NCBI GenBank assembly: GCA_907163375.1
Contig: CAJQUW010000455.1
Coordinates: 1 to 64,000 of the forward strand
Direction of reading: 5' to 3'
Source: Prostheceraeus crozeri
Taxonomy: Eukaryota > Platyhelminthes > Polycladida > Euryleptidae
DNA length: 64,000 nt
Position numbers and translations under genes: made by a program. Numbering within the stretch: the stretch's first letter is position 1; each line of letters starts with the position of its first letter. Below the pieces are notes generated by a model, which was not told the DNA's origin, made no database searches, and saw only the letters and a program-made list of their open reading frames with translations. Shown one piece after another: positions 1 to 64,000 of the stretch.

Positions 1-3000
1 CACACGCAACCTGCCATGGCACAGCAAAATCTCTTATCAAAGACATGAATTCATTTAAATTGAAATATGCTAAATGGTTGTGAGAATCGGTTCCACATCA
101 CCATTCAGGATTCAAGAATATGAAACATGAATTATGTATTGAATTATTCTAAACCATGCCAGTGAAAAATGATATTAAAAACATGAAATTTCAGCTATGA
201 AAGCTCGCAATATATATTCGGCGATTTTTTCAGAAGGAATGAAGACTTTTCAGTTATCAATACAATTCACGAAATTCCCCTTGATAATCAGCTTGATTTC
301 CGCTCAGTTAGGATTGCTTTATTAGCAGAAAATATTCATTCCTTTTGATATCCAACTTGTTTCATACTTACTGTACAAGACTGCGTCATGCTCGGTAGTA
401 TAGAAATTGGCGGAAATTGACTTTTTTTCAAAAAAGTGCTTCAAATATGTGTTTTTGGACCCACGGAAAGTTAATCTCTCACAAAAAAACGGAATCTTGT
501 CATACAAAAATTTTCGCGAGCTTGTTATACGCAGACTCTGAGTCTTTTTGTGGGGGACTTTACTACCTATTATATCCCTATTCTATGGTCAGAAGTGAGT
601 AATATCTTCTGCACTTGAATCATTGATGGTTCTTGAACAAAAATATAAAATTGTTACCAGCATACGGCGGAATTAGTCAATTACTGCTTTTCTGTTAACT
701 AGCGAGAAATACAATGCGAGGAGACGATTAGCAAGTAGGCATTTCTCTTGGAATTTTGGTCGCAAAAGATGGTAGATTGAATATTTAGTTCCAAATTTTT
801 GAACCTCTAATGGACCCTACTTTTCAAATAGGATTCATATATCTTCAGTGCAATTCGCTTTTCCGCACTCTTTAATCTATGATTATAATTTACAACAATG
901 GCAGCTATCGGCACATCAATTGTGTTAACCTCTGAATAACCAGACTTCTTCACTAGCTGCATCTCCGAAATCAAGTCACGCATCGAATGGGTATCGTGAA
1001 AACATAGCGAACAGAGAATCGAGCATAATACACTATTGCACTCAAACAACTTATCACAGCCAGCCAACATCTCTCAGGTTAGGACAGTAGCAATTGTTTT
1101 CGAAGCTTTAATTGTGGTGTTAATCCGACTCCCTTCCGAAACTGTATGAGAGCGTCTGAAAGTCAATTAGTGTTGCATATTTTTGGATCCTGTGCATACA
1201 TCACCCCTTTCGCAGTGACTCCATCTGATCTCAAATCTCCTTTTCCGTACTATGGAATGATACGATATACGAATAAATTGAAGTTTTCACTGTTTTTGAG
1301 ATGCAGAATTTAATCGTGGATTATCAAATCTGGTTGGTATAATGGGTCTAACGAAGGAGTCTGACCCAGACGACCATCTAACCCAGCAAACTTTTTCAGA
1401 TAATACATTTGCCATGTTCTAGTTGAGTCTCATGTTTTGAAAAACTTATGGTGCAAATTCAGACCTGTCTCATGGAAAATGTAGCCAGTGTTCTGAAATT
1501 ATAACGAGTCTTTTTTCTTTAGCACTGTTTATCTCTTTCAGTTTGACGCAATGCGGAGTCAATTTGTAATCAATTGGGTTTTTCTAACACTGTATTCATA
1601 TGGTAAATCCGGATGTTACAAGAGTAAGGCTAACTAAAATACGCCCCGCTTCTTCCGTGTCTACCGAAGTTCTATTTTCTGGATCTACAAATATCCGGCA
1701 CGGATTAGATGCAACGATGGAAACACGTCCAAAATTTGAGACACTTTTTTCAGGCAATTTTTTGAAAAATTGACAAAGTTGTGAGTGGTTCTCTTATTTA
1801 TGACGCTCGCGATCGGATTAACGATTCGACTTCTAACTGCCTTGATTTCCAATCAAAAACGCATGGTCAAGGTATACGGATTAGTTTTGAAATTTTCAAA
1901 GCTCTAGCATTTTTGGAAGGAGTATTCATAAATAAAGATTAAAATTACGTAAAAATCGGCTGTAAAACAGATAATGGGTGAAATGAATTGTCATAATAAC
2001 AGATGCCACTGTTGGGGATATCAAATTTGACCTCAGAATTCACTTTTTAAAATTTCACATGTGAAACTTCACAATAGCCCCTAAGAGCAAAATAATTGAC
2101 CACCCCATTTTTCGATTTTCAATTTTTTGAATCCACCCTATATTGTCTCGTGTGTCAGACTATCATTCTTCTCACTGTTAAATAGGCAAAACTCAAAATG
2201 CCAAAGTCACTTTTGAGCGAATTCTTCTCATCTTTGAACTTGTACCGAATTCTGACCTTAAAATCTGTCTTCAGTGTTGTTATTTGCGATGTCAAGCTTG
2301 ATTGCTATGGCAAGAAAGCTGCTTAAGACGAAAGGATGGCGATTATATTGTAATTTCTTGTTGACAATTTAATTCGACTCCAACTTGCGTGCAAAAATCA
2401 AGGAAGCTTACCTCACGAAAAGTTTTTTATGAGCACTCATGAGAACTTAATGCGGATTCAAGAGGGGAATTTTATGAGAACTCATGATGTTCTCATGATA
2501 ACTTTGATGAGAATAATATGAGTCGGTAGTGAGATCATTCATGAGGTAAGTAATCTCATGATGCGTTCTATAGGAAATATTTCATGAGCAGTTCATGAGG
2601 TTTTTGTGAAAAAATTGTATTATTATGGTAGGCCTTACACTGTAATCCGATAGGATCTGTACTGGACATTATATCCTACAAAATTACTGACACAAATCAA
2701 CGTGTACGATTGTCTACCTCCAAATATCCAATCACAAGTTGATGCCTTGTGATCGTCTGCAGTTGCAAATATCCGAAACGTATCGAATTTGTCTAGGTTC
2801 GCCACCGACTATCGCACGCCACAAACAGATGCTTTGTAAAGACAAATTAATCGCTAATCACATTCAAACTATTGACTATTGAGATTGACTCTTTTTTCGA
2901 TTATTAGTGAGCCCCTTGTTGACTTTTGGGCCATCTGTGCTTTTTAGATTGGTGGTGGCAAAACCATGTGATTTATTTTGACAAGTTTAAATTAATTTAC

Positions 3001-4227
3001 CCTACATTTTTGATTAAAATTTAAGCAATGATTCATTGCTATTCATTTTGTCCCTTTTTGTCAGATTCTTGTAGGATGTTAACATGGCAATTATCTCTAC
3101 AAGAAACTAACAATGGACTCGACCAAAAATAGATTTTGTTAGGATAAATGTCGTGTCAAATTGTCAGTCAATCGACTGTTTACAGTTGTACTTGCAATAA
3201 GCTTACAATTAGGTTATGCATCGCTAGCGCCGAAAGAGAAAAGAAGTCATTATAAAACTTATTCAATCGATGAGAATCTCCAAGTTTTAGTCCAATTAAG
3301 GTTGAAAAGCAAAACTCTAGGATTTATATCATAGCGAATCTGAATCAGCTTTTCGAAATGATGCATAGATGGATTTGACTTCACAATAGTGGAGCTATAT
3401 GACTATGGCGAGATGTGTCTGATAAAGCAGAATCATATATGGCAAATCCACAGTTTATCGCGATGATACATAGAGATGGATATATTTTATTACGAATGCT
3501 GGAAATGGAATCTGTGGACATGAGCAGTGGGGCATCATTAGCGATAAGGGCTTAGTGGGCTGGTTAGTAGGTTTTAGAGGCTTTATAGTAGGGGCTAGAG
3601 GCTTAGAGTGGGGGAAGTGAGTAAGTGTGAATGAGAGTAGAGAGCCTTCTAGGGCTAGGAGGAGGGACTCTAGTGGGGGCGGGACGTGCTAGGTCTCTCC
3701 CATGGGGGGAGGAAGGGGAGAGGGCAGGTTAGAAAAAGGCTGGCGAGAGAGTCAGCAAGGTGAGGATATGTGGGTGGGGGTTAGGGCTAGGAAGCGCTCT
3801 CAGGCATTCGTGACGAGACAATGAAAGTCCTTAATAACTAAATGCCTGAAGAATAAAAGTATGAAAAAGCAACACTTAAAATTTTTCCAATGAGATTTTT
3901 GTGAAAAACTCATGAAAATTTCATGGAGATTTATATGAAGAATACATACGAATTCATGAGGAATTGTCGTAAAGTTTGCTTTCCAAATGTAATCATTGCA
4001 TGCTACAGTCGAACTGCAATTTATAGTTCAGGGTGTCTTCAAACGGGATTTGAATGTGAAGAAAGGCGACTTGAAGATACTTACCCAAAGGAATATTCAG
4101 AATTAAATACATCAAAATACGACATAAAAATACTTTTAGCATGTGACATTCCACGAGTTTTAGTAAGTTAGTGCTGTTACATAGCTTTACCACATTTTAA
4201 GCGATCTGCTTGCAAGGTCAACCACTT
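1..4227. other. Non-coding flank, no supported gene
   Basis: I see no convincing gene here. The longest open frames are under 90 codons, without recognisable motifs. Local low-complexity patches occur: 2420-2590 is rich in CATGAG/CTCATGA words, echoed at 3890-3960, and 3540-3800 is a G/A-rich stretch with many GGGG and TAGGG words. The sequence upstream of 4228 shares nothing obvious with the repeat arms that follow. Confidence 0.6.
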
Positions 4228-5624
4228 TACCTTTGTAAATCAAACAGAAAAGACAAGTAGTAACCCCGTGCCAAATTCCACATTCCCAAAAATGTAAAAT
4301 TGCTGAGTCATCAGGCTGATCAGCCCCCCCCCCTCTGGCAGGTAAGGTGAGGGAGAGGGCCAAGGATGTGCTGGGAGGAATGGGTCCGAGAGGAGGAAAA
4401 CCTGTTCCCTCCCCCCCCTCTGGAAGGAAGGAAGGAGTGTTTCGGGTAAGGGATGGGGATAAGGAAGGTTGATGCGAATGAGGGAGGAATAGAGTGAGGA
4501 TGGAAAGGGCGGGGCGTTTGTGTTGGTTGGGTATGTTGTTGGGATGAGAAAGTCCAATGTTTCGACAGGAAGGAGATCCCTCGGATGAGAAAACGGGAGG
4601 CCAGATTCGGACTCTACGTGAAATGTTGGGTTAGGAAGGATGTTTTCAGCGACATTGGAGAGAAAAAGTTACGAAGACCTCCCCCCCTCTCCTGGGCAAA
4701 CTTCTCAACTTTGGTTTGTAGGGACATCGTAGTAGGAAAGTCGTTGCTTTTTTGATGCAATAGCTCATGTTGAAAGCTTTATAAAGGTGAGACAAATTGC
4801 AGTGGTGAAAGCTCAGTTTGGACTAATTTTCCTGGGTGTTTAGGGAGGAAAATGGCAGGAACACCGTCAGAGTTGGAAATATGGCAGGTGTTGGAGGTTT
4901 TTGGGATGAGAAAAGTCGTTTTTCGGGCAGAAGGAGGCCTCGGATGAGAAAAATGGAGTGCAAAATTCGGACGTTTTGGTCAATGTTGGTTTCTAGGAAA
5001 CTTCTTCCCAACTCAATCGGAGAGAAAAAGTTCTGACGTCCCCCTTTGGCAGCGATCTTCTAACTTTGGTTGTTAGACATAGTAGAAAGTCGTGCAATAG
5101 CATCGTTTGGCAAAGCTTGGGGAGTGAGACAAATGCAGTGGGAGGGAAAAACATGGCTTGTTCGTATCTGCCTTCGTTTAGAGGTGAGATCGTTATTGAA
5201 AATTTGGGACCTTGGCGAAAAAACGACAGAGTTAGAATGTTTATGAAAATCGCTCCAGCGGGTGAAGCAAAGCCTTCGGACGGGATAACAGAGACCAGAT
5301 TTGGCTGGATCAGCGTCAAATTCTGCTTTCGGCATTGCTAAATTTGGAAGTCCTCGGATGAGAAGAAAAAAAATTTTTTCCATCATTTCTCCGAAAAACG
5401 ATATAAGTTAGAATTTTTGCGATGGCTGCGGGCTTGTAGAGTCAAACGAAGCATTGGATGGGAAAATGGAGGGCAGATTCGGATTCAGCGTTTTTCAAAA
5501 TTCTACATGGAAATGGTGTATTTCCAGCTCCATCGGGAGCACCTAGAATCAGAGATAGACGGGGTTTAGTTTTTAGTGTTTGGATGATTGTGGTTATTAC
5601 GTCATCAGCTGATCGCCCACACAC

Positions 5625-5632
5625 TATATAAG
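5625..5632 (+). promoter_or_regulatory. TATA box in left arm (copy in right arm at 40306-40313)
   Basis: TATATAAG lies about 25 bp downstream of TTACGTCAT, a CRE/ATF-like site, and is retained in both arms. A transcript from here would start near 5655. The open frames behind it (for example from the ATG at 5701) are short and differ between arms, so its gene is probably decayed. Confidence 0.4.
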
Positions 5633-8600
5633 TGGAACTCGGCTTGTGGAAATCAGTTATCTCCGACTGGGTTGGGGGGTAGGTGAAACTTCCGGAGCTA
5701 CGATGATACGCATTGGTAAATCTGAAAAAACTGGGTTTCTGTAAGAAAACCGACTTAGACAAATTTCCATTGCTGAAGTCAGCTAAGGCGTCAGACTTAG
5801 AGGTTCGCCAGGAGATGGCCTTTCGTCTCCAGGCCATAAAAAGACTCCAAAACTTTAAAGGCTTGTAACTTTGCTTCTACAAGGTCCGTTTGACTTGAAT
5901 TTCAAAAAAGGTTCGGTCGCTATTGACCTTGCCCTAAGTGATAGACTACTTATAAAATTTCATAAGTAGTGCCTAAAAAGTTGAAAAAATTTTAATTCAC
6001 TAGTTTGGAGGTCGTTCTGGGGTTTTCGACACAGCTAAAGGTTCAATGAAAAGGATTTTTAGTGATGTCTGGGCCAAGAGTCTTCTCATGCGTTGATAAG
6101 CAGCTTTTCACTGAAAGCGAGCAAGACACGGAGAGTTTTGCTGTAATATTCACTGGACAGGGTGGTTCCTTCGGGACGGCGGACGATGCCGTAGTGATTA
6201 AGTTGTGGCAAGGGAGTGTGTCATAGTTTAGACCGAAACCGCTGGGGCAACTCATGTCTCATGTTTGGGCATTTGACACAGTTCTCAACGTAGCACTTGA
6301 ACGCCAATCGGTTGAGTCTTAAGGCTATCCTGTCATCGGGTGGCCTCTTAAACATCTCCCATTGCAAAACGCCTGGTGAATCATGCTCTCTACGGCTTGC
6401 TAATCAAGCCTGATCACAGTCTGCCAACCTGCTTACCAACTAACCGCGTTTTTCATGTCTGGCGATCAAAGTAGATTGGAACGGTGAAAGTCACGGAGAT
6501 TTTCGGTTTTGTTGATGTGGTGTGATACTTCCTGTGGGTGATTTCGATGGACAGCGGTGGTTGAAGTCCGTAGCGGATGAGTACTGCAAGGGACGTGGGC
6601 AATGGTAATCCTTGTGAAACCTCTCTGCGTCATGTTTGCATTTTTCGTCTCAACGTTGTACTCTGACCGGCCAGGGCGACATTTAGCTATTCTGCCACGG
6701 TTACTCTCATAAAATCTCCATTGCACTTGTCTCCGACAGTTGGCCACCATGCGAGGAATGAATCCATCAGTTCTGCTTGTCTCTATCACGGAGACGAAAT
6801 GATGAAGGAATGAAGGAGGACATTCATGGCGCCCACAACGCAACACATCACAGACTTCTCTCTTTGCTAGTGAACAAGATCTTGTCAGTGTCGTCAGAAA
6901 CTTTATCATGTTGTACAATAAGTTTTACTGCTACACAGGATGATGTATAAGTCAGAAAGTTTGATCATGACGTTTATTCGTGAGTGTCGTCAGAAATTGT
7001 ATCAGGGTTTGCAAAGTTAGTGTAGTCAAGTAGTTTTAATGGGACACCGTTTGGAAAAAGTAAAGTTTGATCATTGACGTTGTATTCGTAAGTCTAGTTA
7101 GAAAGTGTATTCATGGTTTGCAAAAGCAAAGTTTAGTATAGTCAAATATTTTTACTGGTAACACAGGTTGATGGTATAGTTAGTCAAGTTTGATCATGAT
7201 GTTTTATGTAACAACACATGTCATTGAAATGCAAGTGTTAGTGTAGTCAAATAATATTACCGCGACGCACGTTTGTGAAAATAAAGTTTGATCATTGACG
7301 TTGTATGACTGACACGAACCGTCACCCACAGCACTAGAAAGTTTTTGTTGAAAAGGTTTTTAAAGTATCTGCACAGTGTAGATTGTCTTGTAACTTACCT
7401 GTTCACAGTGTTAGAAAGTTTTATAGGAGACAGTTGCCGAAATGTTTCCTTATTAGAAAATTCAAACTTCATGACTTGTTAGATTCGCTTCATCAGGTTT
7501 TACTAAAAGCAGGTCTTCTACTGCAAAAGGAGAGTTTAGAACTGTTATATGAAAACAGTGTTCGCCACAGCACTAGAAAGTTTTTATCCTTAGTTGAGAT
7601 CCGTTCTGCAGTGTGTGAAATGTTTTATGTGACAAGTCTTTTCACAAACGGTGAAGTGTAAATTCAGAGTGAATACATCTGTTAGGTGGTCATTAACTTT
7701 GGATGTGTGATGTAAGCGAATCTGTGTACAGAATGAATTGAATATTAGACAACGGTCTTGCAAGTTTTTGACGACTTGAGTGGTTGAAACGAAGTCTAAG
7801 TTTAACATGTTGGATATAAAAGTGAGATGGATAGGAATAAGTGTTGAATGTTTTATAAAACCAGATGTTGTCACACCACGTTGATTGTGTATTCCATGAC
7901 ATTGAATCGCATGGGTTGGTAAAGTCCATCAATCCATTGCTAGGCTTCCTCTTACGGTTGGATTTAGGGTTTTATATCACATGTGTTAACCGTTCGTGTA
8001 GAATACGTGAAGCACATGTTCCCTTAAACGCAAATGTTGAAATAAGTTTTGTAAGAAGGTTCTTTGACAGGTTGTTGTGAAACTTAGCGAACGTTGAAAA
8101 CAGTTTTTATGACAATGTTTCTGCAGTTCACACTCGTTAGCGTACCAGCTTTACTAAATGTGTGTGTTGCCTTTATCAAATTGAATGCATGTGTTTGCAC
8201 TCTGCATCGACAGCATACAAGTATCGAGACATAACAACCTGTAACGTTGTTAGTCGAATGCATATGAGATAGGAAACATTATGTGTGAGATAAAAATCAA
8301 CCTGCTAGATGAAGTGAAACACAAAAGTGTCACAACTAGGTTTACGGGAAATAAAGGAGAACTGTGACAACGTTTACACTCATCATAGACAGATGAACAT
8401 ACAAATCTGACATTCAAATGAAAGTCGTAAACATGAAACTGCGGTGCAAGAAACTTTATGTCAACAACTTTATGTTGGTAAAACTTTCATAGATTGCAGG
8501 CGTGTTTAAAGCTGATATAAAGACCTGTAGAAAGCATAAGTCTTAGCTTCAACGACTCGACCCTTGAACTCACACAATGAATACGTCTGTTAGAAAAATC

Positions 8601-8756
8601 ATTTGTAGGAAACAGCATTTTCTGTGCGAATGCAGACGATGTAAACATGTCATTTAACATGGCTTGCAATAGTCAACATGCTGCCATTGAAAATGTTTAT
8701 CATGAAAACCTATCAGTGAAAAAACCCCTCTGTGCCCACAAAGAATCATAAGTGCA

Positions 8757-9118
8757 CCTTGACGCCCAGTCTGTCGCACTGTCCCTCAGCAGATAGGAGT
8801 AGAACATAAAGCTGAATGACAGCGCAGCGGTGGGCGTAATCGTCTGTCGCACTGCCCCTCAGCAAATTGAGTAGAACACAAAGATGAATGACAGCGCAGC
8901 CGATGGGCGATTGTCTGTCGCACTGCCCCTCAGCAGATAGAGTAGAACACAAAGATGAATGACAGCGCAGCCGGTGGGCAATCGTCTGTCGCGCTAGCCC
9001 CTCAGCGATAGAGTAGAACACAAAAGAAGAATGAAGCGCAGCCGGTGGGCGATCGTCTGTCGCGCTAGCCCCTCAGCAGATGGAGTAGAGTAGAACACAA
9101 AGATGTAAGTGCTCTCTC
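8757..9118. repeat. ~71-bp GC-rich tandem repeat
   Basis: About four units of roughly 71 bp, each containing GTCTGTCGC, CCCCTCAGCAGAT and GACAGCGCAGCC. The anchor word recurs at about 8770, 8842, 8913, 8984 and 9053. Two units remain in the right arm (37145-37295, reverse complement), so copy number has changed since the arms separated. The long frame across it is repeat-encoded and not a gene. Confidence 0.8.
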
Positions 9119-9378
9119 TGGCGCCCGTCTGTCACATGAAACAGAGAGCTATCACATCTGTCCCAGGATGCAGGAACGTGTGTAGCACCTGGCTGATCTC
9201 CCACACAGCTCATTGTATTCGTGCCGGAAGGGAGATTCATGCGTAAATGCATCTAAGTTTGTTGAGATTTTGAGGGTAGCAGTCAATGAAAATATGTCTT
9301 CCCCTTTCTTCCTCCAACCATAAGTTTAGAGAAATATGATTGCACGAATCAGACATTTGAAAGGCTGTATCATTCTCA

Positions 9379-9822
9379 TATAAAGCAGAGTCTCTTGCAT
9401 TTTACTATCACAATCATGTTTGAGAAGCCAACAGCGTGCGTGATACCTTTTCGTATCATACACCGCGGTGAAGAATTCGAAATGATATCTATGGTGAGGA
9501 TATCACCGTGGAATTCGTGAAGTACTATTCTTACTTCACCCTACAGGAAGATTTGAGTCGACGAGTGCCAGACAGAAGAGGCTGAGATTCAGGCAAGTGG
9601 GGCCGAGACGGTGGCAAGTGATGCGAGGACGGTGGGGAGTGAGGCCGAGATGGCAAGCAGCGAGAGCGAGACGGTCGAAAGTGATAACATGGGAAAGTGT
9701 GGATGTCATTGTGATATCGGATGATGAAGTAAGAGTTTTACACATGCATACGAATGGCTGTGTCGTCTCAACTCATTTCTTGTTTTCTTTCAGTGATGGA
9801 GTGGATGTGATGGGTGTTCTTT
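9379..9822 (+). pseudogene. Decayed TATA-driven gene with SUMO-interacting-motif-like peptide
   Basis: A TATA box (TATAAAG, 9379-9385) sits 31 bp before an ATG at 9416. The first frame gives 34 codons and then stops. Shifting one base near 9495 continues through a frame rich in Ser, Glu and Ala with repeated E-T-V motifs. At 9706-9730 another frame encodes VDVIVISDDE, a textbook SUMO-interacting motif (hydrophobic core plus acidic tail), directly before a donor GTAAGAG at 9731. A pyrimidine-rich acceptor TTTCTTTCAG ends at about 9790, giving an intron near 60 nt and a short last exon ending at 9822. Architecture (TATA, short 5' UTR, tiny intron) resembles the element-2 genes. At least two frameshifts make it a likely pseudogene; the product is unknown. 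Confidence 0.35.
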
Positions 9823-10079
9823 AGTTCATAAAAATCATCATGCACACATACAGCACACTGTTTCACTACATTTCTCGTGAATGCAGCATGAGTTCTTATA
9901 AGAAATTCCTTCTAATGCAGCTAAAAGCGGTCCCAAGCCGCCACATATCTACGGATATGGAATGCAGAGGGGAAGAAAAATGATGAATGGGAATGAAATG
10001 GGAGGACACTCTTGCACCACATGCAGCCACAAACACATTTCTATCTTCATTAAGATGACATTCAATCACTTGAATTCTA

Positions 10080-10960
10080 ATGTGACCTAATCCTTAGATT
10101 CGGTATAGTCAACTCTCTAACGTACTTATTAAACCTATTATCTCTAACTTTACAAACACTGAAAGGATTCTAAACATGATTTTCAAACTTTACAAACATT
10201 AACTTTATTTCTAACGCTACAAACAGTGAAATGCTTGTGACACTATTTTATATCTTTACCTATCTTGCAAACACTGAAATGATTCGGATCTTATTCCTAA
10301 CTTTACATTCATCACTTTATTTCTAATTTACAAACGTTCAACTTTATTTTTAACTTTTGCAAACAGTGAAGTGATTATAACTTCATTTACATTTCACCTA
10401 TCTTACAAACCTGAAAGGGTTCTAACATGATTTCAACTTTACAAACATTCAACTTTATTTTTAACGTTGCAAAAAGTGAAATACTTGTGACACTACGAGT
10501 GTATTTTATACTTTACCTATCTTACTAATACTGAAATGATTCTGATAAAATTCCTAACTTACAAACACTGACATGGCCACAACTTTATTTTATACTTCGC
10601 CTATCTTACAAACACTGAAATGATTCTGATCTTATTCCTAACTTTACATTCATCAACTTTATTTCTAACTTTACAAACGTCAACTTTATTTTTAACTTTG
10701 CAAACAGTGAAGTGATTTATAACTTCATTTTATATTTCACCTATCTTACCAAACACTGAAAGGATTCTAAACATGATTTCAAACTTTACAAACATCAACT
10801 TTTATTTTTAAACGTTGCAAAACAGTGAAGTGAATCTTTCTTCATTTATATTTCACCTATCTTACAAGCAGCGACATGGTGATAACTTTATTTCTAACTT
10901 TACAATCATCAACTTTATTTCTAACTTTTACAAACAGTAAATGGTTGTAACTTTATTACT
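10080..10960. repeat. Degenerate TTTATTTCTAAC / ACAAACAGTGAAATG repeats
   Basis: Tandem, imperfect units alternate between AACTTTATTTCTAAC, CTTACAAACACTGAAA and GATTCTAACATGATTT. The same units occur in direct orientation at 34715-35260. Their reverse complement (GTTAGAAATAAAGTTT) builds the 59.7-64 kb array. No gene is present. Confidence 0.75.
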
Positions 10961-11439
10961 AAGTCAATCCACTCTATTGAAACGAAAGGAAAACGACACA
11001 GTATGACCATGATATGTTATTGAAACCCACACAGCTTTTTTGTTATACTACCAATTCATTTCATGTCCTCTATCCTATACACTCAAAACCTGCAACGACA
11101 TTTATTCTATTACGCCTGAAATCTATTGACATGTGATACATTACATTAAATCTTCGATATCAAATACTATCATGAAGCAACTAGCAGTACCTGACTCTAA
11201 ACATGCATGATTCACACATTTATAACATTAGTAATTTTTCTATCATGTGTGACTACATGTCATCAATATGAAAGGCTTGCAGTGACTTAACTCTTAATGT
11301 GTCCATGTCAAGATTTTGGAAATAACTTTTCATGTACAGTTGACATACAATCAATTTCAACGGATGCTCCAGTCATATCATGTGATTCCTGCTTTCGCAC
11401 TCATGGTGTCATGCTGCATCAACAAGTTGCTTATACGCT

Positions 11440-12390
11440 TGCTTCCAGCTTTTGCATAACTTGCATTGCCTCAGCTTTGGCTAAACGCAGCTCTGCTATT
11501 CTGCTAGCTGCTTTCAGACACACTCGTTGCTGCTTGAACTGCGCTATGCTCGCTTTTGCTCAAGCAAAAGACGCTCACTATGCTTCCCGTAGCTAATGCT
11601 AGCTTCGCATAACTCACTTGCGTCCATTCGCCTCAATTGCTCTTGTTGCTACAAGCTATAATTACATATGTCTTCTTGCTAAATAGCTTAGTTGGCTCAT
11701 TGCCTTCCTTCCCTTATCGCAATATTGCAACTCAACAGCTCTTTTCTAGCTCACTCATCGACTAGCCTGCTTACGACTTTGCTTCTACTACTCGACTTAA
11801 TGCTTAGGATTGCTTTGCTACGCTGGCTTAATATTGCTTCTCTCATCATTGCTTTTGCTTTACCATGCTTGCTATTCTTTGCTGCTTGCTCACTAATCCA
11901 TGCTATATTGCTCAACATTGCTTCCTACTATTGCTAGTTGTCTGCTCTATTTTTGCTAAGCTGCTAAATTTCTGCTATTTTGGGGGCTAAGCTTTTGCTT
12001 CAACAAGTTGCTCAGTTTCTATTTTGCTAATTGCTCTATTGCTAACCCCTAATGCTACTTCTCCGCTAAATTCTCTTACCCGCTAAACTATTGCTACTAA
12101 ACTTCGCTGCTTCTGCTTGCTGCTTGCTAATTGCTTTGCTACTTGACTCTAGCTAATTTGCTTTCAGCCGCTTTGCCAGATCCCTTGCCATACACCTTGC
12201 TGAATTGCGCTTGCTTTGCTTTGCTTTCTCGCTACATAATGCTATTCGCTACTCTTGTTTTGCTAACCACTTCTTTGGCTCCCAATGCTAGCTTACTCTT
12301 AGCATTGCTCTACAATTGCTAGCTTTCTCTTGTGCTTTCAATGCTTAGCACGCTCTTGCTAAACGCTATTTTCCCTATCTGCTCATGCTT
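11440..12390. repeat. Degenerate TTGCT/ATGCT low-complexity block
   Basis: About 950 bp dominated by short TTGCTA, ATGCTA and CTTGCT words without a fixed register, like an old microsatellite. It yields Leu/Ala/Ser-rich open frames on the plus strand that have no composition or motif suggesting a real protein. Confidence 0.7.
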
Positions 12391-13639
12391 TGTTCTATCT
12401 AACTTTTACATGAATAAACCAAATGCCCTGATGCTATATGATAATGTCTCGATATGCTATTGTTGTTTCTTTTAACTATGTCACTGATTCAAACAGTTAA
12501 TTACACTACCTATTCATTCAACTTTGCAATCTCAATCTTTGCTTTCTCGAATATAAACCTCTAATTTACATACAACACTGTGATATGTGTTCTATCTTAT
12601 ACACTCAAACAGTAGAGACATTCATTCTGTTACATCCATGAACATGATGTGATAAAACAAAATTCACATAATCTCAAAACCTCTTTAACAGCACTTGACT
12701 TCAAACATATGCTGAATCCCACACAGTTTGTTTGTTACACTACCAATTCATTTCAATGTGGGCTAATCTTGCATCACTCATTTCATGTAACACAACTTTT
12801 CACTTTAATTATTCCCAGAATGTTACTGCAGTGGTCTCAACACAATCCTACCTACCATGTATTCTAACACTCTAATCACTGTACAATGACTGTTGTGAAT
12901 TGTATCGCATTCACGTGCATTACCCAGGCTTGTAAATTCCTGTTGCTCAGGTGTGAGAAGGTTATGACAACCTAAGATGCTTCAGCGGTTCATTTCAATT
13001 CACACGAGTAACATTTCATGCTTTCATGTCTAGTAACATGTATGAGTTACTTTATCACTCTAGTTTAATGGAGACTTTGATTATTCATTCTTAGCTCGCT
13101 GAAGATGAGTGTTTGTATCACACTGTGAAGAGAGATTGCAAACTAATGAAGATAGAAATTTGATATCTGTAAACGTTTGGCGTGTGAGTGGCCATCCTTT
13201 CATCCCTTTCATCAATTTTCAACCCATCCTCTGAGTTCAACGGGCTTGGAACCGTCAGAAAGTGAAAACACTTTCTGGCCTCATTATGGGTAGCCTCATG
13301 AAGGCTGTTTGGGACATTCACTAGCTCATGAAGGCTGTTTGTGGCGTTCTCCGACTCCTCTCTACTTTGCTCGAAGATCTCTGTAAGAAAGAAAAATAGT
13401 GTTAGAGTTGATTGAGAGGCAATGACGTTCGAGTAACTTACTAGGAATTTTCCTCTTCACTTTTCTCACTGAAAAATCACACAGTCGCCCGTCTACCTCC
13501 ATACTGATATGAATGCAGGTAACCCCACCTCCCTCGTAGCAATCCTGTGTGGTGTTTTAAATCATCTGTAACAGTAGGCACGTCACATACTTGGTTTCTG
13601 TAGATTGGCAGGTGTAACCTTCATCGTGTCTTCTCTTCA

Positions 13640-14517
13640 TTTCCTTGTTGATGTCTTCAGCCTGACTAAGTCTCCTCTTCATCTCATGATTTTCTTCTCT
13701 CATCCCTTGACAGTTCCTCTCTATCACACCAAGTCTGGTAACCTCTGCCTCTGATGATTCAACTCGGATACTACCTCCTCATAAGCCATCTCCTTCTCCT
13801 TCCATTCCCGCACTCTCTTTCATTAATGTTTCCCTCTCTCTTCTGCAGCTGTAATACTTCCTCCTGTAAGACTTTCACCGTTCCCACTTTAATTTTTAGT
13901 TTGGCTATGTCCTGCACCATCTCTTTATTTTGTCTATTCATGGCCTCATAGCGATCTTTGAGCAGCATGTAATGGGCTTGCTGTGATGGTTTCGCCTTCA
14001 ACTCATTTCTATCTAGAGCTCTTGTTTGCTCGCGTATACCGCCTTTCTTTGTGTAGAAGTGTTAAGTGGCTCCTCTACATGTTTAGATGCGCGCTCAGAT
14101 ACAAGTTCAGATTCCTGTTTACCACTCATGAAAACGGCTCTCACCTCATGTACTTCCCCTTCCTCCTCACTGCTGCTTGTATCGCTGAGGAAGTGATCGT
14201 TCCTTCATCATCCAAGTCGACAATGTGTCTTACAGCCACCCGCTCTTCCTCCCTTCGTCTATACAAGTCATCAAACCACTTTTTGAAGTGGCAGTTAGAA
14301 ATAGACGCAATAGGACACTGGTCATGTCTTTTCCTAAATTCGACAAAGTCAGAGTCTGCTTCCGCAGCATGATGGCACAGGTCTTTATTTCAAAGACCTT
14401 CTTATGCTCCCCAATGTGTTCCACCTGTTTCAAGTGCTTTTTGTATTCGGTCCCTCTGTATACTTTATCGCATGAACATCTTGTGACGCTGTAGCGCGAA
14501 GACTTTGATAAAACCAT
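13640..14517 (-). pseudogene. Decayed homologue of the element-2 Cys/coiled-coil gene
   Basis: The ATG at 14517 (minus) lies 7 nt after a strong 3' splice site (TTATCTTGCAG, ending at 14525), matching the arrangement at 53.8 kb. The N-terminal 90 codons contain C-x-C followed by a basic stretch with paired histidines. Near 14000-13771 a separate frame encodes a heptad-rich region starting SQQAHYMLLKDRYE, matching SQQMAHNLLVNKYE in the 53810 gene. Several frameshifts and stops separate the blocks. The Polinton landed about 210 bp upstream of this ATG, which may have disabled its promoter or 5' intron. The function is unknown; see the element-2 copy. Confidence 0.6.
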
Positions 14518-14723
14518 GTTCAAACTGCAAGATAAAAGTTAGTTATTTACTACAGTTCTCACAAGAAAGCACTGTTTATCAGAAACATGTTTGTAATAAA
14601 TGGCATAGGACAGACAATGATGGCCTAACCTTAAGACCCTAGTGTTAGAAAGCGATCAGTGATACCTGTAAGATCTGACTTTAAATCTCTATTTTAGAAC
14701 GTCTGATAGCAAACGTCAGACGA

Positions 14724-14729
14724 CTCACC
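14724..14729. other. Left target-site duplication (CTCACC)
   Basis: CTCACC directly precedes the first A of the left terminal repeat; the same six bases follow the right repeat at 34032-34037. It marks the insertion point inside element 1. Confidence 0.95.
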
Positions 14730-15515
14730 AGTAATGGGAAAAAGACCGGACCAGGACACCATAAAATCAAAAAAATTAGTACTTTTAAAAACGACATAAA
14801 TTCATGAATTTAGTCCCTTTTTCAGGTTTTTAAGACCTAAATTCATGAATTTGGTTCATTCAAAAAGTACCATTTTTTTCAAAAATGGTACTTTTAAAAA
14901 CGACATAAATTCATTGAATTTAGGTCTTAAAAACCTGACAAAGGGACTAAATTCATGAATTTATGTCGTTTTTAAAAGTACCCAATTTACTAATTTTTCA
15001 AAATCTCAAATTTGAGAATTACAATTTTCACCTCAAAATCATGACCGTTCTAGGACACTAAAAAATTATAAAAGTTTGAGGAATCTCAAAATTTGAGAAT
15101 TACACTCGGGCGACGCCCTAGAACCTTCGGTTTGATTTTCATTGCTTAAATCATGGACCGTTCTAGGACACTAAAAATTATAAAAGTTGAGTATCTCAAA
15201 ATTTGAGAATTACAATTTTCATTGCTTAAATCATGACCGTTCCAGGACACCGAAAATCATAAAAGTTGAGAATTTCAAATTCATGAGTTTAGACGTTTTT
15301 TCAGGTTTTTTAAAATATATCATGTGTCTAATAATATTTCTTTAAAAATGGAAGAAACGAAAGTGGAAGAAACAAAAGTGGAAGGAACTTCAGAAATGGA
15401 AGAAACCGCAAGAATATATCCTTCGTTTATCTCAATTAAAAATAAGTGAAATGGTTCTCAATTATTATTAAGATTAGAGCACTATGATAAATTAAGAAGA
15501 CGCAATTATTACTTA
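14730..15515. repeat. Left terminal inverted repeat of the Polinton
   Basis: It matches the reverse complement of 33290-34031 with small indels. It contains an internal foldback (about 14779-14981) and repeats of AATCTCAAATTTGAGAATTAC and GACCGTTCTAGGACAC. The inner end (15349-15515) carries a scrambled piece of the membrane-protein gene whose intact copy starts at 33505. Confidence 0.92.
15349..15515 (+). pseudogene. Broken 5' copy of the Polinton membrane-protein gene
   Basis: The plus strand reads an ATG followed by alternating METKVE-type and GTSEME-type peptides and then a fragment of the coiled region, matching the start of the minus-strand gene at 33505. It has a deletion after about 25 codons and stops. 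It arises because the terminal repeat covers the gene's 5' end. Confidence 0.75.
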
Positions 15516-15706
15516 GTCATTCTTCGTTTATTGAATGCTCAACATTATTTAAAGTACTAATTGTGTGAACTAGAAGATCATTGTAACTCATAAACTCAAA
15601 ATTATTCAATGAACCCGTACACTGCCTGATAATTGAAGAGAGAGACAGAGATTGAAGAGAGAGAAACATCTAGCAGCTTTCCCCTAAAATTATCATGCTA
15701 TATCTT

Positions 15707-15796
15707 GTCATTTCAATTTACCCATCGGTAAACTTTTGACATTTCAACTTACGCGTGCGTAAAGTTTTGACATTTCAATTTACCCCTACGTAAATT
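15707..15796. repeat. Three iteron-like repeats with TTTAC..GTAAA cores
   Basis: Three ~31-bp units (15707-15734, 15737-15765, 15768-15796) share TGACATTTCAA followed by a short inverted repeat of the form TTTAC-5 to 6 nt-GTAAA. The next 110 bp repeat CAAAATCTATTTT-type words. This lies in the otherwise gene-free 15.52-16.27 kb interval beside the left terminal repeat. Role unknown; a replication or transcription control site is possible. Confidence 0.6.
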
Positions 15797-16273
15797 ATTT
15801 TCAGAATCTGTTTTCAAAATCTATTTTCAAAATCCATTTGCAAAGTCTATTTTCAAATTCAGTTTTAGAAAATCGATTTGCAAAATTCATTTAGCGTTTG
15901 CCAAACACATACGGGTAGTAAATTACTATCCCATTGTGAAGACATGAATAGATTAAGCACATAAGAGTGCATTGACAATAAAAGCAAATGACAATAAAAT
16001 TCTTCTTCTAAATTTAGACGCATGGTCGGAGACTTGCGGGATAGTTGTTATGACAATTTTAAACAATCATTTTAACGATGAAACATATTTTACAAATGAA
16101 GTTCATGAAGAAAATGGAAATATATAAAACAATATAGATTAGAATAATTATAATATAATCATTTCAAAATCGAATAAGTAGTAAGGAAAGACATCATTAG
16201 AGAACAATTTTAAATCAATACCCCCCTCCCTTCTGACTTCTAGGGGTCGCTTAAGAAATTTTTTTATTATAAA

Positions 16274-16762
16274 ATGAGCAACATAAATGAGTTTTTGAAA
16301 TTATATGGAACACAAACGACAACGAATTTCGACCAAAAGAAAATCGCAAATCGATTAGGAATAAAGAATTTTCATGTACTAATGAGAAAACGAATTACAA
16401 TTCATAAAAATAGCATCAATAACTGTAAATTTCATAACAAATCTTCATACGTCAAATGAAAAAGGTGTACATTGGTCAGCGCAGGCGTTAAAAATCATCA
16501 GCAGAACTATTATTTTGATTCATACGGTTTGCCCCCTACAAATGAAGTAAAAGAATTACTTGGAACGGGAACATACAATACGTTTCAAATTCAAACACCA
16601 GGCACTACCTATTGTGGACAATTATGTTTATACGTTTTGTACAAATTACAAAAAGGAGTATCATTTCTAGATATTATGTTAGAATTGAATAATAAAATAA
16701 TAATAATAATGATAATTAAAAATCAGTTCGTTGTAATTCATTTTGATAAAAACGTCCTCTGA
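16274..16762 (+). pseudogene. Adenain-like cysteine protease, frameshifted
   Basis: Family: adenovirus-type maturation protease (peptidase C5), which cleaves capsid precursor proteins in assembling particles. The first frame (16274-16459) has the N-terminal helix region. The catalytic His motif GVHW is readable at 16464-16475 only in a different frame. From about 16490 a third frame has YYFDSYGLPP (Asp/substrate region) and CGQLCLYVLYKL, holding the nucleophile Cys. The element therefore has at least two frameshifts within 40 bp and no functional product unless these are assembly errors. Its 3' end overlaps the convergent integrase end (stop at 16716). Confidence 0.85.
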
Positions 16763-17631
16763 TATCTTCATCATCTAAATCTTTAATTTCAGAAGTAATC
16801 GGATAACTTTGATTTATTTTAGAAATTTCAAATATCTCTTTCGTCCAATAGCCAACAAAGCCTTTTTCAATTAATTCTTATATTTAAATATTCTAACTCT
16901 ATCTCCAATTTTAAATTTCGGCTTAAGTTTCTGCAAATTCGGATTACTCTCATTCAAATTATTATTCTCGAATATTTTCTTTCGTACTAGATCAGGGTCG
17001 TCAGAAGCATTCTTTGGAGTTTCTTCAATACCAGAATGAACTTTATTATTGTACTTTCTACAATTTCTGGTAATATCTTCAACCATTTCTGATTTCTTTG
17101 CTCAGTAAATTTCTTGAATAATTTATTTTTTAACGTCCGATTAAATCTTTCTATCACTACGGCCTTCCCAGCGTTTTCAGTTGAATAAACAATTTCAAAT
17201 AGTGGCTGAACGTTTCTGTTATAAAATTCCGACCCTTTATCAACAAACAATTTTTTTGGCTTTCTATTACTTTCTTTAAAGATTTCTTCACACGCATATT
17301 TAACTGATAGACCACTTTTATTTTTTAAAGGCTTTACCCAAGCGTATCGTGTATATAAATCTATAACGGTCAATGCGTATTTATAATCTTTTTCATTCGG
17401 CATATGAATAAGATCAGCACTCCAAATATCATCTTTATTAAATACTTTTACTTTCAATAAATATTTAGGTCTTCTATATTCCTTGTGGATTTCAGACGCG
17501 TAGGTTCGAGCGTTGCTCTCAGAGTTATTAGTTCGAGCGTTGCTCTCAGACATCTTTGCTGTCGTTTCATTTAAACCCTGACCGAATAATATTTTAGCTT
17601 GTAAAGCTTTCTTAACAAACATTTCTTTCAA
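16716..17631 (-). pseudogene. Retroviral-type (rve) DDE integrase, two frameshifts
   Basis: This enzyme inserts the linear genome into host DNA and causes the 6-bp duplication. The main frame (17631-16987) carries the RNase H-fold catalytic triad: D in IWSADLIHM, D in LFVDKGSEF, and E in AVVIERFNRTLK. A shift near 17045 moves to a second frame (to 16871) with YNNKVHSGIEETP and FKIGDRVRIF, the SH3-like C-terminal domain. A second shift near 16872 continues to the stop at 16716. The start could be the ATG at 17631, overlapping the PLA2-like stop at 17612, or an internal Met at 17553. A 10-residue peptide, SESNART/SESNARTYA, is duplicated at 17500-17550. Confidence 0.9.
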
Positions 17632-18069
17632 TTTTTTCTCTAAATGTAGGATTTTGAATACTATCTAATTCTTGAATCATTTTCTTATCAGCTGCATGTC
17701 GAGAACTTAGATCATGATTTCGATAAGCTAAATCATGCCTGTAAGCTGCGGCATCTACTCTATTTATTGGTTCTTCACCTGGTTTCGGATTATTATTCTC
17801 ATCTAGTCTTATATCTAATCGAGTTCCTGGACCGGTATATGAATGACCAGGAAGATTTTTTTCTTTCGAATATTTACTCCAAATAAATCCAGGAAAGTTT
17901 TCTAATGTTTTTTGTATGTCGCCACCGTAGGTAGTAGCAAACTTTGTTTGTCGTCGTTACCTTCATAAATTTTACAATTTGAGTTTTTATTTTTGTTTAA
18001 TAGATAATTCAATAAATCTAAATTAGAAATTTTTAATTTAATTAAATTTTCGGAATTTTTAGTATTCAT
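17612..18069 (-). pseudogene. Parvovirus-VP1-type phospholipase A2-like gene, one frameshift
   Basis: The ATG at 18069 opens about 45 codons; a shift near 17940 leads into a frame running to the stop at 17612. That frame contains YTGPGTRLD, the calcium-loop signature, and DAAAYRHDLAYRNHD with the HD..Y catalytic motif of viral/bacterial-type PLA2. In parvoviruses this domain on VP1 breaches the endosomal membrane, and related domains occur in adintovirus minor virion proteins. Placement directly after the pX-like gene (its stop at 18110) fits a virion-protein operon. Apart from the single shift the domain looks complete. Confidence 0.8.
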
Positions 18070-18109
18070 TTTAAAAGATAAAAAAATTAAGAAGATAAAA
18101 ATAAATGTT

Positions 18110-18594
18110 TTACCTTATCATACTAGGACTTAGATATATTCCAGAACCATCTTTAGTTTCTTTAATTTCAATTAAATCATCATTTTGTGGAGAATATTTT
18201 TAAGAACTCGTTTTCCTTCATCAACTAATTTTAATTTACTAATAAAATTATCTACTACTCCTTCACCCCTAGCAACTTTCTCTAACTCTCTGTTATGACG
18301 TTTTTGTTCTTCTAATGCTGCCTTCTCTGATTTATTTTTATTTACTGCTTGGACAATACCAGCTGTCCCACCTGCAACACTTCCTGCTGCAGCTATGCCT
18401 CCTATTATTAGTGGAATTAATGGGAGAATCCCGCCATTCTTTTCTTCTTGTAATTGAATATTCTCTATCATTGGTTTACTTATGTAATACTTTTTTTTAT
18501 TAATCGTAATAGTTTTAGGGGTATTTTTGTCAACAATATTACGTAATTTCAATTCAACAGTTTTATTATTAATATTACTTTTCGCTTCCGACAT
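18110..18594 (-). pseudogene. Small membrane-active capsid protein (pX-like), C-terminal frameshift
   Basis: The 140-codon frame has a basic N terminus, a hydrophobic Gly/Ala-rich segment (GGILPLIPLIIGGIAAAG, residues about 54-75) and a charged helical C-terminal half, as in adenovirus/adintovirus core-associated peptides. It stops at 18172. An overlapping frame carries on for about 25 codons to 18110 and ends with DGSGIYLSP, a type of tail I would expect on the intact protein, so a frameshift near 18190 is likely. The assignment rests on composition and position next to capsid genes, not on a catalytic motif. Confidence 0.6.
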
Positions 18595-18740
18595 TTTTAA
18601 TTAAAAAATTTTAAGTTACGAAAAATTTTTAAGATATCAAAATTTTAATCTATTCTAGTTACGAAAAATTTTTAAGTTAAGAATTTTTTAATCTATTCTA
18701 GTTATGAAAAAAAAATAATTAATCGACTAAGTCTTGGGCT

Positions 18741-20075
18741 TTAACCTATCCTAACCATCTTTCCATTAAGAATTTCAATAGAATATTTTGCATCTTCTAG
18801 CAATAAACCATAAGCCATCAATGAAGTTGTGGAATCTTTCTTTTCAATATTAATTTTTACATCACAACCATTTTTAATAATATCTTCAGATTGTGCACTT
18901 AAATCGAAACAGAAAACAGGATATAAATGTCTCCAATCTCCAGGAGTTAATTGTGGTTCAACTCCAAATTCTATACAAAGATTTCGATAAGAATCATATC
19001 CTTCCATAAATTGATTATTGGTATCATCGAATCTTAATGGATCAATTGGATATCGAGTTTGATTTAATGAAACTTGTAAACTTCGAATTGTATTAATATG
19101 AAAAATATTATTGTTCTTATCAAAACTTGGAGAATTATTTCTTTGAAATGTTAGTAATAAATATCTTGGAGTATTCGCAGTTCTAGTAAAATGCCAGTTA
19201 AATCTTTGTTCGGAAAAAGTTACTGAACTAGCAGTACGCTTTAGAAAATTTACTGGAATTGGTTTGTTAGTATTTAATCTTTTTGCAATAGCTGTTTCAA
19301 TCTCTAAACTAGGAGTAATATGCTTAATCCACCATTCAAGTCTATCAATTTTTAAATATGCTTTTTTTCCAGGTTTACCAAAAAAGATTAATTCATTATT
19401 TGCTGTACGATGAATTATTAATTTAAATTTTAACTGATATGATATTTTATCATAATCTAAATATCAAAATAATGGAGACAATGACCAATTTACTGTTTGC
19501 TTACTTTTCTTGTTAAATTCACGTCTTTCTTTATATGCATAATTATTTGTTTTATTTAAATGTTTTGCAATATTTTCTACATCTTTCGCAATTCCTGCGG
19601 CATCTGTTCCAGCGTGAGTTAAATCATCAATAATTATACCATCATTAGTATCAGGAAACCAACCTTCGATTTCATGCTTTTTATTATTTTCACCAATTGT
19701 TACAAATCTAAGCATTGTATCAAATACACCTGGAGAATCACTTATTGTTTCTATATTTTGAGTTGCAACATCTAAACGCATTTGTGTAAATAATCTTGGA
19801 AAAAAATTATTCTCTAATGCAATATTATCGGTATCTGGTAATGGTGTTGTAAAATTAGCATCACTATATAAAGAATATTCACAGTGTAAAAATGAATCAG
19901 GTAGATATAAATAACTCTGCTGATTATCAACTTCAAAAATTAAATCTCCTCCATTATTTACTCTACTGGAAGATCCGGGATTCATAGCAATTCTTATATA
20001 GTCATTCTTTTTTTGATTGTAACTGACGAACGGAGGATCGTCTAATCTAAATTTATTTTCGATAAGCGAAGACAT
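18741..20075 (-). pseudogene. Major capsid protein (hexon-like, double jelly roll), one in-frame stop
   Basis: A single reading frame of 445 codons runs from the ATG at 20075 to the stop at 18741, broken only by one TGA at 19464-19466 (codon 204). Length, position and features match Polinton/adintovirus hexon-like capsid proteins: N-terminal NKFRLDDPPFVSY, a strand-rich body, WWIKHITPSLE in the middle and a C-terminal FCFDLSAQSED...GCDVKI region. The protein would form the pseudo-hexameric shell. Because the rest of the frame is clean, inactivation looks recent, or the base is wrong. No alternative start follows the stop closely; the next in-frame Met is at 19007. Confidence 0.88.
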
Positions 20076-20146
20076 TTTTATAAAAAATAATTTGACTTTT
20101 TGTTTTTCTCACAGACAGAAAAAAAAATTTTTACTAAAATATAATT

Positions 20147-20638
20147 TTAGAATTTTGCTAGACCAGCTCCGCTGCTCACGCCATTACCTCTTATTTCTTC
20201 AATTGTTTTTTCATTATGTTTACTATCACCCTCCACAGCTATGTTAGCAATTTTGTTCTTTGTTTCATCTGAAAGTTTTTTTAAATTTTTTAGTTCTTCA
20301 GAATCATTCCTAAGTTTACGAATAACTTCTACTTGTTTTAATTCGTTTTGTGATTTAACAGCATTTGATATTGCACTAGCTGTACTACCTATAGCAGCTG
20401 CTCCTTTTGCAGCAGATGTAATCAAATCTTTATTATTTTTAATTAAGTTAACGATACTTCCAATACCAGAAAAAATACCATCTCCTTCCGTGTGAACGGC
20501 ACCTGCGGTGCCTAGGAACTTTTCTGTTCCGACTGTTTCTCTATTATCATAATGGTAAACCGGATTCATACGTGGTTCATGAGCAATTTTTTGATTTGAA
20601 GCAAATTGTTTAAGATTGTGTTCATAAATTATAGGCAT
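20147..20638 (-). CDS. pVI-like minor capsid/membrane-active protein
   Basis: 163 residues, intact, 71 bp upstream of the capsid gene on the same strand. The centre (residues about 52-95, GDGIFSGIGSIVNLIKNN then an Ala/Gly-rich helix) is amphipathic, as in adenovirus protein VI, which lyses endosomal membrane and links hexons to the core. Near the C terminus IRGNGVSSGAG resembles adenain cleavage contexts, which is inference. A palindromic GC-rich patch (GGCACC-TGC-GGTGCC) falls in frame near 20498. The identification is by position and composition. Confidence 0.65.
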   Translation of the reverse strand: MPIIYEHNLKQFASNQKIAHEPRMNPVYHYDNRETVGTEKFLGTAGAVHTEGDGIFSGIGSIVNLIKNNKDLITSAAKGAAAIGSTASAISNAVKSQNELKQVEVIRKLRNDSEELKNLKKLSDETKNKIANIAVEGDSKHNEKTIEEIRGNGVSSGAGLAKF

Positions 20639-20725
20639 TTTTTAGTAATAAATTTGACTTTTGGGAGAAATATAAATACGGGCGAAGCCCTGGAAGACAT
20701 CTCCGATGTCCATTATAAAAAATGT

Positions 20726-20899
20726 TTATTTTTTGTTCTTAACTTTTACAGATTGGGTTTTTGGTTTAACTTTATCAGGAACCAAACCTGCATCAATCAT
20801 TCGTTTTATTCTATGATTTTCTTTCATAATATTTCTTTGTTTTATTAACTCTTCTAATTGTTTTATTCTTTTAAAATTATCAGCTCTAATTTTATCCAT
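20726..20899 (-). CDS. 57-residue basic protein sharing its N terminus with the 29910 gene
   Basis: ATG at 20899, stop at 20726. The first ~30 residues (MDKIRADNFKRIKQLEELIK and on) are nearly identical to the N terminus of the 272-residue protein encoded at 29910 on the other strand. After that it diverges to a short Lys/Pro-rich tail. It lies between the fibre-like gene and the pVI-like gene, with its own AT-rich upstream region. It is either a paralogue or a captured N-terminal module. Function unknown; a helical, charged adaptor peptide seems likely. Confidence 0.7.
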   Translation of the reverse strand: MDKIRADNFKRIKQLEELIKQRNIMKENHRIKRMIDAGLVPDKVKPKTQSVKVKNKK

Positions 20900-21051
20900 T
20901 TTTAAAATTATATACTTTTATATTTTTAAATTTTTTTTAAAAATTATATTTATACTTTTATATTTTTAAAATTATATTTATATTTTTTAAATTATATTTA
21001 TATTTTTTATGATTTTTATTTTTTGTAGGTAAAAAATATTTAAGTTAATAT

Positions 21052-21951
21052 TTACAATACTCGTTTAAATTTACGTTTATGAATATCTAACAACTTCGAG
21101 ATAACTTTATTAATTGCTTGTTGCACTTTATCTATTGCATCAAGAAGCGTGTGATGTACTTTAATTTCTTTTTCAGTCATTTCTAATTTTTTCTCACTTT
21201 TCTTTAATTCTGTTTTTAAAGCATTTAATTGAACTTTAAGACCATCTACTTTTCTTTTAACGGAATCTAACTGTTCTTTATTTTCTTTAGAGTTTTTTTG
21301 TAAATTTTTCTTTAATTCATTTTCTAAATTGATTTTCAGAGTTTTCATTTTATCAACTTTTTCATTAAGTGATTTTACTTCAATTTTTAATTGATTTATT
21401 TTTTTAATTTGTTGAGCAATTTTAGAACTCAATTCATCAACACTTTTTTGGAATGTAGTTTGTAACTGCTTTAAATTTTTTTTAATTCTTTCAGGTAGTT
21501 TTTCTATTTCATCTTCTAATTGTTCTTTTAACATTTTTATCTGATGTTTATTTTTAATTACAGCAGATTTTAAATTTATAGAAAGTAATATTAAAATTTT
21601 TGATTGTTCAGAAATCTTTTTAAAAAGTTTTGCTATATCTGCTTCTAGCTCTCTATCCTTTTTATCAAGTTTTAATAATTTTTCGCTTAATGATTTGTCA
21701 TTAAGTTTAAGCAACTTTAATTCGTTCATCAGCGGAACCATAACATCGTTTATATATTTTTCTTTTAAGTCATTGATTTGTGTATCAACATATTGTTTAT
21801 TTGTTAACTCTGTATTTTGTTGTGGAAGAATAGAAAGATGTAATGGTCCAGATAAAACGTCTCCAGTTTTCATGATATAATTTTCTAGTTCTATTTCTGA
21901 TTCACGATTATTCGGGATATATGCACCTCCACCAACATTTGGTAACATCAT
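21052..21951 (-). CDS. Fibre-like coiled-coil protein
   Basis: The frame is open from 21996, but the Met pair at 21951/21948 (followed by LPNVGGGAYIPNN) is the more natural start, giving about 299 residues. Residues ~25-55 contain GDVLSGPLHL and NKQYVD, the same pattern seen at the base of phage tail fibres. A very long Lys/Glu/Leu heptad coiled coil follows to the C terminus. This suggests a trimeric fibre anchored at the particle vertex (inference), possibly partnering the penton-like protein at 30808. The C-terminal knob expected for receptor binding is not obvious. The promoter is divergent from the zinc-finger gene at 22037. Confidence 0.75.
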   Translation of the reverse strand: MMLPNVGGGAYIPNNRESEIELENYIMKTGDVLSGPLHLSILPQQNTELTNKQYVDTQINDLKEKYINDVMVPLMNELKLLKLNDKSLSEKLLKLDKKDRELEADIAKLFKKISEQSKILILLSINLKSAVIKNKHQIKMLKEQLEDEIEKLPERIKKNLKQLQTTFQKSVDELSSKIAQQIKKINQLKIEVKSLNEKVDKMKTLKINLENELKKNLQKNSKENKEQLDSVKRKVDGLKVQLNALKTELKKSEKKLEMTEKEIKVHHTLLDAIDKVQQAINKVISKLLDIHKRKFKRVL

Positions 21952-22036
21952 TTTTAAACAATAAAAATAAAATTTTTTCTGATTATAAAAATACATAAAT
22001 TATAAAAATAAAATTTTTCCTAATAAAAATAAAAAA

Positions 22037-22903
22037 ATGGAAATGACTCAAATTTGTCAAGTTTGCAATATGCGTTTTTTAAATCAAACACTATTATATT
22101 CTCATATGAAAAACACACCATGTGGTATGCATATGAATCAATTACAACCTAATAATAGTATTCAACCTAATAATAGTATTCAGAATAATATTCAACCTAA
22201 TAATAGTATTCAGTATAATAATATTCAATCAGAGCAACCATTACAAAGATTAAAGCATTTATTTATTTCAGATAAAGAACAAAATCTTTATACTGCTAGA
22301 ATAAATACACCTAGGCAAAATACACCTAGGCAAAATAATAATAATTATTTAGCACAAAATAATAATGTAGCACAAAATAATCCTTTTGTTCAAAATAATA
22401 ATGTAGCTCAAAAATATTATGTTGATAAAAATAATAATGTAGCTCAAAATAATTATATTGATAAAAATCAATTTGTTGAAAGTAATAACAAAAAAATATG
22501 TTCCGGATGTAATAAAAATATAACATCAAAAAATTTTGCACGTCATTTAAAATTATGCGAACAACCAGAAGAGGTTAAAAAAAATAAAAAAGATAAATTA
22601 AAAGATCAGTTATGTCGTAATTGTAATAAATATTTTACAATTCAAGGAATTACTAATCATTATAATTCTTGTATAAGTTCTACAAGACAATGTACAAGTT
22701 GTCAAATTACTAAACCTAAGACAGAGTTTTATGATAGTAAATATCAGTGTAAGGATTGTTTAAAAGAAAAAGTTAAATGTAGAGGTTGTCAAAAAATTAT
22801 ATTAAAGAAAAATTTTCAGCGACATGTAACACTATGTCCAAAACTTAATCAACATAATAATCAACATAATAATAATTTATATCAAAATAATAATTTATAT
22901 TAG
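22037..22903 (+). CDS. Multi-zinc-finger protein with Asn/Gln repeats
   Basis: 288 residues. An N-terminal C2H2-like finger (CQVCNMRF...H...) is followed by repeats QPNNSIQ and a longer AQNNNVAQNN-type low-complexity linker (residues ~35-150). Then come at least three further Cys/His modules, including CSGCNKNI...FARHLKLC, CRNCNKYF...NHYNSC and CRGCQKII...FQRHVTLC. Alternate C2HC fingers suggest nucleic-acid binding, perhaps transcription control or packaging. It starts 41 bp from the divergent fibre frame and is the first plus-strand gene. The four 20-bp palindromic repeats lie just past its stop. Confidence 0.75.
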   Translation: MEMTQICQVCNMRFLNQTLLYSHMKNTPCGMHMNQLQPNNSIQPNNSIQNNIQPNNSIQYNNIQSEQPLQRLKHLFISDKEQNLYTARINTPRQNTPRQNNNNYLAQNNNVAQNNPFVQNNNVAQKYYVDKNNNVAQNNYIDKNQFVESNNKKICSGCNKNITSKNFARHLKLCEQPEEVKKNKKDKLKDQLCRNCNKYFTIQGITNHYNSCISSTRQCTSCQITKPKTEFYDSKYQCKDCLKEKVKCRGCQKIILKKNFQRHVTLCPKLNQHNNQHNNNLYQNNNLY

Positions 22904-22936
22904 TATTTCTATTAAAATAGACTTATATATTTAAAT

Positions 22937-23011
22937 AGTTGTATTTCAACTAAAATAGTTGTATTTCAACTAAAATAGTTGTATTTCAACTAAAATAGTT
23001 GTATTTCAACT
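22937..23011. repeat. Four 20-bp palindromic direct repeats
   Basis: AGTTGTATTTCAACT (5-bp inverted repeat with a 5-nt spacer) occurs at 22937, 22957, 22977 and 22997, each separated by AAAAT. The exact 20-bp period and dyad symmetry suggest a cooperative protein-binding site between the zinc-finger gene and the membrane ATPase gene. Confidence 0.85.
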
Positions 23012-23084
23012 AAAATAATCTTATATATATTAAAATATTATTTTTTTATAAAGAATAAAATATTATTTTATTAAAATATTCTTA

Positions 23085-23220
23085 AGCATTCCGGAAGAGA
23101 GGAGAGGTTCGGAACATACTTCTTTTGAGTATAGGAACAAAAAGTCCGACACATTCCGGAGGTTCTACAGAGGTTAAAAACACTCATAAGAGTGTAAGAA
23201 TGCGAGTCCGGAATTAAAAA
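23085..23220 (+). ncRNA. Candidate structured RNA / GC-rich island
   Basis: In an AT-rich intergenic gap, 23085-23220 is markedly GC-richer and full of self-complementarity: ATACT..AGTAT (about 23118-23135), ACACTC..GAGTGT (about 23178-23195), and CATTCCGGA occurring at both 23087 and 23154, complementary to GTCCGGAAT at 23209. This suggests a closed multi-branch RNA, or a structured leader of the ATPase gene at 23257. Function unknown; the strand is assumed. Confidence 0.4.
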
Positions 23221-23256
23221 ATAATAATTCCTAAATTTTTATTTTAAAAATATTAA

Positions 23257-24798
23257 ATGAATAAAAACGAAAATTTGGAAGATTTATATTCACCGGTTAT
23301 AATTAAAAGTAATAAAAGTAATAAAAGTAATCTAAGTCGTCATAAATCTCTTAATGCAATAAACGAAATAATAAATAATTATATGAATAACACTGAGTTT
23401 CAAGATACACTAACCCCTCAAGATCCGAATCTCAAAGATATTAATAATATTGTAGAAAATCCTATATATAATACTAAATATAATAATAATATAGATAAAA
23501 ATATATATAATAATATAGATAAAAATATATATAATAATATAGATAAAAAATATTTAGAGACACTACCCCCTAATTCATCTCTTAATAAAAAAATACCACA
23601 ATCAGATCTTACACGTCTTTGGAATTTTTTAAAATTTCATTGTATAAAAATATTGTTAGCATGTATTTTAATATTTTTTATTTATCATCTTGTTATATGT
23701 ATTGGAAATCAATGGGGTTACTTTCTAACAGAGGAACAAAAGAGAATAAATTTTTATAAACAAGAAATAAAAACTTTTAAAGGATGGAAGACTGAGGAGG
23801 ATAAGATTAAGGATAAAACTAATAATAAAAATATTAAACAAGGTAAAATGTATCAAGAAAATTTACATTTCATTGTTTACGGTAAAACTGGAAGTGGTAA
23901 GACTACGTTTATTAAAAAATATATAAACCAATATTATAACGACGAAACAAAAGTACATATTTTTTGTATGCATACTTCTGAATGGCCAACTTTTACTAAC
24001 GTCTATAATGATAAACAATTAGATGAGTTACAAGATATGGAAAGTTTTGCTGGTACACCTGAAAATAAATCTTTATTAATTTTAGATGATGTTGCAAGTT
24101 TATCAAAACAAAAAAATATGTCAGAAATATTTACAAAAGGAAGACATCAAAATATTCAAATAGTTGTATTAGCTCATAAAGCTTGTGATGTAGATAATAA
24201 GATTAGAGAAAACATTCAAACATTTTTTACAACTACACAAAATAATGCAGCATTCTTTAATGATATTAATAAAAATTATAAAATGAATATGCCTTTATCA
24301 TATTATACACATCATAAATATGGAATAATACGTGTTGACACCATAAGTGAACATATGCAAGTATATGATAAAGACTTGAATATATTAGTAGATACCGAAC
24401 ATGAAATCTATAATAACTCTCAAGATTTTGATATTAGAATATATGCAAATACAAAACATTTATCAAATCAAGTTATAGAACAAATAATTATCTTTCTAGA
24501 GTCTGAAGCAAAAGTACCACTAAAAATTATTCCTGATACATTTTATTTTTATTTTGATCATTATATAAATGCAAAATTTGGTATACCAATACCTAACAGA
24601 TTACAAGATAATGAAACATTAAACTATTTAAAAATTGCAATAAATGATGTTAGAAACGGTTTAAGAAAAGCAACACCAATAATATCTGATGTTAAATCTA
24701 CATTTTCTGATGCCAAATCTACATTTGATGAAGCCAAAAAAACATATAATGATATAAAACCATTAATAAATGGTGTAAGTGAAATACTTAATAATTAA
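23257..24798 (+). CDS. Membrane-anchored P-loop ATPase (A32/FtsK-like)
   Basis: 513 residues. An Asn/Lys-rich N-terminal region has triple IDKNIYNN repeats (residues ~75-95) and a single predicted membrane segment (LLACILIFFIYHLVICI, about 131-147). A P-loop NTPase domain follows with Walker A YGKTGSGKTT (~207-216), Walker B LLILDDV (~272-278) and FTKGRHQNIQIVVLAHK, the sensor-like strand typical of packaging ATPases. The C-terminal 200 residues end in an SDVKSTFSDAKSTF-type helical repeat. It is a second, distinct relative of the packaging ATPase at 31761. The membrane anchor suggests work at a membrane or in an enveloped or egress step (inference). Confidence 0.75.
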   Translation: MNKNENLEDLYSPVIIKSNKSNKSNLSRHKSLNAINEIINNYMNNTEFQDTLTPQDPNLKDINNIVENPIYNTKYNNNIDKNIYNNIDKNIYNNIDKKYLETLPPNSSLNKKIPQSDLTRLWNFLKFHCIKILLACILIFFIYHLVICIGNQWGYFLTEEQKRINFYKQEIKTFKGWKTEEDKIKDKTNNKNIKQGKMYQENLHFIVYGKTGSGKTTFIKKYINQYYNDETKVHIFCMHTSEWPTFTNVYNDKQLDELQDMESFAGTPENKSLLILDDVASLSKQKNMSEIFTKGRHQNIQIVVLAHKACDVDNKIRENIQTFFTTTQNNAAFFNDINKNYKMNMPLSYYTHHKYGIIRVDTISEHMQVYDKDLNILVDTEHEIYNNSQDFDIRIYANTKHLSNQVIEQIIIFLESEAKVPLKIIPDTFYFYFDHYINAKFGIPIPNRLQDNETLNYLKIAINDVRNGLRKATPIISDVKSTFSDAKSTFDEAKKTYNDIKPLINGVSEILNN

Positions 24799-24875
24799 AC
24801 AAATTATACAATTTGTTTTTAAATTATTAATATTTTTTTAAATTATTAATATATTTTTTAAATTATCAAAATATT

Positions 24876-25181
24876 TTAAATATATGGAGGAATGTTTAAT
24901 TTCTGTAATGTTTTTAAATCATATACTGTTAAGTTATCTTTATTGATTAACCACCATAAATTATTAAAAGCCAAGAATACTCTAAAACTTCTTAAACAGA
25001 GTGGAAAATCATTTGTTTTAGCATATTTAGGTATACCATGTTTTATTTTATAGTCTTTCACAAATTGCATATATTTATGATGATAATAGAATTTAACTTC
25101 TTGTTTAGGTGTGAGTGGATTTGTAGGATGTCTATAATTTTTTAAAACTGGTACATGTTCTATTTTATACTCTTCAAACAT
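24876..25181 (-). CDS. Small conserved-looking protein of unknown function
   Basis: 101 residues, convergent with the ATPase gene. Rich in aromatic residues (FYYHHKYMQF, NNLWWLI) and Lys, no Cys cluster and no membrane segment. The start at 25181 is preceded by an AT-rich run shared as a divergent promoter with the polymerase at 25320. I do not recognise the family. Confidence 0.55.
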   Translation of the reverse strand: MFEEYKIEHVPVLKNYRHPTNPLTPKQEVKFYYHHKYMQFVKDYKIKHGIPKYAKTNDFPLCLRSFRVFLAFNNLWWLINKDNLTVYDLKTLQKLNIPPYI

Positions 25182-25319
25182 TTTTTATTTTTTATGCAAA
25201 AAAAGATATTAAATATAACTTTTTTTATAAATAAATATAATTTTATTTATAATCTTCAAACAGTTTGTTTTGTAATTAAATATAATTTTTTTTAAAATTT
25301 TCTCTAAAAAAATAAAAAA

Positions 25320-28300
25320 ATGGAAAAATTTTATTGCAACTTATGTAAAAAAAAGTTGCAAACAAAAAGAAGTTATCAATCTCATCTACAAAGTAAAATG
25401 CATTTACAAAATGTAGAACGAGTTGATGAAGGAAATATATTAAAATTAAATAGTTATAAAAACTATATAGAAACATTACCTACTGATATAAAAGTTAAAA
25501 AAATATTTTATGATTATTCACATTCGGAATATAAAAAAGTTTTTAATAGTGAAGATGAACATGTGCCAGACGAAAGATATTTATTTAGCGATACTGATGA
25601 ATTTAACGAAATAGATGAATTTGATGAAGCTGAACGAACCGATGAAGCCTTACAAACAGAAGGTTCTAGGGCTTCGCCCGTAACAGATATAAAATATTTA
25701 TTTAATCAGTCTTTTGAATATAATGAAACCGATAAAACTTTTTCTGATATTCTAACCAACTTTTATAATATATTTAAGAAATCTTTCAAATGTTATATGA
25801 ATGTAGAAGTACTTTATACAAAAAATGGACCTGATGGAATTCCTGAAGAAATAATACAAGGACATTTTACAAATTCACAAGAAATTCATAATGTAAATGA
25901 TATACAACCCATATTTGAATCGATGATACTTAAATTAGAAAATTGTATAATTGAAGCCCAGTTACGTGAATCTGGTTGGAGATTTGTTAAAATACTATCT
26001 AAGAAAATAGTAATTGATAAATATAAAAATAATACTGGTGGTAGTTATGTTCCTTTACCTTTCAGTTCACCACAATTAATCAACATAAAAAATGAAGATG
26101 ATTATTGTTTTCTGTGGAGTATTATAGCACATTTACATCCTGCAGAATATCATAAAGAAAGACTAAGTCATTATAATAAAGAAGAATACATAAATGAATT
26201 TGATCTTTCTGATGGCTTAGATGAATTTCCATATGATTATAATAGGTTAAAAAAGTTTCATAAAAAGAATAAAAATTTAATAGAAGTAAATGTTTTTGAA
26301 TTAAATGTGAATTATGTTTCTATTGGTAAAATTATTCCACTTTACTCAGATTCAAAAAAATTTTATTTGAATAATAAAAATTTATGTCAATCAGAAATAG
26401 TATATAATGATAGAGGAAATTACATGCATCATAATATTTTTTACCAAGGAAAAATAATATGTACTGAAAAATTTGAACTTGTTGAAACACTATCACCAAT
26501 AATGATTAATCATAATAATTATAAAGGACGTACTGATGATTATAATTACAAATATTCATCTTTATCTTCAGAATATCAACAAAAATTAGAAAATTTAAAT
26601 AAAAGTTTACAAAAATGTAAAATAGATTATCAACAACAAACAAAAATGTTACTACAAGAATATCACCATAAATATCAAAATAAGATAGAAACAATTCAAA
26701 AATTAAATGAAGAAAATAATAAAGAATTAAATAATGAAGAAAATAAAGAATTAAATGAATGTTTAAAAAAATGTCTACAACAATATAAAGAACAATATGA
26801 TAAAGAATATATTTATCAGCTACAAATATTAAATCAAAATTATCATCAAAATACATTTAATATTACAAAAGAAATTAATGAAACACATGAAATATATAAA
26901 GATGAATTTGTAAAATTAGAACAGTCAAAACAACCAGCACAAGCGAATATATTATATTATCAGGGACATTTTATATTGTGTAAAGATGTTTCTATATTTA
27001 CAAAAACTTCAGATAATAAAAATTTTCCTTGTCTTCAATGTATGACAAGTTTTAGAACTTTAGAAGAAATGAATAGACATTTGGAGAATTGTCAACAAAA
27101 CGAAGCAGTTCAAAATACTTTTCCTAAAGATGATTATTTAGAATATAATAAATGGTATTTTAAAGATAAAGTACCCTTTACTATTTATTGTGATTTTGAA
27201 GCTTATAATGTTAATATGACACAAAATCAAACGGAAAGTTCCAGGGCTTCACCCGATTCTGAAAATTATAATTCTGAAAAAAGTGCACCTGGAAAAAGTG
27301 CATCTGAACAAAGTAAAGAAAAATATTTATTTGAACAAAAACCATTATGTTGGGGAATGTACATTCATTCAAATTATCCTGAATTATTTAAATCAGAATA
27401 TTTACAATACTATGGTGAAGATAGTTCAGAAATGTTTACAAAGAAAGTAGAAGAATTACAAGGACGTTTTTCACAATTGCTTGAAACAAATAAACCAATG
27501 ATACCATTAACGGATGAAGAAAGAAAAGAATTTTATGATGAAATAAATTGTTATTACTGTGGAAAATGTTTTATAAATAAATATAAAACTGGCAGAGGTA
27601 GATATATTGATAAAGTAAAAGATCATGATCATCTAAATGGATTATATAGAGGTGCAGCACATAATTCTTGTAATCTTAATGCTAACAAATTTAAGTATAA
27701 CTTTGTTCCTTTATATTTCTATAATGGTTCTAAATATGATTTCCATCTAGTAATGAAAGATTTATTTTCATCTGAAAAATTACATCAACAAAAAATAAAT
27801 GTACTATGTAAACAAGAAGAAGAATATTTTTCAATGCAATTAGGTTGTATTAGAATTTTAGATGCATTTAGATTTTTTACTCCTTATTCATTAGATGTTA
27901 TGGGAAAAACTTTGAAACCTGAACAATGTAAAATATTAAATAAATATAATTTAAAACCTTTAAAAGGAATATTTCCGTATGAGTATATAGCCTGTGGCTC
28001 ACAGTCGGAGACTGATATAACTGGAGATTTTAATTCTGTGAATAAAATTATGGAAGAAAAACAACTTCCTCCAATAAATAAATTTAAATCAACATTAAAA
28101 CAATCACAATTATCTGAAGAAGATTATGCAGAAGCTGAAAAAAATTGGAGAGAGTTAAATTGTAAAACAATGTATGATTATACAATGAAATATCTACAGA
28201 TAGATGTATTAATACTAGCTGATCTTTTTGAAAACTTTCGTGATATGTGTTTAGAATATTACGGAATAGATCCATGTTATTGTTATTCTACACCAGGTTT

Positions 28301-29801
28301 AACATGGTTAGCAGGATTAAAACATACTGGTGTTAAACTTAAACATTATAAAGAAAATACATATGATAAATTATTATTTTTTGAATCTGGAATTAGAGGT
28401 GGAGTTTCATCCGTTTTAGGTAATAGATATGTTAAATGTTATAATAAGAAAGTAAATCCACAAGAATATGGAATAATGAAACCTTTATCTCCAGAAGAAA
28501 AAGAAAAAATATTAGAAATTTTTCGAACGAAACGAGAAGGAGTAGAACGTGAAAAAGCAATTGATGAATTCATGCGAGAAAACTATTTGTTATATTATGA
28601 TTTTAATAGCTTATATTCTTCTTGCATGATACAAGAATTACCAACAGGTGAGATGACATGGTGTAATAATCTTAATTATCAAAAAACATATGATGGAAAT
28701 CGTAATTCTGGTTATATATATGAAGTTGATTTAGTATATCCTGATTATATAAAAGATGCAACAAAATATTATCCTTTCTGCCCAGAAAACAAAATTCCCA
28801 TTATAAAAGATTTTTCAGATTATCAAAAATCTTTAATTCCTAAGAAATATAGGCCAACAAAAAAACTTATGTTAACACAAAGCAATAAAGGAAAGTATGT
28901 TGTTGAAGGAAGAATGCTAGATTGGTATTTAGATCATGGAATGATTGTCACAAAAATTCACCGGAAACTAGTGTATAAAAAATCTAAATGGTTAAAAGAT
29001 TATATTGAGTTCAATATTGAAAAACGCAAAATATCTAAAAGAAATAAAGATGATTTTGGAAACGTGTTCTTCAAATTAATGAATAATGCATTTTATGGTA
29101 AGACTTTAGAAAATGTGCGTAATAGACAAAATATTGAAATAGTTTATGATAAAGATAGGTTTCAAAATTTAACAAGGAAACCTACATATAAAAGAACTAC
29201 TAGATTTAAAGATGAACTATGTGCTGTACATTTACGTCGAAACAGCGTAAAACATGATAAGTTTAATTTTATAGGTTTCACTATATTAGAATTAGCTAAA
29301 CTATTTATGTATAGATTTATATATGATTATTTAGCACCTGCTTATGGCAAAAACTATAAATTAGACTTTACAGATACCGATTCTGTTTTCTTAGAATTAA
29401 CAATACCGTATAATTCTACACTTGATGAAGAAATTAATAAAATAAAAGATATCATTCATCCTTCTGATTTATGTAAAGTAAAAGATGAATTAGAAGGAAA
29501 TGAAGATTTCATAACAGAAGCTATATTTTTAAAATCTAAATGTTACTGTTATAATACAACTAATAATATTAAAACACATAAAACATTAAAAGGAATTTCA
29601 AAGGCATCAGTGGCTAATCAAATAACATTTCAAGATTATAAAAATGCATTATTTAATAATGAAATAAAAACAGCATGTAATTATAGACTTAATTCAAAAA
29701 AACATAAAATGTATTTAAAAGAAGAACATAAATTAGCATTAGATCCATTTGATGATAAAAGAAAAATTTTACCTGATGGAATAACTACTTTACCTTTTTA
29801 A
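25320..29801 (+). CDS. polB: Protein-primed DNA polymerase B
   Basis: 1493 residues, uninterrupted. It copies the linear genome from a terminal-protein primer. Order: N-terminal C2H2 finger (C6, C9, H22, H28); a CFLWSIIAHLHP motif (~262-273) common to Polinton polymerases; a coiled coil (~420-530); a second finger (FPCLQCMTSF). The exonuclease domain follows with Exo I YCDFEAYN (~624), an inserted CxxC/DHDH...RGAAHNSCN zinc module (~742-787), Exo II YNGSKYDFH (~801) and Exo III YLQIDVLILAD (~957). The palm has motif A YYDFNSLYSS (~1092), motif B KLMNNAFYGKT (~1252) and motif C TDTDSVF (~1350). All catalytic Asp residues are present, so the enzyme looks active. Two GC-rich hairpin inserts lie in frame (residues ~115 and ~641), each encoding S-R-A-S-P. 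The N-terminal third may hold the terminal-protein function. Confidence 0.97.
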   Translation: MEKFYCNLCKKKLQTKRSYQSHLQSKMHLQNVERVDEGNILKLNSYKNYIETLPTDIKVKKIFYDYSHSEYKKVFNSEDEHVPDERYLFSDTDEFNEIDEFDEAERTDEALQTEGSRASPVTDIKYLFNQSFEYNETDKTFSDILTNFYNIFKKSFKCYMNVEVLYTKNGPDGIPEEIIQGHFTNSQEIHNVNDIQPIFESMILKLENCIIEAQLRESGWRFVKILSKKIVIDKYKNNTGGSYVPLPFSSPQLINIKNEDDYCFLWSIIAHLHPAEYHKERLSHYNKEEYINEFDLSDGLDEFPYDYNRLKKFHKKNKNLIEVNVFELNVNYVSIGKIIPLYSDSKKFYLNNKNLCQSEIVYNDRGNYMHHNIFYQGKIICTEKFELVETLSPIMINHNNYKGRTDDYNYKYSSLSSEYQQKLENLNKSLQKCKIDYQQQTKMLLQEYHHKYQNKIETIQKLNEENNKELNNEENKELNECLKKCLQQYKEQYDKEYIYQLQILNQNYHQNTFNITKEINETHEIYKDEFVKLEQSKQPAQANILYYQGHFILCKDVSIFTKTSDNKNFPCLQCMTSFRTLEEMNRHLENCQQNEAVQNTFPKDDYLEYNKWYFKDKVPFTIYCDFEAYNVNMTQNQTESSRASPDSENYNSEKSAPGKSASEQSKEKYLFEQKPLCWGMYIHSNYPELFKSEYLQYYGEDSSEMFTKKVEELQGRFSQLLETNKPMIPLTDEERKEFYDEINCYYCGKCFINKYKTGRGRYIDKVKDHDHLNGLYRGAAHNSCNLNANKFKYNFVPLYFYNGSKYDFHLVMKDLFSSEKLHQQKINVLCKQEEEYFSMQLGCIRILDAFRFFTPYSLDVMGKTLKPEQCKILNKYNLKPLKGIFPYEYIACGSQSETDITGDFNSVNKIMEEKQLPPINKFKSTLKQSQLSEEDYAEAEKNWRELNCKTMYDYTMKYLQIDVLILADLFENFRDMCLEYYGIDPCYCYSTPGLTWLAGLKHTGVKLKHYKENTYDKLLFFESGIRGGVSSVLGNRYVKCYNKKVNPQEYGIMKPLSPEEKEKILEIFRTKREGVEREKAIDEFMRENYLLYYDFNSLYSSCMIQELPTGEMTWCNNLNYQKTYDGNRNSGYIYEVDLVYPDYIKDATKYYPFCPENKIPIIKDFSDYQKSLIPKKYRPTKKLMLTQSNKGKYVVEGRMLDWYLDHGMIVTKIHRKLVYKKSKWLKDYIEFNIEKRKISKRNKDDFGNVFFKLMNNAFYGKTLENVRNRQNIEIVYDKDRFQNLTRKPTYKRTTRFKDELCAVHLRRNSVKHDKFNFIGFTILELAKLFMYRFIYDYLAPAYGKNYKLDFTDTDSVFLELTIPYNSTLDEEINKIKDIIHPSDLCKVKDELEGNEDFITEAIFLKSKCYCYNTTNNIKTHKTLKGISKASVANQITFQDYKNALFNNEIKTACNYRLNSKKHKMYLKEEHKLALDPFDDKRKILPDGITTLPF

Positions 29802-29909
29802 TTTTCTAATTTCTATTTTCTAAATATAACAATATAACAATATAACAATATAAAAATATAAAATATTATAAAATAAAATAAAATAATAATATAAAATTAT
29901 CATATAAAA

Positions 29910-30728
29910 ATGGATAAAGTTAGAGCTGATAATTTTAAAAGAATAAAACAATTAGACGAATTAATAAAACAAAGAAATATTATGAAAGAAAATCATCTTC
30001 AACATAGAATGACAAAAGCTGGTATTCAATCTGATATGTTTGATAAATTAAAATTAACTGAAGAAGTAAAAACTGATTATGAAAAAACTGTCGAACCATT
30101 TAAAACTCTTGAAAAGGAACTTAATGAAAAACGTGTTGATATAGCGGATCCTGTACTTAAAACACTATTAGATGACTATGGTTTATTAGAGGCAAACATA
30201 GATAAAAAATTACCAAAATCTATGTTATTCGAACATTCTACTTTCTTTTTAGATAAAAAATTATTTGCAAGATTTTATCTTGGTGGTAAAGAAATATTTC
30301 CACAACCTTTACGAGGATTAATTTTTACGCCAGATAAAAAACCTATTAGTTTAGATAGAAATTTTGTTGATCTTTTAAGAGGAGCAGATTTAAAAAATTA
30401 TGCTGTAGAAGATCTCATAAAATATAAAGCTATGTTAGATAGAGTTGGTGTAGTAAAATCTCTAAGACGTTATAAACAATTAGAAAATTTATTATCAACG
30501 GGAGTTAAAGTAGGGAAAGGTTTATCTGAAAAACAGAAAACAGAAACAACTGTATTTTTACCAGATGATCCACAAGAATTACTAAATAGATTAAATATTT
30601 TAATATCTGCAATAAAAGAAGGACATAATTCTAGTTTCAATGAAATTCATGCTATATTGAAAAGACTGTTAGAAAAGAAGATTCTAAATGAAGAGGATTA
30701 TAAAAGTATAACGAACCGAATGATCTAG
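29910..30728 (+). CDS. 272-residue protein of unknown function
   Basis: Begins MDKVRADNFKRIKQLDELIK, sharing about 30 N-terminal residues with the small minus-strand protein at 20899. A charged helical region follows. The centre (~110-160, around FARFYLGGKEIFPQPLRGLIF) may be a folded domain; the C-terminal half is helical, ending LEKKILNEEDYKSI. It sits between polymerase and penton-like genes, a slot filled by poorly characterised structural genes in related elements. A GC-rich hairpin insert overlaps its last codon and stop (30724-30741). No catalytic motif is visible. Confidence 0.7.
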   Translation: MDKVRADNFKRIKQLDELIKQRNIMKENHLQHRMTKAGIQSDMFDKLKLTEEVKTDYEKTVEPFKTLEKELNEKRVDIADPVLKTLLDDYGLLEANIDKKLPKSMLFEHSTFFLDKKLFARFYLGGKEIFPQPLRGLIFTPDKKPISLDRNFVDLLRGADLKNYAVEDLIKYKAMLDRVGVVKSLRRYKQLENLLSTGVKVGKGLSEKQKTETTVFLPDDPQELLNRLNILISAIKEGHNSSFNEIHAILKRLLEKKILNEEDYKSITNRMI

Positions 30729-30807
30729 GACTTCGCCCGTAGCAGAAATATGTTGTTGTTTTTAATTTTTTATAAAAAAAATATTTATTTAATTTTTTAG
30801 TTTAAAA

Positions 30808-31596
30808 ATGTGTTCAGCAGATTTAGACAAAATTAATAATCATTTAGAAAATTTGATAGAGATTTTGGGTTCATCAAAATTTAGTACGACATTAAAAATT
30901 ATAACAACTACTTCATCACACACTTGTAATTTAGAACCCATTCTACATTTGGAACAAAATAAAAATTATCAAATTGCATTGACTAGTTTCTCTACATTTA
31001 ACACTATTCAAAACGTTATCAAAGATGTGAATGATCAATTTAGATATTCTACTGATAAAGGCAAAACATGGAAAATACTAACTTTTCTTCCTGGTTCTTA
31101 CGAAGTTGAAACAATATCAAATGAAATTAAGAGACATTTAGGTATACCATTTAAAGATAAGAAACAATTACATTTTGCAGTTGAACCGGCAGTTAATAAA
31201 TTTTCTCTTACTTTAGACGAAAATCATCAAGTTGATTTTAATCATGATAGATCATTGTCAAAGCTATTAGGATTTAATAAACAAACCTATAGTCAAGGTT
31301 ATCATTTAGGTGAGAAGATTCCAAAAATAACTGAAATAAATTCAATTGTTGTACATTGTGACATTATTGAAGGAGGATATATAAATGGTAAATTATCAAA
31401 TTTAATATTCAGTTTTCCAGCTTTTACTGTACCCATTGGTTATAGATTAAATGTAATTCCACAAACATTAATATATTTTCCTATTACAAGAAAAACTATT
31501 AACAACATTGGCATTAGAATCACTGATGAAAAAGGACAAGAAATAAATTTTGGAGGTGAAGAAATTATGATAGATCTTTTGGTTCGAGAGGTATAA
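30808..31596 (+). CDS. Minor capsid (penton-like, single jelly roll) protein
   Basis: 262 residues, intact. The pattern YQIALTSFSTFNTIQNV, then TFLPGSYEVETISNEIKRHL, then SLSKLLGFNKQTYSQGYH is typical of Polinton/adintovirus penton proteins. These form five-fold vertices beside the hexon-like shell and carry fibres. Predicted mostly beta strand. It lies between the 29910 gene and the packaging ATPase, and a long hairpin (31679-31747) separates it from the latter. Confidence 0.85.
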   Translation: MCSADLDKINNHLENLIEILGSSKFSTTLKIITTTSSHTCNLEPILHLEQNKNYQIALTSFSTFNTIQNVIKDVNDQFRYSTDKGKTWKILTFLPGSYEVETISNEIKRHLGIPFKDKKQLHFAVEPAVNKFSLTLDENHQVDFNHDRSLSKLLGFNKQTYSQGYHLGEKIPKITEINSIVVHCDIIEGGYINGKLSNLIFSFPAFTVPIGYRLNVIPQTLIYFPITRKTINNIGIRITDEKGQEINFGGEEIMIDLLVREV

Positions 31597-31678
31597 ACTC
31601 CCACGCGAAGCTAGAGAAGTTTAATTTTTTTTATCATTTTCATTATTAATCTTATTAACCTTATTAATCTAATTAATC

Positions 31679-31747
31679 TTTTTAGAAACAAAAAAATAAA
31701 AATAAACTTAAATTAAAATTTTATTTTTATTTTTTTGTTTCTAAAAA
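31679..31747. terminator. 28-bp-stem AT hairpin between penton and ATPase genes
   Basis: The two arms (TTTTAGAAACAAAAAAATAA and onward; reverse complement at 31719-31747) are perfectly complementary over about 27-28 bp around a short AT loop, ending 14 bp before the ATPase ATG. No such perfect palindrome occurs at the other gene gaps. It could end or process the upstream transcript, or be a regulatory site; function is inference. Confidence 0.6.
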
Positions 31748-31760
31748 CACTAATTCAATA

Positions 31761-32549
31761 ATGGATAAATTTATTACTTTAAAAATGAATGAAATGTCTT
31801 TAAATAAAAAAAAACTTAAATTTAATCATCATCCAAATTTATCTAATAAAGTTTTAGCAGTTATTTGCGGAAGATCAGGATGTGGAAAAACATATCTATT
31901 ATTTAAAATTTTAACGTCTCCAAATTTTTTGGATTATAACAATCTTATAATTTATACAACAACGGCAGAACAACCCGTCTATCAATTTTTAAAATATGGA
32001 TTTGAAAATAATCTTACAAAAACAGCAATTGCTTCTCTATTCGAAGAATACGAAAAATCTGAATATGAAGAAGAAATAAATTTGTGGTGTGAAGAAGCAG
32101 CAAAAAATAAACAATTAGTTGAATCCAATAAAAATAAGCATATAAAAATACAATTAATAGATGATAGTGGTAATATGCAAGATCCTAGTAAACTAGATAA
32201 AACAATGAAACATTGTGTAATTTTTGATGATTGTGTTAATGACAGAAATCAGTCAGTTCAAAGAAATTATTTCACAAGAGGTAGACATAATAACTGTAGT
32301 GTATTTTATTTGACACAAAGTATGTATTCATTAGATGGAAGTGTTATTAGAAAGAATGCAAATATATTTATACTATTTGAAATAAATGCAAGAAACTTAA
32401 GTGATTTGTTAAGAGATTTATGTATAAGAGATAAAGATGAATTTAAACAATCGTGTAATAATGCTTGGTCAAAAGATTATGGATTTATCACAATTAATAT
32501 TGATAAAAAAATTCATGAAAGAGTTATCGAACAATTGTTTACCGAGTAA
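31761..32549 (+). CDS. Genome-packaging ATPase (FtsK/HerA, A32-like)
   Basis: 262 residues, intact. Pumps viral DNA into preformed capsids. Walker A CGRSGCGKTYL (~35-45), Walker B CVIFDDCV (~152-159), then FTRGRHNNCSVFYLTQS, matching the packaging ATPase strand/sensor block of Polintons and their viral relatives. It is of normal family length and has no membrane segment, unlike its paralogue at 23257. Confidence 0.92.
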   Translation: MDKFITLKMNEMSLNKKKLKFNHHPNLSNKVLAVICGRSGCGKTYLLFKILTSPNFLDYNNLIIYTTTAEQPVYQFLKYGFENNLTKTAIASLFEEYEKSEYEEEINLWCEEAAKNKQLVESNKNKHIKIQLIDDSGNMQDPSKLDKTMKHCVIFDDCVNDRNQSVQRNYFTRGRHNNCSVFYLTQSMYSLDGSVIRKNANIFILFEINARNLSDLLRDLCIRDKDEFKQSCNNAWSKDYGFITINIDKKIHERVIEQLFTE

Positions 32550-32600
32550 TAAAAATATACAAATATAATGTTTTAATATTTTATTTTTTTATTATCAGCT

Positions 32601-32830
32601 TTAATTTTGTCTATTTTTTTTAAATATAATATTTGAATTTTGTGGTAACATTGGTATACAGCAAAAACATTTTACTGAACAAATTATTTTTTTATTGCTT
32701 TGTTGTTTGTAATCTTTTCGTTTAAAGTTTTCACGTTTAAAGTTTTCACGTTTAAAATTTTCTCGTTTAAAATTTTCTCGTATTAAGTTTTGTTTAATAA
32801 AGTTTTGTCTAATAAAGTTTTTAGCTCTTC
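32601..32830 (-). other. Overlapping frame with ENFKR tandem peptides and Cys-rich tail
   Basis: Downstream of and overlapping the membrane-protein stop, another minus-strand frame encodes RENFKRENFKRENFKR repeats (from four ~15-bp DNA repeats at 32720-32775) and then CSVKCFCC, ending at 32601. It has no ATG of its own. It may be the true C-terminal extension after a frameshift, perhaps at the T-run near 32832, or chance. Confidence 0.3.
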
Positions 32831-33505
32831 TAAAAAAATTTTATCATTTTCTTCATTAAAAATTTTATCATCAATAAAAGTTTTACCATCACTAGAAATT
32901 TTACCATCCTTTTTATTTTTATCATTAACTTTTTCTGTCTGTGATTGAAATGATATTTGATTTACTTCATTAGCTATTTGATCAAATTTTTCAATCTCAT
33001 CTAACGTAATAACATTATCATCACATACTCTTTGAAAGTAGTAGTGTAGTTTATCATAGACTTCTTTAATATGTAAATGCTTAGTTTTTAATGATTTTCG
33101 TTTCTTAGTTATTAAAGATTTATCTAACATTGTAACAAGTGAAGTTGCAAAAACACCCGTACCTGTTAAAGCTGTAGCAACTACTGGAATTACTAAAACA
33201 CCTGAAGATATAACAATTGTCAAAGCACCTAAACTTATTGTTAAGAATATGCCAATTCCTTGTGTTACATTCTTAACTTTAGTCCATCTCTTTCTTAATT
33301 TTTTATAATGCTCTAATCTTAATAATAATTGAGATTCCTTATCTTTCATATACCTAACTCTATCTTTGTGTTTTTCTTTATTCATTTTTTCAATGTTAAT
33401 CTTTTCAATGTCCATTAAAGTAGAACTACGTTCATATGATAACGAAGGATATATTCTTGAGGTTCCTTCCATTTCTGAAGTTCCTTCCACTTTTGTTTCT
33501 TCCAT
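32783..33505 (-). CDS. Two-helix membrane protein partly inside the terminal repeat
   Basis: The frame is open from 33610, but the sensible ATG is 33505, giving 240 residues, because it follows an AT-rich leader and matches the ATG retained in the left terminal repeat. N-terminal KVEGTSEMEGTS repeats, a basic coiled stretch, then a long hydrophobic hairpin (GIGIFLTISLGALTIVISSG...VVATALTGTGVFATSLV), then a charged tail with KTFIDDKIF-like repeats. Likely a membrane or fusion-associated accessory protein; I do not recognise a specific family. Confidence 0.65.
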   Translation of the reverse strand: MEETKVEGTSEMEGTSRIYPSLSYERSSTLMDIEKINIEKMNKEKHKDRVRYMKDKESQLLLRLEHYKKLRKRWTKVKNVTQGIGIFLTISLGALTIVISSGVLVIPVVATALTGTGVFATSLVTMLDKSLITKKRKSLKTKHLHIKEVYDKLHYYFQRVCDDNVITLDEIEKFDQIANEVNQISFQSQTEKVNDKNKKDGKISSDGKTFIDDKIFNEENDKIFLEELKTLLDKTLLNKT

Positions 33506-34031
33506 TTTTAAAGAAATATTTTTAGTCACATGATATATTTTAAAAACCTGAAAAATGGATTTAAAAGACGTTTTTAAAAATACTAATTTTCGGTGTCCTA
33601 GAACGGTCATGATTTAAGCAATGAAAATCAAACCGAAGGTTCTAGGGCTTCGCCCGATTGTAATTCTCAAATTTGAGATTCTCAACTTTTATAATTTTTT
33701 AGTGTCCTAGAACGGTCATGATTTTGAGGGTGAAAATTGTAATTCTCAAATTTGAGATTTTGAAAAATTTGAAAATTGGGTACTTTTAAAAACGACATAA
33801 ATTCATGAATTTAGTCCCTTTTTCAGGTTTTTAAGACCTAAATTCATGAATTTATGTCGTTTTTAAAAGTACCATTTTTGAAAAAAATGGTACTTTTTGA
33901 ATGAACCAAATTCATGAATTTAGGTCTTCAAAACCTGAAAAAGGGACTAAATTCATGAATTTATGTCGTTTTTAAAAGAACTAATTTTTTTTGATTTTAT
34001 GGTGTCCTGGTCCGGTCTTTTTCCCATTACT
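33290..34031. repeat. Right terminal inverted repeat of the Polinton
   Basis: Reverse-complement partner of 14730-15515. It includes the first codons of the membrane-protein gene (start 33505, minus), so the repeat border lies within a coding region. One of the GC-rich hairpin inserts (33638-33656) is shared with the left repeat (15107-15125), so that insert predates or was copied with the repeat. Confidence 0.92.
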
Positions 34032-34037
34032 CTCACC
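34032..34037. other. Right target-site duplication (CTCACC)
   Basis: CTCACC directly follows the final T of the right terminal repeat, identical to 14724-14729. Confidence 0.95.
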
Positions 34038-34714
34038 GTTGAAAGGAGGAAACAGGAGTGACATTGGGTAGGGAGAAGCGCCTTACATACTTCTCTCTCA
34101 CAAAGGCAGAATATGCCAATGTCCAAATTTGGTCATGTCTCCTTCAAACGATTTCATCTCACCATATTTGGAATCTCAACCGCTAATTTTCCTGACTGAC
34201 GCAGGGAGTCAAGATTGCCATAAATGGACATTCTCGCTTCGTTGTGATGGAAGGGGAATGACCCTCGGCTCACGCTCTGTGACAGCGATCTTTTTATCCT
34301 GAGTAGCAAGTTTGTATGACCCTCAAGTGAACTGAATATATCCGAAGATGAAAAGATTGAATAGTTCCTAGTGTGTGATAAAATACATGGAATGATAAAC
34401 GTACAGATGCTCACAATGATACTTAGGGCTTCACACCATTTGAATGTTTTCTTATATCATGCTCACTTTCGAAGAGGCTTGATTCAATGATTCATTCGAA
34501 GGATGCTTGTAACGTTCAATACTGCATTCCCATGACATTTCAATTTTATGTGTTTGTACAAGTGTATAAGCTTTCACTGGACTCGCATCGTCTTCTAAAG
34601 TATTCGTTTACGCAGCGCATGAAGCTATATCTCTTAATGACGTTGAACTGAATCTCTCACACACACACGCACACACATTGTCACTTAAACCATGACTGGA
34701 ATACAGTACTCACA
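34032..34714. other. Element-1 interior, no gene seen
   Basis: Continuation of element 1 beyond the Polinton; by orientation it would lie upstream of the decayed coiled-coil gene. A minus frame at 34154-34414 has no supporting features. A CA-rich microsatellite (CACACACACGCACACACA) is at 34661-34678. Confidence 0.5.
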
Positions 34715-35260
34715 CATCAACTTTATTTCTAACGTTACAAATGCTGAAAGGATTCTAACATTATTTTATACGTCCCCTATCTTACACATACTGAAAGGAT
34801 TCTAGCATGATTTCAAACTGAACAAACATCAACTTTATTTCTAACGTTACAAACAGTGAAATGCTTGTGACACTATTTTATACTTTACCTATCTTACTAA
34901 CACTGAAATGATTCTGATAAAATTCCTAACTTACAAACAGTGACATGGCCACAACTTTATTTTATACTTCGCCTATCTTACAAACACTGAAAGGATTCTA
35001 ACATGATTTCAAACTTTACAAACATCAACTTTATTTCTAACGTTACAAACAGTGAAATACTTGTGACACTATTTTATACTTTACCTATCTTACTAACACT
35101 GAAATGATTCTGATAAAATTCCTAACTTACAAACAGTGACATGGCCACAACTTTATTTTATACTTCGCCTATCTTACAAACACTGAAATGATTCTGATAT
35201 TATTCCAAACTTAACAAACAGTAAAATGGTTGTAACTTTATTACTAAGCCAATCCACGCT
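34715..35260. repeat. TTTATTTCTAAC-type repeats, direct copy of 10.1-10.96 kb
   Basis: Same units and same strand as 10080-10960, with one ~200-bp block nearly duplicated (34870-35040 and 35060-35200). It is followed by ACACAGTATG..ACACAGCTTTT sequence also found after the first copy (10990-11060). Confidence 0.8.
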
Positions 35261-37029
35261 GTTTGAAGCCCAACTTTATGTGAAAAGAAAACGACACAGT
35301 ATGTACATGATATGCTATTGAAACCCATACAGCTTTTTGTTACACTAACAATTCAGTTCAATGTGAGCTAGTCTTGTATCACTCATTTAATACGACATAA
35401 CTTTCACTTTACTTATTCCTACAATGTTACCATTATGTGTTCTAAACTTTATGAGTTCGCTTTCACTTCTATCTTACACTTTCTTCATCATCTAACCAAG
35501 TGAATGACATTGATGATACATTATCTGACTAAACGCATTGAGTCACATTCTACACAAACAGATATTACTAACATGGATCATATAAAACGCCAAGTCTTGT
35601 CATAGGCTTGACTATGCGATGGTCTTAGTTATTTATCTATGTAACTTACACTTTTAAAACGCTAAATCCTTAAATCTCAACACAGGGACACCTATCTTAT
35701 GCATTTAGGAGTTTTGTTGTATAATTTAGTAAACTTATGCCTCTGTCGGCATACGACTTTTAAAATACAACACTGACTGATGAATGATGTTCATATATTC
35801 CTAGATTGGATAACAAGAAACTTTCCTGCGTTGACTATTATTTAATTTCCTCATCAACTCTTTACACACTTATGATTCCAATCACTAAGTTACATACAAC
35901 GCTTCTATTGAACATGCATCAATCACCTTTCAGCTGACCACATCAAATGTAAAGTGTATAACATAATGAGTATGTAACTATCTCTCATCAATGATATCAA
36001 AACTGGCTTTTCACCATGAAAATTAAGTCTTGCCTTCAAAGTCATTTTATAAAGCGAACATATACATCACGCATTCTACACTAAAAGAGATCGTTCTCTA
36101 CAACAACACTCTACAACAACAGTTATCATTGATGTATGTTATATAAAACGCTAAATCTGTAAGTCCAACTGTGGCTGTCATTGCCTGCATTACTGTACAA
36201 CATGTTGCTCTGATGATTCTTCCACCACCCTTACTCTTTCCATTTGAGGGGTAGTGAAGAAATAAATTCATGACTTCAGGTCAAAACCTCTCTCTACACA
36301 CGTTTATATTTTACATCATGTAAAAGATCCTTGCTACTTATCATAGGGGCCTTAAACTTTAAACATGATGATTTCATGGCAGTTAGACCTTTGAAGATGT
36401 GTGTTGGACACCTTGTCATGAAGTTGAGTTCTCATCAGATGAATTTAATAAGAGCTTCTTCATTTTCTAAGAAAGATAGAGATCCTTGAATCTAGTGTTT
36501 GTGTGTGGCACAGTCTGTAACTTTTCTTTGTTAACAGGGTGGCTTCCAACGAATTGGTGACCGGGCCCTCGGAAGAACCGATGGAATACTTCGATTACTC
36601 GAAGTATTCCGGACGCTGAATTCTCAGCAACGCCAGATATTCTAACGCCATATCCCTAAATAAAGGGTTCTCCACAAGCTCATGTGGAATAAGATGGACG
36701 GGCAGCGAATTGCTTCACCTTTCTCTGCCTGCAAAGCAGGCAGGAGAAAGACTTTCCCCATCTTCACCCTGCATCCACAGCGGAGCTCAAGGGTTCGACT
36801 CATGTCAAAGAAAGCGATATCGAAAGACATTGCCTCAAACGACTTGTAATTGATGAATGAGTGTGAACGTCTCCCTTATATTTCTCACGCATTTTTGTGA
36901 CTGGCTAGCAAGACATTGAAGAATTGAACAAATCGGCAGTGTCCATGCTTTAGCAGCAAATGGTGACTTGCGCGCGCGCGGAGTGTACAGTAACGAATTG
37001 TCAATGTGAGAATCCTTTCAGACGCTCAC
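35261..37029. other. Element-1 interior; possible coding remnant at 36541-36850
   Basis: Mostly AT-rich non-coding. At 36531-36537 an acceptor-like TTAACAG is followed by a frame encoding an acidic peptide (SNELVTGPSEEPMEYFDYSK) ending at 36619. A GC-richer block to 36850 contains a 54-codon basic frame from the ATG at 36691. These resemble short spliced exons but cannot be joined into a clear gene. Confidence 0.3.
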
Positions 37030-40000
37030 GATAATCTCTTCGACGCGATTGCAATGAGCTGTGTGGGAATCAGCAGGTGCTACGACACGTTACTGCATCC
37101 TGGGACAGATGCGATAGCTCTCTGTTTCATGTGACAGAAGGGCGCCAGAGAGAGAGAGCGCGTACATCTTTGTGTTCTACTCCATCTGCTGAGGGGCTAG
37201 CGCGACAGACGATCGCCCACCGGCTGCGCTGTCATTCTTCTTTGTGTTCTACTCTATCTGCTGAGGGACAGTGCGACAGACTGGCGTCAGAGTGCACTTA
37301 TGATTCTTTGTGGGCACAGGAGGGGTTTTTCACTGATAGGTTTCATGATAAACATTTTCAATAGCAGCATGTTGACTATTGCAAGCCATGTTAAATGACA
37401 TGTTTACATCGTCTGCATTCGCACAGAAAATGCTGTTTCCTACAAATGAGTTTTCTACACAGACGTATTCATTGTGTGAGTTCAAGGGTCGAGTCGTTGA
37501 ACTAAGACTTATGCGTTTCTACAGGTCTTTATATCAGCTTTAAACACGCCTGCAATCTATGAAAGTTTTACCAACATAAAGTTGTTGACATAAAGTTTCT
37601 TACACCGCAGTTCATGTTTACGACTTTCATTTGAATGTCAGATTTGTATGTTCATCTGTCTATGATGAGTGTAAACGTTGTCACAGTTCTCCTTTACTTC
37701 CCGTAAACTAGTTGTGACACTTTTGTGTTTCACTTCATCTAGCAGGTTGATTTTTATCTCACACATAATGTTTCCTATCTCATATGCATTCGACTAACAA
37801 CGTTACAGGTTGTTATGTCTATACTTGTATGCTGTCGATGCAGAGTGCAAACACATGCATTCAATTTGATAAAGGCAAACAACACATTTAGTAAAGCTGG
37901 TACGCTAACGAGTGTGACTGCAGAAACATTTTATAAAACTTTTTTCAACGTTCGCTAAGTTTCACAACAACCTGTCAAAGACTTCTTACAAAACTTATTT
38001 CAACATTTGCGTTTAAGGGAACATGTGCTTCACGTATTCTACACGAACGGTTAACACATGTGATATAAGACCCTAAATCCAACCGTAGAGGAGCCTAGCC
38101 TTGGATGATGGACTTTACAACCCATGCGATTCAATGTCATGGAATACACACTCAACGTGTGTGACAACATCTGGTTTTATAAAACATTCAACACTTATTC
38201 CAATCCATCTCACTTTTATATCCAACATGTTAAACTTAGACTTCGTTTCAACCACTCAAGTCGTCAAAAACTTGCATGCGTTGTCTAATATTCAATTCAT
38301 TCTGTACACAGATTCGCTTTACTTCACATCCAAAGTTAATGACTACCTAACAGATGTATTCACTCTGAATTTACACTTCACCGTTTGTGAAAAGACTGTC
38401 ACATAAAACATTTCACACACTGCAGTCCGGATCTCAACTAAGGATAAAAACTTTCTAGTGCTGTGGCGAACGCTGTTTTCATATAACATTCTAAACTCTC
38501 ATTGCAGTAGAAAACTGCTTTTAGTAAACCTGATGAAGCGAATCTAACAGTCATGAAGTTTGAATTTTCTAATAAGGAAACATTTGGCAACTGTCTCCAA
38601 TAAAACTTTCTAACACTGTGAAAGTAAGTTACAAGACAATCTACACTGTGCAGTAAAACCTTTTCAACAAAACTTTCTAGTGCTGTGGTGAGTTCGGTCA
38701 GTCATACAACGTCAATGATCAAACTTTATTTTCACAAACGTGCGTCGCGGTAATATTATTTGACTACACTAACACTTGCATTTCATGACATGTGTGTTTC
38801 ATAAAACATCATGATCAAACTTGACTAACTATACATCAACCTGTGTTACAGTAAAAATATTTGACTATACTAAACTTTGCTTTTACAAACCATGATACAC
38901 TTTCTAACTAGACTTACGAATACAATGTCAATGATCAAACTTTACTTTTACAAACGGGTGTCACATTAAAACTACTTGACTACACTAACTTTGCAAACCA
39001 TGATACACTTTCTGACGACACTCACGAATAAACGTCATGATCAAACTTTCTGACTATACATCATCCTGTGTAGCAGTAAAACTTTTGTACAACATGATAA
39101 AGTTTCTGACGACACTGACAAGAGCTTGTTCACTAGCGAAGAGAGAAGTCTGTGATGTGTTGCGTGTGGCGCATGAATGTCCTCCCTTCATTCCTTCATC
39201 ATTTCGTCTCCGTGATAGAGACAAGCAGAACTGATGGTTCATTCTCGCATGGTTGGCCAACTGTCGGGAGACAAGTGCAATGGAGATTTTATGAGGTAAC
39301 CTGTGGCAGATAGCTAAATGTCGCCCTGGTGGTCAGAGTACAACGTTGAGACGAAAAATTGCAAACATGACGCAGAGAGGTTTCACAAGGATTACCATTA
39401 CCCACGTCCCGTGCAGTACTCATCGCTACGGACTTCACCGCTGTCTCGAAATCACCCACAGGAAGTATCACACCGAAAATCTCCGTGACTTGCACCGTCA
39501 ATGACTTGATCGCCAGACATGAAAACCGGTGGAGTTGGTAAGAGGTTGGCAGACTTTGATCAGCTTGATAGCAAGCCGTAGAGAGCTTGATTCACCAGCG
39601 TTTTGCAATGGAGATGTTTAGAGGCCACCCATGACAGGATAGCTAAGACTCAACCGATTGGCGTTCAAAGTGCTACGTTGAGAACTGTGTCAAATGCCCA
39701 ACATGAGACATGAGTTGCCCCAGCGGTTTCGGTCTAAACTATGACACACTCCCTTGCCACACTTATCACTACGGCATCGTCCGCCGTCCCGAAGGAACAC
39801 CCTGTCAGTGGAATATTACAGCAAAACTCTCCGTGTCTTGCTCGCTTTCAGTGAAAAGCTGCTTATACCATGAGAAGACTGGCTCAGACATCACTAAAAA
39901 TCCTTTCATTGACTTTAGCTGTGTCGAAAACCCCAGAAAACCTCCAAAACTAGTGAATTAACATTTTTCAACTTTTTAGCACTACTTATGAAATTTTATA

Positions 40001-41575
40001 AGTAGTCTATCACTTAGGGCAGGTCAATAGCGACCGAACCTTTTTTGAATCAAGTCAAACGGACTTGTAGAAGCAAAGTTACAAGCCTTTAAAGTTTTGG
40101 AGTCTTTTATGGCCTGCAGACGAAGGCCATCTCCTGGCGAACCTCTAAGTCTGACGCCTTAGCTGACTTCAGCAATGAAATTTTCTTAGTCGGTTTCTTA
40201 CAGAAACCCAGTTTTTCAGATTTCCAATGCTATCATCGGAGCTCCGGAGTTTACCTACCCCAACCCAGTCGGGAGGAGAACTGATTTCCACAAGCCGAGT
40301 TTCCACTTATATAGTGTGTGGCGATCAGCTCATGACGTAATACCCATCATCCAAACACTAAAAACCCGTCTATCTCTGATTCTAGTGCTCCGATGGAGCT
40401 GGAAATACACCAATTCCATGTAGAATTTGACGCTGAATCCGAATCTGCCCTCCATTTTCCCATCCAATGCTTCGTTTTCACTCTACAGCCCGCAGCCATC
40501 GCAAAAATTCTAACTTAGTCGTTTTTCGGAGAAATGATGAAAAATTTTTTCTCTCCGATGACTTCCAAATTTAGCATGCCGAAGCAGAATTTGACGCTGA
40601 TGCCAAATCTGGTCTCTGTTTTCCCGTCCGAGGCTTGCTTCACCCGCTGGAGCGATTTTCATAAACATTCTAACTCTGTCGTTTTTCGCCAAGGTCCCAA
40701 ATTTTCAATAACGTCTCACCTCTAAACGAAGGCAGATACGAACAAGCCATGTTTTCCACTGCATTTGTCTCACTCCTAGCTTTCAAACGAGCTATTGCAC
40801 GACTTTCTACTATGTCTACAACCAAAGTTAGAAGATCGCTGCCAAAGGGGGGACGTCAGAACTTTTTCTCTCCGATTGAGTTGGGAAGAAGTTCCTAGAC
40901 CCAACATTGACCAAAACGTCCGAATTTGCACTCCATTTTCTCATCCGAGGCCTCCTTCTGCCCGAAAAACGACTTTTCTCATCCAAAAACCTCCAACACC
41001 TGCCTTTTCCAACTCTGACGGTTTCCTGCCATTTTCCTCCCTAAACCCAGGAAAATTAGTCCAAACTGAGCTTTCCACTGCATTTGTCTCACTTTTAGCT
41101 TTCAAATGAGCTATTGCACGACTTTCTACGATGTCTACAACCAAAGTTGGAAGTTTGCCAGGAGAGGGGGGGAGGTCTTCAAAACTTTTTCTCTCCGATG
41201 TCGCTAGAAACATCCTTCCTAACCCAACATTTCACGTAGAGTCCGAATCTGGCCTCCGTTTTCTCATCCGAGGTCTCCTTCCTGTCGAAACATGGACTTT
41301 CCCATCCCAACACCACCAACACCTACCCTTTCCTCACTCTATCCTTCCGAGATTCCACCCCTAGCCTCATCACTCCTCCTTCCTTCCTTCCTGCCAGAGG
41401 GGGGGGGGAGGGAACAGTTTTCTCTTCACGGAGCCATTCCTCCCAGCACATCCTTGGCGACTTCCTTCCAGAGGGGGGGGGGCTGAGTCAGCCTGATGAC
41501 TCAGCATTTCACATTTTGGGCTTGCGTCTGCCACGGGATTACTACTAAAGACCAGTCTGTTTCAAAAATGGTTGT
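37030..41575. repeat. Right inverted arm of element 1
   Basis: Reverse-complement copy of 4228-9250. It carries fewer copies of the ~71-bp GC-rich repeat (about two, against four in the left arm) and several deletions. The TATA box appears inverted at 40306-40313. C/G-tract terminal repeats occupy 40530-41490. The arm ends near 41553-41575, about 20 bp before a Tc1-type insertion. Confidence 0.75.
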
Positions 41576-41595
41576 GTGGAACATATGATGAAATA

Positions 41596-42997
41596 TACTC
41601 ATTGACAAAATTTTTGAAACATTTACTTCTTCAACTTCTTTCATGTTTGACTGGTATATGTACATGTATGTATGGTACCTTGATAATTTAGTCACAATCT
41701 CCAACAAGTCGCTAGCACAGAAAAACAACGCATGTAGCAGATTCAACTTTAATAGCGCGTGTGCCCCCCCTCTAGCTCCAATACATTCAGTAATCCGTGA
41801 TGGTATGGATTCACAAAGTTTCTGAATGAAGGATGTCTCAAGGAGAAGCCACTGCTCTGTCAGTCTTTCAGAGAGAATCTTCAGGGACATGGGTGAAGTG
41901 AATAGCGGTCTCTCACTCGCCGCCCAAGCTCGTCCCAGATTTGTTCAATGGATGACAAGTTAGGTGAGCGTGCAGGCCAGTCAAGGGTTTGAATGTTCAA
42001 TCTCCTAACAGTGGCAATGACAGCCCAGGAGCGATGTGGTCTTGCGTTGTCGTCTTGGAAGACGAGATCCTCCACCCTGACCACTGGGGCAACAACAGGA
42101 AGCACAATTTCATTGAGATACCTCTTTCCAGTCAACGTGCCTTTGATGATGACTGCTGTCGTTCGTTCGCCATGCCAAATGCTACCCCACAGCATAACAC
42201 TTTCACCACCATATCTGTCGTGTTCTTTAATACAGCATGGGGCAAAGCGTTCACCTGGAAGACGATGCACTCTGACACGACCGTCATTGAAATCCAGAGT
42301 GAATCTCGATTCATCGGTCCACAAGACTTTCTGCCAGTGATGGTCATTCCATGAGCGATGGGCATCACACCAGGCAACTCGTCTTCTGCGGTGCTCAAAA
42401 CTCAGTGGAATTAGGACAGTTGGTCGTCGCGATTGAATTCCAGCTTCTCGCAATCTTCGGTATGCCGTTCGAACGCTACAGTCTATATTTGAGGCACTCT
42501 TCCAGTGTACGACTACCTTTGGGACTGACACAAATCTATTCCTCTTTGCAGCTAAAATTAGACGTGCGTCTGTCCTTCCTGCAGACTTTCTTGGTCGATC
42601 AGATCCCTTCTTCTTTTTAACATCTCTTTCTGCTTTCCATCGACACCACCACCTCCAAACAACGACTCTCGATTGTTGCAGCTCTTCGGCAACACTCGCA
42701 CAACTTCTACCACAACGAATCATTCCAATAGCCATACCTCTGGTAAACTGATCGTGTGCCATTTTATTTTACAAAAGCTGGATTTCAGTTCACGTTTTGT
42801 TCAATTTGTAAAAGCAATTGTGACACTTGTATCGATATCAAAATTTGAAATTTGACCACCATAGATCTTTCTCCATTCTCTAATGTGTTGAATGGTAATA
42901 CATAGAAAGCGAGATAGTGCATCATACCTGAGAAAAAATGAAACAAACTTCAATTCAAGCCAATGATAGTTTGTTTCATTAATTATGTCAATGAGTA
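41596..42997 (-). mobile_element. Tc1-type DNA transposon
   Basis: Ends TACTCATTGACA (41596) and TGTCAATGAGTA (to 42997) are inverted repeats, extending imperfectly about 25 bp, flanked by TA duplications (41594-41595, 42998-42999). Length 1402 bp, typical for Tc1/mariner. It lies about 20 bp outside the right arm of element 1. Confidence 0.88.
41740..42762 (-). pseudogene. Tc1-like transposase, one late frameshift
   Basis: Start at 42762. The N-terminal paired-like helix-turn-helix (TRGMAIGMIRCGRSCASVA) and second HTH bind the inverted repeats. The catalytic domain has D in LWTDESRF, D in QDDNARPH and E in SSIEQIWDELG, all present. The frame stops at 41881, but the last ~45 residues (around ESIPSRITECIGARGG) continue in the adjoining frame down to about 41740, indicating one frameshift near 41885. 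All three catalytic acidic residues precede the break. Confidence 0.88.
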
Positions 42998-43019
42998 TAA
43001 TTATCATTGAAAGAAAATT

Positions 43020-43361
43020 CCATGAAGTCTGCTATTTATACTTAACATTCTTCCTCTTCTTCAGCCATTTGCAGTTCACTGCTGGATGAAGGCCTCTACA
43101 CGATGTCGCCAACCTCCATGTCGCGCGTCCATGTTTTTCCTGCCACTTTAGTTAGACTGTCTTCCCAACGCGTTCTCTGTCGTCCTCTTCTTCTCTTGCC
43201 GTCCTCGGATACCATTTCGTTACCGATTTTGTCCAACGTCCATCTTGTCTTCTTGCCACATGTCCAGCCCAGCTCCATTTCAATTTTGCTGCAGTCTCCA
43301 GGACGTCACTTGCTCCTGTCTGCTGTCCAATCCATGTAATCTTCAACAGTGCCCTTTCCAA
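43020..43361 (-). pseudogene. LINE 3' fragment (reverse transcriptase C-terminal region)
   Basis: Two overlapping frames on the minus strand read KLKWSWAGHVARRQDGRW, then GRRRGRQRTRWEDSL and KVAGKTWTRD. These form the typical end of non-LTR reverse transcriptase ORFs, followed by a Trp/Gln-type tail near 43080. It is 5'-truncated and frameshifted. Confidence 0.8.
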
Positions 43362-43891
43362 TGCTCTTTCGGTAACTCGAAGTTTATTTCTATGTTCGTA
43401 CTTGACATCACTATGAGAAAAAAAACAAAATCATAAAAGCAACACTTTCCAAGAAACGCTATATACTTCTTGTAATCGGTTTTTCATTTAATAAATTATG
43501 GAAGTGTCAAGATTCAATAAAAACTTGATTAGATCAACATTCTTTACTGAAACTGAAATGACAGCTGTGTTCAAATTATCCAAAACACCAATAAAAGACT
43601 ATTGACAAAGTTTCACAGCAGCGATTGACAGCTCTGAAATCTCCACAACTGCTTTCCGAGATATCTAAAAGGGTACTAGTTTCGCCTCCGGTAGGCCTTT
43701 TCGGATTGTGGGTGATAAAATCACAATAGTGAAATAATGCAAGGGTTCTGCAACACGGAATAAATTAAATTCAGCAAAATTAGCTATCTGAGGTTCTATT
43801 GTAGCAGTAGGCCTCGTGAAGCCTACACCTAATATAAGTAATCTTGTGCAGAATGTCGTTAACTTGCAAATATGCCACACATATTTACTAC

Positions 43892-44897
43892 ACTGTAAAT
43901 CGCTGAATACCAATCACATACGAAGGATGCATACCAAAACATTTTTTGGTATATTTCTATATTCTCTTGGTATATATTTGCATGCTTTTCGTATGTTATT
44001 TCAAATGTGGTATGCTTTATATACTAAAGCCATACCAGCACAATGTTAAAACAAAGCATAAATCATTTCCAAAGTATCTTGATTTAAGGCCTTTTAAATA
44101 AAGATCACACTAATGTTACTACTGTTCTGTAAGTAGTGAGATAATGACATTCAAGCGTCATACTTTCAATACTGAATTCGATTTTAATACACGTAAGTCT
44201 AAGGCATTTCATGAATAATCAATAAGTATTCAACCATCAACAATTATGCATTATGTAATTTTGAAATTAAGCATATCATCAATCCGAAATAAAAACACAT
44301 TATAATTCATGAACGCAAAAATAGTTATGTTTGAGATATATAAGTCAACATGATTGCACGAAAGATATCGTTTGATTGAACTGATGTTTATCAACTTGGC
44401 TCATAAAGTAGAGCTAACTAAACGTCCTGTTAATGTTGCTAGACAAGTAGCAACGACGACAATCTCGTGGAGCATTAAATTCACAATAAATCTAATCTAG
44501 TTAGATATCACTCTATCAAACAAAAAATATTCGCGACTGGTATTACTGAAAAAAGTTATTTGACAGTATTATGTAATGCACATATTTTTCTGCTATGTGA
44601 CATAAAGCTGCACATACCAAATACATACCAGAGGCATACGAATAAGGATGAATTTGCATCGGGTCTCGTATATAAAACATACCAACAACTCATATGTCAG
44701 TGTAAAATAGCCAATCACAGATAGAATAGTTCGCATCGCTACATACCAATCACATACGAAAGTAAGTGAGATGTGGTATGAAGAACATACCAGATCTCTG
44801 TAAACATACGAGAATCTCGTATCAGATGCTAGTTTCAAATTATATGTGATTGTGGTATATGTTTGTATGCAATTTTCGTATCCAGCGATTTACAGCG
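43892..44897. mobile_element. ~1-kb foldback/MITE-like element
   Basis: CTGTAAATCGCTGAATAC at 43892 pairs with the reverse complement of GTATCCAGCGATTTACAG at 44878-44895. Inside, ACATACCA/TGGTATGT and CATACGA/TCGTATG words recur in both orientations near both ends (43900-44035 and 44600-44880), forming long subterminal foldbacks. It has no transposase. The target duplication is unclear. Confidence 0.6.
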
Positions 44898-45547
44898 TAA
44901 CAATACTATCCGATGCTCAAAAGAGTAGATATGTCGATCAGCTGCGCGTAGAGAAATTGAGAAAGAGAGCTGCGGTTGAGAATCATTGAGAAAGACGTGA
45001 ATCAAATAAACCTTCCTTTTATTTACAGAGTGGGGTATTCAAAGATGTAATACACATATCTTCACATATTTTCTCAAAATACGAAATGACGTAATGTTCT
45101 GCCGTTTTGGAATATGTTTTGCCATCCTGGCCTGAATATGGTTTTCGATTCTACAAACTATCTACCCTGTTGCGCAGCGGAAATCAAAATTTATAAATCA
45201 ATAAAAGTTGATCGGCGGCTTAGATTAGGACCCTTGTGAGTAGAAGGTGTCTGATCTTTGTGAAGACTGGGTTAGGGTCCTGCATGTAACGTTTTCCCAT
45301 TTCTCTGGATATGTTTCGTGCACAATCTTTCGCTTTCATAATCACAGTTTGTAATTTTGCATAAGAACGGTGTCTGCTTAGCGGTTACAATTTTTTAAGT
45401 ATTGCCTCTGTATTTCAATGATTTCTGTAGAACCATTCAGGCATCCATTTTTCATAAAAATTCTGATACAATTCCCTGTCAACGAAACAAGGAAAACAAA
45501 GTATATGAGCTCGATACACAAGTGTTTTGAGCAAGTTGACTATATTT

Positions 45548-45917
45548 TTATGGGACATTGAGGCTCATAGTGTACATCTTTGCAAACGTATTCTTTCTGT
45601 ACTCCGCTGTAAGCATTTGACAATTTTCCGTGGGCATTGCAACATCTATGGAATTTTCTTCAGAATCTTCATCAAATTTTATGTCTCGATGTATAATGTC
45701 ACAGAAATTGAGAAGCTGATTCCTCATCATGCAATATGATAAAGGTGTCATCAACGTAAACGGCATGAAATTTGATATTCTTGTCATTTTCTCTGATAAA
45801 TTTACGCTCTTGGCATCTTTGCTCATTGGCATCCCATTGACAATCCTTCATGTTGGAAATTGTTCTAGGTGAATTTGATATCGTAAGTGACCATAGGCAG
45901 TAATGTTCGACAATCAC
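45548..45917 (-). pseudogene. Penelope-like reverse transcriptase fragment
   Basis: The minus strand encodes KFHAVYVDDTFII, the RT motif C (YVDD), followed in an overlapping frame by RDIKFDED...AEYRKNTF, matching the order in Penelope-like RTs (catalytic YxDD, then the IKF and YRK blocks). It is frameshifted and truncated at both ends. Confidence 0.65.
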
Positions 45918-46071
45918 TATCTTTTCAATGCAATAGTCTAAAAATGAACTCGATTCGCAGCATATTCAAAAACAGTCGAACAGTTATTCCTTAATGGACG
46001 ACTTCAGCATGTGAATTGAAAACAATACCATTCCATTCTCTGAGTTTTAAAATGAGTACCCAGCCAAATCA

Positions 46072-46576
46072 TTGGAGAGACCGCTTAAGTGTGAGGATGG
46101 TCCCAAGGAACAGCTTGAGGCCACAAGAAGATTGATGGTTCCCTACGTTCCTGGACTGAGTGACAGGATTGGAAACATTGAAAAGAGACTGCAATTTGAT
46201 GTTCGATTTATGGGAACGCAGAGTTTAGGTTCCACTATATGCCATACCAAAGTGGATAAATTGGCGGAACTCGTGAAAGGTGGAGTTATCTACAGATAAG
46301 CATGTAGTGAGTGATCAGGTATACATAGGTGAGACATCGAGGAAGGCATACGAAGGAACTTAAGACGAGTGCCGTAAGCTGAACATGAGAACAGCTATAG
46401 CAGAGCATAGCCACAAACACGATCACAAAGTGGACTTGATTCAATTCTCCATAATTTGTAACGATAAGAATTGGAATCACAAAAGGATAAAGGAAGGGAT
46501 GGAGACCATGAAGCACAAGACCTTTAATGGAGACGATGGACTGAAAATTGAAAAAAGCTGGAGATCATTCTTGTAA
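46072..46576 (+). pseudogene. Penelope-like element GIY-YIG endonuclease region
   Basis: Frame 1 reads LMVPYVPGLSDRIGNIEKRL and ends GGVIYR; frame 2 resumes with VYIGETSRKAYEG, the GIY-YIG core; frame 3 (46385-46576) has AIAEHSHKHDHKVDL and ending DDGLKIEKSW. This is the standard C-terminal order of Penelope-like ORFs. Two frameshifts or stops occur near 46300 and 46360. The RT remnant at 45548-45917 lies in the opposite orientation, so this is a rearranged copy. Confidence 0.8.
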
Positions 46577-46659
46577 CTTTCTTCTCTTCATAAAGTTTTG
46601 CTTCGGTATGTTCTACTGTCAACTTCATGAGTAGCGGTTGATTAATGTCTTTTTGCTTT

Positions 46660-46697
46660 AGTTCCTGAGGACGGACGAAGCGTCCGAAACTTCGAAT
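46660..46697 (+). ncRNA. Hammerhead-ribozyme-like core of the Penelope-like element
   Basis: CTGAGGA (46665-46671) matches the CUGANGA box; GGACG-AAG-CGTCC (46673-46685) forms stem II; GAAAC (46686-46690) matches the second conserved box. One extra C (46672) separates the first box from stem II. Penelope-like elements are known to carry minimal hammerheads next to their ORF ends, and this lies 85 bp after the GIY-YIG end. Stems I and III are short and not clearly resolved by eye. Confidence 0.7.
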
Positions 46698-47814
46698 TTT
46701 ATTTTACTTTTTTTTTGTTTTTTGAGAATTAATTGTCAAAATAACGAACTGAATATGTTTTGAATACCATTCTATTCTCTGGGGGTTCAGGTCCAGACAT
46801 TTAACAAGGCTTTGCGAAGTAGGCAAATGATGAAATGATGAGTCAGATAACGCAATTAAATTGATTAATGCACAATTTTGTGGTTTTAGATGTTGCCGTA
46901 AAACTGTTCAATGTGTCGCTACATATTAATTACCCGATTTTGCTTGGTTATACAACTGGATTTCTCAGAAAGGATGATGGATTCTGGAGTGTAACCGATA
47001 ATAAGGTAGGCTCCTGAAAAGAATTATTGTATTCATTTGTCAATCATGTAATCGGTCGCCAGTTTGATGGATGCGAAAGATCGGCCGTATTGGTGAAGTG
47101 ACTGGTGCTGAGCACTTGATAGCATTCTAACCATAGTAGTAGATTGTTGTTTACCTGAAGTTGACTAGAACACAGTCCGGGCAACTAATCGATGAAAAGC
47201 TTAGAATTTCACATGTGACTGATTCTAGCCGAATGATTCAGACACGGAATTAAACAGGTCGTTTTCTTCTTCTGTTTGATTAGAAGGGAAGCATTGGAAC
47301 ATGTAACGTTAATGAAATGGCACAATCTACTAACATAATGCCATAGCAATCGAACAATGAGCAGCCAGTTCAACATTAAACACGCCAAATTGTGCAAAAT
47401 TTCAGTGACTGTTATCAACCGGATCACTCAGCAAAGAGACACAGACGATGGCAAGTTGTGCAGAGACGTTTACGAACGTTGTTTCGTACTCTTGCAAACT
47501 TCTTTCATAATGATCTGAATGACTAACATTATCGAGAAAACTTTTGCGCAATGATCTGAATTCTTTGAATCTCAAGGAATCGTGGCGATCGGAGCATTTT
47601 GAAGGAATTCACAGCAATCCACAATAGACGCACGACTATTTTTCCTATCTCTGCAAGGTATTAAAAATTTCCTATTGCCTTATTGCCCACTTAGTAAGTT
47701 CCTGCATGTGCCATCGTTTTGAATCAGTTTGCACTTCTAGCAAAGTGATACGATTAATCTAATTCTGTGTATGCAACACTTGTAGATTCTTGCCACAAGG
47801 CGATTTGTTATAAG
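46698..47814. other. No feature recognised
   Basis: AT-rich non-coding DNA. Frames are short and no repeat, splice pattern or transposon end was seen. Confidence 0.5.
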
Positions 47815-48395
47815 TTACTTTGTCAAAATGCTTCGTCGATGCTTTTTGAGAACATTTCTCAATGTCTTGGATCTCTGTGCGAGTCTTATGTTGAATCCTT
47901 CTTTTTTGAAAATGTGTTTGATCTGTGTATTGATTTTGTCGGAGATGTATTCGAACTTGAAATACATGATATCTTCTTTAGTATGTTTTCTCTTCGTTTT
48001 CTTCTGCATAATAGAAGGATTCAACATAAGACTCGCACAGAGATCCAAGACATTGAGAAGTGTCCTCAAAAAGCATCGACCTGTGAGACAAGGAAACTGC
48101 AATATGAATGATGAAATGAAATGCCTGTACAAAATGCAACAACACATACATAGGCAGCACTATAAGACCACTCACTCCACCAGAGAATTCGAGAACATCT
48201 CAAAACTACAACATCCTCTGTCTATAGACATAAAATCGTGTGTAAAGGACAATTCTCAACCAACATCCTTGCAACAGCAAAAGATACAGCAGACCTCCGA
48301 CTAAAAGAAGCTATTTACATAAAAAAAAGAAAAATCCATCCATCAACAACAAACAAGAGTGCGAAGCATTCAAAGATTTTCTTTTGTTCTGAGAC
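47815..48395. pseudogene. Second Penelope-like fragment pair, head-to-head
   Basis: The minus strand (47990-47815) and plus strand (48010-48090) both encode GFNIRLAQRSKTLR.VLKKH, so the DNA forms a ~70-bp-arm inverted repeat (47835-47907 / 48011-48083). The plus copy continues through remnants of the GIY-YIG domain to TADLRLKEAIYIKKRK (about 48268-48330), a characteristic Penelope-like C-terminal block. All frames are broken. Confidence 0.65.
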
Positions 48396-48659
48396 GCAAT
48401 TATTTCCAACATTTTATAGACTTCTATTCTATCCTCAGAAGTCCCATTGGCTGGGTGGTTGGGGCTGGTTCTCCGGCCAAGATATCTGACTTTCTCCATT
48501 CTATGATTGTCAGATATCCTATGCACTTGCCATACCAACGTTATTGTTTGTTAAGTGAATTTCAAATTTTGATATCTGTGTTCCATAAGACCTCGATATT
48601 TACAGTTATTTTTGTATTGAGAATGGACATGGAGTATGTCTGAAATATATTTACATAAC

Positions 48660-50702
48660 AAATAAACTATATCAATAACGATAAACAAGAAAGTTTGTAA
48701 AGAAGTAAAGAAAGCTCTAAAAACAGCAAGAAGAAGGTGGCACAAGCAAATATACAAGGTAGTGAAACAGATGAGTAAAAAAGAGACAGCAAAGCCTGGA
48801 ATCGGAAATAGAGATGGATCCGGAGATTTAGATTATGTCCTCAGAAGATGGAGTAACTACTGTGCACAATTATATTATGACCAGGGACGACCAAATATGC
48901 ATTAACAAGTGATCGTTTTATGCGCAACAAAAATGCGCTTAAAAAAGTAATTTTATGCAATGAAAACTGTATTTATGCAATATCATTCTGATTATGGAAA
49001 TAGCTGCAGTATAGCAAGAAATGTAGGCCTATGTATGCAGAGTTTTTTCATGAAATCATGCATGTATGTATATAAAAGCACTTATTTTATGATATGCATT
49101 TTTATGCAATTAAAGCTGAAATATGCATTTTATGCATTATGCATATTTGGTCGACCCTGATCATGACACAACAAGCAACAGTGAAGTTGGAGAACAAATT
49201 CGAAAAGGAGATGAAGAGCCGAAAGTTCTCGAAAATGAAATTCTATATGGGATCAAGCAACTGAAGATTAGGAAAGTAGTTGGAATAGACGGAATCCCTG
49301 CGGAAGGGCTGAAAGCGAAAGGATCAGCGACAGTGAAAACGATGAAGAAGATAATCGACGAAACCTGACAGACAGGTAGTTGGCCTGACGCCTGGACAAT
49401 ATCAGAAGTGATCATACTACCAAAAGTATCAGGAATGCAAGATAGCTTTAAGGACAGGACTGCAAGCCTAATAAGCCACGCATCGAAGATTTTGCTAGAA
49501 ATCCTCAGACAAAGGCTTCAATATTACATCGGACCTCAAATAGCAGAAGAAGAGTTTTGTTTTTCAGCTGGGAGAGGAGCGACAGATGCCATCCTAGTAA
49601 TGAGAAACGTACTGCAGAAAGTTGCGAAAAGACATGATAATGAAGAATTATGGGTCCTGTTCGTTGATTACAGCAAGGCTTTCGATTCCGTTCTCCACAC
49701 GGCCTTATGGAAGGTGCTTGACGATTTTGGGGTACCAAAGCATCTAATATGGCTATTAAGGAAATTATATGAAAATGTCAGCGGTGTGGTGAGTGTTCAT
49801 AATCGACGATCAGAACCATTCAAGTTTAGGAAAGGAGTCAGACAAGGCTGTCTCATATCACCGCTCCTCTTCAATGCAATCGGCGAGAAGATCATGAGAG
49901 AAGTTGGAAAAGAACTTTCAGAAAGAGCGGGTAAGGATATTGGACGGAGATCGATTTGGAACATCAGATACGCCGACGACACAACTTTGATAGCGAATAC
50001 GAAGGAGGAATTGATTGGTATGGCAAAACATCTTAAGGCTGTGAGTGAAGTATGCGGATTAGCGTTGAATACGAAGAAAAGGAGCTCCATGACAGTACAC
50101 GGTAAAGGAAACATCGTAATTGGAGACGATAAGATCGACAATGACAGTAAATTTAAGTTTCTGGAATCCTACATCACTCCCGATGGAAACAAAGCTGGCC
50201 ATACCCGACTGAGTATAGCCAGAAGAGCGACAGTAGATCTAGTCGAAGTATGGAAAGCAAGTGATCTGAGCCTCAAGATGAAAGTCAGATTAGCGAAATT
50301 TCTGGTCTAGAGCATAGCGTCCTACGGCTCAGAAAGCTGGACACTCAGGAAGAAAGAAGAAAGAATGATTGAAGTTTTTGAGCTATGGCTATGGAAAAGA
50401 GTTTACGACTGAGCTGGACAGAGAAGAAAACAAATGAATATGTGAGACAAATAGTAAGCGCATCAGAGGGAGAAGGACTCCTCGCGAAAATAAAAGAAAG
50501 AAAAATGAAGAAATATGACCACTGGAAGAGAAGAGGAGGGAGTCTGGTGAATGTATCAACGGAAGGAGAAGTATGTGCAAAGCTCAGAAGAGGAAGAAGA
50601 CAACGAGAATGGGTTGACAACATCCGTGAATGGAGGGGAGGCATGGCAAATCACGAGGAATGCCATCACGAGGAACGCCCACGGCTTGCGGGACTGAACT
50701 GA
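48660..50702 (+). pseudogene. LINE reverse transcriptase, split by a MITE and decayed
   Basis: The connecting region begins near 48690 (KALKTARRRWHKQIYK) and is cut by the MITE at 48882-49159. It resumes at 49160 with VGIDGIPAEGLKAKG. The main RT frame (49408-50310) has LFVDYSKAFDSV (motif A), GVRQGCLISPLLFN (motif B) and RYADDTTLIAN (motif C, YADD). A stop at 50308-50310 is followed in other frames by SYGSESWTLRK and LSWTEKKTNEYV, then GRRQREWVDNIREWRG to 50702. No apurinic endonuclease domain is present, so the copy is 5'-truncated. The clade is not resolved. Confidence 0.88.
48882..49159. mobile_element. hAT-type MITE inserted in the LINE
   Basis: 278 bp with inverted ends CAGGGACGACCAAATATGCA and TGCATATTTGGTCGACCCTG. 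Flanks ATTATGAC (48874-48881) and ATCATGAC (49160-49167) look like an 8-bp duplication with one change. CAGGG termini and 8-bp duplications are hallmarks of hAT elements. The interior is rich in ATGCAT/TTATGCA and has no transposase. Confidence 0.85.
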
Positions 50703-50918
50703 ACTGTGTTGTATTGCATGTGTCCACGGTTTCTTTTGTGCTGATTACGTTCAGGTGATGCGTTGCATTTGTTTAAGTGTTGTGTTGTGCTGCACATGTT
50801 GAATTGCTGCTCTGTTTGTATTTGTGCAGTGTGAAGTCTTGCCGCATTTGTGAGGGGTATGGCTACGTTCGACATCGGGTGTTTTTTTATTTTTAAGCAG
50901 TGCTATAACTTGTTTCAG

Positions 50919-51145
50919 ATTTACACCCTCTCAGATTTTGTAAATGGCGAAGACGTTGAATATTACGGTCAGGTTGGACTGGTTGCTGTCATAGAGAAGA
51001 ACCTGGTAACCGGAAACCGTCTGCACAACTGCCTTGCAATTAACTACCCTCCAATTCTAAAAGAATTGGAAACAAATGGACTGAGACACAAAGCAGTTGG
51101 TTTGACAGTTCGGTATTGCAAAAGTGAAAGATTTATATGTCAAGG
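50919..51145 (+). CDS. Possible exon of a spliced cellular gene
   Basis: A 227-bp open block is bounded by a good acceptor (TTGTTTCAG, ending 50918) and donor (GTAAGA at 51146). It encodes a protein-like sequence (SDFVNGEDVEYYGQVGLVAV, later LAINYPPILKELE) with no stop in the frame. It lies between the LINE end and the start of element 2. I do not recognise the family and no neighbouring exon is visible, so it could equally be the isolated exon of a captured gene. Confidence 0.4.
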
Positions 51146-51245
51146 TAAGATTTGCTGATAGAAATACTTGAATAGCTTTTTTTGCTGCAGCTGTTAGTAG
51201 TAAGTAAAACTCCACTTCTGGATAGCGCAAGATGGCCGCCATCGC

Positions 51246-52920
51246 TGACGTCCCCCCCCTGGAACGGCAGAGTGTCGTGGTCGGCCGCCGTGGTGCTTCG
51301 GGTCTGACTCCCCCCCCCTCTGGAACGACAGAGGTTGTAGTCTGTCGTGGTGTGCCGGCCAGGTGGGTCCACGTTCACAAACTGTTCGCTGACTCCCCCC
51401 CCCCTGCAACGACAGAGTGTGAGACTCGGGTGAGTTGGTCCGACCGCCTGGTTGACGTGGGCGACCGTCCAGGTTGACGTGGGCGACCGTCTAGGTTGAC
51501 GTGGGCGACCGTCCAGGTTGACGTGGGCGACCGTCTAGGTTGACGTGGGCGACCGTCTAGGTTGACGTGGGCGACCGTCTAGGTTGTCGTGGATGGTGAA
51601 ATGGCTGCCAGATTCGGATTCAGCGTAAAATTCTGCATCGGTAGGGTGAGTTTCAAGGCAATCGGCGAGAAAAAATGTTTCTTCAAAATTTTGGCAGAGT
51701 TAAAATTTGGGACGTTTTGGTGTGTAGCGCCCAAACGAGGCATCGGATGAGAAAACGGAGGTCAGATTCGGATTCAGCGTGAAATTCTGCATCGGTATGG
51801 TGAGTTTCAAGTCAATCGGAGAGAAAAAATTTTCGCTGACGTCCCCCCCCCTCTGGACAGCTTGCTTCGATCTTGGCTTCCAGTGGACGGATTTAGTCGT
51901 GCCATAGCTCGTTTGAAAGCTAAGAGTGAGACAAATTCAGTGAAAGAATCGGCTTGTTCCTATCTGTCTTCGTTTAGATGTGAGACGCCATTTAAGATTT
52001 TGGGACATTGGCGAAAAACGACAGAGTTAGAATTTGGAACGTTTTGGGCTCTAGCTTCAAAACGAAGCATCGGATGGGAAAACGGATTTCAGATTTGGAA
52101 TCAGCGTGAAATTCTCTATCTGTATGGTGAGTTTCAAGTCAATCGGAGAGAAAAAATTTTCAACATTTTTCGAAAAAACGACATAGTTAGAATTTTTGCA
52201 ATGGCTGCCTACTGTAGAGCCAAAACGAAGCATCGGATGGGAAAACGGAGGCCAGATTCGGATTCAGCGTGAAATTCTACATGGAAATGGTGTATTTCCA
52301 GCTCAATCGGAGAGAAAAAAAATTTCGGCTGACGTACGTCCCCCCCCCTCTGGACAGCTTGCTTCGATTTTGGCTTCTAGTGGACGGATTTTGTCGTGCC
52401 ATAGCTCGTTTGAAAGCTAAGAGTGAGACAAATTCAGTGAAAGAATCGGCTTGTTCCTATCTGTCTTCGTTCAAAAGTTAGAGCGGTTACAAGATTTTAG
52501 GTCGGAGCTCGCTCACCTGAAAAAATCCTAAGTGTCAGAGTGGCTTTGTATGGGTAAAATTTTGAAAATTTTCCAAAGTGTGGAATTTCGACCTGGGACC
52601 GTCACCAAAACATTTTTCATCAAATTTTGAAATTTCGCTGACGTCCCCCCCCCTCTGGACAGCTAGCTTCGATCTTGGCTTCTAGTGGACGGATTTTGTC
52701 GTGCAATAGCTCGTTTGAAAGCTAAGAGTGAGACAAATTCAGTGAAAGAAACGGCTTGTTCATATCTGTCTTCATTCAAAAGTTAGAGCGGTTACAAGAT
52801 TTTAGGTCGGAGCTCGCTCACCTGAAAAAATCCTAAGTGTGAGAGCTCCAGTGTGGTGAAAATTTTGACCTGGGACCGTCACCAAAACATTTTTCATCAA
52901 ATTTCTCTGAACGAGGGGGG
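51246..52920. repeat. C-tract terminal repeats of element 2
   Basis: Units contain GACGTCCCCCCCC-CTCTGGACAG, followed by GTGGACGGATTTTGTCGTGC, AATAGCTCGTTTGAAAGCTA and GAGTGAGACAAATTCAGTG. C-runs of 7-9 lie at 51249, 51309, 51396, 51846, 52340 and 52646. The same order of words occurs at 4310-5470 (same strand) and 40530-41490 (inverted). Open frames here are repeat-encoded and not counted as genes. Confidence 0.8.
51466..51592. repeat. 22-bp tandem repeat, about six copies
   Basis: TTGACGTGGGCGACCGTCTAGG (variant ..GTCCAGG) repeats about six times head to tail, so each unit has the half-CRE word TGACGT. It lies within the terminal repeat region of element 2 and is absent from the element-1 arms. 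Confidence 0.85.
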
Positions 52921-53035
52921 GGAGTCAGTGAAATTTGATGAAAAATGCTTTGGTAAAGGTCCCAGGTCGAAATTCGGAAGTTTCAAATTTTTCAAAATTT
53001 TCACCACACTGGAGCTCTCGCACTTAGGAATTTTT
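52812..53035. repeat. ~100-bp-arm foldback ending the terminal repeats
   Basis: CTAAGTGTGAGAGCTCCAGTGTGGTGAAAATTTTGACC-type sequence at 52830-52905 is answered by its reverse complement at 52930-53032, centred near 52910 on a C/G run (GAGGGGGGGGAG). It separates the terminal repeats from the first TATA promoter. Confidence 0.8.
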
Positions 53036-53210
53036 TCACTTGTGGCATGTTACATGGACATGTGCTGACGGACCATTTTCCCGTGGTCATATGAGAATGG
53101 TTCAGGTGTCATATTGTAAAGAATGATGAGACGAATCGTTTGCAACAAACCGCATGTCGCTACGATGAATACTTTCGGAGATAGAGCCGTTTTAAGTTTT
53201 CTTCCGAGCA

Positions 53211-53218
53211 TATATAAA
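53211..53218 (+). promoter_or_regulatory. TATA box of the Cys/coiled-coil gene, with 5' UTR intron
   Basis: TATATAAA, with transcription expected near 53240. Donor-like GTAAGT (53231) and GTAAGC (53261) follow, and the acceptor TTATCTTACAG ends at 53792, 18 bp before the ATG at 53810. An intron of about 530 nt in the leader is therefore likely; the decayed element-1 copy keeps an equivalent acceptor. Confidence 0.55.
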
Positions 53219-53809
53219 CCCCCGACAACGTAAGTCTGATCACTTCATCGAAAGACGAGGTAAGCGACGGTCGTCGCTCTGAGCTCCCGATATCGGGTGT
53301 TTCAAAGGACTCTATCTTTTGAAGTAGGCAAGCTATCTTCTTACTTCAAAGTTTGTATGATAGAGTTTGATAGTGTCTTTACTACTGATAAAATTTTTTA
53401 AAAGTAGTATGAGTAGTAAAATGCGGAATTTTTTAAAAATTCTTAATTTTCACTTTTTTCAAAGTTTTAACATATAGACTAAGGTTTTCAAGTATCCTGA
53501 GTTCAAATCGGCTATCAGATTTGAAATTTAACTAAGTCTAAGGCAGCTTTGAGGGGTTAGATCCCAGCTACTGATCACTACCTTTGACTCGGCGTTCCTG
53601 TTACCACTTCGGGGCAGTGACAATGATGTCTTCAGCTGTAAAGAGCGGGTATCGGGGAAGATCTCTCACTTCCCTAGTGATCAGTACAAGGCCTTCGGGC
53701 TGTCGACGGGATCGAGTGCCACTCACTACACTCTTTAGGAATATGACTGTACTACATGATTCCAAACTTATACAAATTTCATTATCTTACAGCTAACGAT
53801 AAAACAGGC

Positions 53810-54979
53810 ATGGCAAACGATAAAAACAGAAAATACCATATCAAAATGTGTGTGTGCGGTCGTATAAATCGCAGTGCGGACGCCAAGGCTCATGTCAAGA
53901 AGGCGGGCACCGGCCACATGATTATCTTGAATAGGGTTGCGTGCGTGAAGTGCAGAGTGCTGAAGGGTGATGAGGATGAGGCGCGTTTTTACAGAGTGCA
54001 TGCTGACTGTAGTGGTGGTTTAGTGACTGATTTGAGATTTACGCAGTTGATTGTGGAAGAGAGGGAGCGAATGTTGGCGATCGAGCGAGAGGGTAAGGCT
54101 GAGAATGTTGTTGTTGAGAATGATGAGTTGGCGAGAGCGGTTGCGTCGTTGGAGGGTGAGATTGAGCGAAAGAGAGTGCTTGAGAGTGATGATGAGGATG
54201 ATGTGGATTTAGATAGGGAGCGTGTGAGGAAGCGTGTGAGGGAGTTGAGCTCTTCGTCATCGGAGGTGTCAGACATCGTCATCACCGACCCCCCGAAGAG
54301 CTCATCTTCCCCAAAAGTGAAGAGTGGTGGGATTCGTGTGCAGTCGGCGAGGTGGTTGAAGGATGAAGAGAAGAGGCATGTTTCGCAGCAGATGGCGCAT
54401 AATTTGTTGGTGAATAAGTATGAGAGTTTGAAGAAAGTGAAGGATGAAGTTGTGAAGGAGTTGGATGAGTTAAAAAAGAAGGAACTGAAGTCGAAGGAGG
54501 TGGCGGATGAAAACATTAGAATGAGGCGTTGTGTGACTGATTTGAAGAATAAGACGCGAGAGTTGGAAGAGAAGAATGATGAGTGTGAGAAGAGGGCGAG
54601 TGCTGCGGAGAGAAGAATGAGAAATGCAGAGGCGAAGTTTGAGGAGATGATGAAGGAGATGAGTGTGTTGAGAGCGAGGAATGTTGAGTTGGAGAGGACT
54701 GTGGCTCGGCGGGGTGATGAGAGGCAGGCGTATGAGAAGTTGGAGCGCATGAGGGATGAGTGGGAACGTGTGAATGAGGATCGTTTGTTTGAGTTTCACA
54801 TCCCTATTCGGGATAATCATTTGGCCGGCGAAGTACTCGTCAATCAAAATCTGGACGAGTCAATAATATGTTACAACGGCCATCCGACCAAGAAATGTCT
54901 GCATGCCAGCCTAAGAATGCGCGGTCACTTACACAAATTCTCGATTCGGAAACGCGCGAGACTACCAAAGGATGACTAA
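53810..54979 (+). CDS. Cys-motif / coiled-coil protein of element 2
   Basis: The frame is open from 53756, but the ATG at 53810 follows the probable splice acceptor and fits the homologue at 14517, giving 389 residues. Residues ~12-50 have C-x-C, paired His and C-x2-C (MCVCGRINRSADAKAHVK ... ACVKCR), a possible zinc-binding module. An acidic/serine region follows (~130-175; ESDDEDDVDLD, SSSSSEVSDIVI, where DIVITD resembles a SUMO-interacting motif). Then come a long coiled coil (~190-330) and a short basic C terminus. Composition suggests a DNA- or chromatin-associated, dimerising protein. It is the first gene of the cluster and is followed by cassette copy 1. Its family is not recognised. 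Confidence 0.75.
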   Translation: MANDKNRKYHIKMCVCGRINRSADAKAHVKKAGTGHMIILNRVACVKCRVLKGDEDEARFYRVHADCSGGLVTDLRFTQLIVEERERMLAIEREGKAENVVVENDELARAVASLEGEIERKRVLESDDEDDVDLDRERVRKRVRELSSSSSEVSDIVITDPPKSSSSPKVKSGGIRVQSARWLKDEEKRHVSQQMAHNLLVNKYESLKKVKDEVVKELDELKKKELKSKEVADENIRMRRCVTDLKNKTRELEEKNDECEKRASAAERRMRNAEAKFEEMMKEMSVLRARNVELERTVARRGDERQAYEKLERMRDEWERVNEDRLFEFHIPIRDNHLAGEVLVNQNLDESIICYNGHPTKKCLHASLRMRGHLHKFSIRKRARLPKDD

Positions 54980-55076
54980 CTTGGTAAGTGAAAAAGTAAA
55001 TAAGATAGTATATCCTATTCTAATACATATCATTTTCATTTGAGATCTTTGCCCGCCTTCACCACCCCATCACGTC

Positions 55077-55220
55077 ACTCCCGAGAACGAACCATCGGCT
55101 CTCTTAAGGGCCACCTAGGGGCAAGACATGATAGAACCTCCACGCGGTTTGCCCTGGGCAGTCTTCGGACTGGCGAATACTATCATTAAGTTGAAACTGC
55201 TATCAGTCAACTTGAACGTT
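55077..55220 (+). ncRNA. 144-nt cassette copy 1 with histone-like 3' stem-loop
   Basis: GGCTCT-CTTA-AGGGCC (55097-55112), preceded by GAACCATC and followed by ACC, has the 6-bp stem and 4-nt loop of replication-dependent histone mRNA 3' ends. Beyond it lie GGGCAA..TTGCCC pairing, a perfect CAGTC-TTCG-GACTG hairpin (UUCG tetraloop) and AAGTTGA..TCAACTT (6-7 bp stem). It lies 118 nt after the stop of the 53810 gene and just upstream of the next TATA box (55238). Confidence 0.6.
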
Positions 55221-55237
55221 GCGTCGCGTTAGAGGGG

Positions 55238-55245
55238 TATATAAA
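55238..55245 (+). promoter_or_regulatory. TATA box of the 55277 gene
   Basis: TATATAAA, 32 bp before the ATG, implying a 5' UTR of only about 10 nt. The leader ends CATTTCATTTCATTTCAATC, a CATTT triplet repeat. Confidence 0.75.
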
Positions 55246-55276
55246 CCACTGCCTCTCATTTCATTTCATTTCAATC

Positions 55277-55543
55277 ATGCAGACGCCGAACAGTCAAGTC
55301 AGCTCTCCTCGCGGACCGCAGTTAAGGCCGCGAAATTTATTTGAGGAGTTTGTCAGGCTAGAGGAGCAAGACAGAGTTTTTAATAATCTTGCTCGGATTG
55401 GCAATCCGATGACAGCAACTGCTGTCAATCCAACGGAATGGTGCTACATTCCACTTTTTAGCCATGTACCAGTTAGTGTGGAAGTCGACAGTGCTACCAA
55501 AGAGAGAGTCAAAGACTCTCTCAGCAGAATTGGTAGGGTGTAA
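55277..55543 (+). CDS. 88-residue protein (cluster gene A)
   Basis: ATG at 55277 directly after a TATA promoter, stop at 55541. Residues: Pro/Gln-rich N terminus, a charged helix around LFEEFVRLEEQDRVFNNL, then TEWCYIPLFSHVPVSVEVDS and a charged tail. No known domain. The stop is 30 nt before the stem-loop of cassette copy 2. The gene is intronless and has no AATAAA nearby. Confidence 0.65.
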   Translation: MQTPNSQVSSPRGPQLRPRNLFEEFVRLEEQDRVFNNLARIGNPMTATAVNPTEWCYIPLFSHVPVSVEVDSATKERVKDSLSRIGRV

Positions 55544-55552
55544 GATGACGTT

Positions 55553-55696
55553 ACTCCCGAGAATGAACCATCGGCTCTCTTAAGGGCCACCATGGGGCAA
55601 AATTTGATAGAACCTCCTCGCGGTTTGCCCTGGGCAGTCTTCGGACTGGCGAATACTATCATTAAGTTGAATCTGCTATCAGTCAACTTGAACGTT
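55553..55696 (+). ncRNA. 144-nt cassette copy 2 with histone-like 3' stem-loop
   Basis: Nearly identical to copy 1. The stem-loop GGCTCT-CTTA-AGGGCC is at 55573-55588 with 3' flank ACCA, exactly 30 nt after the gene A stop codon. The UUCG hairpin and the AAGTTGA/TCAACTT stem are conserved. Confidence 0.62.
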
Positions 55697-55761
55697 ATGC
55701 AATCGATTGCTATCCCTGGAGCATTCTGATTCGCTGTTGAGCAATTCATTGTTGAAAACCC

Positions 55762-55769
55762 TATATAAG
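55762..55769 (+). promoter_or_regulatory. TATA box of the 55810 gene
   Basis: TATATAAG, 41 bp before the ATG; expected 5' UTR about 15-20 nt. Confidence 0.72.
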
Positions 55770-55809
55770 CCAGAAGATTGTAGCGCTTCTCATTCAATTT
55801 GAAGTCACG

Positions 55810-56064
55810 ATGGAAGCGACATCTACCGACAACAATCCCGTCTTCACCGATGAAGACAACGCCATTCCCGAGTTCGTCATCCTCGACGAGTGGGATGAGG
55901 AGGATGAGAAGAAGGGGAAGATCAAGAGGATCGTTTGGACGGATGAGGTGTGGACTCCAAATACCACCCGCATCCGAAAGGTGCCAGATGCACCAGCACG
56001 GCTTAGGCGGTATAGGGTATACGAGAACCTAACCGTCATACCTATTGACTATTCAAGCCAATAG
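55810..56064 (+). CDS. 84-residue acidic protein (cluster gene B)
   Basis: ATG at 55810 after a TATA box, stop at 56062. The first half is strongly acidic (FVILDEWDEEDEKKGKI, in which EFVILDE has SUMO-interacting-motif character); the second half is basic (RIRKVPDAPARLRRYRVYE). No family recognised. The stop lies 30 nt before the stem-loop of cassette copy 3, the same spacing as gene A. Confidence 0.65.
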   Translation: MEATSTDNNPVFTDEDNAIPEFVILDEWDEEDEKKGKIKRIVWTDEVWTPNTTRIRKVPDAPARLRRYRVYENLTVIPIDYSSQ

Positions 56065-56074
56065 TCATCTTGTT

Positions 56075-56217
56075 ACTCCGAGAACGAACCATCGGCTCTC
56101 TTAAGGGCCACCATGGGGCAAGACATGATAGAACCTCCTCGCGGTTTGCCCTGGGCAGTCTTCGGACTGGCGAATACTATCATTAAGTTGAATCTGCTAT
56201 CAGTCAACTTGAACGTT
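56075..56217 (+). ncRNA. 143-nt cassette copy 3 with histone-like 3' stem-loop
   Basis: Stem-loop at 56094-56109 with 3' flank ACCA, 30 nt after the gene B stop. The rest matches copies 1 and 2. It is followed by the block shared with element 1 at 6.55-6.9 kb rather than by a TATA-driven gene. Confidence 0.62.
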
Positions 56218-56219
56218 GC

Positions 56220-56660
56220 AAATGAAGTTCGGTGTAATACTTCCTTTCGACGGGCGTTCCTGTAAAGGGCGGCGGTGAAACCCGTAGCTATGTATACCGC
56301 AAGGGACATTCAGCAATGGTCAATCTTGTTAAACCTCTCTGCGTCATGTTTGCAAGTGATTGCCTCTGTCTCAACGTAGTATGCATTCGCGTCAGGGCGA
56401 CATTTAGCCAACTGTCGAAGGTTGCCTAAAACTTTCCATTGCATACGTTATGAGAACCATGAGTTCTACCTGTCTCTATCAATGAGACGAATTGATGAAT
56501 GGAATGAAATGGGAGGACACTCACGCGCCACACGCAACATAAAACACTTCTCTCTTCCGTAGTCTAACAAGCTCTTTACACATGGATCGCAGTCGATTGC
56601 TATCCCTGTATCAGAAGTGTAAGCTATCTTAATTTTATTTGACACTATTTCATCTATCAT
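56220..56660. repeat. Block shared with element-1 arms
   Basis: It matches 6546-6890 (same strand) and the reverse complement of 39100-39450: words such as GCAAGGGAC, TTGTTAAACCTCTCTGCGTC, CAGGGCGACATTTAGC and AGACGAATTGATGAATG recur in order. Short minus-strand peptides (for example RVARECPPIS..RLIDRDR) are partly conserved across the three copies, which hints at an ancestral gene. Confidence 0.7.
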
Positions 56661-56689
56661 CATCGTCCATATGAAATGTTTTAAGATTT

Positions 56690-57130
56690 ACAAGTTAGAC
56701 TAAGCGTTCTACTATTTGTAAATGAAAGATATAGTTTCACCAGTTTACAAGTTAAAAAATAAAGTTTCAATGGTGTATATGTTGGAAATAAAGTTTTAGC
56801 TGTTTGTATATCAAAATAAAGTTTCAATGGTGTATACGTTAGAAATAAAGTTTTAGCTGTTTGTATATCAAAATAAAGTTTCAAGAGTTTACAAGTTAGA
56901 AATAACGTTTCAATAGTGTATGCGTTAGAAATAAAGTTTTAGCTGTTTGTATATCAAAATAAAGTTTCAAGAGTTTACAAGTTAGAAATAAAGTTTCAAT
57001 AGTGTGTATGTTAGAAATTAAGGTATAACTGTTTGTAAAAATAAGATCGCAAGATTTACTAGTTTACAAGTTAGATTAAGTGTAAATTAAAATAAAATTA
57101 TAACTGTTCACGAGTTAAAGCGTTGATGCA
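56690..57130. repeat. AATAAAGTTT-type repeats, short array
   Basis: Imperfect 29-30-bp units of TTAGAAATAAAGTTT, TTTCAATGGTGTATA and TTTACAAG words, the same family as the 59.7-64 kb array. No gene is seen between 56660 and 57335. Confidence 0.8.
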
Positions 57131-57335
57131 ACGATGAACAATTAATAAGCTGAAAAGTTTTAGATTCACTTTAACATTACCATATGTTTACAGATAGAAA
57201 TGTATCACAGCAAAGCTACTTCATGAGTTAGTTTGCCAGGAGTGTATCATCTCAAACTTTTACTCCGTCGTTGAAATTTCATGACGACTTTTTGCTAAAC
57301 GAAAGTTAACACCAGAGGAGCGTAGGGGTGGGTGG

Positions 57336-57812
57336 TATAAAATACGCCTACAGCACTGAGAGAGTTGGAGTGCATGAGCTATGTACATTCTTTTGACGAT
57401 GAGAGGAGCGATTCAGCCGATGGCGCAGGTAGTTTCCCAGAGCATGGAGGACATTGTTTAGGTGACTCTAAGGGCGTATGTCGAGCTACCTTCAGTGATA
57501 GGCTTCCAACTCATGATGAATGATGATATGCTTACGACCTACATTCAACCATTGGTGTATGCCCACACCCTCCCCCACAACGAGCTTGTCTGCCACATTG
57601 TATTCATGAGTGTGGCTCAAAGTAGGAAATTGATTGATGAGACTTTGCTGAAATATCCAAGGCGCGTATTCAAGCATGGTCGCCTACTGTTGGAGTATTA
57701 TTATCAATGGCGCGACGACACACATTTGCCCACCCGTGTTTTACCACACCTATCAACGGAAGAATACAATAGAGCTTTAGTCGAGACGGTGAAAGGAGAC
57801 GATGAGCGCTAG
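57336..57812 (+). pseudogene. TATA-driven gene with one in-frame TAG
   Basis: TATAAAAT (57336-57343) precedes an ATG at 57379. That frame runs 26 codons to a TAG (57459-57461), then stays open to 57812, giving about 116 further codons with protein-like composition (LPHNELVCHIVFMSV, RRVFKHGRLLLEYYYQWRDD). The 33-nt segment 57429-57461 starts GT and ends AG and its length is a multiple of three, so its removal would restore the frame; 33 nt is very short for an intron, so a nonsense mutation is as likely. The function is unknown. Confidence 0.45.
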
Positions 57813-57901
57813 CGGGCGAATGAAGCATCGGTGAGAGTGGGAATCAACTTGATTCTATTCTCCAATGAGGATTGTTGTCTAATGAGAATCAAGCATTCCT
57901 T

Positions 57902-57909
57902 TATAAATA
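57902..57909 (+). promoter_or_regulatory. TATA box of the ATG-only-exon transcript
   Basis: TATAAATA lies about 108 bp before the ATG at 58010; the leader contains a CT-rich stretch (57971-57985). Confidence 0.6.
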
Positions 57910-58009
57910 GAGAGCCTTCCACACTGAGAATCATTCCATCGTTGAATCGTACAAGTGACGGACGCACATTCTCTCTCTCTCTACATCCCTGTTATATTAT
58001 CCAACTAAA

Positions 58010-58784
58010 ATGGTAAGTCGCTACTTTCCTCCCTCTCCTCCCTTGAACGTAAACTTGATAGAATCTTTTTTATTTTCAGGCATCTTCTACATCTACTACA
58101 CTGACAGGACAAAATGGTGGTCAGACGTTACAAGGTTCGCTACAATCAGATCATCTACAGCTGAGACCAGTGGAAGAAACAACAAAGGTACATAATCCTA
58201 CACCGCTACAGCGTAAATTTAAACAAGTCTTGCGTCATGAGGATCACAGCGTAGTACTGCGAACGGGAATGCTCCCTTCCACTGATGTGAAGATATTGAG
58301 CAATCAGTATGGGGATTACATACTCATCCCCGTGAGTCCGTACATTCGCCACCAACTAGACATTATTGAAGAGTACGTGACATTAAATATGGACATTCCT
58401 ACTCCTCTTGCTCAAGAGTGGAAGGCGAGAGATGAAAAGGATACTCCCTATAGAAAGATTTGGGATGGCAATCAAATTTGCCTACCATTATCACATTGGT
58501 GTAGTTATTATAAAAAGGATAGAGATCAATCAATACCCACCAGATGTGATGAGCTCGGAGAAGGTACTTGGGATATCATTTTCAAAGTGAATGGACTATA
58601 TTATGGTCAGCACAAGGATAACAAAATAGCCTCTCTCTCGATATACACTAAATCCATCATATATATTCCAAAGCCACCCAGCGTAGATGACATTATTGAC
58701 GAAATCCTTAACAGCAGTGGTACGAAGCGCAAGTCGGAGAAGAATGCTGCATCAAAACGCAAATCAAAGAAGGAGAATTACTAG
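58010..58784 (+). CDS. Spliced gene: ATG-only coding exon 1 plus 234-codon exon 2
   Basis: Exon 1 coding part is only the ATG (58010-58012), immediately followed by GTAAGT. The 67-nt intron (58013-58079) ends TTTTATTTTCAG. Exon 2 (58080-58784) is open from its first base and gives a 235-residue product starting Met-Ala-Ser. Its body has Ser/Thr/Gln-rich N-terminal residues, then YGDYILIPVSPYIRHQLDII and WDIIFKVNGLYYGQHKDN, and a Lys-rich C terminus (KRKSEKNAASKRKSKK) resembling a nuclear localisation signal. Mixed strand-helix content with a basic tail suggests a nucleic-acid-associated protein; no family recognised. A second acceptor (58977) may share the same ATG exon. Confidence 0.65.
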
Positions 58785-58818
58785 TCCTTTCCTAACTCTA
58801 CCCTATGACAATTCGCTT

Positions 58819-58944
58819 ATGTGCTTTGAGTGTCGTAGACGTGGTCTTATTAGATACATTTTACTTCTTCGTTGCCATCATATCATTTGTGTATTTTGTC
58901 GTGAAAAGCATCGATGTAATTCTTCATTTTGCAATATGTTATAG
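58819..58944 (+). CDS. Mini RING-like Cys/His ORF
   Basis: 41 codons from the ATG at 58819: CFECRRR..., then RCHHIICVFC, then CNSSFC. Spacing C-x2-C, C-x-H-x3-C-x2-C and C-x4-C resembles the core of a RING or related cross-brace zinc finger. The frame is open upstream to at least 58687, overlapping the 3' end of the preceding exon in another frame, so it may be part of a larger spliced product. If translated it could act in ubiquitin ligation; it is short for a full RING. Confidence 0.4.
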   Translation: MCFECRRRGLIRYILLLRCHHIICVFCREKHRCNSSFCNML

Positions 58945-58977
58945 AACGTTTCCTTAGATATGTAATTTCCGTTTTAG

Positions 58978-59526
58978 GCTTCTATCATCATTTTTATGGA
59001 TTGTGAGCGTGAACCTGTACAGGAGCTCAGTGCTATTGCTATGAACAATTGGTCATATCAGATTGTTAGTGTCTATCATCAACATGCCAACTGCGATCCC
59101 AATGTTGATCAATGGGCGAGAAAACACATTCATGGACTTAATCTGAAATATTTGCAAGACTATGGCTTTTCTTGTGAGAATGCTCTTCTTATTGACTTTA
59201 AACGATGGTTAGCTACTTTCAATGTTATACGCATCTTTTGTAATAATCCTGGTAAGGAGAGGAAAGTATTTCCCAATCTAGTCATTAATGATATTTTGCT
59301 CCCACCTTGGGATAGTAGAGTGAATCAACACTATCATGAAGTCACGAAACGTTTTAAGGATTTGTGTGTTCCTATTTTGTCTGTTCGTTGTAGTAGCTAC
59401 GTTCATAACCAATGCTTCTTTCCTCCTTACCTCAACACTGCCAAAGTCATATATGGTTATCATTGCTCGCTATATGACAGTTACCAGCTGTATCTATTTT
59501 ATCTGTTTCAAACCATTGATTTGTAA
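58978..59526 (+). CDS. DEDD-exonuclease-like protein, probably spliced to the ATG-only exon
   Basis: The frame is open from 58978, right after an acceptor (TTTCCGTTTTAG), and an internal ATG lies at 58996. Starting from the ATG exon at 58010-58012 it would begin Met-Ala-Ser and have 183 residues. FMDCEREPVQELSAI resembles Exo I (DxE) of DnaQ/RNase T-type 3'-5' exonucleases. DFKRWLATFNVIRIFCNNPGK could be the Exo II region and SLYDSYQLYLFY Exo III. The assignment is by motif order only. A polyadenylation signal AATAAA follows at 59549. If correct, it may process cellular or element nucleic acids. Confidence 0.5.
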   Translation, partial: ASIIIFMDCEREPVQELSAIAMNNWSYQIVSVYHQHANCDPNVDQWARKHIHGLNLKYLQDYGFSCENALLIDFKRWLATFNVIRIFCNNPGKERKVFPNLVINDILLPPWDSRVNQHYHEVTKRFKDLCVPILSVRCSSYVHNQCFFPPYLNTAKVIYGYHCSLYDSYQLYLFYLFQTIDL

Positions 59527-59548
59527 TGCATGCTTGTTACAGTTATTC

Positions 59549-59554
59549 AATAAA
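59549..59554 (+). terminator. Polyadenylation signal
   Basis: AATAAA 23 nt after the exonuclease-like stop codon, in contrast to the stem-loop cassettes used by the three upstream genes. Confidence 0.5.
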
Positions 59555-59689
59555 TGTTATTATGCGAAGAGTTGTTGTTGTTATCATGCGACGGATGGGT
59601 TAGATGAAGGGTGATCATATCTTTTTCAAAGGACTGTGGAACATTGATTTCCATGATGAGGATTATAACAGTTAGATTTGATGACGAAT

Positions 59690-62600
59690 AAGATTTACTA
59701 GTTTGCAAGTTAGACTAAGCGTTCTATTATTTGTAAATGAAAGATATAGTTTCAATAGTTTACACGTTAAAAATAAAGTTTCAATAGTGAGTATGTTAAG
59801 AATAAAGTTCTATCTGTTTGTATGTTAGAAATAAAATGAAGTTTCATCAGTTTACAAGTTAAGAATAAAGTTTTATCTGTTTGTATGTTAGAAATAAAAC
59901 AAAGTTTCAACCGTTAACAATTTAAAAATAAAGTTTCAATAGTTTGCAAGTTAAAACTAAAGTTTCAATAGTGCGTATGTTAAGAATAAAGTTCTATCTG
60001 TTTATATGTTAGAAATAAAAATGAAGGTTCACCAGTTTACAAGTTAAGAATAAAGTTTTATCTGCTTGTATGTCAGAAATGAAATAAAGTTTCACCAGTT
60101 TACAAGTTAAAAAATAAAGTTTCAATAGTGTGTACGTTAGAAATAAAGTTTCAATAGTGTATATGTTAAGAATAAAGCTTTATCTGTTTGTATGTTAGAA
60201 TTAAAAAACCGGTTTCAACCGTATACAAGTTAAAAATAAAGTTTCAATAGTTAACACGTTAAAAATAAAGTTTCAATAGTGTATATGTTAAGAATAAAGT
60301 TCTATCTGCTTCTATGTTAGAAATAAAAATGAAGGTTTACCAGTTTACAAGTTAAGAATAAAGTTTTATCTGTTTGTATGTTAGACATAAAACAAAGTTT
60401 CAACCGTTAACAAGTTAAAAATAAAGTTTCAGATTAAAATAAAGTTTCAATAGTGTGTATGATGGAAATAAAGTTTAAGAGCTTTGTGCGTTAAAAATAA
60501 AGTTTCAACATTGTGTACGTTAAGAATAAAGTTCTATCTGTTTATATGTTAGAAATAAAAATGAAGGTTCATCAGTTTACAAGTTAAGAATAAAGTTTTA
60601 TCTGCTTGTATGTCAGAAATGAAATAAAGTTTCACCAGTTTAAAAGTTAAGAATAAAGTTTCAATAGTGTGTATGATAAGAATATAGTTCTATCTGTTTA
60701 TATGTTAGAAATAAAATGAAGTTTCGTCAGTTTACAAGTTAAGAATACATTTTATCTGCTTGTATGTTAGAATTAAAACAAAGTTTCAACCGTTTACAGG
60801 TTAAAAATAAAGTTTCAATAGTTAACACGTTAAAAATAAAGTTTCAATAGTGTGTATGTTAAGAATAAAGTTCTATCTGTTTGTATGTTAGAAATAAAAT
60901 GAAGTTTCATCAGTTTACAAGTTAAGAATAAAGTTTTATCTGTTTGTATGTTAGACATAAAACAAAGTTTCAACCGTTAACAAGTTAAAAATAAAGTTTC
61001 AATAGTTTACAAGTTAAAACTAATGTTTCAATAGTGCGTATGTTAAGAATAAAGTTTTATCTGTTTCTATGTTAGAAATAAAATGAAGCTTCACCAGTTT
61101 ACAAGTTAAGAATAAAGTTTTGTCAGCTTGTATGTTAGAAATAAAATGAAGTTTCACCAGTTTACAAATTAAAAATAAAGTTTCAATAGTGTGTACGTTA
61201 GAAATAAAGTTTCAACCGTTTACAAGTTAAAAATAAAGTTTTCAACAGTGTCTACGTTAGAAATAATGTTTTATCTGTTTGTAAAGTACGATCGTAGGAT
61301 TTACTAGTTTGCAAGTTAGACTCAGCATTCTACTAGTTGTAAATGAAAATATCGTTTCAACAGTTTACAAGTTAAAAATAAAGTTTCAACGGTGTGTACG
61401 TTAGAAATAAAGTTTTAGCTGTTTATATGTTAGAAACAAAATAAAGTTTCAACAGTTTACAAATTGAAAAATAATGTTTCAACAGTGTGTACGTTAGAAA
61501 TAAATGAAAGTAAGAACTTCATCGTATGAGTATTCAAAGCATGTTTTGTAAATCAAATGTGTGTAGTCCTGACATGATAGAATCGCGTTAGAAATAAAGT
61601 TTCAGCCGTTTACAAGTTAAAAATAAAGTTTCAACGGTGTGTACGTTAGAAATAAAGTTTTAGCTGTTTATATGTTAGTAACAAAATAAAGTTTCAACAG
61701 TTTACAAGTTGAAAAAATAAAGTTTCAACAGTGTGTACGTTAGAAATAAATGAAAGTAAGACCTTCATCGTATGAGTATTCAAAGCTTGTTTTGTAAATC
61801 AAATGTGTGTAGTCCTGACATGATAGAATCGCGTTAGAAATAAAGTTTCAGCCGTTTACAAGTTAAAAATAAAGTTTTAGCTGTTTATATGTTAGAAACA
61901 AAATAAAGTTTCAACAGTTTACAAGTTGAAAAATAAAGTTTCAATAGTGAGTATGTTAAGAATAAAGTTCTATCTGTTTGTATGTTAGAAATAAAATGAA
62001 GTTTCATCAGTTTACAAGTTAAGAATAAAGTTTTATCTGTTTGTATGTTAGAAATAAAACAAAGTTTCAACCGTTAACAAGTTAAAAAATAAAGTTTCAA
62101 TAGTTTACAAGTTAAAACTAATGTTTCAATAGTGCATATGCTAAGAATAAAGTTCTATCTGTTTATATGTTAAAAATAAAAATGAAGGTTCACCAGTTTA
62201 CAAGTTAAGAATAAAGTTTTATCTGCTTGTATGTCAGAAATGAAATAAAGTTTCACCAGTTTACAAGTTAAAAAATAAAGTTTCAATAGTGTGTACGTTA
62301 GAAATAAAGTTTCAATAGTGTATATGTTAAGAATAAAGCTTTATCTGTTTGTATGTTAGAATTAAAAAACCGGTTTCAACCGTATACAGTGTACAAGTTA
62401 AAAATAAAGTTTCAATAGTTAACACGTTAAAAATAAAGTTTCAATAGTGTATATGTTAAGAATAAAGTTCTATCTGTTTGTATGTTAGAAATAAAAATGA
62501 AGGTTTACCAGTTTACAAGTTAAGAATAAAGTTTTATCTGTTTGTATGTTAGACATAAAACAAAGTTTCAACCGTTAACAAGTTAAAAATAAAGTTTCAG

Positions 62601-64000
62601 ATTAAAATAAAGTTTCAATAGTGTGTATGATGGAAATAAAGTTTAAGAGCTTTGTGCGTTAAAAATAAAGTTTCAACATTGTGTACGTTAAGAATAAAGT
62701 TCTATCTGTTTATATGTTAGAAATAAAAATGAAGGTTCATCAGTTTACAAGTTAAGAATAAAGTTTTATCTGCTTGTATGTCAGAAATGAAATAAAGTTT
62801 CACCAGTTTAAAAGTTAAGAATAAAGTTTCAATAGTGTGTATGATAAGAATATAGTTCTATCTGTTTATATGTTAGAAATAAAATGAAGTTTCGTCAGTT
62901 TACAAGTTAAGAATACATTTTATCTGCTTGTATGTTAGAATTAAAACAAAGTTTCAACCGTTTACAGGTTAAAAATAAAGTTTCAATAGTTAACACGTTA
63001 AAAATAAAGTTTCAATAGTGTGTATGTTAAGAATAAAGTTCTATCTGTTTGTATGTTAGAAATAAATGAAGTTTCATCAGTTTACAAGTTAAGAATAAAG
63101 TTTTATCTGTTTGTATGTTAGACATAAAACAAAGTTTCAACCGTTAACAAGTTAAAAATAAAGTTTCAATAGTTTACAAGTTAAAACTAATGTTTCAATA
63201 GTGCGTATGTTAAGAATAAAGTTTTATCTGTTTCTATGTTAGAAATAAAATGAAGCTTCACCAGTTTACAAGTTAAGAATAAAGTTTTGTCAGCTTGTAT
63301 GTTAGAAATAAAATGAAGTTTCACCAGTTTACAAATTAAAAATAAAGTTTCAATAGTGTGTACGTTAGAAATAAAGTTTCAACCGTTTACAAGTTAAAAA
63401 TAAAGTTTCAACAGTGTCTACGTTAGAAATAATGTTTTATCTGTTTGTAAAGTACGATCGTAGGATTTACTAGTTTGCAAGTTAGACTCAGCATTCTACT
63501 AGTTGTAAATGAAAATATCGTTTCAACAGTTTACAAGTTAAAAATAAAGTTTCAACGGTGTGTACGTTAGAAATAAAGTTTTAGCTGTTTATATGTTAGA
63601 AACAAAATAAAGTTTCAACAGTTTTACAAATTGAAAAATAATGTTTCAACAGTGTGTACGTTAGAAATAAATGAAAGTAAGAACTTCATCGTATGAGTAT
63701 TCAAAGCATGTTTTGTAAATCAAATGTGTGTAGTCCTGACATGATAGAATCGCGTTAGAAATAAAGTTTCAGCCGTTTACAAGTTAAAAATAAAGGTTCA
63801 ACGGTGTGTACGTTAGAAATAAAGTTTTAGCTGTTTATATGTTAGAAACAAAATAAAGTTTCAACAGTTTACAAGTTGAAAAATAAAGTTTCAACAGTGT
63901 GTACGTTAGAAATAAATGAAGTAAGACCTTCATCGTATGAGTATTCAAAGCTTGTTTTGTAAATCAAATGTGTGTAGTCCTGACATGATAGAATCGCGTT
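59690..64000. repeat. AATAAAGTTT tandem array with ~2.17-kb higher-order repeat
   Basis: Basic units are about 29-31 bp: (GTTAGAA)ATAAAGTTTCAATAG plus TGTGTA or TTTACAA. A higher-order period of about 2166 bp is visible: the rare block GATGGAAATAAAGTTTAAGA occurs at 60462 and again at 62628. The spacer with CTTCATCGTATGAGTATTC appears near 61517, 61763, 63685 and 63930. The array runs off the window end. No gene is present; the many AATAAA words would be strong poly(A) signals on the plus strand. Confidence 0.9.

Follow-up and report, generated by a model that had tools for sequence, protein, structure and literature searches.

Most natural mRNA 3′ ends are made by cleavage and polyadenylation, and those of replication-dependent histone mRNAs by the U7/SLBP pathway, in which a 6-bp stem with a 4-nt loop is followed by ACC, the transcript is cut 4 to 5 nt past the stem, and no poly(A) signal lies nearby. 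A histone stem-loop has also been joined to a self-cleaving RNA by design: in the synthetic beta-globin "His-delta" reporter of PMC4456446, in HEK293 cells, the level of unspliced reporter RNA, but not splicing, was restored by a histone stem-loop set directly upstream of an HDV ribozyme. HDV-like ribozymes called theta are described at the 3′ ends of phage tRNAs (PMC10879173), and those of R2 and other non-LTR retrotransposons free the element RNA downstream of the cut (PMC3774820). No natural stem-loop-plus-ribozyme architecture was found in the literature searched; the artificial version is that of PMC4456446.

Here, we analyze 64,000 nucleotides of a contig from the polyclad flatworm Prostheceraeus crozeri (the window), in which a high-copy DNA element has, behind three of its genes, a histone-type stem-loop and, 5 nt on, a predicted HDV-like ribozyme, an arrangement that would likely yield histone-like, nonpolyadenylated ends without U7.

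Three gene ends of one design

A sequence-only reading of this DNA had reported a thrice-repeated cassette with a histone-type stem-loop, and such a cassette is indeed present, with GGCTCTCTTAAGGGCC at 55097, 55573, and 56094 (Table 1). Each copy runs in the order stem-loop, 5 linker nucleotides, and HDV-like ribozyme core, each has the 6-bp GG...CC stem, 4-nt loop, and ACC (3/3), and from the stem-loop onward, the copies agree with one another at 110, 113, and 114 of 117 nt. Between the stop codon and the stem-loop lie 29 nt in genes A and B, in keeping with the histone spacing claimed for them, and 117 nt in gene 1. A motif search of 53000 to 56757 found neither AATAAA nor ATTAAA, with AATAAA first appearing at 56758, and TATATAA is present at each of the three promoters, so that the earlier description of these genes as TATA-driven and without a nearby AATAAA holds. 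They are also, as had been stated, not histone genes: Pfam (E ≤ 1) recognizes no histone domain in gene 1, A, or B.

Table 1. Features of the element in the window
Feature	Position	Strand	Basis and remarks
Gene 1, 389 aa, mostly coiled-coil-like	53810..54979	+	ORF; TATA 53211; no Pfam family above cutoff
Histone-type stem-loop A (GGCTCT-CTTA-AGGGCC), after gene 1	55097..55112	+	Sequence, Rfam; no substitution among 15 aligned element copies
HDV-like ribozyme A (candidate)	55118..55186	+	Cut predicted 55117/55118; predicted catalytic C 55174; Rfam and descriptor
Hairpin downstream of ribozyme A (AAGTTGA...TCAACTT)	55188..55213	+	Sequence; also predicted by folding of copies B and C
Gene A, 88 aa	55277..55543	+	ORF; TATA 55238
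Histone-type stem-loop B, after gene A	55573..55588	+	Sequence, Rfam; no substitution in 15 copies
HDV-like ribozyme B (candidate)	55594..55662	+	Cut predicted 55593/55594; predicted catalytic C 55650; Rfam and descriptor
Hairpin downstream of ribozyme B	55664..55689	+	Sequence, folding
Gene B, 84 aa	55810..56064	+	ORF; TATA 55762
Histone-type stem-loop C, after gene B	56094..56109	+	Sequence, Rfam; 0.0125 substitutions/site, 15 copies
HDV-like ribozyme C (candidate)	56115..56183	+	Cut predicted 56114/56115; predicted catalytic C 56171; Rfam and descriptor
Hairpin downstream of ribozyme C	56185..56210	+	Sequence, folding
Gene E, likely single-stranded-DNA-binding protein	58010..58784	+	ATG 58010-58012; predicted intron 58013-58079; exon 58080-58784
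Gene F	58996..59526	+	ORF; AATAAA at 59549

Pooled pN/pS is 0.38 for gene A (15 unique copies) and 0.28 for gene B (11 unique copies), in a sample without the family 2 gene A. Splice signals alone predict two introns in gene 1, one in the 5′ UTR (53260 to 53792) and one in the 3′ UTR (54984 to 55044); no retrocopies with the latter spliced out turned up when searched for, and the part of the conserved 5′-UTR intron that was folded has a nested fold no better than shuffles (z = −0.17). If real, these UTR introns would present a difficulty, in that the stem-loop plus ribozyme of PMC4456446 did not restore splicing.

Farther along the element, gene E, which has 8 relatives at 47 to 92% identity, likely encodes a single-stranded-DNA-binding protein (SSB), judging from an AlphaFold model (mean pLDDT of 63) whose best Foldseek matches are phage proteins including SSBs (top E value of 0.012, none ≤0.001). 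Gene F probably uses ordinary polyadenylation, because of the AATAAA behind it, in contrast to the stem-loop genes.

At gathering threshold, Rfam has no match anywhere in the window; matches to "MIR821" and "mir-3938" at 52.8 to 53.05 kb were rejected, being located inside an inverted repeat. The covariance search with the histone model (RF00032) that had been suggested matched all three cassettes at scores of 18.1 to 20.2 bits (E values of 0.09 to 0.52), below the gathering score of 34 and weak when taken alone. Four host H4 stem-loops scored 27.6 to 30.9 bits, likewise under 34, and matches in family 2 of the element reached 30 to 36 bits, 7 of them over the cutoff. Of the 10 host H4 3′ regions fetched, 5 contain a near-identical stem-loop followed by ACCAC. 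An SLBP gene is present in the host.

A predicted ribozyme core in fixed register

The remainder of the cassette, which the sequence-only reading missed, is predicted from its core features to be an HDV-like ribozyme. The Rfam HDV_ribozyme model scores 24.8, 29.6, and 27.5 bits on copies A, B, and C (gathering score of 50), and HDV-F-prausnitzii scores 26.8, 27.2, and 26.5 bits (gathering score of 44), with E values of 0.07 to 2.8; because these scores fall below gathering, we do not file the window ribozymes under RF00094 or RF02682. In all three copies, the matches start with the nucleotide that follows ACCNN or 2 nt earlier. Searched on both strands with a descriptor for the nested double pseudoknot of HDV (P1 to P4, with a 7-bp P1), the window gives exactly these three sites, and 150 shuffled versions of the 64 kb give none. 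Nested folds are only mildly stabler than shuffles (z = −0.63, −1.35, and −2.07), and nested folding cannot reveal a pseudoknot. In ribozyme B, P2 is one pair shorter, and P1.1 is inferred solely from the conserved GG and the C of L3.

The diagnostic positions, in HDV ribozyme numbering, are the G1·U37 wobble at the cleavage site, UC[CU]NCG in L3, GG after P1′, and the catalytic C of J4/2. Among 45 unique cassettes (86 parsed), the wobble is present in 40, the catalytic C in 44, and each P1 to P4 pair in 38 to 45, counting as mismatches two loci in which the parser misplaces P1. Family 1 has the G·U, the L3 motif, and the GG in 18/18 unique cassettes and the catalytic C in 17/18. In family 2, which has diverged from family 1, the catalytic C is kept in 27/27 and the G·U in 22/27, J4/2 reads ACTGAAT (25/27) instead of GCGAATA, and the Rfam HDV models at E ≤ 1 have no match in the 5 loci scanned; these family 2 ribozymes may be slow or dead.

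Pairing was assessed in an alignment of 31 cassettes, where 95.8% of cells are paired, versus 25 to 43% when slid. Double-sided changes occupy 22 cells, versus a shuffled mean of 8.0 (0/500 shuffles reach 22), and trace mostly to a single family split. On two stricter measures of covariation, neither the number of pairs with a double-sided change (4 versus 3.5 in shuffles, 214/500 of which reach it) nor that of further pair types (14 versus 14.3, reached by 439/500) exceeds the shuffles. Compensatory changes between subfamilies fall in P1, P2, P4, and the stem of the stem-loop.

The exact junction (stem-loop, ACCNN, and GGGGCAA) occurs 11,208 times in the 2.05-Gb genome and the reversed control 0 times, which rules out a chance origin of the stem-loop; the element is apparently selfish. 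Family 1 ribozymes located by their core carry the stem-loop in 59 of 60 cases, all 59 at equal distance. Exact stem-loops lacking a G at the next three positions occur at 10 places genome-wide, all of which were read: 6 belong to an unrelated repeat with no histone ORF within about 430 nt (two were examined 2.5 kb further up), 2 are copies of the element, interrupted by small insertions, that have ribozyme-like sequence nearby, 1 is a deletion, and 1 is an element copy ending just past ACC, too little to represent a trace of transcript ends.

We read 31 of 52 histone-model matches, in 30 loci, 27 of them in the element and 3 not; because this sample is biased, stem-loop conservation in family 2 was counted only on 20 loci chosen by ribozyme core. 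A perfect GG...CC hairpin lies just upstream in 14/20 (2/3,600 in shuffles), at least 5 of 6 (or 5 of 5) pairs form in 19/20, and one locus is without a proper hairpin; five of the hairpins are 15 nt long with a 5-nt loop, and the flanks are mostly CAAAC before and ACAC after. The arrangement persists across families despite identities of 56% in gene A (versus its relative in L038) and 24% in the gene 1 tail.

Across 15 copies, stem-loops A, B, and C have 0.000, 0.000, and 0.0125 substitutions per site, ribozymes A and C have 0.007, and coding sequence has 0.045 to 0.064; ribozyme B, at 0.044, is as variable as coding sequence, a result of the atypical sequence of the window copy at this site. 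The low diversity partly reflects recent spread, since the copies are young and homogenized. In viral_contigs, exact patterns (one stem-loop and one ribozyme) gave no match, a search for gene E relatives turned up none, and two distant DNA polymerase loci contain neither motif by Rfam (E ≤ 1).

How the ends would be made

The predicted cut falls 5 nt past the stem, the position of histone mRNA cleavage, and is attributed to the RNA itself because the first nucleotide of the ribozyme follows exactly 5 nt of linker. The favored and likely reading is that the element imitates histone mRNA ends but makes them by self-cleavage, bypassing U7. Self-cleavage is predicted to occur cotranscriptionally between ACCNN and GGGG, at the sites in Table 1. 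Host SLBP would then bind the exposed stem-loop, protect the end, and support export and translation as it does for histone mRNAs, while the downstream piece with its 5′-OH would be discarded ahead of the next promoter. The element would gain messages that are compact and do not depend on poly(A). Because the predicted cut is the RNA's own, U7 cleavage is not expected to couple expression to S phase; any leftover coupling to the cell cycle would run through SLBP abundance.

The foremost alternative is that the ribozymes serve otherwise, by cutting a read-through transcript between genes, ending transcription via a 5′-OH entry site, or maturing a downstream RNA, with the hairpin stabilizing the upstream piece without SLBP. 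Three serial ribozymes, each with a hairpin after it, would suit such a role, as would the retrotransposon precedent (PMC3774820), but we consider it unlikely, given that each gene has a TATA box of its own. That of promoter A is about 50 nt past ribozyme A and that of promoter B is about 100 nt past ribozyme B, and since both lie downstream, cutting is unnecessary to free the downstream message. A generic stabilizer, moreover, need not be a near-copy of the host histone hairpin.

If the cassette were a normal histone 3′ end matured through SLBP and the U7 snRNP, its ribozyme likeness being inactive or accidental, this would account for the stem-loop, the ACC, the spacing, the missing AATAAA, the host SLBP, and the subthreshold Rfam HDV scores. 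We nevertheless give this reading little credence: no part of the HDV core is missing and its register is fixed, no HDV ribozyme match was found in the four host H4 3′ ends scanned, and the ribozyme sits where U7 would pair. CAAGACATGATAGA, which had been read as a mimic of the U7-binding element, is a P1/P2 strand of the HDV-like ribozyme that begins exactly 5 nt past the stem. A search for the host U7 gene gave no match, but its controls were equally silent. Of the original proposal that a selfish or viral gene cluster had taken over histone-type ends, there remain the stem-loop, close to that of host H4, on nonhistone genes in a host with an SLBP gene; U7 processing is not supported, the supposed site being P1/P2 of the predicted ribozyme.

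That the cassette works as DNA, a homogenized repeat for recombination, replication, or packaging in which ribozyme and hairpin are relics, is very improbable, for although cassettes from different positions match at about 91 to 99% and element copies can form large palindromes (one array was observed), the strand and position behind gene ends are fixed, the catalytic C is nearly invariant, and subfamilies differ by compensatory changes in the paired regions.

In a broader sense, it is somewhat more likely than not that a mobile DNA element has exchanged the U7/CPSF73 half of histone 3′ processing for a self-cleaving ribozyme and kept the SLBP-binding half, creating a natural class of mRNAs that cut their own, nonpolyadenylated ends and are disguised as histone mRNAs. 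If so, ribozyme-made, stem-loop-ended mRNAs would constitute a further route to a 3′ end, used at very high copy number by a selfish element; histone mRNA processing would be seen to have two halves that evolution can separate, and HDV-like ribozymes could serve the RNA upstream of their cut.

Relation to known systems

The element resembles Polinton/Maverick and adintovirus-like elements in that some copies encode a protein with motifs of B-type DNA polymerases and an Endonuclease_7 domain and that gene E, in the window copy, is a likely SSB gene; it differs from them in its stem-loop-ribozyme gene ends and palindromic copies. No capsid, integrase, or ATPase genes were noticed among the element stretches listed. 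For a 1266-aa ORF (locus L020), 96 relatives were found, some of which contain PF03175 and one of which is named DNA-directed DNA polymerase; contigs of other species encode relatives of this polymerase at 71 to 99% identity. Although PF03175 is not matched in the ORF itself (E ≤ 0.1), NNLYG and DTDS are invariant in an 18-sequence alignment.

The gene ends share with replication-dependent histone ends (RF00032) the 6-bp stem, the 4-nt loop, ACC, a cut 4 to 5 nt past the stem, and the lack of a nearby poly(A) signal, but the genes are not histones, the predicted cutter is the RNA itself, and no U7 site is recognized. R2-type ribozymes (PMC3774820) likewise place an HDV-like fold in animal mobile elements, with the useful product downstream of the cut, whereas here it is apparently upstream. 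In theta ribozymes (PMC10879173), an HDV-like cut site in a viral genome also abuts a structured RNA whose 3′ end would be made; there, however, the RNA is a tRNA, the genomes are those of bacteriophages, and the ribozyme is minimal and without P4, whereas the element cassette belongs to mRNAs and has P4. The His-delta reporter (PMC4456446) has its parts in the same order as the cassette but is man-made, whereas the element version is natural and stands behind three genes in thousands of copies; the element also offers, in thousands of naturally occurring variants, a compact module free of poly(A), of the kind that had so far been engineered.

Stem-loops and predicted ribozymes at three gene ends

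The forward strand at 55.08-56.22 kb bears three copies of a cassette some 144 nt long, each 3' of an open reading frame, as the sequence-only reading had described, and the stem-loop it saw, GGCTCT-CTTA-AGGGCC with ACC(TA/AT), is present in all three. Its account of the genes as TATA-driven and free of any nearby AATAAA is also borne out, as each has its own TATATAA and neither AATAAA nor ATTAAA occurs in the window sequence from 53000 to 56757. An AATAAA lies 22 nt past the stop codon of gene F, so that in the window copy, as far as seen, only genes 1, A, and B appear to have stem-loop-ribozyme ends.

Features of the window around the three cassettes
Feature	Position	Strand	Size	TATATAA	Remark
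Gene 1	53810-54979	+	389 aa	53211	cassette A 3' of ORF
Gene A	55277-55543	+	88 aa	55238	cassette B 3' of ORF
Gene B	55810-56064	+	84 aa	55762	cassette C 3' of ORF
Gene E	58080-58784 + start exon	+			8 relatives
Stem-loops A, B, C	55097, 55573, 56094	+			
Predicted ribozymes A, B, C	55118, 55594, 56115	+			
Tandem arrays	51200-53040; 56640-64000				both sides of gene cluster

Immediately 3' of the linker ACCNN lies GGGGCAA-GAC-ATGATAG-A-ACC-TCC(A/T)CGC-GGT-TTGCCCT-GGG-CAGTC-TTCG-GACTG-GCGAATA-CTATCAT, with copy B deviating in J1/2 and the first P2 base; its parts run P1, P2, P3, L3, P3', P1', P4, J4/2, P2', the order of an HDV-like ribozyme. In Rfam E-value mode, HDV_ribozyme (24.8-29.6 bits) and HDV-F-prausnitzii (26.5-27.2 bits) match at all three sites, below gathering. 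An HDV double-pseudoknot descriptor composed with the three cassette sequences already known (7-bp P1 opening with G1.U37, L3 TC[CT]NCG, GG after P1', 5-bp P4, J4/2 NCNA, 5-bp P2) matches only these three sites when both strands of the window are scanned, and has no match in 150 dinucleotide shuffles of it. The part order and the Rfam and descriptor matches therefore identify the purine-rich strand, earlier read as a possible mimic of the U7-binding element, as P1/P2 of the predicted ribozyme.

Five of 10 fetched 3' regions of host histone H4 genes carry a stem-loop (GGCCCTCTTAAGGGCC, GGCCCTTCTAAGGGCC, or GGTCCTTCTAAGGACC, each followed by ACCAC and preceded by GAACGC...AAAC), and five lack one. 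The stem-loop of family 1 (the window-type copies) differs from GGCCCTCTTAAGGGCC by one base, and family 2, a diverged subfamily of the same element, agrees with one H4 end at 30 of 38 aligned positions; judged by sequence, the element's hairpin is of the host's own kind. HDV models at E<=1 have no matches in the four H4 loci scanned. The host has a gene for SLBP, a factor in histone mRNA 3' processing: two PF15247 matches (52.7 and 32.9 bits) include the region RTPNKF.KYSRRQWD, which we take to lie within the SLBP consensus. H4-like matches in the genome number at least 151, many of them incomplete or interrupted by stops. Several of the five regions lacking a stem-loop lose homology just before its position, and these regions are perhaps retrocopies of histone mRNA (loci at issue: L063, L066, L068, L069, and L070).

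Copy number and conservation across the genome

The genome is that of a eukaryote, judged by introns, histones, and SLBP. Exact matches across its 2.05 Gb (14,165 contigs) number 11,533 for the 24-nt core of the ribozyme and 11,208 for the stem-loop-ACCNN-GGGGCAA junction; the reversed patterns have none. Twenty loci, the first places among the matches listed, were fetched and compared with the window. Among the 60 ribozymes located by core alone in these loci and the window, 59 have the stem-loop, exact in 56 of the 59 and at equal distance in every one. Substitutions per site in 15 long-matching copies are 0.000, 0.000, and 0.0125 for stem-loops, 0.007, 0.044, and 0.007 for ribozymes (A, B, and C), 0.005-0.023 for promoters, and 0.045-0.064 for coding regions; the low diversity is partly due to recent spread and homogenisation of copies, and the figure for ribozyme B arises because J1/2 and P2 of the window copy are unlike those of most copies fetched. 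With pooled pN/pS of 0.38 (gene A, 15 unique copies) and 0.28 (gene B, 11 unique copies), both genes look to be under purifying selection.

Only 10 exact stem-loops in the genome have no G at any of the three positions where the ribozyme would begin: 6 are in another repeat and 4 in rearranged element copies. This other host repeat (L095, L096, L097, L099, L100, and L101) shares the element's 16-nt stem-loop, mostly with GCGAACGCCAAAT 5' and ACCACCT 3', and no ribozyme or histone ORF close by. Two further noncoding stretches, 53260-53792 (the intron predicted in the 5'UTR of gene 1) and 56220-56600 after cassette C, are conserved about as well as promoters (0.012 substitutions/site); neither matches an Rfam family at gathering, and the fold of 53540-53740 is no better than shuffles.

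The diverged subfamily and paired changes

With 75 of 295,389 candidates scored, the Rfam histone model gave at least 52 matches in the genome, at least 9 above cut-off; 31 of the 52 were examined, in 30 loci, 27 of which are diverged element copies. The family 2 hairpin, GGCTCTTTTAAGAGCC + ACAC (or variants), is followed by GGAGCAA...TGATAG.ACC-TCCTCGT-GGT-TTGCTCT-GGA-CAGAC-TTCG-GTCTG-ACTGAAT-CTATCAC (or variants). On the 5' side of family 2 cassettes lie relatives of either gene 1 (L036; 24% over 176 columns, E 5e-8) or gene A (L038; 56%), and the family 2 core occurs 686 times at <=2 mismatches; L092 and C5878:367-375 kb show it 10 times in tandem with an 804-bp period.

Because the earlier loci came via the stem-loop, 20 further family 2 loci were taken by ribozyme core alone. 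A perfect GG...CC hairpin lies just 5' of the ribozyme in 14 of the 20 (versus 2 of 3,600 shuffles), a perfect hairpin of whatever kind in 15, and one with at least 5 of 6 (or 5 of 5) pairs in 19. Five carry GGTCT...AGACC with a 5-nt loop, in which three stem pairs are exchanged on both sides of the stem relative to GGCTC...GAGCC. Within the ribozyme, family 1 and family 2 differ at P1 pair 3 (G-C to A-U), P2 pair 1 (A-U to G-C), and P4 pair 4 (U-A to A-U). In 31 cassettes, 95.8% of cells are paired versus 25-43% for slid partners, and double-sided cells number 22 against a shuffled mean of 8.0 (reached by 0 of 500 shuffles); pairs with double-sided change (4 versus 3.5) and pair types (14 versus 14.3) do not exceed shuffles, and the compensatory changes stem from few events. 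J4/2 of family 2 is ACTGAAT, unlike that of family 1, and the five family 2 loci scanned give no match to Rfam HDV models at E<=1; self-cleavage by the predicted ribozyme is more doubtful in family 2 than in family 1.

The element, proposed processing, and precedents

Some element copies have a long downstream reading frame with a common start. That of L020 (1,266 aa) shows B-type polymerase motifs, Endonuclease_7 above cut-off, a zinc finger below cut-off, and 96 relatives, including Caenorhabditis proteins and one named DNA-directed DNA polymerase; the corresponding polymerase-like frame of L094 has 1,289 aa. Next downstream in the window copy come genes D, E, and F, and the structural model of gene E, modest in quality, has its best matches, with weak E-values, among phage proteins that include single-stranded-DNA-binding ones. 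The element appears to be a DNA-polymerase-encoding, Polinton-like mobile element; it is not classed as a Polinton, a class that also calls for capsid, integrase, and termini.

The copy on contig C82 (L023 1768-9901, L094 1770-9900) is a giant palindrome whose inverted arms (>8 kb, 99.6% identical) hold the array, genes 1, A, and B, and the polymerase-like frame; genes D-F of the window copy also recur inverted further downstream in L093 (89.8%). The right-hand arrays consist of AATAAAGTTTCAAC-like units rich in poly(A)-signal hexamers, and 52814-53046 is a long inverted repeat matched by Rfam MIR821 on both strands, below gathering. Positions 16987-33610 hold a separate AT-rich gene set (about 22-30% GC) that includes a B-type DNA polymerase (PF03175) and, judged by eye, frames resembling an integrase and an ATPase.

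Histone mRNAs are cut 5 nt past the stem. The cut predicted for the cassettes, at the first P1 nucleotide, falls exactly 5 nt past the stem; PMC4908430 places cleavage by HDV-like ribozymes at that nucleotide. Most likely, polymerase II would transcribe past the stem-loop and the nascent ribozyme would fold and then cut itself, leaving an upstream product ending in stem-loop and ACCNN with a cyclic phosphate, a putative ligand of SLBP. A hammerhead-cut reporter without stem-loop gave no translation, according to PMC4744033; by analogy, such reporter precedents support the logic and are not proof for the element.

The open-access literature searched yielded no natural histone stem-loop with a self-cleaving ribozyme, no such pair in a transposon, and no HDV-like ribozyme with a Polinton; where excerpts describe the two together on an mRNA, they are laboratory constructs. 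Among known systems, theta ribozymes are described in PMC10879173 as adjoining tRNA 3' ends in phages, and R2 ribozymes in PMC3774820 as releasing the RNA downstream of the cut.
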